Shown: positions 1-43,494 of the stretch, piece by piece | How the letters are laid out: every line of letters begins with the position of its first letter | How positions within the stretch are numbered: the first letter of the stretch is position 1 | NCBI GenBank assembly: GCA_020628895.1 | Contig: JAHDEM010000020.1 | Span: 1-43,494, forward strand | DNA length: 43,494 bases | Direction: 5' to 3' | From: Candidatus Endobugula sp. | Lineage (GTDB): Bacteria > Pseudomonadota > Gammaproteobacteria > Pseudomonadales > Cellvibrionaceae | Translations under genes and position numbers: made by a program | Notes under the pieces: generated by a model | Seen by the model: only the letters and a program-made list of their open reading frames with translations | Databases searched by the model: none | What the model was told of the DNA's origin: nothing

Positions 1-65
1 TGACTGATTAGGGTGATGTTCTGTATGACTTCAACGTCGATCGCAGTGATGGCTTGATCTTCCCC

Positions 66-160
66 CTATTCCATAGACAGCTCAGTTCGGGCCGTTTGTT
101 GCCGTTCAAATTCTACGGGTGATTGATGATTATTAAAACTATGACGATGTTTTTGAATTA
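66..160 (-). pseudogene. C-terminal remnant of an IS3-family transposase (OrfB)
   Basis: Reading the minus strand towards a TAG stop at 68-66 gives a short peptide containing RHSFNNHQSPVEFERQ. This matches the typical end of IS3-family OrfB integrases (an RRHS-x-SPxxFE pattern after the last catalytic Glu). Upstream of about position 160 the similarity disappears and no DDE core is visible, so only the last 30 or so codons survive. It marks the left part of the window as a site of past insertion-sequence activity. The assignment rests on a short motif, so it is moderately sure at family level and silent on subgroup. Confidence 0.5.
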
Positions 161-405
161 CCCTACATCCACCTAGTGCAATAAGTTAGCTACAGAGCGT
201 AGCTGAACAGGTGTAGGCCATACACCCTAAGGGCGCCTAGAGCTTTTATTGAAGAACCTTGCGGACGAGCGACGCTGCAGTTTTTTTTATACCTGCTGGA
301 TCGGGTGGGTTAAAGAGTAAATGGTTATGCGCATCCCTGCACTCACAATAGTGTGGGTCTTGTCATCTAAAGCAGTTAATGACACCTGAATTTTTAAAAG
401 TATTT
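161..405. other. Non-coding stretch between IS remnant and methyltransferase
   Basis: No credible gene is seen. There is a short perfect hairpin at 210-226 (GGTGTA, 4-base loop, TACACC) and a T-run at 276-283. It is probably decayed insertion-sequence or intergenic DNA downstream of the methyltransferase gene. Confidence 0.4.
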
Positions 406-1335
406 CTAGTCATTTTTTTGGAATATGGCAAGTGTTGTGTGCCCTGAAATTCCCATTCTATTTTCGGATAAAAATGTTTGGAATATTTTATGAAAGCCTA
501 ACTTATAATAAAGCCAATTAGTTACTTTTCCTTTGGGGGCAATATAGCTTTTCTCAAAATATGCTTGATACCAATTCATGATATTTTCTTGAAGTGGTTC
601 GTTTGCTGAATAAATACAAGAGATAGGAAAATGTTCCTGTAGCTTCCATAGGTTTTTGGGGGTCCACAAACTTACATGATGTGGTGGCATATTTAGGGGT
701 AAATTATCCTGTCTGCCTACGAATGAGTCATCATTCGGTACGGCAATAGCGAGTATGCCTCCTGGTTTTAGAACTTTGACAGATGCTGCTAGGAACGTTT
801 TTACATCATATACATGCTCTAAAACCTGCAAAGTGGTTACGCAGTCATATTGCTCTTCATGGTTTAAAGCATGCTCTTCAATACTTTCATTAAAACCTTG
901 AATTCCTTTTTCCTGAAGTGCTTTTAAACCATACGGATTGGTTTCTATTCCATTTACAGATTTAAATTTGTGTTTAATTTTTTCTAAAAATAGACCACTG
1001 CCACAGCCAATATCTAAAATACTGTCATTTTCTTGGAGGTACTGGCTCAAAAATTCAAATTCCCATCTGTTATCAATATAGCTCCAAGATTGATGTTGCT
1101 CATTTGAGTAAAGGTCGTCGTAAAACTTTGTGGAGCCAACTAAACTTTGAGGGTGATAAAACTTGTATCCAGTTTCATTACATCGAAACAGATGAAATTG
1201 TTCAATGTCATCTATAAATTGCGCCACATCGAAATTTAGTTCATTTTTATAGCAAGATAAAATCTTCGACTTATCATACGTTTCTATCAAAGTAGCAGGT
1301 AACCCGCTAATAGGGCTAAGGACGATCTCTTTCAT
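406..1335 (-). CDS. Class I SAM-dependent methyltransferase (Methyltransf_23 type)
   Basis: Predicted soluble SAM-dependent methyltransferase, 309 aa from the preferred start. The glycine-rich SAM loop ILDIGCGSG lies near residues 106-114. It is followed by an acidic post-beta2 position (GIETN), a LQVLEHVYD segment and a post-core VLKPGG strand-turn, the order seen in UbiG-like and Methyltransf_23 enzymes. The frame is open further upstream to a GTG at 1395, but ATG 1335 has a GGA about 8 bases upstream and the others have no ribosome binding site. Genes of this type often sit in surface-polysaccharide or secondary-metabolite loci, but here it stands alone between an IS remnant and a 1-kb gene-poor stretch, so its substrate cannot be inferred. 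Isolation suggests a transferred or stranded gene. Confidence 0.75.
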   Translation of the reverse strand: MKEIVLSPISGLPATLIETYDKSKILSCYKNELNFDVAQFIDDIEQFHLFRCNETGYKFYHPQSLVGSTKFYDDLYSNEQHQSWSYIDNRWEFEFLSQYLQENDSILDIGCGSGLFLEKIKHKFKSVNGIETNPYGLKALQEKGIQGFNESIEEHALNHEEQYDCVTTLQVLEHVYDVKTFLAASVKVLKPGGILAIAVPNDDSFVGRQDNLPLNMPPHHVSLWTPKNLWKLQEHFPISCIYSANEPLQENIMNWYQAYFEKSYIAPKGKVTNWLYYKLGFHKIFQTFLSENRMGISGHTTLAIFQKND

Positions 1336-1767
1336 ACACTGTATCCGATCACATAGTAGTTTCATTCCATTGTACAGAAATTGTCTATGACTCACAAAAT
1401 AAAAGCTTGGATAATTGACCTAGAATTTATGTTAATAGTGCTATGCCATAGTAGTAGCATAAGAGATAATGAAGAAACTAACGATATCATTTTCGTCGTA
1501 GTTAGCAATATCCAACAAAATACCACATCTATTTTCTAATGCATAAGATAACGCAGGGAGAGGGATAACAGGATGATGTTGTCCGAGAGTTTATATCGGC
1601 GGTGCTGTTTGGCACTCTGATTTTTGCATCACATTCGGGGCTGAAGTCAATCAGAAGGGTATGGCTGTTCGTCATTTGAGGTGGTACGCGAGTTGGGGTT
1701 AGAATGTCGCGAGACAGTTTAGTCATCTACCGTGGGAGTTGGGAAGACTGCTTTTGTGTTTTTGATG

Positions 1768-1790
1768 CCCCTCCGTCCTTGAGGACGGGG
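1768..1790 (+). repeat. GC-rich hairpin resembling an IS200/IS605-type element end
   Basis: CCGTCC, loop TTGA, GGACGG, with extra C/G pairs outside a bulged T. Hairpins reading as CCCGTCC...GGACGGG are common at the right ends of tnpB-carrying IS200/IS605 elements. No tnpA or tnpB reading frame is recognisable beside it, so at most a relic end remains. Confidence 0.35.
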
Positions 1791-1904
1791 TTATGCTGAC
1801 GACCATAGAGCTTTTATACTAACTAAGAGCGCTGTAAGTGGTCTTGGATATTTCTCTAATAAGCAACATATATTACACCTCTAAATAAACAACTCTCTGA
1901 TCAA

Positions 1905-1923
1905 CATTTTTTGTCAAAAAATG
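1905..1923. repeat. 19-bp perfect palindrome
   Basis: Arms CATTTTTTG and CAAAAAATG around a single T. It is AT-rich and lies in a gene-poor stretch. No function can be assigned. Confidence 0.4.
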
Positions 1924-2191
1924 GGAAAACAGCGTACGTATATTCGGTCTGTCAACTGAGCATGTATGGCCCTAGTCCTAATGAAAACCGTCTATCGTCC
2001 TTACTAACTCCCCTGTTCGTGTGGCTTACTAGTATTCGTCAAGTCCGGTTCAACCTGATGTATTATTACTTCATCGTGTTGATCAGATAAGAGACTCTTT
2101 GTGTTTATTACCTATTTTTTCCACCATCGGTTACGTTGCATGATACTTGACCTAGTGAATCATAGCTGAACCCAATAAAGTAACATTGATA

Positions 2192-2244
2192 ATGAACACT
2201 TCTTGTTTTGATTTATGACGCTAATGTCAACGAGAGGTGTTCAT
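2192..2244. repeat. Spaced 12-bp inverted repeat
   Basis: ATGAACACTTCT at 2192-2203 is matched in inverted orientation by AGAGGTGTTCAT at 2233-2244, 11 of 12 bases, with 29 bases between. It could be a long-loop hairpin or the ends of a deleted element. It lies about 270 bases upstream of the LysR gene. Confidence 0.4.
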
Positions 2245-2342
2245 CTCATCATACATGTAACATTACATTTTTATATTTTTGCTAACTTTCCCTTTATTTG
2301 GTAGAACAATCTGCCAGTTTTTAATAAGTGAGAAATATTGCT

Positions 2343-2356
2343 TTGATGTCGATCAA
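2343..2356. promoter_or_regulatory. Candidate FNR/Anr binding site
   Basis: TTGATGTCGATCAA matches the FNR/Anr consensus TTGAT-N4-ATCAA at all ten specified bases. It lies 154 bases before the LysR start codon. It is placed upstream of a regulator gene for amino-acid-derived carbon use, so oxygen-responsive control of that regulator is possible. A chance match in a window this size is not negligible. Confidence 0.4.
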
Positions 2357-2509
2357 CCCTTTACGCGCCTAAAATGTATTAGTGTTATTAAACATTTTTA
2401 TCTTCTGATGACATTATTGCTTAAGTTGTATAGAAATATTTTCTTACTATGAATTTTTTCTAGTTACTGTATGCTTAATTAATATGTTTATCACTTTGGC
2501 GATATTTAG

Positions 2510-3400
2510 ATGAATTTTAAGCGGATAGAAGCTTTTTTTTGGGTAGCGAAACTTGGTAGTTTTAGCAAAGCCGCCGAGCAACAATGCACCACTCAGCCTG
2601 CGATTTCTTCGCGTATTGCCATGTTAGAAGATGAATTAGGCGTGCGTTTGTTCGAGCGCGATGGTAACAGTAAAGTGATGTTGACCCTCAAAGGGCAAGA
2701 GTTACTGGGGTATGCCGAGCGTTTAATTAATTTATCTAACGAGTTCTTGTACACCGCCAATACTGACCTGGCTTATTCAGGTTTATTACGTTTGGGGGTT
2801 TCAGAAACCATTGCGCATACTTGGTTATCGCATTTTTTAAAAAGTTTACACGATACTTTACCAAATATTACTGTTGAGCTAACGGTTGATTTATCCGTTA
2901 ATTTATCAGAACAGTTACTCAATAGCGTTATTGATTTAGCCTTTTTGGTGGGACCTACGGGCGATCCTGCTATTCACGATGATTCACTTTGGTCTGCACC
3001 ACTTTTTTGGTTTGCCAATACGGAACTTGATGTAGGTGATGGTTTCCAAGAAGTAGATAATCTAGCTCAGTGGACCATTATTACTTACGCTCGTAATACC
3101 TTACCTTTTAATGAAATTAGTCAGCGCTTTGTTGAAAGCTCAGCACAAATTTTCTCGTCCAGCTCTTTGGCCGTATGTCGAAATTTGGTTTTAGAAGGTG
3201 TTGGTATTTCCCCTTTACCCATTAATCTTGTACAAAAAGATATTCACCGTGGTTTGATTCGCCAGATAGAGACTGACTGGCATCCATCAGATTTGTGTTT
3301 TACTGCATCCTACATAATGAAACCCTATAAGCCTGAGCTCGAAACCATTATTGGTCTTGCTCAGCAAGTAGCTAATGAGTATGACGCCAATCAGCTATAA
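2510..3400 (+). CDS. LysR-family transcriptional regulator of the 5-oxoproline operon
   Basis: A 296-aa LysR-type regulator, the usual length of the family. The winged helix-turn-helix occupies about residues 1-60, with the typical segments SFSKAAEQQCTTQPAISSRI and LEDELGVRLFERD. A linker helix follows, and from about residue 90 an effector-binding domain of the periplasmic-binding-protein fold. It lies 285 bases upstream of the DUF1445-TRAP-pxp operon on the same strand, rather than divergent from it as is more usual, with candidate operators in the gap. Inference: it senses 5-oxoproline or a related compound and activates that operon. The family call is firm; the effector is not visible from sequence. 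Confidence 0.85.
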   Translation: MNFKRIEAFFWVAKLGSFSKAAEQQCTTQPAISSRIAMLEDELGVRLFERDGNSKVMLTLKGQELLGYAERLINLSNEFLYTANTDLAYSGLLRLGVSETIAHTWLSHFLKSLHDTLPNITVELTVDLSVNLSEQLLNSVIDLAFLVGPTGDPAIHDDSLWSAPLFWFANTELDVGDGFQEVDNLAQWTIITYARNTLPFNEISQRFVESSAQIFSSSSLAVCRNLVLEGVGISPLPINLVQKDIHRGLIRQIETDWHPSDLCFTASYIMKPYKPELETIIGLAQQVANEYDANQL

Positions 3401-3578
3401 CAGACCTATGCACGAAAGCTATTTTACTTTCATGCTGCGTTAAAAATGGTCTCAATCGGTCTTTATAAACTATAGGCTCCCTCTTTGTGTGCATTTTTGC
3501 CTACAACGATGTAGGAACGAGCCGAGAGCGCCAAGCTTTGCCTTGCCTGAAATCAAAACCATTTTCCGTGCAAAGGTC

Positions 3579-3599
3579 TCTATAATAATAATTTATAGA
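3579..3599. promoter_or_regulatory. AT-rich dyad upstream of the 5-oxoproline operon
   Basis: TCTATAA and TTATAGA form perfect 7-base arms around 7 bases. It lies about 50 bases upstream of a second dyad, a spacing typical of the recognition and activation sites of LysR regulators. Confidence 0.35.
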
Positions 3600-3648
3600 A
3601 TTATAAAAAATCTATTAATTAGACTTTTTATTGCTTTGGTAACATGAT

Positions 3649-3661
3649 TGACACATTGTCA
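3649..3661. promoter_or_regulatory. Candidate LysR operator (T-N11-A) overlapping a -35 element
   Basis: TGACA-CAT-TGTCA is a perfect dyad with the T-N11-A form of LysR-type sites. It overlaps a perfect TTGACA hexamer (3648-3653) located 31 bases before the first gene of the operon. No good -10 box sits at the right spacing, so the transcription start is uncertain. The neighbouring LysR protein is the natural candidate ligand. Confidence 0.45.
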
Positions 3662-3684
3662 GTTAGCTAAAAGATAACGAGTCC

Positions 3685-4500
3685 ATGTCTTTACTTAGTC
3701 AAGCCAAAAACAACATTGCTACATTAAGAGATCAAATTAGATCTGGCCATTTTACGAAAATGACCAGTGGCTTTGCTCCCGGTCTTGTGCAAGGTAATGT
3801 GGTGATTTTGTCAAAAGATTATGCTGAGGACTTTCTTGCCTTTTGTCGGGCAAACCCTAAACCATGCCCTGTCATTGGTGTATCTGAAGTGGGTAGCCCT
3901 TTTTTACCAACATTGGGTACGGATATTGATATCCGAATTGATGTGCCTGAATACTATATTTTTGAAAATGGGAAGCACACTCAAACGTCCAACAATCTTA
4001 ATACTCATTGGATAAATGATTTAGTAGCTGTGGTATTGGGTTGTTCATTTTCCTTCGAAGAGGCATTGCGCTCAGAGGGCTTCACTATACGTAATGTAGA
4101 GCAAGGTCTTAACGTCTCTATGTTTGATACCAATATATCGTTGACTGAAACACAATATTTCTCCGGCAATATGGTTGTATCGATGAGACCATTTAAGGAA
4201 AGCGAAATCTCCACAATAAAAAAAATCACTGCGCAATTTCCGAAAGCCCATGGTGCACCCATTCATGTTGGTGACCCTTCAGTTATAGGTATTGATGATA
4301 TTAGATCACCAGATTATGGCGATAGTATATCTATCGCTAATGATGAGATCCCTGTTTTTTGGGCTTGCGGTGTGACCAGTCAAGAAGCGTTAAAGCATGC
4401 AAAGCTGCCTCTAGCAATAACACATGCACCGGGGAAAATGTTAATCACAGATAAAACATATCACGAATTATCAAGTAACTATTTAAATAACAAAGACTAA
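3685..4500 (+). CDS. DUF1445 / D-glutamate cyclase-like protein (putative hydro-lyase)
   Basis: A 271-aa protein of the DUF1445 (YcsI-type) family, homologous to the C-terminal part of the mammalian D-glutamate cyclase DGLUCY, which interconverts D-glutamate and 5-oxo-D-proline. Family-like segments are GFAPGLVQGN near the N-terminus, PCPVIGVSEVGSP, the conserved MRPF in the middle, a HVGDPSVIGIDDI segment near residue 194 and the C-terminal ITHAPGKMLITD. Length matches the usual 260-275 aa. It is the first gene of the operon, 12 bases before dctP, with pxpABC further downstream. Context supports a role with 5-oxoproline or D-glutamate, possibly feeding or draining the 5-oxoproline pool. The activity of bacterial members is largely inferred. 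Confidence 0.8.
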   Translation: MSLLSQAKNNIATLRDQIRSGHFTKMTSGFAPGLVQGNVVILSKDYAEDFLAFCRANPKPCPVIGVSEVGSPFLPTLGTDIDIRIDVPEYYIFENGKHTQTSNNLNTHWINDLVAVVLGCSFSFEEALRSEGFTIRNVEQGLNVSMFDTNISLTETQYFSGNMVVSMRPFKESEISTIKKITAQFPKAHGAPIHVGDPSVIGIDDIRSPDYGDSISIANDEIPVFWACGVTSQEALKHAKLPLAITHAPGKMLITDKTYHELSSNYLNNKD

Positions 4501-4512
4501 AAGAGGGTGATC

Positions 4513-5478
4513 ATGAAAAAACTGGTATGGCTAACAGCCTTATTAACAAGTATAAGCAGCGCATCTTTTGCGGACAATTGGGATATGCCAACGCCGTATG
4601 GTGATGGTACACATCATACACAGGTGGCAAAAAGTTTTGCAGAAGAAGTGAATGAAAAATCTGGCGGCAAGTTAACCATTAAAGTCCATTCAGGTGGTTC
4701 TCTGATTAAACACCCTGAGATTCACCGTGCGGTGAAAACCCGCCAAGTACAAATTGGTGAGGTGTTTGTTGGGCGTTTAGGAAATATCGACCCCGTGTTT
4801 AAGCTCGATAATATTCCATTTTTAGCAACGGATTTTGATAGTGCTGAAAAACTATATAAGGCTTCTAAACCGGCACTGAATAAACAACTAGAAAACGATG
4901 GTTTGATGCTGTTATATGCTGCTCCATGGCCAGCACAAGATTTGTATTCAAACAAGCCAGTAAATAGCTTAGACGATTTGGCGGGTTTAAAAATGCGTGC
5001 TTATAGCCCAACCACATCTCGTTTAGCCGATTTAATGGGGACGACACCTGTAAATATTCCCTTCAGTGATGTCGCACAAGCATTTACAACCAATGCGGTT
5101 GATGCCATGGTTACCTCGCCAAGTACAGGTGTGAATAGCCAAAGTTGGGATTATATTAGCCACTTCACAACTATTAGCGCATGGATTCCTAAAAATATGA
5201 TGTTTGTGAATAAGAAAATCTTTGATCGCCTTGATTCTGATACGCAAAAAGTTATTCTTACTGCGGCTGCCAATGCTGAGAAAAAAGGTTGGGAGTTAGG
5301 CCGACAGCTTGCCGTCGAACATACCAATATTCTTAAAGAAAAAGGTATGATTGTGGCTGAACCATCTCAGGCTTTAGATTCATCTCTACGCGAAATTGGT
5401 GCGACTATGGTCAATGAATGGTTGGACGAGTCAGGTGCTGATGGTAAAACGATTATTGATGCTTATAAAAGCATGTAA
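4513..5478 (+). CDS. dctP: TRAP transporter solute-binding protein, DctP family (first system)
   Basis: Periplasmic substrate-binding subunit of a tripartite ATP-independent transporter, 321 aa. It starts with a Sec signal peptide (MKKLVWLTALLTSISSASFA, cleavage near residue 20). It has the DctP landmarks DLAGLKMRAYSPTTSRLADL, whose Arg in this position normally binds the substrate carboxylate, and DVAQAFTTNAVDAMVTSP. A GTG at 4507 is in frame, but it lies inside the AAGAGGG ribosome binding site, so ATG 4513 is the better start. It is followed after 34 bases by dctQ. Inference from the flanking DUF1445 and pxp genes: the ligand is 5-oxoproline (pyroglutamate) or a close relative. Confidence 0.88.
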   Translation: MKKLVWLTALLTSISSASFADNWDMPTPYGDGTHHTQVAKSFAEEVNEKSGGKLTIKVHSGGSLIKHPEIHRAVKTRQVQIGEVFVGRLGNIDPVFKLDNIPFLATDFDSAEKLYKASKPALNKQLENDGLMLLYAAPWPAQDLYSNKPVNSLDDLAGLKMRAYSPTTSRLADLMGTTPVNIPFSDVAQAFTTNAVDAMVTSPSTGVNSQSWDYISHFTTISAWIPKNMMFVNKKIFDRLDSDTQKVILTAAANAEKKGWELGRQLAVEHTNILKEKGMIVAEPSQALDSSLREIGATMVNEWLDESGADGKTIIDAYKSM

Positions 5479-5512
5479 ATATAGCGTGTAGACATTAAGA
5501 AGCGGTTTTATT

Positions 5513-6028
5513 ATGAAGAAAATTAGGCAGTACTTTTATACGTTATCCGCTTTTTTATCAGGTTTTTGCCTTGTAACAATGACCCTGTTAATCCTTGCCC
5601 AAATAACGGCGCGTTTGATGGGGTTTATTATTCCTTCCTCCGAAGACTTCGCTGGATGGCTATTGTCAGCCACTATTTTTTTTGGTTTGGCTTACACCTT
5701 TAACGAGGGTGGTCATATTCGTGTCACAATTTTATTGTCACGTTTGTCAGGTAAGAAACGTCGTTTACAAGAAGGTTTTAATTTACTAGCGGGATTTTTT
5801 ATCAGTGCTTATATGGCGTTTTATCTTTTTTATACGGTTTATGAGTCCTATGATTTTGAAGATGTATCGGATACTTATGTGGCCATGCCGATGTGGATTA
5901 TTCAGATGCCCATGGCATTAGGTGCATTATTCTTAATGATTGCCATTATTGATAACGCCATTGATTATATCGCGGGTAAAACACCGAGCTATATTAGTAG
6001 CGAAAATAAATTAAGTGGTGAAGATTAA
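5513..6028 (+). CDS. dctQ: TRAP transporter small membrane subunit, DctQ family
   Basis: A 171-aa inner-membrane protein with four hydrophobic segments (about residues 10-35, 45-65, 88-110 and 128-150), the DctQ layout. Conserved-type features are the PSSEDFAGWLLSATIFFGLA stretch after helix 1 and EGGHIRV after helix 2. It pairs with DctM to form the membrane part of the transporter. It is placed between dctP and dctM, with only 2 bases before the dctM start, so the three are surely co-transcribed. Confidence 0.87.
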   Translation: MKKIRQYFYTLSAFLSGFCLVTMTLLILAQITARLMGFIIPSSEDFAGWLLSATIFFGLAYTFNEGGHIRVTILLSRLSGKKRRLQEGFNLLAGFFISAYMAFYLFYTVYESYDFEDVSDTYVAMPMWIIQMPMALGALFLMIAIIDNAIDYIAGKTPSYISSENKLSGED

Positions 6029-6030
6029 TC

Positions 6031-7332
6031 ATGGATATGGTAGTTGTTGGCAGCATATTAGTGGTTTGTATGATACTCATGCTAACCAGTGGCATTTGGG
6101 TAGCACTCACCTTAACAGGGTTATCAGTTATTGGTTTGTGGTTAATTGATAATAGCAGTATTGGTTTATTGTTAGGCACCTCTTCGTGGAGTGCGACAAT
6201 AGGTTGGTCTTTAACTGCATTACCCTTGTTTATTTGGATGGGTGAGATTTTATTTCGCACGCGACTTTCCAAAGATTTATTTGAGGGCTTATCGCCTGTG
6301 CTATCGAAAATGCCGGGTAAGCTGTTGCATGTAAATATTCTAAGTTGCGGTATTTTTGCAGCCGTTTCTGGCTCTTCTGCGGCAACCGCTGCAACGATTG
6401 GGCGTATGACATTACCAGAACTATCTAAGCGTGGTTACGATGACTTTATGTCTATCGGTACATTAGCGGGCTCAGGTACTTTGGGGCTATTAATACCGCC
6501 ATCGATTATTTTGATTGTTTATGGTGTGGCGGCTGAGGTTTCCATTGCCCGTTTGTTTTTAGCCGGTGCCTTACCCGGTTTAGTTTTAATTGGTTTATTT
6601 ATGCTTTACACCATGGGCTGGTCATTATTGACTAAAAGCGGCGGCACTATAAAAGATGATAACTATTCTTTAAAAGATAAAATTATTGCGTTTAAAAAAT
6701 TGGTGCCCATTGTATTGCTTATTGGCAGTGTTTTAGGTTCCATTTATCAAGGGGTAGCGACTCCAACGGAAGCCGCAGCGCTTGGTGTTACTGGTGCAAT
6801 ACTGCTGTCGATGTTTTTAGGTAGTTTTAGTTTTACCAGTTTTATCGATAGTATCACTGGAGCAGTTAAAAACTCCTGCATGCTCGGTTTAATATTGGTA
6901 GGTGCTCATTTTTTAACGCTTGCGATGGGGTTTATTGGTATTCCAAATGCTTTAGCCGAGTGGATAGCATCTTTAGGTTTAAGCCCCATTCAATTAATTA
7001 TTTGCTTAACCATATTTTTTGTTATTCTGGGCTGCTTTTTGGATGGAATTTCAGTCATTGTATTAACGACGTCTGTTGTGTTGCCAATGGTCACCCAAGC
7101 CAATATTGATTTAATTTGGTTTGGTATTTTCCTCGTATTGGTTGTAGAAATGTCGCAAATTACACCACCGGTAGGATTTAATCTGTTTGTAATTCAATCC
7201 TTAACAGGTAAAAATATTTTGTATGTCGCTAAAGCGGCATTGCCATTTTTCTTTATGATTTTGATAGGAATTGTGTTAATTACGCTTTATCCTTCTATCG
7301 TACTTTATTTGCCAACATTGATGACGAGCTAA
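6031..7332 (+). CDS. dctM: TRAP transporter large permease, DctM family
   Basis: A 433-aa polytopic inner-membrane protein, the sodium-coupled permease of the first TRAP system. It shows the DctM hallmarks: a GSSAATAATIGRMTLPEL segment near residue 115, followed by LIPPSIILIVYGV, then PTEAAALGV in the middle and ITPPVGFNLFVIQ near the C-terminus. Ten or more hydrophobic segments are evident. Its stop codon overlaps the pxpA start codon by one base (TAATG), coupling import to the hydrolase genes. Confidence 0.9.
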   Translation: MDMVVVGSILVVCMILMLTSGIWVALTLTGLSVIGLWLIDNSSIGLLLGTSSWSATIGWSLTALPLFIWMGEILFRTRLSKDLFEGLSPVLSKMPGKLLHVNILSCGIFAAVSGSSAATAATIGRMTLPELSKRGYDDFMSIGTLAGSGTLGLLIPPSIILIVYGVAAEVSIARLFLAGALPGLVLIGLFMLYTMGWSLLTKSGGTIKDDNYSLKDKIIAFKKLVPIVLLIGSVLGSIYQGVATPTEAAALGVTGAILLSMFLGSFSFTSFIDSITGAVKNSCMLGLILVGAHFLTLAMGFIGIPNALAEWIASLGLSPIQLIICLTIFFVILGCFLDGISVIVLTTSVVLPMVTQANIDLIWFGIFLVLVVEMSQITPPVGFNLFVIQSLTGKNILYVAKAALPFFFMILIGIVLITLYPSIVLYLPTLMTS

Positions 7333-8060
7333 TGATTAAACTAAATTGTGATATGGGCGAGAGTTTTGGTGCTTGGTCAATGGGTGCTGATGAGGCTATC
7401 ATGCCCTATATCGATATGAGCAATGTAGCCTGCGGTTTTCATGCGGGTGACCCACAAATTATGGCTAAAACTGTGGCTTTAGCAGTAGAGCATAATGTCA
7501 CGATAGGTGCGCACCCTGGTTATCCAGACTTATTAGGTTTTGGGCGAAAAGCCTTAAACTTTTCTGAAAGTGAATTGACCCATATTGTTCTTTATCAAGT
7601 AGGTGCTCTTCAAGGTATTTGCTCACAACATAATGCTGAGCTCGCTTACATCAAACCTCACGGTGCACTTTATAATGTCATGATGCGCGATATTACCGTA
7701 TTTAGTGCTATTGTTAAGGCTGCCGCATCGGTTAAATTGCCGCTCATGATTATGGCAACCCCTGATAACCATAAACATATTCAGCTTGCTCAATCTTTGG
7801 GAGTTCGCTTATTTTTCGAGGCTTTTTGTGATCGAGCTTATACAGACGATGGGCATTTGCAAAGCAGACAAGAGAAAGGCGCAGTGCATCAAACTCTTGG
7901 GCTTATTGTTGAGCAAGCACAGCAGATTATCGAACAACAATCTGTACAAACCACTTCAGGTAACAATTTACCTATTAAAGCCGATTCACTTTGTATCCAC
8001 GGCGACAGTCATCTGGCATTGGCATCGGTCAAAGCATTAAGAGAATTATTGTCACGCTAA
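7332..8060 (+). CDS. pxpA: 5-oxoprolinase subunit A (LamB/YcsF family)
   Basis: A 242-aa cytoplasmic subunit of the ATP-dependent 5-oxoprolinase PxpABC, which opens 5-oxo-L-proline to L-glutamate. LamB/YcsF signatures are present in order: LNCDMGESFG at 4-13, NVACGFHAGD at 31-40, GAHPGYPDLLGFGR at 59-72, YIKPHGALYN near 115, and the C-terminal SLCIHGDSH. Length fits the family (about 245 aa). The start codon overlaps the dctM stop and its stop overlaps the pxpB start, a fully coupled arrangement. The gene order pxpA-pxpB-pxpC after a transporter is one of the recognised contexts of these genes. Confidence 0.93.
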   Translation: MIKLNCDMGESFGAWSMGADEAIMPYIDMSNVACGFHAGDPQIMAKTVALAVEHNVTIGAHPGYPDLLGFGRKALNFSESELTHIVLYQVGALQGICSQHNAELAYIKPHGALYNVMMRDITVFSAIVKAAASVKLPLMIMATPDNHKHIQLAQSLGVRLFFEAFCDRAYTDDGHLQSRQEKGAVHQTLGLIVEQAQQIIEQQSVQTTSGNNLPIKADSLCIHGDSHLALASVKALRELLSR

Positions 8061-8743
8061 TGGATATTGTCAGACTCTCTGAAAATACCGTGATTATCTT
8101 GTTTGAACAAACCATTAATCACGATAATTTTACAATCATTAACCGTATCACTCATACTATTAAAAATACACTAAGTGATGTTGTTATCGATATGATTCCT
8201 TCTTATGCCTCGATTCATATTACATTTAACCTTGTCAAAATCTCTGGTCTAGAGTTTAAAGCGATGCTTAAAAAAGCCATCGCCGAAAGTGAAGTGCGCG
8301 CTATAGAAAAGACCAAAGAAAAAATTATAGAAATCCCTGTTTATTATGGTTCTGAGGTGGCATTGGATTTATCCTATATTGCACAAAAAGCGAATTTAAC
8401 TGAGCCAGAAGTGATCGACATTCATGCCAGTAAAATTTACGATGTCTATGCTATTGGTTTTGCACCGGGGTTTGCCTATCTCGGTAATGTGGATGATGCG
8501 ATCGCCTGCCCACGTAAACAAACACCGAGGGATAAAGTGGCTAAAGGGAGTTTGGGAATAGCGGATCAACAAACAGCTATTTATCCCGCGAGTTCGCCGG
8601 GTGGTTGGCAGATTATCGGGCGTACGCCGTTACAGTTAATAGACTATAGTAGCGATGCGCTTACGCAATTTTCTACTGGTGATAAAGTGAAATTTAATCC
8701 TATATCTAAACCCGATTTTCTCGCAATGGGTGGCGTTTTGTAA
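8060..8743 (+). CDS. pxpB: 5-oxoprolinase subunit B (KipI/PxpB family)
   Basis: A 227-aa subunit of 5-oxoprolinase, historically annotated as KipI or allophanate-hydrolase subunit 1. Family motifs are GFAPGFAYLG near residue 134, CPRKQTPRDKV, the acidic/aliphatic GSLGIAD and YPASSPGGWQIIGRTP. The frame is open further upstream, but ATG 8060 overlaps the pxpA stop in the TAATG pattern used throughout this operon and gives a family-sized protein. Its stop overlaps the pxpC start in the same way. PxpB and PxpC together carry the cyclophilin-like nucleotide and substrate handling domains. Confidence 0.92.
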   Translation: MDIVRLSENTVIILFEQTINHDNFTIINRITHTIKNTLSDVVIDMIPSYASIHITFNLVKISGLEFKAMLKKAIAESEVRAIEKTKEKIIEIPVYYGSEVALDLSYIAQKANLTEPEVIDIHASKIYDVYAIGFAPGFAYLGNVDDAIACPRKQTPRDKVAKGSLGIADQQTAIYPASSPGGWQIIGRTPLQLIDYSSDALTQFSTGDKVKFNPISKPDFLAMGGVL

Positions 8744-9669
8744 TGTCTCTACGGGTGATTAAATCGAGTTTTTTGACGTTGTTACAAGATTATGGCCGCT
8801 ATGGTTATCAGCATGTTGGCTTAACCCATAGTGGTCCACTGGATGAACATGCTTACCTTTGGGCGAATCGTTTATTAGACAATCATTATAATGCGGCGCA
8901 GTTAGAAATTAGCTACGGCGTTTTTGCTGCTGAATTTCTTGAGGATTCTGTTATTGCATTATGCGGTGCTGATTTACGTGCTACTCTTGGTGGCAAGTCG
9001 ATTACACCTTGGCAAACTTATAATATTAAGCGAGGCGATATTATCGAATTTGCCAGCCCTAAACATGGCCTACGTGCTTATCTTGCGATAAAAGGTGGCT
9101 TTAAGGTTACTGAAACCTTGTCGAGCGTAGCGGCTGTTGTGCGAGAAAATCTTGGTGGTCTTAATGGTGATGGTAGTAAGGTGTCGCCGGGCGATCAAAT
9201 TGTCTACGAAAAAAAAGCGCATCAAATGACGAGCCGTGTACCTGAAAAATTTATTCCTGCTTATTCATCGTCCATCACTTTACGTTTTGTACCGAATATT
9301 TCTGTGAGTTCTGCTGGTCTCGATGCACAGGCGGTTTTTCAAAATACACCTTATGAAGTGACACAAAATATCGACCGTATGGGCTATCGCTTATCGGGTG
9401 AACCTATCCAAGTTCCTTTGGAGGGAATCGTATCTCAAGGGATTTCAGTGGGTAGTATTCAACTGCCAAAAGATGGGCAACCTATTGTCTTAATGAAGGA
9501 TAGGCAAACCATGGGAGGCTATCCTTTATTAGGTTGTGTTACTGCTATCGATTTGCCTCTACTCGCTCAAAGCAGTCCAGGGACCAAAGTAAAATTTAGG
9601 GCAGTGGATATAGATGATGTTGAATCTGAATTGGTTATATATAAAAAGTTTTTTAATGTTGCGGCTTAA
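8743..9669 (+). CDS. pxpC: 5-oxoprolinase subunit C (KipA/PxpC family)
   Basis: A 308-aa last subunit of 5-oxoprolinase (biotin-dependent carboxyltransferase-like or KipA family). The N-terminal signature LLQDYGRYGYQHVGLTHSGP is followed by LDEHAYLWANRLL. Later come ALCGADLRATLGGK, the AYLAIKGGF segment near residue 118 and the C-terminal MKDRQTMGGYPLLG. Length is normal. Translation is coupled to pxpB through a one-base overlap. It is the last gene of the operon: a hairpin follows about 120 bases downstream and the next gene (leuA) is on the other strand. Confidence 0.92.
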   Translation: MSLRVIKSSFLTLLQDYGRYGYQHVGLTHSGPLDEHAYLWANRLLDNHYNAAQLEISYGVFAAEFLEDSVIALCGADLRATLGGKSITPWQTYNIKRGDIIEFASPKHGLRAYLAIKGGFKVTETLSSVAAVVRENLGGLNGDGSKVSPGDQIVYEKKAHQMTSRVPEKFIPAYSSSITLRFVPNISVSSAGLDAQAVFQNTPYEVTQNIDRMGYRLSGEPIQVPLEGIVSQGISVGSIQLPKDGQPIVLMKDRQTMGGYPLLGCVTAIDLPLLAQSSPGTKVKFRAVDIDDVESELVIYKKFFNVAA

Positions 9670-9790
9670 ATAGCGACATAGTTGAGTATTACAACAATAC
9701 AATCATTGATTGGTCCTGCTCGATGTGGGAGGCCGAACGTTAGAGTAAGTATGCTAGTGCTCGTTTTGTATAGATGATTCAGTATAGCGT

Positions 9791-9820
9791 GTAGGGCATA
9801 TCACTATGATATGCCACTAC
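9791..9820. terminator. Hairpin between convergent pxpC and leuA
   Basis: GGCATATCA (9795-9803), loop CTA, TGATATGCC (9807-9815), lengthened by GTAG/CTAC outside a bulged A. It is a strong stem between two converging genes. The T-tract is weak on both sides, so termination efficiency is uncertain. Confidence 0.5.
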
Positions 9821-9835
9821 TTATTCTTTAGCGCA

Positions 9836-11521
9836 TTACACAGCGATATCCTGTTCTTGCGACGGGATTGCCTGATTAAGACAAGCCAAAATGGCATTTA
9901 GGTTGGCGCTAATAATATCCCTGTCTTTAGATATGCCGCAGTAGCGGTTGCCGTTAATTTTCACTTGAACATAACCTACAGCACTGGCATCGGTTCCACT
10001 ACCAATAGCATGTTGGTCATAGTTAACAATCTCAAGTGAAATGCCAAATGCACTTTCTAATGCATGACAAAATGCGGAGAGTGCACCATCTCCTTGACCA
10101 TTAATAGTGACTTCCGATTCCTTATTGCCTTTAGTGGTAAGTGTTGCTCGAATAGCTTCGTGATCAGAATTTCTATCTAAGTGATAAGCGCTTAACTGCT
10201 GGCCATCTTTTCCACTCATAAAGGATTTCTGAATGATATCCCAAATTTTTTCCGGGCTGACTTCGATAGATTCTTGCTCTGCGTGGGCTTGTACTTTGCG
10301 GCTGGCTTCAATTTGTAACCAGCGAGGAAGTTGTAGGCCATAATCATTTTCTAGGATGTAAGCGACGCCCCCTTTACCCGATTGACTATTAACACGTATA
10401 ACGGATTGATAGTCTCTGCCTAAGTCTTTTGGGTCTATCGGTAAGTAAGCAACGTCCCATGGTTCATCGCCTTTCTGCTGGGCTAAACACTTACGTATAG
10501 CATCTTGGTGGCTACCGGAAAATGCGGTGTAAACTAACTCACCTAACCACGGGTGGCGCGGGTGAGCAGCAATTTGTGTGCACTCACTAACGACGCGTAC
10601 AATCTCATCGGCATTAGATAAGTCAAGCTCTGGATCAATGCCTTGGCTATAAAGATTCATTGCCATAGTAACAATATCCATGTTGCCTGTGCGTTCACCG
10701 TTCCCCATCAATGTACCTTCAACACGATCAGCTCCAGCCATAACAGCAAGCTCAGCGGCAGCAACACCACAGCCTCTGTCGTTATGGGTATGTAAGCTAA
10801 CAATGATGGAATCTCGTGAGTTTATATTGTCGCAAAAGGTTTCAACTTGATCCGCAAACACATTAGGTGTAGCACACTCTACGGTAGCCGGTAAATTAAA
10901 TATGGCTTTATGATCGGGCGTTGGTTGCCATACGTCGATCACTGCATTACAAACTTCAATCGAAAAGTCGATCTCTGTACTGGAAAAACTTTCCGGTGAA
11001 TATTCAAAAGACCATTGGGTATCAGGATATTTTTTGGAATGATCAAGCACAAGTTGCGCTCCATTGCGAGCAATATCAACAATACCCGCTTTATCTAATT
11101 GAAACACTTTTTTGCGCTGTACAGGAGATGTTGAATTATAGACGTGGACGATGGCTTGTTTAGCGCCTTCTAACGCTTCGTAGGTACGTTCTATTAATTC
11201 ACCACGAGCCTGTGTTAAGGCTTGAATAGTGACATCATCGGGTATTTGATTTTCTTCGATTAACCATCGACAAAAATCAAAATCGGGTTGTGAGGCCGAA
11301 GGAAAACCGATCTCTATTTGCTTAAATCCTAGTTTGACCAATAACGCCCACATTTTTTGTTTTTGGGCAACATTCATAGGTTCTATGAGTGCCTGATTTC
11401 CATCACGTAAATCTACTGCACACCATAGGGGAGCCTTAGTGATTTGTTGCGAAGGCCAACGACGATCTGGTTTGTTGATAACAGGAAATGGTTTGTATTT
11501 TGTGTGGGTAAACTGGCTCAT
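9836..11521 (-). CDS. leuA: 2-isopropylmalate synthase (long form)
   Basis: First committed enzyme of leucine synthesis: condenses acetyl-CoA with 2-oxoisovalerate. It is 561 aa, the length of the long LeuA form. The DRE-TIM barrel begins with DLRDGNQAL (37-45), the metal-binding HTHNDRG is at 244-250 and GNGERTGN follows. The C-terminal LeuA dimer/regulatory domain (from about residue 430) includes INGQGDGALSAF and HAIGSGTDASAVGYV and normally confers leucine feedback inhibition. It is divergent from an Lrp/AsnC-type gene 312 bases away, a plausible regulator of branched-chain amino acid genes. Other leu genes are absent from the window. Confidence 0.95.
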   Translation of the reverse strand: MSQFTHTKYKPFPVINKPDRRWPSQQITKAPLWCAVDLRDGNQALIEPMNVAQKQKMWALLVKLGFKQIEIGFPSASQPDFDFCRWLIEENQIPDDVTIQALTQARGELIERTYEALEGAKQAIVHVYNSTSPVQRKKVFQLDKAGIVDIARNGAQLVLDHSKKYPDTQWSFEYSPESFSSTEIDFSIEVCNAVIDVWQPTPDHKAIFNLPATVECATPNVFADQVETFCDNINSRDSIIVSLHTHNDRGCGVAAAELAVMAGADRVEGTLMGNGERTGNMDIVTMAMNLYSQGIDPELDLSNADEIVRVVSECTQIAAHPRHPWLGELVYTAFSGSHQDAIRKCLAQQKGDEPWDVAYLPIDPKDLGRDYQSVIRVNSQSGKGGVAYILENDYGLQLPRWLQIEASRKVQAHAEQESIEVSPEKIWDIIQKSFMSGKDGQQLSAYHLDRNSDHEAIRATLTTKGNKESEVTINGQGDGALSAFCHALESAFGISLEIVNYDQHAIGSGTDASAVGYVQVKINGNRYCGISKDRDIISANLNAILACLNQAIPSQEQDIAV

Positions 11522-11833
11522 AACGGACCTATAAAAGATAAAGCAAATTGTAGAGTGATCATGCGAATACTGTGTTCGGTGGCTTTGTGAGCGTTAGAAC
11601 CTTAGCACCTTGTGAGTGTGTGAATCATGGTTGCCTTTGTAAGTTAACCAAGAGTATTCATTGCATGTTACTCATAGTGTTAATTATAGTGAATAATATG
11701 GGTTTATTGTTGCAAATGTGCTCTCGATAATTACTTTTTTGGCATATATTCACCCTTATTTTGTGATATATTGATGATTAATTGCTTTTATTTTGATTTT
11801 TGTGGTTTTGGTAATAGGTAGCGTGGGCTAGAT
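11522..11833. promoter_or_regulatory. Divergent promoter region leuA / Lrp-type regulator
   Basis: 312 bases without a gene, AT-rich towards the regulator. It contains an imperfect dyad at 11744-11771 (ATATATTCAC and GTGATATAT, one-base bulge, 9 bases apart) about 60 bases before the regulator start, a possible site for the Lrp-type protein itself. No leucine-codon leader peptide or attenuator hairpin was found in the leuA leader. Confidence 0.35.
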
Positions 11834-12307
11834 ATGATTAAGTTAGATAGAACAGATAGGCGCATTTTAGAAGAACTACAAAATGACGGTAGTATTAGTA
11901 ATTTAGAATTAGCAGATAAGGTGGGTTTGTCGCCTTCTCCCTGTTCTCGCCGCGTTAAATCCCTTGAGGAGGCTGGTGTTATTGGCCAAACTGTCACATT
12001 ACTTGATGCAAAAGCTCTGGGCTTAAGTTTAATGGCGTTGGTTAGTATTAGTATGGATCGCCATACCCCCGAGCGTTTTAACAATTTTGAGGAATCAGTA
12101 AGTACTTACCCCGAGGTGCAAGAATGTTTGCTGATTACGGGCTCGACAGCGGATTACCAGCTTAAAGTCATCGTGCAGGATATGGAGGCTTATCAACAGT
12201 TCTTGCTAGGGAAACTGACAAAGATTGAGGGGGTAACCGGTGTCCACTCAAGTTTTGTGATGAGGAAAGTCGTGAATACCAACGCTTTACCCTTAGATCA
12301 TGTATAG
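11834..12307 (+). CDS. Lrp/AsnC-family transcriptional regulator
   Basis: A 157-aa protein with the standard Lrp/AsnC plan: an N-terminal helix-turn-helix (LDRTDRRILEELQNDG, then NLELADKVGLSPSPCSRRVK, about residues 3-48) and a C-terminal RAM/AsnC ligand domain (from about residue 65) with VQECLLITGSTADYQLKV. The SPSPCSRRVKSLEEAGVI recognition-helix region is typical of Lrp-like activators. It is divergent from leuA, which suggests amino-acid-responsive control of leucine synthesis and possibly of itself. Whether it is the global Lrp or a local paralogue cannot be told. Confidence 0.88.
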   Translation: MIKLDRTDRRILEELQNDGSISNLELADKVGLSPSPCSRRVKSLEEAGVIGQTVTLLDAKALGLSLMALVSISMDRHTPERFNNFEESVSTYPEVQECLLITGSTADYQLKVIVQDMEAYQQFLLGKLTKIEGVTGVHSSFVMRKVVNTNALPLDHV

Positions 12308-12314
12308 CTAAATA

Positions 12315-12585
12315 CTAGGGCCTGTTCACACTAATTTTATAACGCCTGCTAGCAGTCATTTTTTTTGTTCAACAAGACGGCATGAGTGTCATGTATAGGC
12401 ATACATCAACGAATGCCAACGCAGTTGGGCAAGAAAATGGCGCTAGCCCTCCGGGTTGCGGCTAAAAGAGCACCACTCGATGTTGCTCGTCGCTCATTTA
12501 GGCCCACTAAACTCGGTCCTCGCGCCTTGATTGGTGCTCTTTTAGTCACAACAGGCGCTATAAAATTAGTGTGAACAGGCCCTAG
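12315..12585. mobile_element. MITE-like element with 30-bp terminal inverted repeats
   Basis: Arms at 12315-12348 and 12552-12585 are inverted copies matching at 33 of 34 bases, starting CTAGGGCCTGTTCACACTAA. If the outer CTAG on both sides is a target-site duplication, the element is 263 bp (12319-12581). A duplicated CTAG (YTAR) is typical of part of the IS5 family. Inside lies a second perfect 14-base inverted repeat (CTAAAAGAGCACCA at 12462-12475 and its complement at 12532-12545), so the RNA could fold strongly. There is no transposase; a 62-codon frame inside (12386-12574) is not convincing. It would have moved using a related full-length element elsewhere. Confidence 0.75.
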
Positions 12586-12636
12586 GATTAACGGACACAG
12601 TAATTAGTGTTTGCATAAATACTTTTTTCTTTATAT

Positions 12637-12655
12637 GATAATGATTCTCATTTGC
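12637..12655. promoter_or_regulatory. Fur box
   Basis: GATAATGATTCTCATTTGC matches 15 of 19 bases of the Fur consensus GATAATGATAATCATTATC, including the full left half. It lies 20 bases upstream of the next start codon, where Fur-Fe would block transcription. The following gene is therefore expected to be iron-repressed. Confidence 0.7.
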
Positions 12656-12674
12656 AAAAAAGAAAAGGTATTTT

Positions 12675-13214
12675 ATGCTGTCTTTAGTTCTTAACACTTC
12701 ACTGAATCACTCAAGTGCCAACGATGGTGGTGCTATGAGCGTAGAGGAATACTATCAACTGTGGGCTGAGCATAATCGGCGTGCTTATGTATTTCATAAA
12801 AAAAACCAATATCAACAAGCCTGTAATGACTTTATAAAAAGTTTGTCCGTGAGCCAATTATTAAAAACACAATTCTTTCAGGATAAAAAAAGTGGTTTAG
12901 AAATGTTGTATTTTTCCAGCCATAATTTAGCAGCTTGTTATAACACTTTACACAAAAGTGCGTTGGCCACCGATGTTTTAAAAGAATTACACCAGGATTT
13001 GATGGCAATAGTACAAAACCGCTTTGCGTCACGTAAGCTACGTATAGAGGCATTGGCTAACCTAGATAAATCATTGTTTTCGTTGTGTTCGCAGCTGGCT
13101 TATACCAATCAAACCAAAGATATTCATGCGCTGATTTTACAAACGGAAAATGTGGCCTCAATGGTGTATAGCCAGCTTTTTGATACTGTGTCAGCAAATA
13201 TGTCGGACCAATAA
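12675..13214 (+). CDS. Hypothetical helical (TPR-like) protein, predicted iron-regulated
   Basis: A 179-aa protein whose family I do not recognise with certainty. It is rich in amphipathic helices, and the segments AYVFHKKNQYQQACNDFIKS and LYFSSHNLAACYNTLHKSAL have the spacing of tetratricopeptide-like helix pairs. It resembles in size and pattern the small DUF2753-type proteins. There is no signal peptide or membrane segment. The start has a good ribosome binding site (GAAAAGG, 6 bases upstream) right behind a Fur box, so it should be derepressed under iron limitation. Its stop is 12 bases from the end of the convergent yejK. A role in iron or oxidative-stress response is inferred only from the Fur box. 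Confidence 0.65.
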   Translation: MLSLVLNTSLNHSSANDGGAMSVEEYYQLWAEHNRRAYVFHKKNQYQQACNDFIKSLSVSQLLKTQFFQDKKSGLEMLYFSSHNLAACYNTLHKSALATDVLKELHQDLMAIVQNRFASRKLRIEALANLDKSLFSLCSQLAYTNQTKDIHALILQTENVASMVYSQLFDTVSANMSDQ

Positions 13215-13226
13215 GCGTTTGAATGG

Positions 13227-14291
13227 TTAATTGTTTTTTTGTATATGTTTGGTTAGTCGGGCTTTGAGTGCTGGTGGGATATCTTTAATCGTTAAACTGT
13301 CTGATGCAGCGTCGTATACCACGGTATCGCCTAAACAACTGGATTGAAAACTCATACTCATGCGTTCATTGCGGCCACTGATACGAACGTATTGTCGTAG
13401 TTGGCTGGTATCTGGAATGAGTTCAGGCTTGCCACTAGGTTGATTTTGAGAAACGAAGGTCGCAAATTCTGGAAGATCTTTTGCTTCATTATTCCCGTCA
13501 TTTTCATCGGTTGCATGCGCTAAGGTTTGCTCTTTAAGCTGTGTCGATAAATCGGAAATTTTGACCGACTCTCCCATCTTATCTTGTTCAAGGCAGTAAT
13601 TAACCACTTGCTTTTTCGTCTGATAAGCCGCTGCTTCCGGTAAGTCTTTAGTGTAGTCAGAAACGATATTTAAAAATTCTTCTGTCTCGGTGCTAACGTC
13701 GACTTTTTCTGAAAGACCAACAAACTCGACAAAAACATCCGTTAAGTCTTTTTCCCCTTTCCATCGTAGCAGAGTAATGGCGTTAGACGATCGATAGTCA
13801 TCGTTACTTTGCCAATCGGTAATGTTGATTTTTGCCGCCAATCGGATACCCGATGTGTCTAAGTAAAATGAGTCATTGATGCTCATTTCTCCATCAATAT
13901 ATTGTCCGGTATTGTGTTGTACAAAAAATACATGTAAAAATTCTGCAGATTCCAGATGTTCGTAGGCAAAAAACACAAAACCATCTACGCCGACTTCTGT
14001 ATTTTCTAAAATGACTTTCATGTGTTCCATAGCTTTTTGAGTAAAGCGGTCAAAACTTATTTTTTCTTCAGTATATTCTTTTAACCAGTTCGATAAGGGG
14101 TGAGCGGCCAAGTCTGATGAAAAACGACCATATTCCTTCCCCAAGCGTTTTATCATGGCATGCTTCAGTTCACGAAAACATTCCTCTATACGCCCATTAT
14201 GTGACCAACTTTGGTCTTTTAAGTGGAGTGTTGCGGTGTTATCAGGGTTTTGTCGTTCTATACGATGAGCGATTATATGAGTAAGGGCCAT
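13227..14291 (-). CDS. yejK: Nucleoid-associated protein YejK (NdpA)
   Basis: A 354-aa homologue of YejK/NdpA, a protein found on the spermidine nucleoid of E. coli (335 aa there). It shows the family N-terminus (LTHIIAHRIER), the central ELKHAMIKRLGKEYGRFS segment, the conserved FFAYEHLESAEFLHVFFVQH region and the C-terminal MSMSFQSSCLGDTVVYDAAS block. The function is poorly known; it associates with DNA and topoisomerases in some species. It is single, convergent with the Fur-box gene and separated from the upstream minus-strand gene by a strong terminator. A linker around residues 265-290 is acidic and probably disordered, accounting for the extra length. Confidence 0.88.
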   Translation of the reverse strand: MALTHIIAHRIERQNPDNTATLHLKDQSWSHNGRIEECFRELKHAMIKRLGKEYGRFSSDLAAHPLSNWLKEYTEEKISFDRFTQKAMEHMKVILENTEVGVDGFVFFAYEHLESAEFLHVFFVQHNTGQYIDGEMSINDSFYLDTSGIRLAAKINITDWQSNDDYRSSNAITLLRWKGEKDLTDVFVEFVGLSEKVDVSTETEEFLNIVSDYTKDLPEAAAYQTKKQVVNYCLEQDKMGESVKISDLSTQLKEQTLAHATDENDGNNEAKDLPEFATFVSQNQPSGKPELIPDTSQLRQYVRISGRNERMSMSFQSSCLGDTVVYDAASDSLTIKDIPPALKARLTKHIQKNN

Positions 14292-14447
14292 AGGGAGTTT
14301 TTATTAATAATGGTAGTTTTAAGGGGGTTGCAGATATTTTAGCGGGCCATCATACCTTAAAAATGATATTCAAAAAACGGCTGTTTTTTCAACAATTATC
14401 GGCGTAGTTAGGAATGGTGGGGTATTTTGAAAAAGTTTATGACAATA

Positions 14448-14475
14448 AAAAAGGGGTGATTAATCACCCCTTTTT
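14448..14475. terminator. Rho-independent terminator of the phytase-like gene
   Basis: An 18-base perfect palindrome (GGGGTGATTAATCACCCC) is flanked by A-runs on the left and T-runs on the right, so it works on both strands. It lies 24 bases after the stop of the minus-strand gene ending at 14499. Confidence 0.85.
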
Positions 14476-14498
14476 AAGTCTAAATGAGAAATAGAGAA

Positions 14499-16679
14499 TT
14501 ACATCTTTCCTACCGGGAAGAAAAAGGTTTCCCCTGAACTGTCATCAACACCATCGTTATCTGTAACCGCGTAACCTTGTCCATTAACATCGATGGCAAA
14601 GCCTTCGATTTTATCGGTGACATAGCCATTAAGCGCTTTAAGGTCAGGGATAAAGTCACGTACTAATTCTTTGTTGACCAATGGTAGATCACCACCCAAC
14701 TTAGCTGCTTTTAGTTCACTTTGTGCAACGCGATATAAACGCTTAATTTTTGCATTGTCACCAATTTGATTATCACGCTCGATGATATAAACATAATCAC
14801 CATAAGCGGTAATTTCTGATAAGCCAACCCAGCCTTTAGTTGCAGGTTCTGTTGGGTAACGAACAGCGCCCCATTCTTTTGACTTAGTATTGTAAGATAC
14901 TAGCTTAACGGTATTTTTAGGGTCATCTTTCCATTGACGTTGAATGGCAATCCATAATGTATCGCCAATACGTGTAATGCCTTCAGAGCCAAATCGTTTT
15001 TCAACCGCCAGTAATTCTGCTGGGAAAGCAAACTCACTTTTCTTTGCGCCAATTTTTCCTTTAGCATTTACATGATAAATGGCATGTGGTGTTAAGCGAT
15101 CAGTACGTCCTTCAGAGGCTATCCAGAATCCGCCTTTACCATCGGTAGTGATACCTTCCATATCTAATTTTTGAGCAGGTGAACCATCACGAGTAATAGG
15201 TGTTGCTTTAATAATTTTCGCGGGTGTTTGGTTAGCATCGATAGTGAAAATAGTGGGTTGGCTGCGATAAAAGCTATCGTTAACGGCGTAAAAAATGCCG
15301 GCTTTTTCTTCATCAGCTACCAGGCCAGATAGTGCTCCCCAACCAATCGGACGATCACCATCCATTACTGATTCAAGCTGAGGATAAACGGGTGCTTTAT
15401 CCGTGAGTTCATAAATCATAATGTGTGAACGAGGGCCTTTATCTTCGATTAGATCCTTTTCGTTAGCAGTGATAAATAGGTTGCGCTCAGGGATAGCAAC
15501 AGCGCCTTCTGGGGCAATACCTGAAGGAAGTAATTGTACAAACTCTGGTTCTGCATCAGTGTCTTTATAAACACCCACAAGACCTGCACGCTCAGTTAAC
15601 ACAAAAATATAGGTGTCTTTGCCAAAGCGAGCCACTTCAAGTCCTTCCGGCTCAGCACCTTTATTTCCAGAACGTTTCTCTGGATAGTGCCCAGCCATAG
15701 CCACACGATATTCTAAGTCTAAACCTGACTCATAAACCACATCGCCTTTTTTGTTGAAAATAGTAAAGCCACGAGAACCACCTTCGTAGTCGCCTTCATT
15801 GGCCGTCACAAAACGGTTATTACCAATCCATTTAACCGCATCAGGTTCGCGTTTACGGAAAGATTGTTTACCATCAAACGTGAGTGCTCGTTCTTCATCA
15901 AGGTCAACGTTATTAAGGTTTACTGCACCAGCAGAGAAATGGTTAATAACTTTGCCTTTTTTTGCATCAATCACCGCAATGTGATTGTTTTCTTGCAAAG
16001 TGACAACAATTTCATTGAGGTTGTTAAAGTCGATAAACTCTGGTTCTGGGTCTGTTTCGGCAATATAGGCAAGACCTGTCAGGTCGACGGCCTTCATTTT
16101 TTCACAACGAGGTAATCCTTTTTTAAGTGGGATGATAAGCACATTGCCCGCTGGTAGCTGAGGAATCACGCCATCATTTAAATCTTCATCGCGCTCGTTT
16201 TCGATAGCAATAGCCACATACTTACCATTTTTAGCAACAGCAATAGAATCTGGCTGACCACCTAAGTCACACTGAGCGACTAATTTTTGATTGTTGATAC
16301 TCACTGCGGCCAGAAAGCCACTGGGCTGTGTATAGCTTTTGGAGGTATTTACACCGGCTAATACGTAATCGGTAGCGACTGATACAGAGGTAGGTTCACC
16401 ATCTAATGATAAGAAACCCGCAGCCGTTGGTTTTGATGGGTTTGTGATATCAACAAAGCCGATACCCCCTAATGGACTATCAGAATAAATCAATGTGTTT
16501 CCATCTTTACTCGCGGTGATTATTTCAGCCGATGTTTCGGTCTTATTATCTTTGCCCGCTGCAGCTAGATTATTCGCCGTTGTCCACGATGCAATACGGT
16601 GAAATGAATCAGCGCTTGTAACCGATGCAGCCATCATTGCTGCTAGTGGTATCAAGCCTTTGAACAGTGTAGTCTTCAT
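14499..16679 (-). CDS. Secreted beta-propeller protein with phytase-like esterase domain
   Basis: A 726-aa exported protein. An N-terminal Sec signal (MKTTLFKGLIPLAAMMAASV, cleavage after about TSA) leads into a propeller-type region up to about residue 430, with repeated blade motifs such as GKYVAIAIENERDED and NRFVTANEGDYEGG. A C-terminal domain of the esterase-like activity of phytase family follows, from about residue 445 (GWGALSGLVAD, LDMEGITTDGKGGFWIASEG, FGSEGITRIGD). Such proteins are taken to act on phosphate esters outside the cytoplasm, but few are characterised. A set of 11-bp-spaced repeats resembling a Pho box lies upstream, which would fit phosphate scavenging. It is monocistronic with its own terminator and divergent from nudC. 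Confidence 0.8.
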   Translation of the reverse strand: MKTTLFKGLIPLAAMMAASVTSADSFHRIASWTTANNLAAAGKDNKTETSAEIITASKDGNTLIYSDSPLGGIGFVDITNPSKPTAAGFLSLDGEPTSVSVATDYVLAGVNTSKSYTQPSGFLAAVSINNQKLVAQCDLGGQPDSIAVAKNGKYVAIAIENERDEDLNDGVIPQLPAGNVLIIPLKKGLPRCEKMKAVDLTGLAYIAETDPEPEFIDFNNLNEIVVTLQENNHIAVIDAKKGKVINHFSAGAVNLNNVDLDEERALTFDGKQSFRKREPDAVKWIGNNRFVTANEGDYEGGSRGFTIFNKKGDVVYESGLDLEYRVAMAGHYPEKRSGNKGAEPEGLEVARFGKDTYIFVLTERAGLVGVYKDTDAEPEFVQLLPSGIAPEGAVAIPERNLFITANEKDLIEDKGPRSHIMIYELTDKAPVYPQLESVMDGDRPIGWGALSGLVADEEKAGIFYAVNDSFYRSQPTIFTIDANQTPAKIIKATPITRDGSPAQKLDMEGITTDGKGGFWIASEGRTDRLTPHAIYHVNAKGKIGAKKSEFAFPAELLAVEKRFGSEGITRIGDTLWIAIQRQWKDDPKNTVKLVSYNTKSKEWGAVRYPTEPATKGWVGLSEITAYGDYVYIIERDNQIGDNAKIKRLYRVAQSELKAAKLGGDLPLVNKELVRDFIPDLKALNGYVTDKIEGFAIDVNGQGYAVTDNDGVDDSSGETFFFPVGKM

Positions 16680-16735
16680 ACTAAGCCCCTATAGAGAATA
16701 TACGTGTTATAAACCGTAGATAATGGCGCCTTAAT

Positions 16736-16775
16736 ATGACGTTTCTATGTTATTTATATGTCAGTTATATTTCAT
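16736..16775 (-). promoter_or_regulatory. Candidate Pho box (four 11-bp-spaced repeats)
   Basis: On the plus strand the heptamers ATGACGT, ATGTTAT, ATGTCAG and ATTTCAT start at 16736, 16747, 16758 and 16769, each separated by four AT-rich bases. In the minus direction these read like the CTGTCAT-N4 repeats bound by PhoB. They lie 57 to 96 bases upstream of the phytase-like gene. Individual repeats match 4 to 6 of 7 consensus bases, so the periodicity carries most of the weight. Confidence 0.45.
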
Positions 16776-16852
16776 CGATATGGCTGTTTAATGCAAAGTA
16801 TAAAAATTGAACAAAATACATTTATTGAGATAGAGAAGTAGGTAATAGCTTC

Positions 16853-17677
16853 ATGGCAAAATTTACGCAGTTACAAGAAACGGATTATTTGTTAGTCATG
16901 CACAAGCAGCAGTTACTAAGCCATGCATCGATTGAGATACCTATTATTCAAATTCCGCATGTAGAAAAGCTTCTTGTTAAGGTATTGGGTAACGCTAATA
17001 TTCTTAATGAAGCAGAATTAATCCAAGTTGGCCCTTATGCAGATGGGCAATGTTATGTGTTTGATGTTTTTCACTCCACAGATGATAGTTACTTGGTGAG
17101 TTTTCGCTCGTTGATGCAAGCAATGGCTAACGAGGAAAAACAGTTAATTAATCGTGCAATGCAATTAATTACTTGGCGAAAACAGCATCAATACTGTGGA
17201 CAGTGTGGCCAGAAAACGCGTTTACACGATGAAGAACAAGCTTTTCATTGTAAACCCTGTGAGCTTTTTTATTATCCGCGAATATCGCCATGTATGATGT
17301 GCTTGGTAACCAAAGGTGATTATTGTTTACTCGCTCAACATCAAAAACATCGCAATGGATTTTATTCCACACTAGCAGGCTTTGTTGAGGCTGGTGAAGA
17401 AGTGGAGGCAACCGTTCATCGTGAAGTGATGGAAGAAGTGAGCTTAACGGTTAGTAATTTATCCTATTATACTTCTCAGGCTTGGCCATTCCCTCATCAG
17501 TTAATGATTGGATATTTTGCAGAATATGCGTCCGGTGATATTGTCGTTCAAGACAAAGAAATTGTTGATGCTCAATGGTTTCATTATTCTGATTTACCAG
17601 ATATTCCTCCACCGGAAACTTTATCGGGCATGATGATAGGGGAGTTTGTTAAACAACGAACAAAGAATGTTAAATAA
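16853..17677 (+). CDS. nudC: NAD(+) diphosphatase / NADH pyrophosphatase
   Basis: A 274-aa Nudix hydrolase that splits NAD(H) to NMN(H) and AMP and removes NAD caps from RNA in E. coli. The zinc ribbon is intact (CGQCGQ near residue 115 and CKPC about 18 residues later). The Nudix box G-x5-E-x7-REVxEE is present as GFVEAGEEVEATVHREVMEE (about 176-195). After it comes SQAWPFPHQLM, the NADH-family signature usually written SQPWPFPxS, here with Ala for Pro and His-Gln at the end. Length is close to E. coli NudC (257 aa). It is divergent from the phytase-like gene and convergent with fadJ, 19 bases apart. Confidence 0.92.
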   Translation: MAKFTQLQETDYLLVMHKQQLLSHASIEIPIIQIPHVEKLLVKVLGNANILNEAELIQVGPYADGQCYVFDVFHSTDDSYLVSFRSLMQAMANEEKQLINRAMQLITWRKQHQYCGQCGQKTRLHDEEQAFHCKPCELFYYPRISPCMMCLVTKGDYCLLAQHQKHRNGFYSTLAGFVEAGEEVEATVHREVMEEVSLTVSNLSYYTSQAWPFPHQLMIGYFAEYASGDIVVQDKEIVDAQWFHYSDLPDIPPPETLSGMMIGEFVKQRTKNVK

Positions 17678-17696
17678 TTTGTTAATGATTTGTTTT

Positions 17697-19727
17697 TTAA
17701 CGATGATTTTTTACTGTTTCTTTTATGCCCAAGTTTCCCATATACTCAAAAGGTCCACCTAAAAAAGGTGGGAAGCCGATGCCAAAGATAGCGCCAATAT
17801 TGCCGTCTCGTTCGCTACTAATAATGCCATCTTCCAAACATAAAAGGGCTTCTTTAAGCATTGGGTAGAGGCAGTATTGAATGATGGCTTCCTGATCCAT
17901 ATGTTTACTTTGTGTAATGCCGAGGTCGCTGTAAATACTCTCATCAATCCCTTTATTCTTGCCAGTGTAATTATAAAAACCTTTTTTCACTTTTTTACCT
18001 AAACGGCCCTTATCCAGTAAGGTTTGCTGCATGCCGCAACTTTTCATTCTGTCGCCAAATGCGGCTTCAAGGACCGGAAGAATTTTACTGCCAATATCGA
18101 TGCCGACTTCGTCGAGCAATTTAATGGGGCCTACAGGAAAACCAAATTGAGTGAGTGCGTTATCAATTTTATCGAATGGTACACCATCGGCACCTAATTG
18201 AAGGGCTGCATTCATATAAGGAGTTAAAATACGGTTAACATAAAACCCCGCTCCATCATTAACAACAATCACTGTCTTGCCTTGTTTTCTGCCAAAGTCT
18301 ACCGCGGTAGCAATAGTTTGGTCGGACGTTCCCTCGTGTTTGATGATTTCTAGAAGGGGCATTTTCTCAACAGGTGAAAAATAATGCATGCCAATCACAT
18401 TTTCGGGATGCTTGGCTTTAGCAGCAATATCGCTAATAGGAATGGAGGATGTGTTGCTAGCAAAAATAATATGATCGTTACCTAAAGCTTCGATATCTTT
18501 GAGCATTTGGTGTTTTACATTAATATCTTCAAATACGGCCTCAATAATGAGCTCGGCAGATTCAAAACCGGAATAGTCGAGAGTGCCAGAGAATTGATTT
18601 ATTTTTTTCTTAGCTTGTTCTGCGCAGAGAATACGGCGCTTAATACGTGTTTTATAAAATTGATTCAGGTATTGATAGGCTCCTAAAATCCCTGCATCTT
18701 GAATATCCTTCATGCGTACACTGACATTGGCTTTATCTACCGATACGGTGGCAATACCAGAACCCATCAAACCACCGCCTAAAATACCGATCTTAGATAT
18801 GGTACTTGGTTTAATATCGTCGGCAACAAACGATGCTTTTTTTAACTCTGTTGTCACAAAGTAAAGTTGCATTAATTGCTTGGCCTCTGGGGTCACGGCA
18901 AGCTTACCAAATTGCTCTGCTTCGTAACGTAAAGCATTATTGAGTGATTGATGTAGCCCTTTGTTGATTACGTCAAGAATCGCTAATGGGGCAGGGTAGA
19001 GCCCTTTTGTTTTTTTAATGACTTGCTGTTTAGCTTTATGAATAATTAAGTGGCTGATAACTGGCCACGCAAGCACTTTTTGCAAAAATGCCTTTTTCTT
19101 TCTAAGTGGCTGTTGTTGTATTAATTTTTTTGCGCAGGAGATTGCTGCATCAGTTATGATTGCTTGTGGCACTACACTATCAATCATCCCTATGCGTAAG
19201 GCACGTTTAGCATTGAGTTGTTTACCTGTGAGGATGATATCTAGCGCCGATGGTAAGGCAATTAAGCGTGATAATTTAGTGGTTCCTGTGGCGCCGGGTA
19301 ATAAGCCTAGCATGACTTCAGGTAGTCCTATTTTAGTCGCTGTATTGTCGCTAGCGATGCGGTAGTCACAAGCTAGAGACAATTCATATCCTGCGCCTAA
19401 ACACACACCATCAATAGCAGCAATAAATGGTGTTTCATGATTTTCTATACGCTGTAATAACACATGCGCTTGGCTGACAATATTGGATGCTTCGGCGGCA
19501 GTTTGTGTGTCTCGTAACATTTTGATATCTGCGCCAGCAATAAAACAATCTGTTTTTCCACTGGTAATTATCACCGCTTTAATACCGTCGTCGTTGTCAA
19601 TATGGTCAAGCACCTCAGTGAATTCGTTCACGACCTCTTGATTAAGAACATTCATCGACTCATGTTTGATATTAATGGTAAGTATTAATATTCCACTAGC
19701 ATCTAACTCATAGGACAGTGCTTTCAT
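17697..19727 (-). CDS. fadJ: FadJ/FadB-type fatty-acid oxidation multifunctional enzyme, C-terminally short
   Basis: Fused enoyl-CoA hydratase and 3-hydroxyacyl-CoA dehydrogenase, 676 aa from ATG 19727 (an in-frame GTG at 19736 lacks a ribosome binding site). The hydratase half has GADIKML, then GVCLGAGYELSLACDYRIAS and GLPEVMLGLLPGATG carrying the two catalytic Glu. The dehydrogenase half has the NAD loop GILGGGLMGSGIA (near 315), GMHYFSPVEKMPLLEII and NDGAGFYVNRIL. The end is unusual: the protein stops soon after GIGFPPFLGGPFEYMGNLGI, where homologues run about 40 residues further to a YGxRFxP region. The following DNA has stops in frame and no sign of the missing part. It forms an operon with fadI, 92 bases upstream. 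Confidence 0.88.
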   Translation of the reverse strand: MKALSYELDASGILILTINIKHESMNVLNQEVVNEFTEVLDHIDNDDGIKAVIITSGKTDCFIAGADIKMLRDTQTAAEASNIVSQAHVLLQRIENHETPFIAAIDGVCLGAGYELSLACDYRIASDNTATKIGLPEVMLGLLPGATGTTKLSRLIALPSALDIILTGKQLNAKRALRIGMIDSVVPQAIITDAAISCAKKLIQQQPLRKKKAFLQKVLAWPVISHLIIHKAKQQVIKKTKGLYPAPLAILDVINKGLHQSLNNALRYEAEQFGKLAVTPEAKQLMQLYFVTTELKKASFVADDIKPSTISKIGILGGGLMGSGIATVSVDKANVSVRMKDIQDAGILGAYQYLNQFYKTRIKRRILCAEQAKKKINQFSGTLDYSGFESAELIIEAVFEDINVKHQMLKDIEALGNDHIIFASNTSSIPISDIAAKAKHPENVIGMHYFSPVEKMPLLEIIKHEGTSDQTIATAVDFGRKQGKTVIVVNDGAGFYVNRILTPYMNAALQLGADGVPFDKIDNALTQFGFPVGPIKLLDEVGIDIGSKILPVLEAAFGDRMKSCGMQQTLLDKGRLGKKVKKGFYNYTGKNKGIDESIYSDLGITQSKHMDQEAIIQYCLYPMLKEALLCLEDGIISSERDGNIGAIFGIGFPPFLGGPFEYMGNLGIKETVKNHR

Positions 19728-19819
19728 CAGTATCACTCTTTATCATTATCTATATTGAGTTGTTATAAGTTAATAGCTTAAATACTTGCTGGTGGTAGCT
19801 ATAAGCTTGTCGCTTTGTA

Positions 19820-21100
19820 TTATTCTGCCTCGATTATCATAGCAGCACCAATACCCCCAGCCGCACAAGCTGTGGTAAGAGCTACACCTCCGCCACGGCG
19901 CTTAAGCTCGTGTAAGGTTTGTGTGATAATTCTTCCACCTGTCGCAGCAAAAGGATGACCATAAGCTAGGGAACCGCCTAAGACATTAAATTTGGACATA
20001 TCAATCTCACCTAATGCTTGTCTGCGATTAAGGAATTTTTTTGCATACTCTTTTGAAGCAAACGCTTTTACATTCGCCAGTGTTTGCGCGGCAAAAGCTT
20101 CATGCATATCAATAAGTGTGAGATCTGACAAATTCATACGCGCTTTTTTAAGGACTTTTGACGAGGCTTGAGTGGGTCCCATTAGCAAGTCACACTCAAC
20201 TGTATTAGCCGTAAAGGCATAATGTTTGATGTACCCGAGTGGCTCATATCCTAGTGCTTTAGCCATCGACTCTTTCATTAGTAATAATGCACAGGCACCA
20301 TCGGTAAGAGGTGTACTATTTGCTGCAGTGACGCTGCCATGTTTTCTATCAAAAGCAGGTTTTAGGGACGCTAATTTTTCTATTGTGGAATCGCTACGAA
20401 TATTTTCATCCTTAATAAATGTATTTTTATAAGGCTCCGTATAAGTATGAATTACCTCACTATTAAGCTTACCTTCTGCCCAAGCTTGCTCTGCTAGTTG
20501 ATGTGATCGTAGAGTCAATTCATCTTGCGCCGCTCGCGTAATACCAAAATCTTTTGCCATTTGTTCAGCACTATCTCCCATGCGCAAATTGGTTGTATAT
20601 TCGGCTATGGCTGGTGGTATAGGTAAGAGATCCTTTAAGCGGGTACCTTTAAAGGCTTTGAGTTTTTGAGTAATAGAGCGAGCCTTATTGGCTTGAATTA
20701 ATTTTTTTGCAAAATTATCGCTAAAACAAATAGGAATAACACTGGATGAGTCTGCACCGCCTGCAATACCAATTTTAATATCATTGGTTTTAATGCTATC
20801 CATAATAGAAGCAACAGATTGAAAACTAGTCGCACACGCACGAGATACGCTATAAGCGTCGCAGGTCACAGGTAAATCTGTGCCTAGCACAATTTCCCGT
20901 GCAATATTCGGTGCCTTAGGAAGTGCAACCACTTGGCCGTAAATTAAACGGTCGACAGAATGTAAATCAATATTGGTTTGTGCCAGCAGCTCTTTAACCA
21001 CCATTCGGCCGAGGTCTATGGAATTGACATGTTTGAAAAACGTACCTTGGCGTGCAAAAGGTGTACGTAAACCAGAAACAACGGCTATACGATCAGGCAT
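19820..21100 (-). CDS. fadI: Acetyl-CoA C-acyltransferase (3-ketoacyl-CoA thiolase)
   Basis: A 426-aa thiolase of the FadI type, carrying out the last step of beta-oxidation. The nucleophile is C89 in [16 protein letters not shown]. The active-site histidines lie in MHEAFAAQ and in [11 protein letters not shown], and the second cysteine in [14 protein letters not shown] at the C-terminus. Length fits FadI (about 436 aa) better than FadA (about 390). It is followed by fadJ on the same strand, the fadIJ order of E. coli. A 23-bp palindrome 48 bases before the start codon is a candidate operator for a fatty-acid-responsive repressor. Confidence 0.93.
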
Positions 21101-21148
21101 TATAAGCTCCTTCGAAGTTAGAGGCTGCTCTTCGCTATTGTACCGCTT

Positions 21149-21171
21149 ATAACAGGTATATGACCTGTTAT
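21149..21171. promoter_or_regulatory. Candidate fad operator palindrome
   Basis: ATAACAGGT and ACCTGTTAT form perfect 9-base arms around ATATG. The spacing differs from the E. coli FadR site (TGGTC-N-GACCA) and the sequence differs from the PsrA site (CAAAC...GTTTG), so it may be read by another regulator. Confidence 0.5.
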
Positions 21172-21496
21172 TACATTTAGCACTACTATGATCATAGAAT
21201 GCTTACTGCAGTTTATCAACGGGTGCCTCTGTTCACTGATGATTAGACTATTAATAACGATATGTTTTTGGTTGTTTATTAAACACTATTTGCTTGTCTT
21301 TTGCGTATTAATAAAAGTGATTATGAATGTTTATGAATAAATACGGTCTTAAAATAAATAAATGCCGCTACTGGGTATGGTAAAAGCGACTAAATTGATA
21401 CAAATTCGTCCGCTTTTAGTGAAGATTCGCAGCAAGTCGTCTATGCTTACACAATGGTTTTTCGTTACTATTAATGTCCTAAAACAATAAAAGCGT

Positions 21497-21520
21497 AGGA
21501 CCTATCCACACTAACTTTAT
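21497..21520 (+). repeat. Solo terminal repeat related to the MITE at 12315-12585
   Basis: The 24 bases beginning AGGACCTATCCACACTAACT match the left end of the MITE (12317-12340) at 20 of 24 positions. Read inward, the element would continue into fadE, but no MITE interior follows. A single worn end, or convergent sequence, now sits as the untranslated leader of fadE directly before its GGAGAGAG ribosome binding site. Confidence 0.5.
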
Positions 21521-21529
21521 GGAGAGAGA

Positions 21530-24046
21530 ATGATGACATTGTTTTTCTTTTTATCCGCCATTGTTTTACTAATTTTTTGTGCCTATTCACAGTTGTCCCT
21601 CATGGTAACAGGCGTGTTATTTAGTGTGCTCACTTTATTGCTATTAATGGTCGATGGTTTTGGGATAGTGTCGGGCATTTTTATACTTGTCTGCGCGGGT
21701 ATTTTATTGCTTGCTCAACCCCACCTACGTAAAGAGTATTTGAGTCGATCTGTTTTTTCCTGGTTCCGTAAAGTCTTACCTGATATTTCCCAAACGGAGC
21801 AAGAAGCGATTGATGCCGGAACCGTTTGGTGGGATGGAGAGTTATTTACTGGTAAGCCCAATTGGAAAAAAATATTAACCCTACCTGAGCCTACACTCAC
21901 TGACGAAGAGCAAGCGTTTATCGACGGACCAGTGGTTGAGTTATGCCGCATGATGGATAACTGGAATATTAATCATAATTTAGCAGTTATTCCCCCAAAA
22001 ACGTTGAAGTTTATTAAAGATAAAGGCTTTTTAGGCATGATTATCCCTAAAGAGTATGGAGGGCTTGGCTTTTCGGGAACCGCACAGGCAGAAGTGCTCA
22101 AGCGCATTGCTGTGACGGGTGGATGTACGAGTATTTTTATTGGAGTTCCTAATTCTTTAGGACCTGGTGAATTGCTGATTAAGTATGGTACCGAAGAGCA
22201 AAAAGACCATTATTTACCGCGCCTAGCCGATGGTACTGATGTGCCATGTTTTGCTTTGACGGGTCCTTTAGCAGGGTCAGATGCGACGTCCTTACCTGAT
22301 GTGGGTATCGTCTGTAAGGGAGAAATCGATGGTCAGGAGGTTGTGGGGATTAAGCTAAATTTTGAAAAACGTTATATTACTTTGGCACCTGTGGCGACGG
22401 TTATTGGTTTAGCTTTTCAGCTGAATGACCCAGATCATTTAATCGGTGATAAAGATGAATATGGGATTACCTGCGCATTAATTCCTCGTAAAACAAAGGG
22501 CATTCGAATTGGTCGCCGCCATAAACCCATCGGTGATGCATTTATCAATGGACCTATATTTGGCAAGGATGTGTTTATCCCATTAGATTATATTATTGGT
22601 GGTGCTGCGATGGCGGGCATGGGCTGGACGATGCTTGTGAATTGTCTGTCAGTCGGGCGCTGTATTACATTACCGAGTATTGGTAATGGTATGTCTAAGC
22701 AAATGTTAATGGGAACATCCGCATACGCCGCGGTAAGGCAGCAATTTGGTTTACCTATTGCCAAGTTTGAAGGGGTGCAAAAGCCCTTGGCTCGTATAGC
22801 GGGTTATAGCTATATCAGTAATGCGGCTTGTTTGCATACCATTCAATCATTATCTTATGGTGAGAAGCCTAGTGTGGCTTCGGCCATCTTGAAATACCAT
22901 GTAACCGAAATGAGCCGCCAGTGTGTCGTAGACGCGATGGATATCCATGGTGGTAAATCGATTATGACGGGCCCTAAAAATTATGTGGCAGACCCTTATA
23001 GTTCGGTGCCGATTTTAATTACAGTTGAGGGCGCGAATATTATGACGCGCAACCTAATGATTTTTGGGCAAGGTGCCACTCGTAGCCATCCTTATGTGTT
23101 AAAAGAAATGCAATTGGCTAAGCAAGATATTAGTGAGGAAACGGTTAGCCAATTCGATGAAGCATTTTTTGGTCATATTGGCTTTTCAATGAGTAATGCA
23201 GCAAGGTCATTCCTTTTAGGTTTAGCGGGTAGTTTGTTAACGAATAATCCTGGGCATCATTCTTTGGAAACTTATTATCGTGATATCGATCGATTAAGTG
23301 CGGCGTTTGCTTTGGTGGCTGATATTTCGATGTTGTCGTTGCAGTCCACATTAAAATTTAGAGAAATGTTATCCGCACGTTTAGGTGATTTACTTAGTTA
23401 TTTGTTTATGGCCAGTATGGTGCTCAAACATTATGAGAATCAAGGCTGTCCTAAAGATGAGTTTCCGTTGGTTAAATGGAGTATGGCTCACTTAACATAC
23501 TCTTATCAAAGTGCCTTAGAGGAAATTTTACAGAACTACCCTAATCGTTTTTTAGCACTTAAATTACGCTGGTTGGTTTTTCCTTTGGGTAAACCTTATC
23601 GCCCACCACATGATACTCTAGATACTGAGGTGGCGAATTTATTTACCAATAATACCGAACTACGCCAGCGCTATTTAGCGGATGTATTTAGTGAAAATAC
23701 GGCCAATAACCCTGCAGGACAGGCAAATCATGTATTTTTGCAATACGATTTACTCAAACCATTATTCAAAAAAATTATCGATGCAGTTAAAGCGGGTGTG
23801 ATTCCTAAAAAAATAGGTAAGCAACAAATCGAAGCTGCACAGGCCGCAAAAGTGATTACCGCCGCTGAGGCGAAAAAATTGCTCGCGTACGATCGTCAGT
23901 TAATGGATATCATCCACGTAGATCACTTTGAGCAAAAAGAATTAGTGCGTGCTCAACCCGCTGCTCGCAAAAAACCAGCAGCTAAACAAGCGCCAACCAA
24001 AAAAGCACCCCTTAAGAGTAATATAGCCGAAGGTGAATCTCAGTAA
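21530..24046 (+). CDS. fadE: Acyl-CoA dehydrogenase FadE
   Basis: An 838-aa membrane-associated acyl-CoA dehydrogenase that starts beta-oxidation (E. coli FadE is 814 aa). Two hydrophobic segments occupy residues 1-65. The ACAD fold follows with IIPKEYGGLGFSGTAQAE near 168-185, CFALTGPLAGSDATSLPD near 240, and the C-terminal part MDIHGGKSIMTGPKN then VPILITVEGANIMTRNLMIF. The FadE-specific DUF1974-like C-terminal domain is present, and the last 30 residues are a Lys/Ala/Pro-rich tail. ATG 21530 and 21533 are both possible starts after GGAGAGAG. A terminator follows; fadL is convergent downstream. Confidence 0.94.
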   Translation: MMTLFFFLSAIVLLIFCAYSQLSLMVTGVLFSVLTLLLLMVDGFGIVSGIFILVCAGILLLAQPHLRKEYLSRSVFSWFRKVLPDISQTEQEAIDAGTVWWDGELFTGKPNWKKILTLPEPTLTDEEQAFIDGPVVELCRMMDNWNINHNLAVIPPKTLKFIKDKGFLGMIIPKEYGGLGFSGTAQAEVLKRIAVTGGCTSIFIGVPNSLGPGELLIKYGTEEQKDHYLPRLADGTDVPCFALTGPLAGSDATSLPDVGIVCKGEIDGQEVVGIKLNFEKRYITLAPVATVIGLAFQLNDPDHLIGDKDEYGITCALIPRKTKGIRIGRRHKPIGDAFINGPIFGKDVFIPLDYIIGGAAMAGMGWTMLVNCLSVGRCITLPSIGNGMSKQMLMGTSAYAAVRQQFGLPIAKFEGVQKPLARIAGYSYISNAACLHTIQSLSYGEKPSVASAILKYHVTEMSRQCVVDAMDIHGGKSIMTGPKNYVADPYSSVPILITVEGANIMTRNLMIFGQGATRSHPYVLKEMQLAKQDISEETVSQFDEAFFGHIGFSMSNAARSFLLGLAGSLLTNNPGHHSLETYYRDIDRLSAAFALVADISMLSLQSTLKFREMLSARLGDLLSYLFMASMVLKHYENQGCPKDEFPLVKWSMAHLTYSYQSALEEILQNYPNRFLALKLRWLVFPLGKPYRPPHDTLDTEVANLFTNNTELRQRYLADVFSENTANNPAGQANHVFLQYDLLKPLFKKIIDAVKAGVIPKKIGKQQIEAAQAAKVITAAEAKKLLAYDRQLMDIIHVDHFEQKELVRAQPAARKKPAAKQAPTKKAPLKSNIAEGESQ

Positions 24047-24058
24047 GAGAACAGAACG

Positions 24059-24086
24059 AAAAATGGGGGTGTTAGCCCCCATTTTT
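24059..24086. terminator. Bidirectional terminator between fadE and fadL
   Basis: AAAAATGGGGGT, loop GTTA, GCCCCCATTTTT. It has a GC-rich core with A-run and T-run on the two flanks, 13 bases after fadE and 30 bases from the fadL end, serving both converging genes. Confidence 0.85.
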
Positions 24087-24115
24087 ATTGGTATGAATAA
24101 GTCGTTACCGGCGCG

Positions 24116-25393
24116 CTAAAATTTATAATTTAGCTGAGCTGCAAGTGTATGTACGTTGATATTGTTGTACTCGCCTACAAGTGTTCCAATGGATGAGCCC
24201 GAACGTGTAATCGTTTGGTTTACTGGTGCATTCTCAAAGCTGATGTATCGATAGGCAAAATCAAGTTGTAATCTATCGTTAAATTGATAGGTACTTCCAA
24301 ACGTGTACCATGTGCGATCTGCGTCTACAGTTCTGACTGTGCGAGTGGAGTCTGGCACAGGTGTTTCATCTAATGCAAGGCCTGCTCTCACTGTCCAGCG
24401 ATTATTGAGTTGATAGTCTGTGCCAATATTGATAGTTTTTACGTTAGACCACTGGGCGTCGATACTAGAACTTTGAGAGGCAATTCCTGTTGGAAACAAG
24501 ACATTAAGCTCCTGAAAACGACTCCACCGAGTCCAACGATAGCCTAGCGACAATCGCCAACGATCATTCAATGCTCTTGTATAAGCAGCATAAGCGGTTT
24601 CTGGCGAAGTGAAATCTGCTGTTGCAGCAAAAGTACCATTAGCAGCCCCCATATTGGAAAATGTCGCAGTGCCTTTAATATAGTGATGGATTTTAGAACG
24701 GTATCCAATCCCTAGTTGGGAAGAGTCATCCAAAACGAACATAGCGCCAAGGTTATAACCATAGTTTTTACTTTCGCCTTCAATTAATAATGTCGAATTG
24801 GCTGCTAAAGGGCTGACTGCACCACTAAGGGTGGGTTCAAATGTTTGATAATTTAGGCCGAACCCCAGAGAAACAACATCATTCATTTTATAGGCAATCG
24901 AGGGGTTAATATTAACTGTCTTAATCTGTGTTGTTAGCCCACTAAACCGTCCAATAAAATCATCTGGGTATTGGGTGTTTGTTCCAAAGGGAGAGGTAAT
25001 ACCTAACCCGAAATGTAAGCTTTCACCAATAGGGGTAACATAATAGATATTTGGTGTTACAGAGTTGTGTGCTCCGTCATAATCCGGGCCTGTATTAGCG
25101 CCAGTACTGCCTAAGTCTGTATATTTACCTTCCGCCATAATATAAGCAGCGCCTATTTGAAACTGCTTTTGTTTTAATAATGACATGCCTGCCGGATTAA
25201 AATGTGCCGCCGAAGCATCATCACCTACCACTCCATAACCAGCATGGGATCTGCCCAAGCCAGTGATACTGTGATCTGACAGTTGAAACCCACCAGCGAT
25301 AGATTCTTGAGTACTTAATAGACATAAGCTGCTAAGTGAGATGAGGCTTAAATGTCGATAAAGTGTTAATGAGAGATATTTTGGAATATCCAT
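24116..25393 (-). CDS. fadL: Outer-membrane long-chain fatty acid transporter, FadL/OmpP1 family
   Basis: A 425-aa outer-membrane beta-barrel for long-chain fatty acids. A long signal peptide (hydrophobic LSLISLSSLCLLS, cleavage about residue 34) precedes the diagnostic FadL N-terminus GGFQLSDHSITGLGRSHAGY and DDASAAHFNPAGM (hatch, with the NPAG motif). The rest is alternating strand pattern ending in a terminal Phe (AAQLNYKF), the signal for barrel assembly. It is convergent with fadE and downstream of the shikimate-kinase-like gene on the same strand with a 29-base gap, so it may share that transcript. It completes uptake plus oxidation in this region. Confidence 0.92.
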   Translation of the reverse strand: MDIPKYLSLTLYRHLSLISLSSLCLLSTQESIAGGFQLSDHSITGLGRSHAGYGVVGDDASAAHFNPAGMSLLKQKQFQIGAAYIMAEGKYTDLGSTGANTGPDYDGAHNSVTPNIYYVTPIGESLHFGLGITSPFGTNTQYPDDFIGRFSGLTTQIKTVNINPSIAYKMNDVVSLGFGLNYQTFEPTLSGAVSPLAANSTLLIEGESKNYGYNLGAMFVLDDSSQLGIGYRSKIHHYIKGTATFSNMGAANGTFAATADFTSPETAYAAYTRALNDRWRLSLGYRWTRWSRFQELNVLFPTGIASQSSSIDAQWSNVKTINIGTDYQLNNRWTVRAGLALDETPVPDSTRTVRTVDADRTWYTFGSTYQFNDRLQLDFAYRYISFENAPVNQTITRSGSSIGTLVGEYNNINVHTLAAQLNYKF

Positions 25394-25422
25394 ATAGATT
25401 GCTCCTTTTCTTTCATGGATGT

Positions 25423-25932
25423 TTACAGTTGTTTAATATGTGTAGCTAGTAATGCAATATCAGTCGCATTTTCGTTGTTGTAAGTTATGTCTGCATACTG
25501 GCGATATAAGGGCAGTCGCTCATGGTAGACATCTTCAAAGCTTTGTTGTGCAGGTCTAGCGATACCTCTGGAAGATTCATCGTTAACTCGCTGTTGTAAT
25601 TCTTTTAGACTGACCTCTAAAAATACGATTACACCTAGGCTTCGCAGGTGCTGCATAGCACTATCGCTATAAATCGCGCTGCCTCCTGTTGAAATAACGG
25701 TGTTTTCAACGTCGGTTTTTAATAAAATTGCCTCTTCTATTTGCCGTAAGGCAAGATATCCATCGTTGTCTAGAATGTCTTGTAATTGCCGATTTTGTTG
25801 GGATTGTATCAGTAGATCAGTATCTACAAACCCTAACCCGAGCACTTTTGCCAATTGCACACCAACAGTACTTTTGCCTGCTCCGGGCATTCCAATTAAA
25901 ATCACATTATTGGACGGTTTATGTAGTGACAT
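25423..25932 (-). CDS. Shikimate kinase-like protein (AroK family paralogue)
   Basis: A 169-aa P-loop kinase of the shikimate kinase fold. The Walker A GMPGAGKST is at 14-22 and the substrate Asp in DTD at 37-39. Arg is at 63 in ALRQIEEAIL, and the lid and adenine region is RGIARPAQQ, followed by ERLPLYRQYAD with the late substrate Arg. The usual GGG shikimate loop reads TGGSAIYS. The gene is not next to aroB as canonical aroK is, so it may be a paralogue with another substrate or a second shikimate kinase. A GTG at 25974 would add 14 residues; ATG 25932 gives normal length. It is divergent from the TIGR02444 gene. Confidence 0.75.
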   Translation of the reverse strand: MSLHKPSNNVILIGMPGAGKSTVGVQLAKVLGLGFVDTDLLIQSQQNRQLQDILDNDGYLALRQIEEAILLKTDVENTVISTGGSAIYSDSAMQHLRSLGVIVFLEVSLKELQQRVNDESSRGIARPAQQSFEDVYHERLPLYRQYADITYNNENATDIALLATHIKQL

Positions 25933-26004
25933 AGGGTGTTTTGCCTGAGTCGGTGGATAATCGTTAGTTACCACTCGTCAATGAGATTTATACAGGTTAC
26001 AAAT

Positions 26005-26649
26005 ATGCCGCGAATGATATCGTTATGGGACTTTGCCTGCAATCTTTATCAGCACTCAGAGATAAAGAAACACGCTTCACTAACACAAGATTCAAACGGT
26101 TTTTCAGTTGAGCAGGCGTGCTTACAATTGCAAACACAGTACGGTATTAATATCCCTTTATTGTTATTTTGTCTTTGGGCTGCTAAGTATTATCCACCTT
26201 TAGGAGGGAGCCAGGTTCAGCGAATACTTCAAGAAGTAGAACAGTGGTCTACTCACTGCATAGGCCCTTTACGCCTTGTGAGGCAGCAGATGAAAACCCA
26301 GCAAAATGCCACATCTTATTCCGGTCAATGGGCTGATATTAGGGAGCAGGTTAAAATGCTGGAATTGGCGGCAGAAAAACAATTATTAAGTTTGTTAGAA
26401 GCTATAGTGCAAAATGATATTATTAACTCCGCTAGCGACGATCATAAGAGGGATGGATTAAAGGGTGCAGTTTTTTGTGAAGCTTCCTTGCAGAATATAT
26501 CAGAATGTTTTGCTAAGACATTTACAGTAGATATTCAGTCAAATGATCAGAATGTGTATATGGGCTTACTAAGCCTTGTCTTATGTGCAGCTGATGATGA
26601 TATACAGTATGATATCGCTCTGGAAACTACCCGAAAGGTATTAGGCTAA
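26005..26649 (+). CDS. TIGR02444 / DUF2390 family protein
   Basis: A 214-aa cytoplasmic protein of a gammaproteobacterial family without known function. The family signature is at the start: SLWDFACNLYQH, then a Cys-Leu-Gln-Leu-Gln segment (ACLQLQTQYGIN) and IPLLLFCLWAAKY. The remainder is helical, with MLELAAEKQLLSLLEAIVQ. It is somewhat longer than the usual 150-180 aa. The frame is open to a GTG at 25936; ATG 26005 has AGG 8 bases upstream and ATG 26014 is also possible. It is followed after 36 bases by holD. Confidence 0.75.
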   Translation: MPRMISLWDFACNLYQHSEIKKHASLTQDSNGFSVEQACLQLQTQYGINIPLLLFCLWAAKYYPPLGGSQVQRILQEVEQWSTHCIGPLRLVRQQMKTQQNATSYSGQWADIREQVKMLELAAEKQLLSLLEAIVQNDIINSASDDHKRDGLKGAVFCEASLQNISECFAKTFTVDIQSNDQNVYMGLLSLVLCAADDDIQYDIALETTRKVLG

Positions 26650-26685
26650 TCCCTTTATCAACTGAACACTGTATTGACCTTATTT

Positions 26686-27603
26686 ATGCTTGAAAAACAT
26701 CGTCTAACTTATTTGGAACACCTAGGTATAGAGAATTACGTTCCTAAGGTAGTGTTAAGCCATGCTGCCACCTCATCACTATTGCCTGATGAGGCGTTGT
26801 TAGAACCTTCGGCTTTTTCAACAGCAGATATTGTTGACTCTGCGGATAGCCTGAATGTTGATGTTAGTTCTACAAGCAATATTTCCCCTAATCAAGATTC
26901 ATCCAGTGATGTTTCTTCTAACGACGTTATTGCTGATATTTTAGGCACCCATAGTCACGAGAATGTCGACTTGTCTGTGGCTGATGAGAAGCTCAATAGA
27001 GAGAAGACGGGTGAGCCACTTTCTTCACTCGTGAACCCACAGGAGAAAATAGCTTCACCTTCTGCAATAGCAGAGTCAGTAAAAGCCGATGACAAAGGGT
27101 TGGTAAGCGTTAACATCAATCCTATTCGCTTCTCATTGCATGTTTGGCGAATCAATAATGATTTATTAGTGATTGATACTCATCAACCAGGAGCAGCATT
27201 ACCAACCGATCGTTTGTTGCAGAATATCTTGCGTAGTATCGGTATTCATCTTGCTCAACTACCAGCTAGTGATACTGTACGTTGGCCTTTATTTAAAGGC
27301 GACCCTTCGGCTAATGAAGAGGAAGAGGCTAGGGCGATGGTACAGGCTTATATCTCTGCTCAGTGTGGCAAAATGCCTGTTAAGACGATTATGCTATTGG
27401 GTAAGGATGCAATACGTTTTTCTCTGAATACGGACAGTGATATAGAAACTTTTTATCAACAACATCAAGGCTCATCACTTCCTCAATCGGTTTGGAATAA
27501 CAGTGCCCTGATTGCACCGAGCCTGATTGATATGCTGCAGGACCCTATGCAAAAAAAAGTGACTTGGCAAGCACTGAAAACACTAATGGTAGCTCCATCA
27601 TAA
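26686..27603 (+). CDS. holD: DNA polymerase III psi subunit (long, Pseudomonas-like form)
   Basis: A 305-aa candidate for the clamp-loader accessory subunit psi, which links the clamp loader to chi and SSB. Psi-like segments are the N-terminal RLTYLEHLGIENYVP (E. coli: WQLQQLGITQW), a middle DLLVIDTHQP with LLQNILRSIGI, and a C-terminal LIAPSLIDMLQDPMQKKVTW resembling the ASPALTDLRANPTARAALW end of E. coli HolD. Between the first two sits about 100 residues of Ser/Asp-rich low-complexity linker (about 25-145). In P. aeruginosa the psi gene PA4679 (about 300 aa) is next to rimI, and here rimI follows with no gap. An in-frame TTG at 26674 is a less likely start. Confidence 0.75.
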   Translation: MLEKHRLTYLEHLGIENYVPKVVLSHAATSSLLPDEALLEPSAFSTADIVDSADSLNVDVSSTSNISPNQDSSSDVSSNDVIADILGTHSHENVDLSVADEKLNREKTGEPLSSLVNPQEKIASPSAIAESVKADDKGLVSVNINPIRFSLHVWRINNDLLVIDTHQPGAALPTDRLLQNILRSIGIHLAQLPASDTVRWPLFKGDPSANEEEEARAMVQAYISAQCGKMPVKTIMLLGKDAIRFSLNTDSDIETFYQQHQGSSLPQSVWNNSALIAPSLIDMLQDPMQKKVTWQALKTLMVAPS

Positions 27604-28110
27604 ATGTCCTTTAATCCCCAACAAATCACCCATCATCAGCGACAATTTGTATTACGATTGATGGGACAGGCCGATCTTGATGGCGTATTGGCTATTGAGC
27701 AAGATGTGCAAGCCCACCCATGGACGCGATCACATTTTGAGTCTAGCCTCGCTTCATCTCACCAGTGTTTTTTGTTGGAATATGAAGATAGTATTACTGC
27801 TTATGCCATTACCTCTACGGCTGCAGACGAAGCAGAGTTATTAAATATTACCGTTAGCAAAAAGTGGCAAAGGCAAGGATTGGCAACTCGGCTATTATCA
27901 CTGATTTGCGAGACATTTGACCAACGCATTCAAACCCTTTTTCTAGAAGTGAGAGAATCTAATCACCCAGCCATCGCGCTTTATGACGCCTTGTATTTTA
28001 ATCAAGTAGGTATGCGGCCCAATTACTACCCTGCAGTTAAACAAGGTAACCATAAACATCATGGACCGCGTGAGAATGCAATTATTATGGCGAAGTTACT
28101 GCATTGCTAG
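27604..28110 (+). CDS. rimI: Ribosomal protein bS18 N-alpha-acetyltransferase RimI
   Basis: A 168-aa GNAT acetyltransferase that acetylates the N-terminus of ribosomal protein S18. The GNAT core is visible: AELLNITVSKKWQRQGLATR contains the acetyl-CoA-binding R-x-x-G-x-A loop, followed by LFLEVRESNHPAIALYDALY and FNQVGMRPNYYPA. The N-terminal MGQADLDGVLAIEQDVQAHP and WTRSHF are RimI-like. It is about 15-20 residues longer at the N-terminus than E. coli RimI (148 aa). The start codon directly follows the holD stop, and the pair is conserved in many gammaproteobacteria. Confidence 0.9.
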   Translation: MSFNPQQITHHQRQFVLRLMGQADLDGVLAIEQDVQAHPWTRSHFESSLASSHQCFLLEYEDSITAYAITSTAADEAELLNITVSKKWQRQGLATRLLSLICETFDQRIQTLFLEVRESNHPAIALYDALYFNQVGMRPNYYPAVKQGNHKHHGPRENAIIMAKLLHC

Positions 28111-29000
28111 TCTACGATCTATATACAAAAATTCCGCTGAGCGCTCGATATATGACGATGAGTGCAATGGGTTTTGCGCTTATGGGGGTGTTCGTTAAGG
28201 TTGCTTATGCGCATGGGATTCCTGTGTTAGAAATTGTGGCTGCCCGAGCATTGGTCTCTGTCTTAATCAGTTATATGGATATTCGTCGTAAAGGCATTCC
28301 TATACTTGGCAATCGTAAAGGGCTGCTACTTTCTCGAGGTATGGCCGGTGCCTTAGCGTTATTTTGTGTATACACAGCGCTAGTGAATATGCCTTTTGCC
28401 GAAGCAACGGTTTTGCAATATTTACACCCAGTATTTACCGCACTATTAGCACTTGTGTTTTTAGGTGAACGCCTACAGTGGTCAACAATAGTATGTATTC
28501 TGTGCAGTTTTATAGGTTTGCTGTTGATTGCTAGGCCCGAATTCGTATTTGGGGGTGGAGTAAGCCATATCTCATACCCATTATGGGCAGTAGGTTTTGC
28601 GCTTTTAGGCGCATTAGGTAGCGCAGTGGCTTATGTATTGGTACGCAAACTCAATGCAACGGAGGATACATCGGTGATTATTTTGTATTTTCCCATGGTC
28701 GCGTTACCCTTGTCGTTGATATTACTGGGTGATGATTTTGTTATCCCTCAAGGGTGGACATGGTTAGTATTGTTACTGGTGGGTATTGCTACCCAAATAG
28801 GACAAATAGGACTAACCAAAGCCATGCAAACAGAAAGTGCTGGTAAAGCAACTAGCTTTTCTTATTTACAAGTGGTGTTTGCTATGGTGTTAGGTGTATG
28901 GTTTTTTGATGAAATTCCAACCATCTGGACTTATGCGGGTGCTGCGTTAATTTTATTTGGGGCTTTTATTAGTGCCACTGCAAAGCACCAAGCTCACTGA
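28104..29000 (+). CDS. EamA/DMT-superfamily transporter
   Basis: A 298-aa inner-membrane protein of the drug/metabolite transporter superfamily with about ten hydrophobic helices in two EamA repeats. The first repeat has AMGFALMGVFVKVAYA then ALALFCVYTALVNMPFAEA with VLQYLHPVFTALLALVFLGE. The second has ALLGALGSAVAYVLVRKL and TSFSYLQVVFAMVLGVWFFD. The substrate is unknown. The start is uncertain: TTG 28104 overlaps the end of rimI by 7 bases, while ATG 28152 would begin almost inside the first helix. Same strand as rimI, so probably co-transcribed. Confidence 0.8.
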   Translation: MLVYDLYTKIPLSARYMTMSAMGFALMGVFVKVAYAHGIPVLEIVAARALVSVLISYMDIRRKGIPILGNRKGLLLSRGMAGALALFCVYTALVNMPFAEATVLQYLHPVFTALLALVFLGERLQWSTIVCILCSFIGLLLIARPEFVFGGGVSHISYPLWAVGFALLGALGSAVAYVLVRKLNATEDTSVIILYFPMVALPLSLILLGDDFVIPQGWTWLVLLLVGIATQIGQIGLTKAMQTESAGKATSFSYLQVVFAMVLGVWFFDEIPTIWTYAGAALILFGAFISATAKHQAH

Positions 29001-29012
29001 TGAGAAGTTGAT

Positions 29013-29465
29013 ATGAATAATAATGAAGTTGTTAAACGTCTGCGTTATATCTTGGACGTAGACGACAGTGTATTGAAGGAATACTTTGCTCTAGGTGGTT
29101 GTAAACTCGATGATACCAGTTTGCAAGCACTGTTAAAATCTGAAAGCGACGATGCTTTCCAAAGCTGTAGCGATGAGCAGTTAACTCGATTTTTAGATGG
29201 GTTAATTATTTATCGTCGGGGTCCTTCTAAGCAGGGGCGTAATCCAGTAGCACTAACGAATAATGTTATCCTTAAAAAAGTACGTATTGCATTAGAGCTG
29301 GAGGCAAGAGATTTGGACAATGCCTTTATGTTAGCGGATTACGAACTGTCCCCTCATGAAATATCATCTTTATTCCGCAAACCAGGCACAAAACATTATA
29401 TTGAATGTAGTGATGAAGTGTTCGAACGCTTTTTTAATGGCCTAAGCTTATATTTTCGTTCTTAA
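29013..29465 (+). CDS. yehS: DUF1456 family protein (YehS-like)
   Basis: A 150-aa small cytoplasmic protein made of two related DUF1456 repeats. Repeat 1 (about 3-66) has NNEVVKRLRYILDVDD and LTRFLDGLIIYRRGP. Repeat 2 (about 83-150) has NNVILKKVRIALELEARDLD and FERFFNGLSLYF. The matching positions (N-x-V-I-L/V-K-x-x-R, then RF-x-GL-x-x-Y) show the internal duplication. Function is unknown in E. coli as well. It starts 12 bases after the EamA gene and ends 14 bases from the convergent esterase gene. Confidence 0.88.
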   Translation: MNNNEVVKRLRYILDVDDSVLKEYFALGGCKLDDTSLQALLKSESDDAFQSCSDEQLTRFLDGLIIYRRGPSKQGRNPVALTNNVILKKVRIALELEARDLDNAFMLADYELSPHEISSLFRKPGTKHYIECSDEVFERFFNGLSLYFRS

Positions 29466-29479
29466 GCCATTATCTCTAG

Positions 29480-30142
29480 CTATTTTTTCTTCGGTAAGTG
29501 TTTTTGTAACCATGCAGAAATATCATTAATCTCTTCCATGCATACACTATGAGGTATTGGGTAATTGTGGTACTGAGGATCAAATCCCAAGTCAATTAGC
29601 TCTTGCTCCGCTTGTCTGCCCAATATCTCGGCAACCACATTATCAGTGACACCATGACCAATAAAAATAGGTAAGTGCTGGTTACTTTCATGAATGGATA
29701 TGGTTTTCTTGGTAGCAAAGTAAGTGGATAGAGCAATCAGCCCGCCTAATGGTTTGGGGTAGCTCAGTGCTGTCTCGTAGGCAACAGCGCCGCCTTGAGA
29801 AAAACCAGCAATAAAAATGCTATCGCTGGGTATTCCACGTTCTATTTCCTGCTCGATAAGTTCATTAATCGCTTGTGTGGATTCCTGAATCTGTTGGGTA
29901 TCGATAGTACGCTCTATATCGATAGAGATAATGTCATACCATGCTGGCATCACCATACCACCATTAACCGTAATAGTTTTATTAGGCGCATGAGGGAAAA
30001 TAAAACGTACCCCAGTGGGTAGCCTTAATTCAGGAACAATCGGTTCAAAGTCATGTCCGTTGGCACCTAAGCCATGTAACCAGATAACCGATGCTACAGG
30101 GTTGGGGTGGGTTTCAACTTCTAGGTATTTTAGTAAAGCCAT
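29480..30142 (-). CDS. Carboxylesterase / lysophospholipase-like alpha/beta hydrolase
   Basis: A 220-aa alpha/beta hydrolase of the phospholipase/carboxylesterase (Abhydrolase_2) family, similar in plan to P. fluorescens EstB. The oxyanion loop is in WLHGLGANGHDFEP (about 21-34), the nucleophile Ser in AGFSQGGAVAY (near 115), the Asp in GHGVTDNVV and the His in YPIPHSVCMEEI. There is no signal peptide, so it is cytoplasmic. It probably hydrolyses short-chain esters or lysophospholipids; the natural substrate is unknown. It is a single gene, convergent with yehS. Confidence 0.88.
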   Translation of the reverse strand: MALLKYLEVETHPNPVASVIWLHGLGANGHDFEPIVPELRLPTGVRFIFPHAPNKTITVNGGMVMPAWYDIISIDIERTIDTQQIQESTQAINELIEQEIERGIPSDSIFIAGFSQGGAVAYETALSYPKPLGGLIALSTYFATKKTISIHESNQHLPIFIGHGVTDNVVAEILGRQAEQELIDLGFDPQYHNYPIPHSVCMEEINDISAWLQKHLPKKK

Positions 30143-30448
30143 ACAACTGTCTTAATAGTGATTTTTACAGGGGTTATCGACGGGTGGGGATTATATCGAT
30201 TTTCGTGGTTTTGTGAATGGAAAGTTTACATTTTTTGATTTTGTTAAGGTATTGATAAGTCTACTGATTTTATGGTGGCAGTATATTGAGGCTAACAACA
30301 TATAGACCTATTGAGTATAAGCACAGTTTTTTTAGACTCGCTAAACTACTTTTGTGTATATTTTATGACTGAATCTGTTTAGTGAAAAGAAAGTGATTAC
30401 CTATTCTGATAACTACAAGAAGTTATTTTTTAAAGAAGTAGGGTATTT
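30143..30448. other. Divergent promoter region esterase / chemoreceptor
   Basis: 306 bases without a gene, AT-rich. I see no clear sigma-28 promoter ahead of the chemoreceptor and no repeat or operator worth naming. Confidence 0.4.
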
Positions 30449-32521
30449 ATGCTAACCACAATAAACCATATCAAAAACAAGTACGCACAGTATTCTTTTA
30501 ACTTAGCAACAAAAATAGCCATCGGGTTTGCTGCTATTGGTATTTTGTTTGTCGTGGTAGTCGTAAATAATTTTATAGGTGGGCAGCAGCTTAAAAATAG
30601 GCTTCAGCAAATTACAGAAGAAGTGAACCCAATGGTGAAGCATGCGACCGCTGTTAACTCAACAGTTCAGTCTATAGAGCCTTTAGTATTAGGGTTGATC
30701 TCCAGTGATGAAAACGCTGGTTTTGAATCAGCTGCTGTTAGTTTGAGTGAAAAAGTAAGATCCTTAGAAACTCAATTAAACGATATTTCATCATTGCCTA
30801 TTTTTGAAAAAGCAGATAAAGGTTTTAAAGACGATACTGACCAGCTTTTAATTGATCTAGAAAATTCTAAACCGCTCTACGATGATTTGATCAATATGCA
30901 AAAAGAGATTGTATTTATTATTGAGCAATCCAATCAATTAGCCTTAGCAATTAGTGAACAAGAAAAAGCACTTACACCACTCTTGGGTGATATCTATGAT
31001 GAGCTAGACAATGAGATATTAATCTCGATGGTCTATGAGGCAAATTCTTCACTTAACCGAGGTATATGGATAATAGAAAAGATTAAGCATGCTGGTAATA
31101 AGCAACAACTAGAGGCTTCTAGTGCAGAGCTTAAAGCATGGGTAGGAAATTTTGGTAGTCTATTACCGTCATTGATTTTTGGGTCGGATGAAGAATATTT
31201 CCAAGTATTTGTTAAACGATTAGCCGAAATTTATACTGCTATGATTAAATTATTAGAGGGTGAGGAGGGCTTGCTGGCTCTGCAATTAAGCAAACTTGAT
31301 GCACAGGAAAATCAAGCTCGAGTGATTGATGAGTTGCGAATACTTATCAAACACAGTCAACACTCTACGACGAATATGTTAGAGCGGTCGTTTACTGTCA
31401 GTGAGCAAGTGGTTGTTAATGTGAAAGATGGAGTAACATCGCAAAATGAAACCAACATTGTTTTGGGAGTCAGTGTTATTGTTGGCGTGTCTTTGGTCTC
31501 TTTATATTTAATTAACTATTTTAGAAAATCAATCGCGTTTATATTAAGGGAGTTAAGTAGCCTTGCTTCTGGAAGAATAAGACCTTTAGAAGAATCTACT
31601 AGTTCAGATGAATTCGGTCGTTTAAATAATTCTTTAATGACAGTTATCAACAATTTAAAGAAAATTATTTTAGGTATTAATGAATCGTCTACCCATGTCA
31701 ATGAAAGTGTGCAAAAAGTAGCAAGAGTATCGACTCAAACCATGGAAAATATGGGTAGCCAGAAAGATGAGCTAGAAGCTGTGGTAAGTGCATTAGGTGA
31801 TATGAAAGGCGTAGCTAGTGACGTTGCAGGTCATACGGAACATACTTATGAAAAAGTCGCTGATGCAGAATTGTTATCGACTAAAGGGCGTGAAAAAGTA
31901 TTAGCGAGTAAAGAAGCAGTAGAGCGTGTAGTGAGCCAAACCAGAGAAGCGATAGAGGTAATTACGAGTCTTGATAATGGCGTGAAAAATATTGAGTCAG
32001 TCATGGAAACGATTAGCAATATTGCAGAAATGACGAACCTATTAGCGCTCAATGCCGCTATTGAGGCAGCTCGCGCAGGGGAGCAAGGCAGAGGCTTTGC
32101 TGTAGTTGCTGATGAGGTTCGCTCATTAGCCAATAGAACCCAACAAGCCACATTGGATATTCGGCAAAAAACATTAGCGATGATTGAAGAGTCTAGGCAA
32201 GCGGTAGATGTAATGCATCGAAGTGAAGAATTAGTGGCTCAAAGTTTAGGGCAAACACAGGATGCAGATACCACTATTGCCGAGTTTAGTAACGTGATGA
32301 ACCAAGTAAAAGACTTGAGTCACCTTATTGCGACTGCATCGGAAAAACAAGTATCTACAGTGGCCAATTTAAATTTGCATATCGAAAAAGTTTCTCTTTT
32401 ATCGGAACAAACCATGGAGCAAGTTGTTGAAGCGGGCACAGCAAGTGCCAGACAAATCGAAATTACTAAAGATCTTGAAAGCAAGGTCACTCAATTTGTG
32501 ATTGAGGATAAGAAAGTGTAA
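30449..32521 (+). CDS. Methyl-accepting chemotaxis protein
   Basis: A 690-aa chemoreceptor. Transmembrane helix 1 is at about 23-45. A large helical periplasmic sensor follows (about 46-333, no Cache or PAS motif seen), then transmembrane helix 2 at about 334-357 and a HAMP domain to about 410. The cytoplasmic coiled-coil has the conserved tip [20 protein letters not shown] then [14 protein letters not shown] near 525-560, where CheA and CheW bind. There is no C-terminal CheR/CheB-tethering pentapeptide. No che genes are nearby, so it is an orphan receptor. The long helical sensor resembles HBM or four-helix sensors, but the ligand is unknown. The neighbouring nutrient operons make no specific link. 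Confidence 0.9.
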
Positions 32522-32551
32522 GTATAAAGATGATTATTTTCGATTATTAAT

Positions 32552-32588
32552 AAAGGGCCCGCAGGATTAATTATTCTGTGGGCCCTTT
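32552..32588. terminator. Bidirectional terminator between chemoreceptor and OMP genes
   Basis: AAAGGGCCC and GGGCCCTTT pair perfectly, with further CAG/CTG pairing inside around an AT-rich loop, followed by ACTTTTT on the plus strand. It separates two converging genes. Confidence 0.8.
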
Positions 32589-32593
32589 ACTTT

Positions 32594-33274
32594 TTAGAAC
32601 CGATAAGCAACACCAACATTAACCACAGGGTAGAGCTTAAAGTTATCCAGATCATTTTCTAGCTGGGCTTTTTCTACAGCAAGCTGAGTGGTTACATCTG
32701 CTTGAATTGCCGGATCAGTGCCTTCTGTCGTCAAAGTAACATTAGGGTCACCTTGGAATATGACACCTAAATCAAAAGAAAAAGATAAAGGGCTCCCTTT
32801 AGCCACTGCATTACCCCATCCTAAACCTAAGTAAGGAACAACACTGTCACTATCAATTTGGGCGCGTAGCGTGCCTAGTTGAGCGGCAGAGAATGTCTGA
32901 TTACCAACGGTGATATTTCCCGTTGTTTGTGAGCCAGTCGCCTTATACTCATTCCCATTGCTAACTGCTCCAGCAGAAACTCTAAAACCGCCATCGAATG
33001 GGTGCCAGTCCAATAAGACACTAAAAGTACTCAGATCGATGTCATAGTTATAAGCAATACCACTATCTGTTTCGTTAAATGTATCACTATAAGCTGCATA
33101 GATAGTTCGAATATTCGTAGACTCTGATAAATTAAATGTGCCGCTGAGTGAACCACCTGTGGTGCCTACTCCCAAACCTAATGCGAACTGACCAGAGTCT
33201 GTCTCGGCTAAGGAGGGCATAGATAGAGTCAAACAACTAGAAGCTAAAAATACAATAAATGGGTGTTTTTTCAT
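32594..33274 (-). CDS. Outer-membrane beta-barrel protein (small, OmpW/OmpA-like barrel)
   Basis: A 226-aa exported protein. The signal peptide ends near residue 23 (LTLSMPSLA, then ETDSGQ). The mature part alternates polar and hydrophobic residues in strands, for example FALGLGVGTTGGSLSGTFNL and STFSVLLDWHPFDGGFRVSA, and ends in VGVAYRF with the terminal Phe needed by the BAM machinery. Eight to ten strands would fit. A polar, helical-looking stretch at about 185-210 (TTQLAVEKAQLENDLDNF) is probably a periplasmic turn or loop. It belongs to an uncharacterised barrel family. It is monocistronic. Confidence 0.75.
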   Translation of the reverse strand: MKKHPFIVFLASSCLTLSMPSLAETDSGQFALGLGVGTTGGSLSGTFNLSESTNIRTIYAAYSDTFNETDSGIAYNYDIDLSTFSVLLDWHPFDGGFRVSAGAVSNGNEYKATGSQTTGNITVGNQTFSAAQLGTLRAQIDSDSVVPYLGLGWGNAVAKGSPLSFSFDLGVIFQGDPNVTLTTEGTDPAIQADVTTQLAVEKAQLENDLDNFKLYPVVNVGVAYRF

Positions 33275-33386
33275 GATTTCATCCTTTATTACATGTGGAG
33301 AGTGTAAGAGTGTGTTTGCTAATACAAATTATAAATATTAAATACTTTATGTAAATAAAATAGAACACTTATTTTTGTGATTATTG

Positions 33387-34061
33387 CTAACTGGCACTTA
33401 CTCGCCACAATGTGTGCTCACTCATTAAGTATTTTCGTTCAAAAGCAGTAATGGTTGTTGTTGGCTGATATGAATCGATCTGGATCTGTTTTAGTGCAAT
33501 GCCGTTGCCTTGTGCAATCAATAAGGCTTCATAAAACTCTTGTGCATATATTTGCCAGTTTGTGCGTAACTCAATAGACTGACTAATAGCCAGCAAGCTT
33601 GTAAAAGCCGCTTCTCCATGCCAGCGTCTCTGTAAGTGTTGTGGTTTGGGATAGGGGTTGGGATAGAATAAGGTGTGTAAAGCAAATTGCCATTGTGCTA
33701 ATTCTGCCAAACGCCAAAAGTCTGTACATTCGCTGCGGATTAGTTGGCAGTTCTCTGGCAATAGATTATTGGCGCTATTGAGTAAGCGTTTTTCTGATTG
33801 GTCAATCCCTATAACCCAATGATTGGGGTGGGTTTTGGCTAAATAGCGACTACTTTCTCCGGTGCCGCAAGCGCTATCTAAGATAATCGGTGGTCGGCCA
33901 TGTCTTTCCCATTGTTTATACAGTTCGTCAAAGGCATTTTGAGTGTGTTGCGCAATGGGTTTTTTGGATTGTGTTTGTAGGTGTTTTACAACTACTTTCT
34001 CAAGGTTTTTATGCGGGCCTTGTTGTGATGATGTGATGCGTTTTGCTGGTGTAAAACTCAT
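33387..34061 (-). CDS. TrmB-like SAM-dependent methyltransferase (divergent paralogue)
   Basis: A 224-aa methyltransferase related to tRNA guanine-46 N7 methyltransferase TrmB. The SAM loop reads LDSACGTGESSRYLA where TrmB usually has an E-x-G-x-G motif. Then come GIDQSEKRL, LFYPNPYPKPQHLQRRWHG (the counterpart of TrmB FPDPWxKxRHxKRR) and a C-terminal TAFERKYL corresponding to TKFERRG. Conservation of these blocks argues for action on a guanine in RNA, but the changed motifs and a basic N-terminus suggest a distinct subfamily. The true trmB is expected elsewhere in the genome. It is a single minus-strand gene behind the gntR terminator. Confidence 0.75.
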   Translation of the reverse strand: MSFTPAKRITSSQQGPHKNLEKVVVKHLQTQSKKPIAQHTQNAFDELYKQWERHGRPPIILDSACGTGESSRYLAKTHPNHWVIGIDQSEKRLLNSANNLLPENCQLIRSECTDFWRLAELAQWQFALHTLFYPNPYPKPQHLQRRWHGEAAFTSLLAISQSIELRTNWQIYAQEFYEALLIAQGNGIALKQIQIDSYQPTTTITAFERKYLMSEHTLWRVSAS

Positions 34062-34109
34062 GTCTTTAACTGTTTAAAAAAATACTGTCTTGTTTCTATG
34101 TAAAATAAA

Positions 34110-34153
34110 AAGCTCATCATTACTATCATATTCTATCTAGTAATGATGAGCTT
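34110..34153 (-). terminator. Rho-independent terminator of gntR
   Basis: Perfect 15-base arms (AAGCTCATCATTACT at 34110-34124 and its complement at 34139-34153) around a 14-base loop. On the minus strand they are followed by TTTTTATTTT. It lies 10 bases after the gntR stop. Confidence 0.85.
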
Positions 34154-34163
34154 ATCTGAGTGA

Positions 34164-34829
34164 TTAGGCTTTTTGTGAATCGGTGGCGATAGACCAATAG
34201 GAGCCTTCTTTGCGGTCAATATGACTACGAAGAATGTCTAATGCACGTTCCTCATCTTTATTCTTAACCGCTTCGACAATCGCTAAATGTTCTTGATAAC
34301 TCTTAGACATATGATCTGGGTGTCGGCCGAGTCGGTTGCGTATTGCCGACATTTTTTGTGCAATCGTTTGGTAAGCGTCATTTAAAAATCGGTTATCAGA
34401 ATAATCAAACATTAATTGATGAAATTGAGAGTCTAATTGCAAGTAGTTCATATCATCATCGCGTGCTCTTGCTTTGGTCATAGCTGTAGTACATTTACGT
34501 AGCGCCCGTTCAAAGGCAGTGGCATTATGACGAATAGCCGCAGAGAGGGCAGCTGTTTCTAGGCAGGTTCTAGCATCGCATAATTTTGCCAATTCTTCCG
34601 GGGCTAAATGAAAAACAAATGTTCCTCTTTGCGGTTCAACGGTCAATAAGCCTTCCATTTCTAACCGGTTAATAGCTTCTCGTACGGGTGTTCGGCTCAC
34701 TTCAAATTCTTTTGCTATTTTGGCTTCCGAAATTTGCCCCCCTAACTCTAAATCTCCGTTAATAATCAGGCCTGCTAGTTTGCTTGTAACCAGCTCCGTT
34801 AGTGACTTTGGCCGTTCAATGGTATTCAT
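34164..34829 (-). CDS. GntR-family regulator, FadR/FCD subfamily
   Basis: A 221-aa dimeric repressor or activator. The N-terminal winged helix (about 8-75) contains ISEAKIAKEFEVSRTPVREA and RLEMEGLLTVEPQRG, typical of GntR. The C-terminal FCD all-helical domain (about 85-210) shows the metal/ligand residues in order: Asp in LDSQFHQLMF (with a nearby His), a His in YQEHLAIVEAV and the last His in LRSHID. FCD regulators respond to small carboxylates and sugar acids. The gene is divergent from the TRAP-catabolic operon with a large palindrome between them, so it almost certainly controls that operon and itself. Confidence 0.9.
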   Translation of the reverse strand: MNTIERPKSLTELVTSKLAGLIINGDLELGGQISEAKIAKEFEVSRTPVREAINRLEMEGLLTVEPQRGTFVFHLAPEELAKLCDARTCLETAALSAAIRHNATAFERALRKCTTAMTKARARDDDMNYLQLDSQFHQLMFDYSDNRFLNDAYQTIAQKMSAIRNRLGRHPDHMSKSYQEHLAIVEAVKNKDEERALDILRSHIDRKEGSYWSIATDSQKA

Positions 34830-34900
34830 TTACTCCCCTCTTTTAATACTCATTTCTTGTTATAGATATCGTCTATTCTGAAAAGAAGTATATCACGTTT

Positions 34901-34952
34901 AGCATACCGTGCTTGACATACTGGCATACCGTATGCCAGTATGTCGTATGCT
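34901..34952. promoter_or_regulatory. GntR operator cluster with 31-bp palindrome and embedded -35 box
   Basis: Arms of 15 bases (GACATACTGGCATAC at 34915-34929 and its exact complement at 34931-34945) surround one central C. The core GGCATAC-C-GTATGCC is the strongest site. Extra half-sites AGCATAC (34901-34907) and GTATGCT (34946-34952) flank it, and GCATACCGT occurs twice. A perfect TTGACA (34913-34918) overlaps the left arm, so a bound regulator would cover the promoter. The -10 box is unclear (CAGTAT at 18 bases). It lies 36 bases before dctQ and 72 from gntR. Confidence 0.75.
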
Positions 34953-34987
34953 AATAATAAACACGCGGATTTTTTTAGAGGTAAACC

Positions 34988-35512
34988 GTGAAAAAAGTAG
35001 AAATTTGGATGGTAGCCGCCAATCGAGCATTGGTAGCGTTACTGTTGGCTGTTGTTTTTGTCATTGTTTTTATCAATGTTGTTGGGCGCTATGGGTTTGG
35101 AGTGTCTATTTCTTGGATAGAAGAAGCGGCGCGTCATTTAATGGTGCTTTGCGCATTTTCTGCATCAGGCTTGGCGTTAAGAGAAGGGCGGTTGGTCGCT
35201 ATCACTACTATTTTGACCGTCTTGCCTATTCATCTTCAACGATATTTACGTTGGATGATTGTCTTTATTATGTTTGCCTTCATGGCCCTGCTTTGTTGGT
35301 TAGGCATTGAGTTTGTGCAATTTGCTTGGAATAAAGAAACCATGGCCACGGGCATCTCACGTGGTATTCCTTATATGGCCATTCCTATCGGTTGTTTATT
35401 ATTTTTAGTACATCTGTGTTTTTTTGCTAAACGATTTACTCGAGAAGAATTTGAATCGGGCTATGAACCTGAATCTCATCTATCTGAAACTGATCAGGTT
35501 AAAGGGAATTAA
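34988..35512 (+). CDS. dctQ: TRAP transporter small membrane subunit, DctQ family (second system)
   Basis: A 174-aa inner-membrane protein beginning with GTG behind a clear AGAGGT ribosome binding site. It has four hydrophobic segments. The DctQ landmark ISWIEEAARHLMVLCAFSAS follows helix 1 and LREGRLVAI follows helix 2. It is the first gene of the operon opposite gntR. The order here is dctQ-dctM-dctP, different from the dctP-dctQ-dctM order of the first TRAP system in this window, and the two systems differ clearly in sequence, so this is not a local duplication. Confidence 0.87.
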   Translation: MKKVEIWMVAANRALVALLLAVVFVIVFINVVGRYGFGVSISWIEEAARHLMVLCAFSASGLALREGRLVAITTILTVLPIHLQRYLRWMIVFIMFAFMALLCWLGIEFVQFAWNKETMATGISRGIPYMAIPIGCLLFLVHLCFFAKRFTREEFESGYEPESHLSETDQVKGN

Positions 35513-35515
35513 GTC

Positions 35516-36802
35516 ATGGCTAAAACACTCATTATTTTATTCTTTGCGACGCTATTTTTAAGTGTTCCTGTTGCTTTTACGATGGGTATTGCTGGCTTAA
35601 CGTCGATATTAGTTTATGACATTGTCAGCCCGCTAGTTGCAATACAGCGGTTGTTTAATGGTATTGATAGCTTTCCACTCATGGCCGTGCCATTTTTTAT
35701 TCTTGCATCTGAGTTAATGACTGCCTGCGGTCTAACTAACACACTTTTGCGATTTGCCAATACCTTAGTGGGACATCTTCGTGGAGGACTTGGTCACGTT
35801 AACGTACTGGTATCTATGCTTTTTGCCGGAATATCTGGATCCGCCTTGGCCGATGCGGCTGGCCCATCTGCCATTGTTATGCGCATGATGAGAAATGCAG
35901 GCTACGGTAAATATTATGCAGGTGCACTTTCTGCAGCCACGGCGACGATTGGACCGATTATTCCCCCTTCAATTCTTGCTGTGATTTTTGCGATTTCAAC
36001 CACAGGCGTAACGGTTGCTGGATTATTTCTTGCGGGAGTCATTCCGGGTTTGCTATTAGGCCTATCGCTGGCGATTGCTAACCATATCGTATCCACTCGC
36101 CATGGTTATAAAGGGCGTGACAATAGAGCAACACGACAAGAGTTGTTTCAATCAGCCGTATATGCCATCCCAGCGCTAATGATGCCGTTAATTATTTTGG
36201 GTGGAATTATTTTTGGTGTGTTTACACCGACAGAGGCGGGAGCAGTGGCTTCGGCTTACGCACTATTTCTTGGTATTGTTAAAAAATCGTTGAGTTGGCA
36301 ATCAGTTTATCAAGCGTTTTCTCGTGCCGCCATTATTACCTCTTCAGTATTTTTGATTATTGCCATGGCATCTATTTTTGCTTGGTTACTAACTTATTTA
36401 CAAATTCCTCAGGATTTAGCGGCGGCCATTAATGGCCTAACAGATAACACCATTGTTGTGCTCATTATTTTAGCGTCCTTCGCTTTAGTGTGTGGATTTT
36501 TTATCGATACGCTGCCGGCATTAATTATTTTGACACCCATACTTGGGCCCATCGCTTATAGCGCAGGTATCGATCCTCTTCATTTTGGAATGATGTTAAT
36601 TCTCAATCTGACTATTGGCATGATTACACCTCCAGTCGGTCCTGTCTTATTTGTGATTGCAACGGTTGGACAGTTAAAACTAGAGGGTCTTTTTAAAGCA
36701 GTTCTGCCTTTACTAATGGCAGAGTTCGTCGTTCTTTTGCTGGTTATTTTTGTTCCTGAAATCAGCACCTTCATCCCCAAATCCTTGGGTTATAACAATT
36801 GA
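35516..36802 (+). CDS. dctM: TRAP transporter large permease, DctM family (second system)
   Basis: A 428-aa polytopic permease. DctM signatures are FPLMAVPFFILASELM near 52, FAGISGSALADAAGPSAIVM near 103, then TIGPIIPPSILAVIFAI, a central FTPTEAGAVASAYA and a C-terminal GMITPPVGPVLFVI. It uses the sodium gradient to move a ligand delivered by DctP. It starts 3 bases after dctQ. Sequence features place it with the C4-dicarboxylate/sugar-acid branch (SiaM and YiaN-like), consistent with a sugar-acid substrate. Confidence 0.9.
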   Translation: MAKTLIILFFATLFLSVPVAFTMGIAGLTSILVYDIVSPLVAIQRLFNGIDSFPLMAVPFFILASELMTACGLTNTLLRFANTLVGHLRGGLGHVNVLVSMLFAGISGSALADAAGPSAIVMRMMRNAGYGKYYAGALSAATATIGPIIPPSILAVIFAISTTGVTVAGLFLAGVIPGLLLGLSLAIANHIVSTRHGYKGRDNRATRQELFQSAVYAIPALMMPLIILGGIIFGVFTPTEAGAVASAYALFLGIVKKSLSWQSVYQAFSRAAIITSSVFLIIAMASIFAWLLTYLQIPQDLAAAINGLTDNTIVVLIILASFALVCGFFIDTLPALIILTPILGPIAYSAGIDPLHFGMMLILNLTIGMITPPVGPVLFVIATVGQLKLEGLFKAVLPLLMAEFVVLLLVIFVPEISTFIPKSLGYNN

Positions 36803-36823
36803 CATGACTACGGAGAATAACTA

Positions 36824-37843
36824 ATGAAAACCATGTCCAAAATAATAAATACAACCTTTACGTTAACCCTTATTGCAGCGGCTACCTCGGCCAATGCAAA
36901 AACACTGAGATACGCACATTTCCAAGCGGCTGATCTTAGTTCACCTAAACATGCTGCAGCATTGGCATTTGAAAGTTGTGTGGAAGGTAAAACGAGTAAC
37001 TCGATTGATGTGCAAGTGTACCCTGCGTCGCAATTAGGTGGCGGTACAGAAATTATGGAAGGTTTAGAGATTGGTACTGTGCAAATGGCTGCCATCCATG
37101 ATGGTCCTATTTCTGCCACTTATAAGCCCTTTTCTGTGTTAGCGATGCCTTATTTATTTGATGATCAAGCCATGGCATGGTCGGTGATGGATGGAAAGTT
37201 CGGGCAAGATTTAGCTAGCGACATGCTAAAGAAAACAGGAATCAGAATGTTTGGCGTGGCTGATAATGGTGTTCGCAACTTCACAAATAATGTGCGTCCT
37301 GTTTCTTCTCCAGAAGATATGAAAGGTCTGAAAATGCGAGTGATGACTGCTCCAGTATGGGTGAAACTAGTCGAAAGCTTAAATGCGTCTGCCACTCCGG
37401 TTGCTTGGCCTGAATTACCCGGTGCTTTACAGCAAGGTATTGTTGATGGTCAAGAAAATGGTGTGACTAATATCGTCAATGCTTCTTTGTATCAACATCA
37501 AAAATATGTCTCGCTCGATGGTCATGTTTTTAGTTGGCACGCTTACCTTATGAATGACAAATTCTACAAAGGCTTGTCAAGCACAGAAAAAACAGCAGTC
37601 GATCAATGTGTCGAAATTTCTAAAGTTATTCACCGTGGTATTACATCAGCACAAGATGCTAATGCGACAGCGATCTTATCTGAAAAGGGAATGGAAGTTG
37701 TTCCTGTAAGCCCAGAACAAAAAGCAAAATTCAGAGCCGCTGCACAACCTGCCGTTAGAGAGTTTATTGTGAGTGAAATTGGTGAAGATTGGCCAAACCG
37801 TTTAGATGCTGCGGTTGAAGAATACAGAGCGAAGTTTAAGTAA
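36824..37843 (+). CDS. dctP: TRAP transporter solute-binding protein, DctP family (second system)
   Basis: A 339-aa periplasmic binding protein. The signal peptide ends near residue 25 (AAATSANA, then KTLRYAHF). DctP landmarks are QVYPASQLGGGTEIMEGLEI, then SPEDMKGLKMRVMTAPVWVK with the carboxylate-binding Arg, and WPELPGALQQGIVDGQENGV. These features are shared with DctP proteins that bind uronates, aldonates and related acids. It is the third gene of the operon, 21 bases after dctM and 6 bases before the dehydrogenase gene. The precise ligand cannot be read from sequence. Confidence 0.9.
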   Translation: MKTMSKIINTTFTLTLIAAATSANAKTLRYAHFQAADLSSPKHAAALAFESCVEGKTSNSIDVQVYPASQLGGGTEIMEGLEIGTVQMAAIHDGPISATYKPFSVLAMPYLFDDQAMAWSVMDGKFGQDLASDMLKKTGIRMFGVADNGVRNFTNNVRPVSSPEDMKGLKMRVMTAPVWVKLVESLNASATPVAWPELPGALQQGIVDGQENGVTNIVNASLYQHQKYVSLDGHVFSWHAYLMNDKFYKGLSSTEKTAVDQCVEISKVIHRGITSAQDANATAILSEKGMEVVPVSPEQKAKFRAAAQPAVREFIVSEIGEDWPNRLDAAVEEYRAKFK

Positions 37844-37849
37844 TTAATT

Positions 37850-38821
37850 ATGGAAGATTTAAAAGTAGTAGTCCTTGAACCGGGATATGCCTCTTATGGC
37901 ACAGAACGGTCAGTATTGTCTCGGCTCAATGCCGAGATAATCCCCATACGGGAAAATGTTGATGTTGCCAATGCATTGAAAGACATCAATCCCAAAGTGG
38001 TTTTATTAAGAGAAAGTGAGTTTAGAAAAGAAGAAATCGACCTTTGTCCAAACTTGCAAGGTGTTATTCGCTACGGTGTTGGTGTTGATAACATTGATTG
38101 CGACTATGCAAAAGAAAAATTGATTTATGTGGCCAATGTTCCTGACTACGGTGCAGAAATAGAAGTTAGCGAGCATGCGGTCGCATTGTATTTAGCAATA
38201 CAACGTCGGTTGTTATCCCGCGATCGTGAAGTAAGAGCGGGCGCATGGGGGAATAGTCAACATTCACCTATCCCTTCGCGAGAAAATGCCATTCTAGGTC
38301 TTGTCGGTTGCGGAAGAATTGGTTTGGAAGCGGCAAAAAAATTTCGTGTATTGGGATTTAAAAAAGTGATTGTTTTTGATCCTTATTTATCTGATGAGAT
38401 GGCGAGTAGACATCAGTTAGAAAAGGTAGAACTGGCAGACCTGTGTGCTCAAGCCGATGTTGTTAGTCTGCACGCACCCTTAACTTCAGAAACCTATCAC
38501 TTATTAGATAAAAAGATGATTGCTTTAATGAAGAAAACCAGCGTTTTTATCAACGTCTCTCGCGGTGGTTTAGTGGATGAAGATGCATTAGCACAAGCAC
38601 TTCATCGTGGTGAAATTCTTGGTGCAGGTATTGATGTTTTTGAATGCGAGCCTGCGCCATTGGATACCCCTCTGTTTGCATCTCCGAATACGATCGTTTC
38701 CGATCATATGGCGTGGTATTCAGAGCGGTCTGTTGAAATGTTACAACGCAAAGCAGCGGAGTCTGCCTATCAAATATTAACGGGGAAACAACCCTCAAGT
38801 TGGGTGAACAGGTGGAAGTAA
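37850..38821 (+). CDS. D-2-hydroxyacid dehydrogenase, CtBP-like
   Basis: A 323-aa NAD(P)-dependent dehydrogenase of the D-2-hydroxyacid/phosphoglycerate dehydrogenase superfamily. The substrate domain (about 1-105) contains GVIRYGVGVDNIDCDYAKEK. The Rossmann domain has LGLVGCGRIGLEAAKKF (near 145) with a D at the end of beta-2 (FDPY), which favours NAD over NADP. The catalytic triad is complete: Arg in NVSRGGLVDE, Glu in DVFECEPAP and His in VSDHMAWYSERS. The HMAWYS end is typical of C-terminal-binding-protein-like members. Inference: it interconverts a 2-hydroxy acid and 2-keto acid in the operon pathway. Confidence 0.88.
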   Translation: MEDLKVVVLEPGYASYGTERSVLSRLNAEIIPIRENVDVANALKDINPKVVLLRESEFRKEEIDLCPNLQGVIRYGVGVDNIDCDYAKEKLIYVANVPDYGAEIEVSEHAVALYLAIQRRLLSRDREVRAGAWGNSQHSPIPSRENAILGLVGCGRIGLEAAKKFRVLGFKKVIVFDPYLSDEMASRHQLEKVELADLCAQADVVSLHAPLTSETYHLLDKKMIALMKKTSVFINVSRGGLVDEDALAQALHRGEILGAGIDVFECEPAPLDTPLFASPNTIVSDHMAWYSERSVEMLQRKAAESAYQILTGKQPSSWVNRWK

Positions 38822-38851
38822 ATTTCGCCAAGACTATTTTAGGAGATACTA

Positions 38852-39502
38852 ATGAACTTAGATGAATTAATTAGCGGCTTTCGAAAAGTTGCAACAGCTT
38901 CGGTTGCCGATGCTGTTGACCAAGTTTCTGGTCGCACAGGTTTTTTACCGCAAGAATTTAAACCTCGTATCAATGAGAGAAAGATTGTCGGTCCTGCAGT
39001 CACTATTTTGGAAGGGCCTACCAGTGAATTTCTTCCTCCGGAACATGCACTAGATGCGATTGACGAGGCGGATGCAGGTTCGGTGATGGTGATCTCGACA
39101 AACGGCACTGGGGATGTTGCTTTGTGGGGTGGCTTAATGACAGCTGGGGCTGTGGCAAATAATTTAGAAGCAGCCGTATTAGATGGTGCTGTTCGTGATT
39201 TGGTGGAAATTAAAAGGGACTTTGGTTTCCCCGTTTATTCTAAGTCTGTGAGTCCGGGAACAACATTGGGACGGATTAAAACAATGGCCTCTAATGTAGA
39301 AGTTTCTGTTGGTGGGATTATTGTGAATCCTGGAGACATTGTTGTCGGCGATATCGATGGCATTGTTATTGTTCCTAAAGACGATGCTGAAAAAGTACTT
39401 GAGCTTGCCCAAGAGATTGATGAACGTGAAGCCGAACAGGCCAAACTGATTCTTGAAAGCGGATCCTTAAGAGAAGGCCTTGCCAAATACGGTCGTATTT
39501 AA
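38852..39502 (+). CDS. RraA-like protein (HMG/CHA aldolase family)
   Basis: A 216-aa protein of the RraA family, which includes 4-hydroxy-4-methyl-2-oxoglutarate aldolases, oxaloacetate decarboxylases and the RNase E inhibitor RraA. The core is present: GDVALWGGLMTAGAV, then the active-site R115-D116 in VLDGAVRDL, FGFPVYSKSVSP and PGDIVVGDIDGIVIVP with metal-binding acids. The catabolic context and the intact Arg-Asp pair argue for an aldolase or lyase acting on a 2-keto acid rather than an RNase E regulator. It starts 30 bases after the dehydrogenase gene, with the ribosome binding site AGGAG. Confidence 0.85.
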   Translation: MNLDELISGFRKVATASVADAVDQVSGRTGFLPQEFKPRINERKIVGPAVTILEGPTSEFLPPEHALDAIDEADAGSVMVISTNGTGDVALWGGLMTAGAVANNLEAAVLDGAVRDLVEIKRDFGFPVYSKSVSPGTTLGRIKTMASNVEVSVGGIIVNPGDIVVGDIDGIVIVPKDDAEKVLELAQEIDEREAEQAKLILESGSLREGLAKYGRI

Positions 39503-39514
39503 TTAACCCAATCT

Positions 39515-39544
39515 ATCTTCGTCGTATGTCTGTACGGCGAAGAT
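39515..39544 (+). repeat. Intercistronic hairpin
   Basis: ATCTTCGTCGTA and TACGGCGAAGAT pair over 12 bases (one G-U) around TGTCTG, between the RraA-like and the secreted-propeller genes. There is no T-run after it, so it may stabilise or process the transcript rather than end it. Confidence 0.55.
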
Positions 39545-39608
39545 AAAGCAATACATAACTCAAATAATTACATAACTAAAATAACTAGAATAATGTGGAG
39601 TGTATCTC

Positions 39609-40814
39609 ATGAAAAAAAATCAATTAATATCAACACTTGTTTCAGTAGGTGTCGGAGTATTGCTAGCAACCGATGCTATGGCTCAGGTGAAGCCTGAGGT
39701 CCAAGTTCAATGGAATAGCCTTCCCTATAGTGTTAAAGACAGTAAGATTAAATCAACATGGGAAAATAGTGATGCTTACGGTAAGGCGTTGGTTCAAGGT
39801 GTAAAGCTTGATTCAAATGGCAATATGTATGTGTCTACTGCTCGATGGGGGAGTGCGGATATCCCTTCTACCTTGTCGAAGTTAGTCAAAAATAAAAGTG
39901 GTCAATGGGAGTTAGAAGCATTTCCATCTGAGACACTCAATCACATTGGTAATGCACTTGGTTTAAAGGCGGTACTCGGATTTGAAATTGATCGCAATGA
40001 TGTGATGTGGATTCTTGATCAAGGCCATGTGACAGGCAGCATGTCAAAAGGCGATGCAAAACTGATTTTATGGGACATAAAGGCTAATAAAGAAATTCAG
40101 CGTTATGTTTTTCCTCATAGCCAAGCCGATGAAAAATGTTCATTTTTAAATGACCTAGTGGTGGATAATGATACCGGTTTTGCCTACATCGCTGACAGTG
40201 GCATATTTTGTGACCCGTTGATGGGCGGTTTGATTGTTTATGATAGCAATACGAATACTGCGCGCAGAATTTTAAGTGCGAGTAAATATACGAACGACGA
40301 CCCTAATTTCTTTTTTAATATTGATGATCGCACGGTACTTAAAAACGGCGGCATGCGTACAGGTGCTGATGGGATTGCGCTTTCATCAGATAAAGCAACG
40401 GTCTACTGGACAAACTTAACAGGCAATGCCTTGTACAGCCTTCCTACGGAGTTGCTTCGAGACTTTAAATCTAGTGCCACAGCGATTGAAAATGCAGTAG
40501 AGCTAGAAACCATACTTCCATCCAATACCGATGGTATGACCGCGGATAATGCCGGTAATATTTATATGACGGCACTTTCTCTTGATGGAATTATGAAGTA
40601 CGACACATCGACTCGAGAGCTTACTCGATTTGCTCATCACCCAGAAATGAACTGGCCAGATACTCTCGCTTGGGGGCCAGATAATTCTCTTTATGTTATC
40701 TCTAACCACTTACATGTATGGGTAGATGGAGATATGAATTTCGAGAACCCAGACATTCCAAACTTCCGTATTTGGAAAATCAAAGGTGTGGGCAAAAGCT
40801 ACACCACTCAATAA
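39609..40814 (+). CDS. Secreted MRJP/SMP-30-like beta-propeller (putative lactonase)
   Basis: A 401-aa exported protein of the major royal jelly protein/yellow family, a six-bladed propeller related to SMP-30 gluconolactonases. The signal peptide ends near residue 26 (LLATDAMA, then QVKPEV). Family segments are VKLDSNGNMYVSTARWG, VLGFEIDRNDVMWILDQGH, FLNDLVVDNDTGFAYIADSG, GADGIALSSDKATVYWTNLT and NTDGMTADNAGNIYMTAL. ATG 39609 is preferred over an in-frame GTG at 39600, which lies in the GTGGAGTG ribosome binding site. As a periplasmic member of a sugar-acid operon it may open a lactone before TRAP uptake; bacterial MRJP-family proteins are otherwise uncharacterised. Confidence 0.8.
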   Translation: MKKNQLISTLVSVGVGVLLATDAMAQVKPEVQVQWNSLPYSVKDSKIKSTWENSDAYGKALVQGVKLDSNGNMYVSTARWGSADIPSTLSKLVKNKSGQWELEAFPSETLNHIGNALGLKAVLGFEIDRNDVMWILDQGHVTGSMSKGDAKLILWDIKANKEIQRYVFPHSQADEKCSFLNDLVVDNDTGFAYIADSGIFCDPLMGGLIVYDSNTNTARRILSASKYTNDDPNFFFNIDDRTVLKNGGMRTGADGIALSSDKATVYWTNLTGNALYSLPTELLRDFKSSATAIENAVELETILPSNTDGMTADNAGNIYMTALSLDGIMKYDTSTRELTRFAHHPEMNWPDTLAWGPDNSLYVISNHLHVWVDGDMNFENPDIPNFRIWKIKGVGKSYTTQ

Positions 40815-40860
40815 ACGTATTGGGCTGTGTGAGCAGCCCTTAGATTTTTAGGAGAAATCA

Positions 40861-41780
40861 ATGAGTCCGGATATTATCTGTATCGGAGAGCCATTATTAG
40901 AATTTAATCAACAACCTGATGGGCGTTACTTACCTGGCCACGGTGGTGATACCTCTAACTGTGCCATTGCTGCTGCACGGCAAGGTGCTTCTGTAGGGTA
41001 TTTTACGCTTGTAGGTAATGACTCTTTTGGCAGATCATTTACTGAGCTTTGGCAGCAAGAGGGCGTTGACACAGCGTTAATCAAAACATCAGAGCATGCG
41101 CCTACGGGTGTTTATTTTGTTACCCACGGTAAAGATGGCCACGAATTTAGTTATTTCAGAGAAGGATCCGCGGCCAGCACCATGAAACCCGAGGATATTC
41201 CAGTCGCTGCACTAAAAACTGTGAAAGTCTTGCATGTGTCTGGTATTAGCCAGGCTATTTCTCATACCGCTGCAGACGCTATTTTTGCAGCTATTGATGT
41301 TGTTAAGTCTGTGGTGGCCTTGTCTCCTATGATAGTAATTTACGTTTAAAACTATGGCCATTAGACAGGGCTAGAGCGATTACTCATGCAGCAATGACAC
41401 AATGTGATATTGCATTGCCGGGGTTGGATGATGCTCAGTATCTCACAGGTTTGCAAGAGGCGGATGATATTGTGGACTACTATCTCAATTTAGGTGCTAA
41501 AACCGTTGCGCTGACCTTGAGCCACAAAGGAACGCTCGTGGCGACAGAACAAGAGAGAAAATTGATTTCAGGATTGAAAGTCGATGCCGTCGATGCGACT
41601 GCAGCAGGGGATACTTTTGATGGTGCTTTTTTATCTCGTATCGTCGCAGGTGATGACCCGTTTACTGCCGCACAATATGCTAATGGCGCTGCAGCGTTAT
41701 CGACTCTTGGTTATGGTGCAGTTGCCCCTATGCCCCACAAAGAACAAGTGCTCGAATTTTTAAAGCAAAACGGATATTAG
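40861..41780 (+). pseudogene. PfkB-family sugar kinase (KDG kinase-like), frameshifted
   Basis: Two adjacent frames together encode one PfkB kinase of about 306 aa. The first part (to about 41310) has IICIGEPLLEFNQ, then GHGGDTSNCAIAAARQGASV (PfkB signature 1). The second part, in the next frame, continues GGLVSYDSNLRLKLWPLDRA and ends with VDATAAGDTFDGAFLSRI, the KDG-kinase form of PfkB signature 2 with the catalytic Asp. The break is at about 41308-41314 (AAGTCTGTGGTGGC), where one base is missing; the first frame then stops at 41349. Everything else is intact, so it is a very recent mutation, a sequencing error or, less likely, a recoding site. The intact enzyme would phosphorylate a 2-keto-3-deoxy sugar acid or similar. 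Confidence 0.85.
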
Positions 41781-41824
41781 GAATATCTACTTATCTATAT
41801 TGTGATACGTTTTTTAAGTCTCCC

Positions 41825-41844
41825 AACAGGTGCAATACCTGGTT
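41825..41844 (+). terminator. Possible terminator after the sugar kinase gene
   Basis: CAGGT, loop GCAAT, ACCTG, with A/T pairs outside and GTTTT following on the plus strand. It is a short stem about 45 bases after the kinase stop. Weak but suitably placed between convergent genes. Confidence 0.35.
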
Positions 41845-41923
41845 TTGCTCACACAGCTGTATTTTTATCTCACTAGGTATGGCTGTGCTGAGCTTTTTAT
41901 GACGCTGATGCCCTTGGCGATTC

Positions 41924-42220
41924 TTAGTACAAATCGTTGCGCCCTAAGGGGACTTCCATCGAGTTATCGCCTTTTTCTGGACCGCCTATCATCTCATCAT
42001 AAGGGCTAGAGTGCCTTAGAACATGATTTTTGCAGTGGATATCTGCGAGTTGCTTTTGCAGGCTCAGTAAGTTGCGTCCGGTTAGACGTTGGCCAGATTC
42101 ATCAAGTACAGGGTACTCCTGTGCATCAATCACTACCGTTACGTAATACAGTGATAGATCGATCGAGTGGTAAATGAGTTTATCCACAACGAAATATTGT
42201 TTAAGTCGACTTAATTTCAT
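41924..42220 (-). CDS. DUF6482 family protein
   Basis: A 98-aa small cytoplasmic protein. It carries the DUF6482 pattern common in pseudomonads and related gammaproteobacteria: an early SIDLSLYYVTVVID strand pair, a middle LTGRNLLSLQKQLADI helix and the hallmark SSPYDEMIGGPEKGDNSMEV near the C-terminus. Function is unknown. It is divergent from prfC, with 115 bases between the start codons. Confidence 0.8.
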   Translation of the reverse strand: MKLSRLKQYFVVDKLIYHSIDLSLYYVTVVIDAQEYPVLDESGQRLTGRNLLSLQKQLADIHCKNHVLRHSSPYDEMIGGPEKGDNSMEVPLGRNDLY

Positions 42221-42335
42221 GGAGCTATTTACGCAGTCAATAGGCTATTAGATTATCCTACTGTTGATAGCGGTTTACCTCTATAATACCCGCCTTTAAT
42301 TGTGAACCCCCTGAAGACCCTAGGATAAGTATTCA

Positions 42336-43494
42336 ATGAGCGATAGCCAATTTATTAGTGATGTCGATAAACGTCGTACCTTTGCCATTATTTCTCACCC
42401 AGATGCGGGTAAAACGACAATTACCGAGAAATTGTTGTTGCTTGGACAGGCTATCCAGTTAGCAGGATCAGTTAAAGGCAAAAAAGGGCCTCATGCCAAG
42501 TCTGATTGGATGAGTATGGAGCAGGAACGTGGTATCTCTGTGACCTCATCCGTTATGCAGTTTCCCTATAAAGAGCGTACAGTGAATCTTCTGGATACCC
42601 CAGGACATGAGGATTTTTCTGAAGATACCTACCGTACCTTAACGGCTGTTGATTCTGTGTTGATGGTGATTGATGGTGCTAAAGGTGTGGAGGACCGTAC
42701 GATTAAGCTGATGGATGTTTGTCGTTTACGTGATACCCCCATCTTGTCCTTTATTAACAAGATGGACCGTGATATTCGCGATCCTATTGATGTATTAGAT
42801 GAAATAGAAGAAGTCTTGAAAATTGCTGCAGCGCCTATTAACTGGCCTTTAGGGATGGGTAAAGAATTCAAGGGTGTCTACAACCTGTATACCGATGTTA
42901 TTCATGTTTACCAACAAGGGATGGGACATACACTCAATGATGATATTCAAATTAAAGGCTTAGATAGTGAAGAAGCGTCAGAGTTATTAGGTGCCTATGC
43001 GGATGATATCCGTGAAGAAATAGAGCTGGTTCGTGGCGCTACTCATGAATTTGATGCGCAGGAGTATGAAGCTGGACGCTTAACGCCAGTATTTTTTGGT
43101 ACAGCCCTAGGTAATTTTGGGGTACGAGAAATGTTAGATGGTTTTGTCGAATGGGCACCTACACCACAAGCGCGCATGACGAAAGAAAGAGAGGTTAGCG
43201 CTCAAGAAGAAAAATTCTCTGGTTTTGTTTTTAAGATTCAAGCCAATATGGACCCTAAGCACCGTGACCGGATTGCCTTTATGCGTGTGTGTTCAGGGCG
43301 TTATACCAAAGGCATGAAGATGAAACATGTGCGTTTAGGTAAGGACGTTAAAATTGCCGATGCAGTCACTTTTTTAGCCGGTGATAGAAGCGCTGTTGAA
43401 GAGGCTATATCCGGAGATATTATTGGTTTACATAATCACGGCACCATTCAAATTGGTGATACTTTTACAGAGGGTGAAACATTAAAATATACGG
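42336..43494 (+). CDS. prfC: Peptide chain release factor 3 (5' part, runs off the window)
   Basis: First 386 codons of RF3, the GTPase that recycles RF1/RF2 after termination; the full protein is about 525-530 aa, so the C-terminus lies beyond the window. The G-domain motifs are G1 SHPDAGKTT, then [20 protein letters not shown] containing the switch I region (G2), G3 [16 protein letters not shown] and G4 NKMD, followed by [13 protein letters not shown] as G5. Domain 2 begins near residue 295 with [20 protein letters not shown]. The start ATG follows CCTAGGATAAGT (AGGA, 11 bases upstream). Confidence 0.95.

Follow-up and report, generated by a model that had tools for sequence, protein, structure and literature searches.

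The pectin Kdu/Kdg route consists of KduI, KduD, KdgK, and Eda. Import of a sugar acid by a TRAP transporter is described for Haemophilus influenzae, for which the available part of the report on the L-gulonate pathway names GulPQM, GulD, UxuB, UxuA, KdgK, and KdgA (eLife 2018, PMC5788505). An RraA-family enzyme of 2-keto-3-deoxy sugar-acid metabolism, FlDet, dehydrates and decarboxylates 2-keto-3-deoxy-glucarate according to the accessible portion of its description, its substrate being already a 2-keto acid (PMC8563752). Here we describe a probably GntR-controlled operon of Candidatus Endobugula sp. in which genes of these types are combined, tentatively read as the catabolic route of one sugar acid or a few related forms, leading into a semi-phosphorylative Entner-Doudoroff route with the RraA-family enzyme in a dehydratase-like role.

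Layout of the locus

The window, i.e., the whole stretch of 43,494 nucleotides that was analysed, carries the following features between positions 34164 and 41780.

34164..34829, minus strand: GntR/FCD transcription factor (Pfam FCD 84 bits, GntR 68 bits)
34915..34945, no strand: candidate operator, perfect 15+1+15 palindrome (inverted repeat)
34988..35512, plus strand: TRAP small permease DctQ (Pfam DctQ 96 bits)
35516..36802, plus strand: TRAP large permease DctM (Pfam DctM 378 bits; TIGR00786 416 bits, above cut-off)
36824..37843, plus strand: TRAP solute-binding protein DctP (Pfam DctP 252 bits; TIGR00787 above cut-off)
37850..38821, plus strand: D-2-hydroxyacid dehydrogenase, CtBP-like (Pfam 2-Hacid_dh_C 177 bits)
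38852..39502, plus strand: RraA-family enzyme (Pfam RraA-like 119 bits)
39609..40814, GTG start possible at 39600, plus strand: secreted MRJP/SMP-30-like propeller, putative lactonase (Pfam MRJP 110 bits, SGL 40 bits)
40822..40839, plus strand: terminator-like hairpin in the MRJP/kinase gap (pattern scan only)
40861..41349, plus strand: KDG-kinase-like PfkB, N-terminal part, ending in a frameshift (PfkB 87 bits, profile 34-156)
41310..41780, listed ORF from 41394, plus strand: KDG-kinase-like PfkB, C-terminal part in another frame (PfkB 74 bits, profile 183-301)

The list of open reading frames and the Pfam profiles agree with the gene list of the initial annotation, with one GntR gene on the minus strand and the remainder on the plus strand; its picture of seven same-strand genes divergent from an FCD-type GntR gene holds for the layout, but the seventh gene is split. 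The TRAP transporter is complete, DctP, DctQ, and DctM all being matched by Pfam, and the closest solved chain to DctP is 4p47. The GC content of the operon is approximately 0.41–0.43, against 0.38–0.42 elsewhere in the window.

The kinase is spread over one ORF at 40861-41349 and another, in a second frame, at 41394-41780, and in a tblastn search with an intact relative the homology stops at 41268 and resumes at 41310. Either the gene is broken here, or a base error entered the assembly, a draft of 99 contigs and 89% completeness; given the frameshift, the operon is probably impaired here if the assembly is correct, and flux would need another KDG kinase. The frameshift had not been noticed in the first reading.

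Conservation of the gene set and its operator

RraA orthologues of 59–80% identity occur in 88 other examined loci, distributed among Alpha-, Beta-, Gamma-, and deltaproteobacteria and Deinococcota. As the loci were picked by RraA, only the counts of partner genes are informative: within 7.5 kb of RraA, and with the window included, the kinase is found in 89/89 loci, the CtBP-like dehydrogenase in 77/89, the TRAP permease in 74/89, and MRJP in 46/89, while GntR genes lie near the operon in 75/89. An SDR and a cupin accompany RraA within the same distance in 46/89 loci, a pair that is absent from the window, where the 0.6 kb up to prfC gave no significant match to either; the SDR of relatives is closest to KduD (205 bits, cut-off 339) and the cupin is Cupin_7 (ChrR-like). 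Both genes of the relatives had been missed in the first reading. The operon is real and conserved, and the recurrence of its gene grouping in the 88 other loci supports the earlier proposal of a sugar-acid catabolic operon. The refuting condition set in that proposal, a grouping not conserved in related genomes, does not hold across these loci, although the 144 closest relatives searched (two genus-mates and 142 others) yielded no RraA orthologue. Many marine roseobacters, rhizobia, and Burkholderiales carry the operon, which makes an abundant compound of algae or plants its probable substrate.

The promoter region contains a perfect 31-bp palindrome, GACATACTGGCATAC-C-GTATGCCAGTATGTC, at 34915..34945, whose 27-bp core is unique within the window (0 expected). 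Sites of the TGGCATACNGTATGCCA-type stand at the same position in relatives, and the core, with at most one mismatch, was found at this operon in 25/25 genomes, the reversed-pattern control giving 0. It is likely that the palindrome is a dedicated operator of this operon, and the divergent GntR/FCD protein is probably its dedicated local regulator. One extra match, with one mismatch, was detected in the genome of L040; it falls inside a 426-aa ORF and was taken as chance, and a regulon beyond the operon was rejected. The first reading had overlooked the operator.

Enzymes and the route they may form

The propeller had been described earlier as secreted and of lactonase-like fold, in keeping with its N-terminus, which is signal-peptide-like by eye, and with its beta-propeller fold matches. 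The Pfam SGL profile matches it at 40 bits (cut-off 26), and the nearest solved folds to its model (pLDDT 90.3) are MRJP1, dopachrome conversion enzyme, and 2qe8, followed by SMP-30-type lactonases and DFPase (VIA Z 42 to MRJP1; 25–26 to SMP-30-type lactonases and DFPase). Residues N184, D257, D311, and E129 (numbering from 39600) are kept in 46/46 and Q66 in 43/46, and these may correspond to the metal ligands of DFPase/DrP35. For the CtBP-like dehydrogenase, R238, E267, and H286, presumably the Arg, Glu, His catalytic triad of D-2-hydroxyacid dehydrogenase, are invariant in 77/77. Its gene is found in 78/90 RraA operons vs. 2/71 RraA-less loci, where the two copies are not on the same strand. 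Among the 12 operons without the gene, a candidate replacement was seen only on a Caballeronia plasmid, where an FAD D-lactate dehydrogenase gene (dld) adjoins the GntR gene; around nine of the remaining eleven operons, a scan of ten ORFs gave eight of non-dehydrogenase families and two without any match.

In the RraA-family enzyme, R115, D116, and E193 align with R123, D124, and E199 of HMG/CHA aldolase (alignment to 3noj) and are invariant in 89/89. Its model (pLDDT 93.8) retrieves 5ir2, 3k4i, and 3noj in Foldseek, and its profile scores lie below cut-off both for LigK (NF006731, 105.6 of 179; TIGR02798, 100.7 of 304.5) and for the RNase E regulator RraA (NF006875, 48.2 of 136). Against a dehydratase-like role, these class II pyruvate-aldolase residues would suit the dehydration of an aldonate no better than they suit an aldol reaction of a 2-keto-3-deoxy acid. 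The Caballeronia plasmid also bears a distant RraA (35% identity) whose neighbours, a CtBP-like gene and an MR/MLE enzyme, are more in keeping with an aldolase. Operons of E. coli (L116) and Priestia (L119), which likewise count against that role, combine CtBP and kinase without RraA or an annotated sugar-acid dehydratase.

The previous assignment of a KDG-kinase-type enzyme is in line with the PfkB family match and with the context with Eda, UxuA, and IlvD in relatives. The NCBIfam KDG-kinase equivalog gives 194 against a cut-off of 400, among solved structures the R. etli relative matches the KDG kinase 1wye best, and R104, R166, and D255 (L023 numbering) are present in 88/88 kinases, the window left out. 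Near kinase relatives without RraA, Eda (counted by tblastn) occurs within -5.5/+4.5 kb in 42/71 loci and on the same strand in 36/71. Plasmid operons of such relatives carry UxuB-UxuA-Eda (L124), IlvD/Edd with the kinase (L125; likewise L118, with Eda and MGS), or a D-serine-dehydratase-type PLP enzyme (L117; likewise L123, with Eda). In the kinase tree, the eight kinases of alternative context interleave with RraA-linked kinases and need 6 label changes, at least five of them forced by starred branches, against a shuffled mean of 7.6. From the Eda counts and this interleaving, the kinase product is most likely of KDPG type.

The KDPG aldolase Eda lies on the same strand in 29/90 RraA operons, directly upstream of RraA in 23 of the 29, and 6/6 of those tested pass TIGR01182; in 7/12 operons without the CtBP-like gene, no enzymes other than Eda, RraA, and the kinase were recognised on that strand. 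Eda is found anywhere in 78/80 carrier genomes, which is weak evidence because a matched background is lacking, 8/14 control genomes also having it; in Trueperaceae it occurs in 5/6 cluster-bearing genomes vs. 21/33 without the cluster. In the source genome it stands beside an IlvD/Edd-family ORF. Because Eda, which ordinarily cleaves the phosphorylated product, shares 29/90 operons with RraA, it is unlikely that RraA is merely an aldolase, and the earlier suggestion that RraA splits the phosphorylated product is weakened; an argument from gene exclusivity for RraA as sole aldolase was likewise rejected as the main reading. Reference dehydratases lie near the kinase in 2/90 RraA operons vs. 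13/71 RraA-less loci (same strand 1/90 vs. 7/71, p 0.022, ignoring relatedness), an exclusivity that is only modest. The statement that no dehydratase is present stands for canonical sugar-acid dehydratases, of which none is among the Pfam matches of the window operon, but RraA itself may provide a dehydratase-like step, for which FlDet is a precedent in the family, although one whose substrate is in the 2-keto form from the start.

In the reading we favour, tentatively, the substrate would be one sugar acid or a small related set including lactone and keto forms. The secreted MRJP propeller would open a sugar lactone in the periplasm, and the TRAP transporter, as its family suggests, would import the acid. 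From the gene context, RraA may convert it to a KDG-type 2-keto-3-deoxy acid in a non-canonical dehydratase-like step, and the PfkB enzyme, for which the context argues strongly, would phosphorylate this to a KDPG-type compound entering the semi-phosphorylative Entner-Doudoroff route. The CtBP-like dehydrogenase would be a side entry that links the main intermediate with 2-keto, 5-keto, or 3-deoxy forms through interconversion, and the KduD/IdnO-like SDR and the cupin of relatives may be side entries too. A wider proposal, that RraA is a new metal-dependent sugar-acid dehydratase or equivalent lyase, giving 2-keto-3-deoxy acids in a single step and replacing IlvD/Edd, UxuA, and enolase-superfamily enzymes and that bacterial MRJPs are periplasmic aldonolactonases, is rather unlikely.

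Formation of the 2-keto-3-deoxy acid by RraA is our best reading, with RraA as aldolase a close rival that we consider possible but doubtful. There, the CtBP-like enzyme would oxidise C2 of an imported (2R)-3-deoxy-aldonate to give a KDG-type acid, which the kinase would phosphorylate and RraA would split into pyruvate and a triose phosphate; since such a substrate already lacks the hydroxyl at C3, the route would do without a dehydratase. As an example, an acid of the metasaccharinic type, released from its lactone, may be considered, a term absent from the literature matches listed. The conserved class II pyruvate-aldolase residues, the intact 2-Hacid_dh catalytic residues, the scarcity of reference dehydratases, and the linkage of the CtBP-like gene to RraA all agree with this route, as does the FAD D-lactate dehydrogenase on the CtBP-less Caballeronia plasmid operon. 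Same-strand Eda is also rarer in RraA operons (29/90 vs. 36/71, p 0.023, ignoring relatedness), as partial substitution by RraA would give, and the Priestia operon combines CtBP, kinase, and Eda as if Eda filled the RraA slot, although the Priestia and E. coli kinases sit on long branches. Against it, Eda would be redundant where it accompanies RraA, and the seven CtBP-less operons with only Eda, RraA, and kinase leave no C2-oxidising step.

It is improbable that RraA instead cleaves a 2-keto-aldonate phosphate, yielding hydroxypyruvate together with an aldehyde phosphate, with the CtBP-like enzyme clearing the product as a hydroxypyruvate/glyoxylate reductase. The dehydrogenase does score with the glyoxylate-reductase model (171 bits in the window and 219 bits in R. 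etli, cut-off 455), and such reductases form several subfamilies of this dehydrogenase family in the available part of a published account (PMC6303947), but neither the repeated presence of Eda nor the association of this kinase subfamily with KDG-forming enzymes would be explained. For the window only, and compatible with any pathway, the operon might be a horizontally acquired, decaying remnant of little activity, as the broken kinase, the lack of SDR and cupin matches in the stretch up to prfC, and the relatives without RraA would suggest. We regard this as unlikely, since the other genes are open with catalytic residues kept, the operator palindrome is perfect, a single frameshift may be an artefact of the draft assembly, and GC content does not indicate recent transfer; elsewhere, too, operons with MRJP lack the SDR and cupin pair (13/89 loci, including the window).

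Comparison with described systems

The initial annotation held that the combination matches no known pathway, and among titles and abstract starts of the searchable literature, mostly outside subscription papers, no description of the gene set was found, in agreement with that view. The operon could represent a further, non-canonical way into the Entner-Doudoroff route, and the reading offers a testable function for proteins annotated as "RraA family protein" and, for MRJP, "L-dopachrome tautomerase-related protein," names that describe both only distantly.

The relatives of this operon resemble the pectin Kdu/Kdg route in having a KDG-type kinase along with a cupin and an SDR nearest KduD, whereas no SDR or cupin was found in the window operon and the cupin of relatives is Cupin_7, not KduI. 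RraA shares its fold and the equivalents of R123, D124, and E199 with HMG/CHA aldolase LigK/GalC (3NOJ; PMC5065237), but it lies under the LigK model cut-offs and the window operon is without aromatic-catabolism genes by Pfam. The propeller fold, with several invariant inner acid/amide residues, is shared with SMP-30 gluconolactonases and the xylonolactonase XylC (PMC8529709), while the nearest folds of the window MRJP are MRJP1 and dopachrome conversion enzyme. FlDet of Flavobacterium UMI-01, compared by its partial description, is likewise an RraA-family member in a 2-keto-3-deoxy sugar-acid pathway, but its gene is reported to lie at a distance from the conventional alginolytic cluster, and its substrate is a C6 diacid (PMC8563752). 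Like the H. influenzae L-gulonate cluster as presented in the available text (PMC5788505), the RraA operons combine TRAP import of a sugar acid, a KDG-type kinase, and a KDPG-type aldolase (Eda, in a third of them); unlike it, they have RraA and a CtBP-like dehydrogenase in place of UxuA, and about half of them add a secreted MRJP.

Occurrence of the operon in the window and in other genomes

The operon is a real, conserved and widespread unit. Plasmid records contain nine RraA orthologues (60-80% identity), and the kinase gene adjoins RraA in all eight that were inspected. Nine aligned sequences, used as query against named genomes, gave 190 confirmed relatives, and the best 80 of these have RraA of 59-80% identity and come from Alpha-, Beta-, Gamma- and deltaproteobacteria and Trueperaceae. 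Together with eight plasmid loci and the window they form a set of 89 loci, which was selected by RraA and in which the frequency of RraA itself is thus uninformative. Within 7.5 kb of RraA the kinase is present in 89/89 loci, the CtBP-like D-2-hydroxyacid dehydrogenase in 77, DctP in 76, GntR in 75, DctM in 74, DctQ in 68, MRJP in 46, and an SDR and a cupin gene both in 46 (one alone in four), absences being upper limits as contig ends cut some loci. In the gene-neighbourhood check proposed in the initial annotation, the grouping is conserved in other genomes.

A search of 145 genomes, made up of the own genome and 144 relatives including two genus-mates, found an RraA orthologue in the own genome only; 16 weaker matches (E up to 1e-20), in 15 genomes, have 30-39% identity. 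A class-wide search with MRJP (E up to 1e-30) matched 4/369 genomes, one of them the own; among the others, one locus, L019 (MRJP 56%), holds RraA (68%), kinase, MRJP, SDR and cupin all together, and the two remaining matches (34-36%), both on short loci, show no further gene of the set. Since it was not found in the nearest relatives, the operon was probably acquired by the lineage of the window genome.

In the window, the reading frames, strands and families listed by the initial annotation are present where it had placed them (ORF list, Pfam), except that the kinase, described as one gene, is divided between two ORFs lying in different frames:

40861-41349, + strand, kinase ORF (ORF list, Pfam)
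41394-41780, + strand, kinase ORF in a different frame (ORF list, Pfam)

Homology of an intact relative to the window kinase ends at 41268 and restarts at 41310 (tblastn). Judged from the sequence, the operon is probably impaired by this frameshift in the window genome, which is a 2.9 Mb draft of 99 contigs and ~89% completeness, and for this reason the frameshift may instead be a sequencing error. The SDR and cupin of the relatives have no significant match 3' of the window kinase as far as prfC. A terminator-like hairpin (40822-40839) separates MRJP from the kinase.

The kinase and its contexts without RraA

Among solved structures, KDG kinase (1wye) and further PfkB chains match the Rhizobium etli kinase best; among NCBIfam models, those for KDG/KDGal kinases do, with scores below their cut-offs. 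In eight plasmid operons a relative of the kinase occurs without RraA, the absence of which was verified by tblastn:

Pseudoroseomonas (L124), kinase with UxuB, UxuA and Eda (KDPG aldolase)
R. pomeroyi (L118), kinase with IlvD/Edd, Eda and methylglyoxal synthase
Roseivivax (L125), kinase with IlvD/Edd
Phaeobacter (L117), kinase with a PLP enzyme of D-threonine-aldolase/D-serine-dehydratase type
Cupriavidus (L123), kinase with a PLP enzyme of D-threonine-aldolase/D-serine-dehydratase type and Eda
Hyphomicrobiales (L122), kinase with GFO/IDH/MocA oxidoreductases and Eda
E. coli (L116), kinase with CtBP
Priestia (L119), kinase with CtBP and Eda

A tree was built from 58 kinases, namely these eight and 50 of the 88 RraA-linked ones (picked for spread). 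The eight do not form one group in it: six label changes are observed, at least five of them forced by well-supported branches, against 7.6 on average with shuffled labels. Long branches lead to Priestia, E. coli and R. pomeroyi. A survey at E up to 1e-60 found kinase relatives in 27/385 genomes of one class (that of genome G510) and 50/399 of one order (that of G546), at 78 places. Seven of these are RraA operons, six already in the set plus L193. At 42 of the other 71 places Eda lies in the -5.5 to +4.5 kb range around the kinase. Of the 71, seven are shorter than 10 kb, one repeats the stretch of the Hyphomicrobiales locus, and one (L137) holds, on the opposite strand, a distant RraA of 23% identity. 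The kinase, in the RraA operons too, is thus most likely of KDG type.

The E. coli plasmid pCEC15 (L116 7312-12046) carries an IdnO-like SDR, a TabA/YiaL cupin, the KDG-type kinase, CtBP-like and an MFS transporter by GntR, and three further E. coli plasmids give kinase and CtBP matches of the same identity. The Priestia megaterium plasmid (L119 1477-11027) carries GntR, an Ldh_2 dehydrogenase, the KDG-type kinase, Eda and CtBP-like, with a GntP permease farther upstream.

The RraA step and the accompanying enzymes

Gene context lends good support to the outline of the operon, in which a sugar acid is converted to a KDPG-type compound. For RraA, our tentative preference, held at somewhat below even chances, is that it forms the KDG-type (2-keto-3-deoxy) acid; that RraA is itself the aldolase is a less probable but serious alternative. 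Counts were made over 90 RraA operons (the 89 loci plus L193, with L019 left out). Reference dehydratases (IlvD, UxuA, UxaA, DgoD, three MR/MLE and two D-serine-dehydratase-like) lie near the kinase in 2/90 RraA operons vs 13/71 others, and on the same strand in 1/90 vs 7/71 (p 0.022, relatedness ignored). Same-strand Eda, found in 29/90 (23 directly upstream of RraA, six downstream of the kinase) vs 36/71 (p 0.023, relatedness ignored), is likewise rarer, as partial substitution of Eda by RraA would produce. Both being rarer, the two placements are told apart by the direct coexistence with Eda alone. All six Eda proteins tested from RraA operons exceed the TIGR01182 cut-off. Twelve RraA operons are without a CtBP-like gene, and in the seven of these that have Eda the recognised enzymes on the operon strand are Eda, RraA and kinase only; a TRAP permease precedes Eda in five, an ABC-type permease ORF lies upstream in another (L062), and the last (L063) starts too near a contig end to show a transporter. 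If RraA makes the KDG-type acid, then transporter, Eda, RraA and kinase would complete such a minimal operon, whereas an aldolase RraA would be redundant beside Eda and the transporter would have to supply the 2-keto-3-deoxy acid.

The chemistry partly favours the aldolase. R115, D116 and E193 of RraA, class II-type residues invariant in 89/89, align with Arg-123, Asp-124 and Glu-199 of HMG/CHA aldolase, whose roles are described in PMC5065237, and the predicted model resembles 5ir2, 3k4i and 3noj. FlDet of the RraA family converts 2-keto-3-deoxy-glucarate to alpha-ketoglutaric semialdehyde (PMC8563752); its substrate is already a 2-keto acid, and so it is an inexact precedent for formation of the KDG-type acid by RraA. 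The two placements are therefore rated close.

MRJP has a signal-like N-terminus (by eye) and a propeller model of pLDDT 90, with MRJP1, dopachrome conversion enzyme and the putative hydrolase 2qe8 as nearest folds, followed by SMP-30-type lactonases and DFPase. All 46 MRJP proteins share N184, D257, D311 and E129 (numbering from 39600), and position 66 is Q in 43 of them. A lactonase role would fit. MRJP occurs in 38/90 RraA operons vs 0/71 others, in a range narrower than 7.5 kb. All 77 CtBP-like enzymes retain Arg, Glu and His. The SDR of the relatives, almost always partnered by a Cupin_7 protein, is closest to KduD (205 bits, below the cut-off of 339).

A methylglyoxal-synthase-like gene lies near 11/90 RraA operons (e.g., L031 13015-13509). 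On the Caballeronia plasmid another cluster (L024 16307-20648) combines a distant RraA (35%), a CtBP-like gene, an MR/MLE enzyme and a Zn dehydrogenase, with no kinase annotated in the available stretch, one end of which is cut.

Regulation and comparison with known systems

A perfect 31-bp palindrome lies at 34915-34945 between GntR and DctQ, and the window contains a single copy of its 27-bp core, with none expected. Where GntR is more than ~60% identical, most loci have TGGCATAC-N-GTATGCCA, or a longer or shorter form, as the best palindrome in this interval; L032, L034, L049 and L052 yielded different ones under the interval boundaries chosen. The site was scanned for, with one mismatch allowed, in 25 genomes: the own and those of loci L030-L053, among them the four just named. 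It is present in 25/25, in each case within the contig range of the operon (agreement by coordinates, not contig names), and the reversed-pattern control gave 0. One additional match lies inside a coding sequence, and the L053 genome has three sites adjacent to one another at the operon. On this distribution, GntR appears dedicated to the control of a single operon. Rhizobial and Burkholderia-type loci have different palindromes: regions upstream of GntR carry a CTGCYGCCTAAGGTAGCAG-type palindrome in rhizobia (L022, L023, L055, L056, L104) and a GATATCTAAGATATC-type one in Burkholderia relatives (L024, L090).

The window also contains a second TRAP operon (2510-9669; DctP 4507, DctM 6031) with a LysR gene ahead, which holds a PRK05463 putative hydro-lyase and 5-oxoprolinase PxpA, PxpB and PxpC-type genes and, from this content, looks like a system for uptake and use of 5-oxoproline or a glutamate-type compound.

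We found no description of the set of RraA, CtBP, KDG-kinase, TRAP and MRJP among the papers listed by literature searches that covered few subscription papers. Of the described systems known to us, the H. influenzae L-gulonate TRAP pathway (PMC5788505) comes closest: it shares TRAP import and a KDG-type kinase (KdgK) with the RraA operons and a KDPG aldolase (KdgA) with about a third of them, but places GulD, UxuB and UxuA ahead of KdgK and KdgA.
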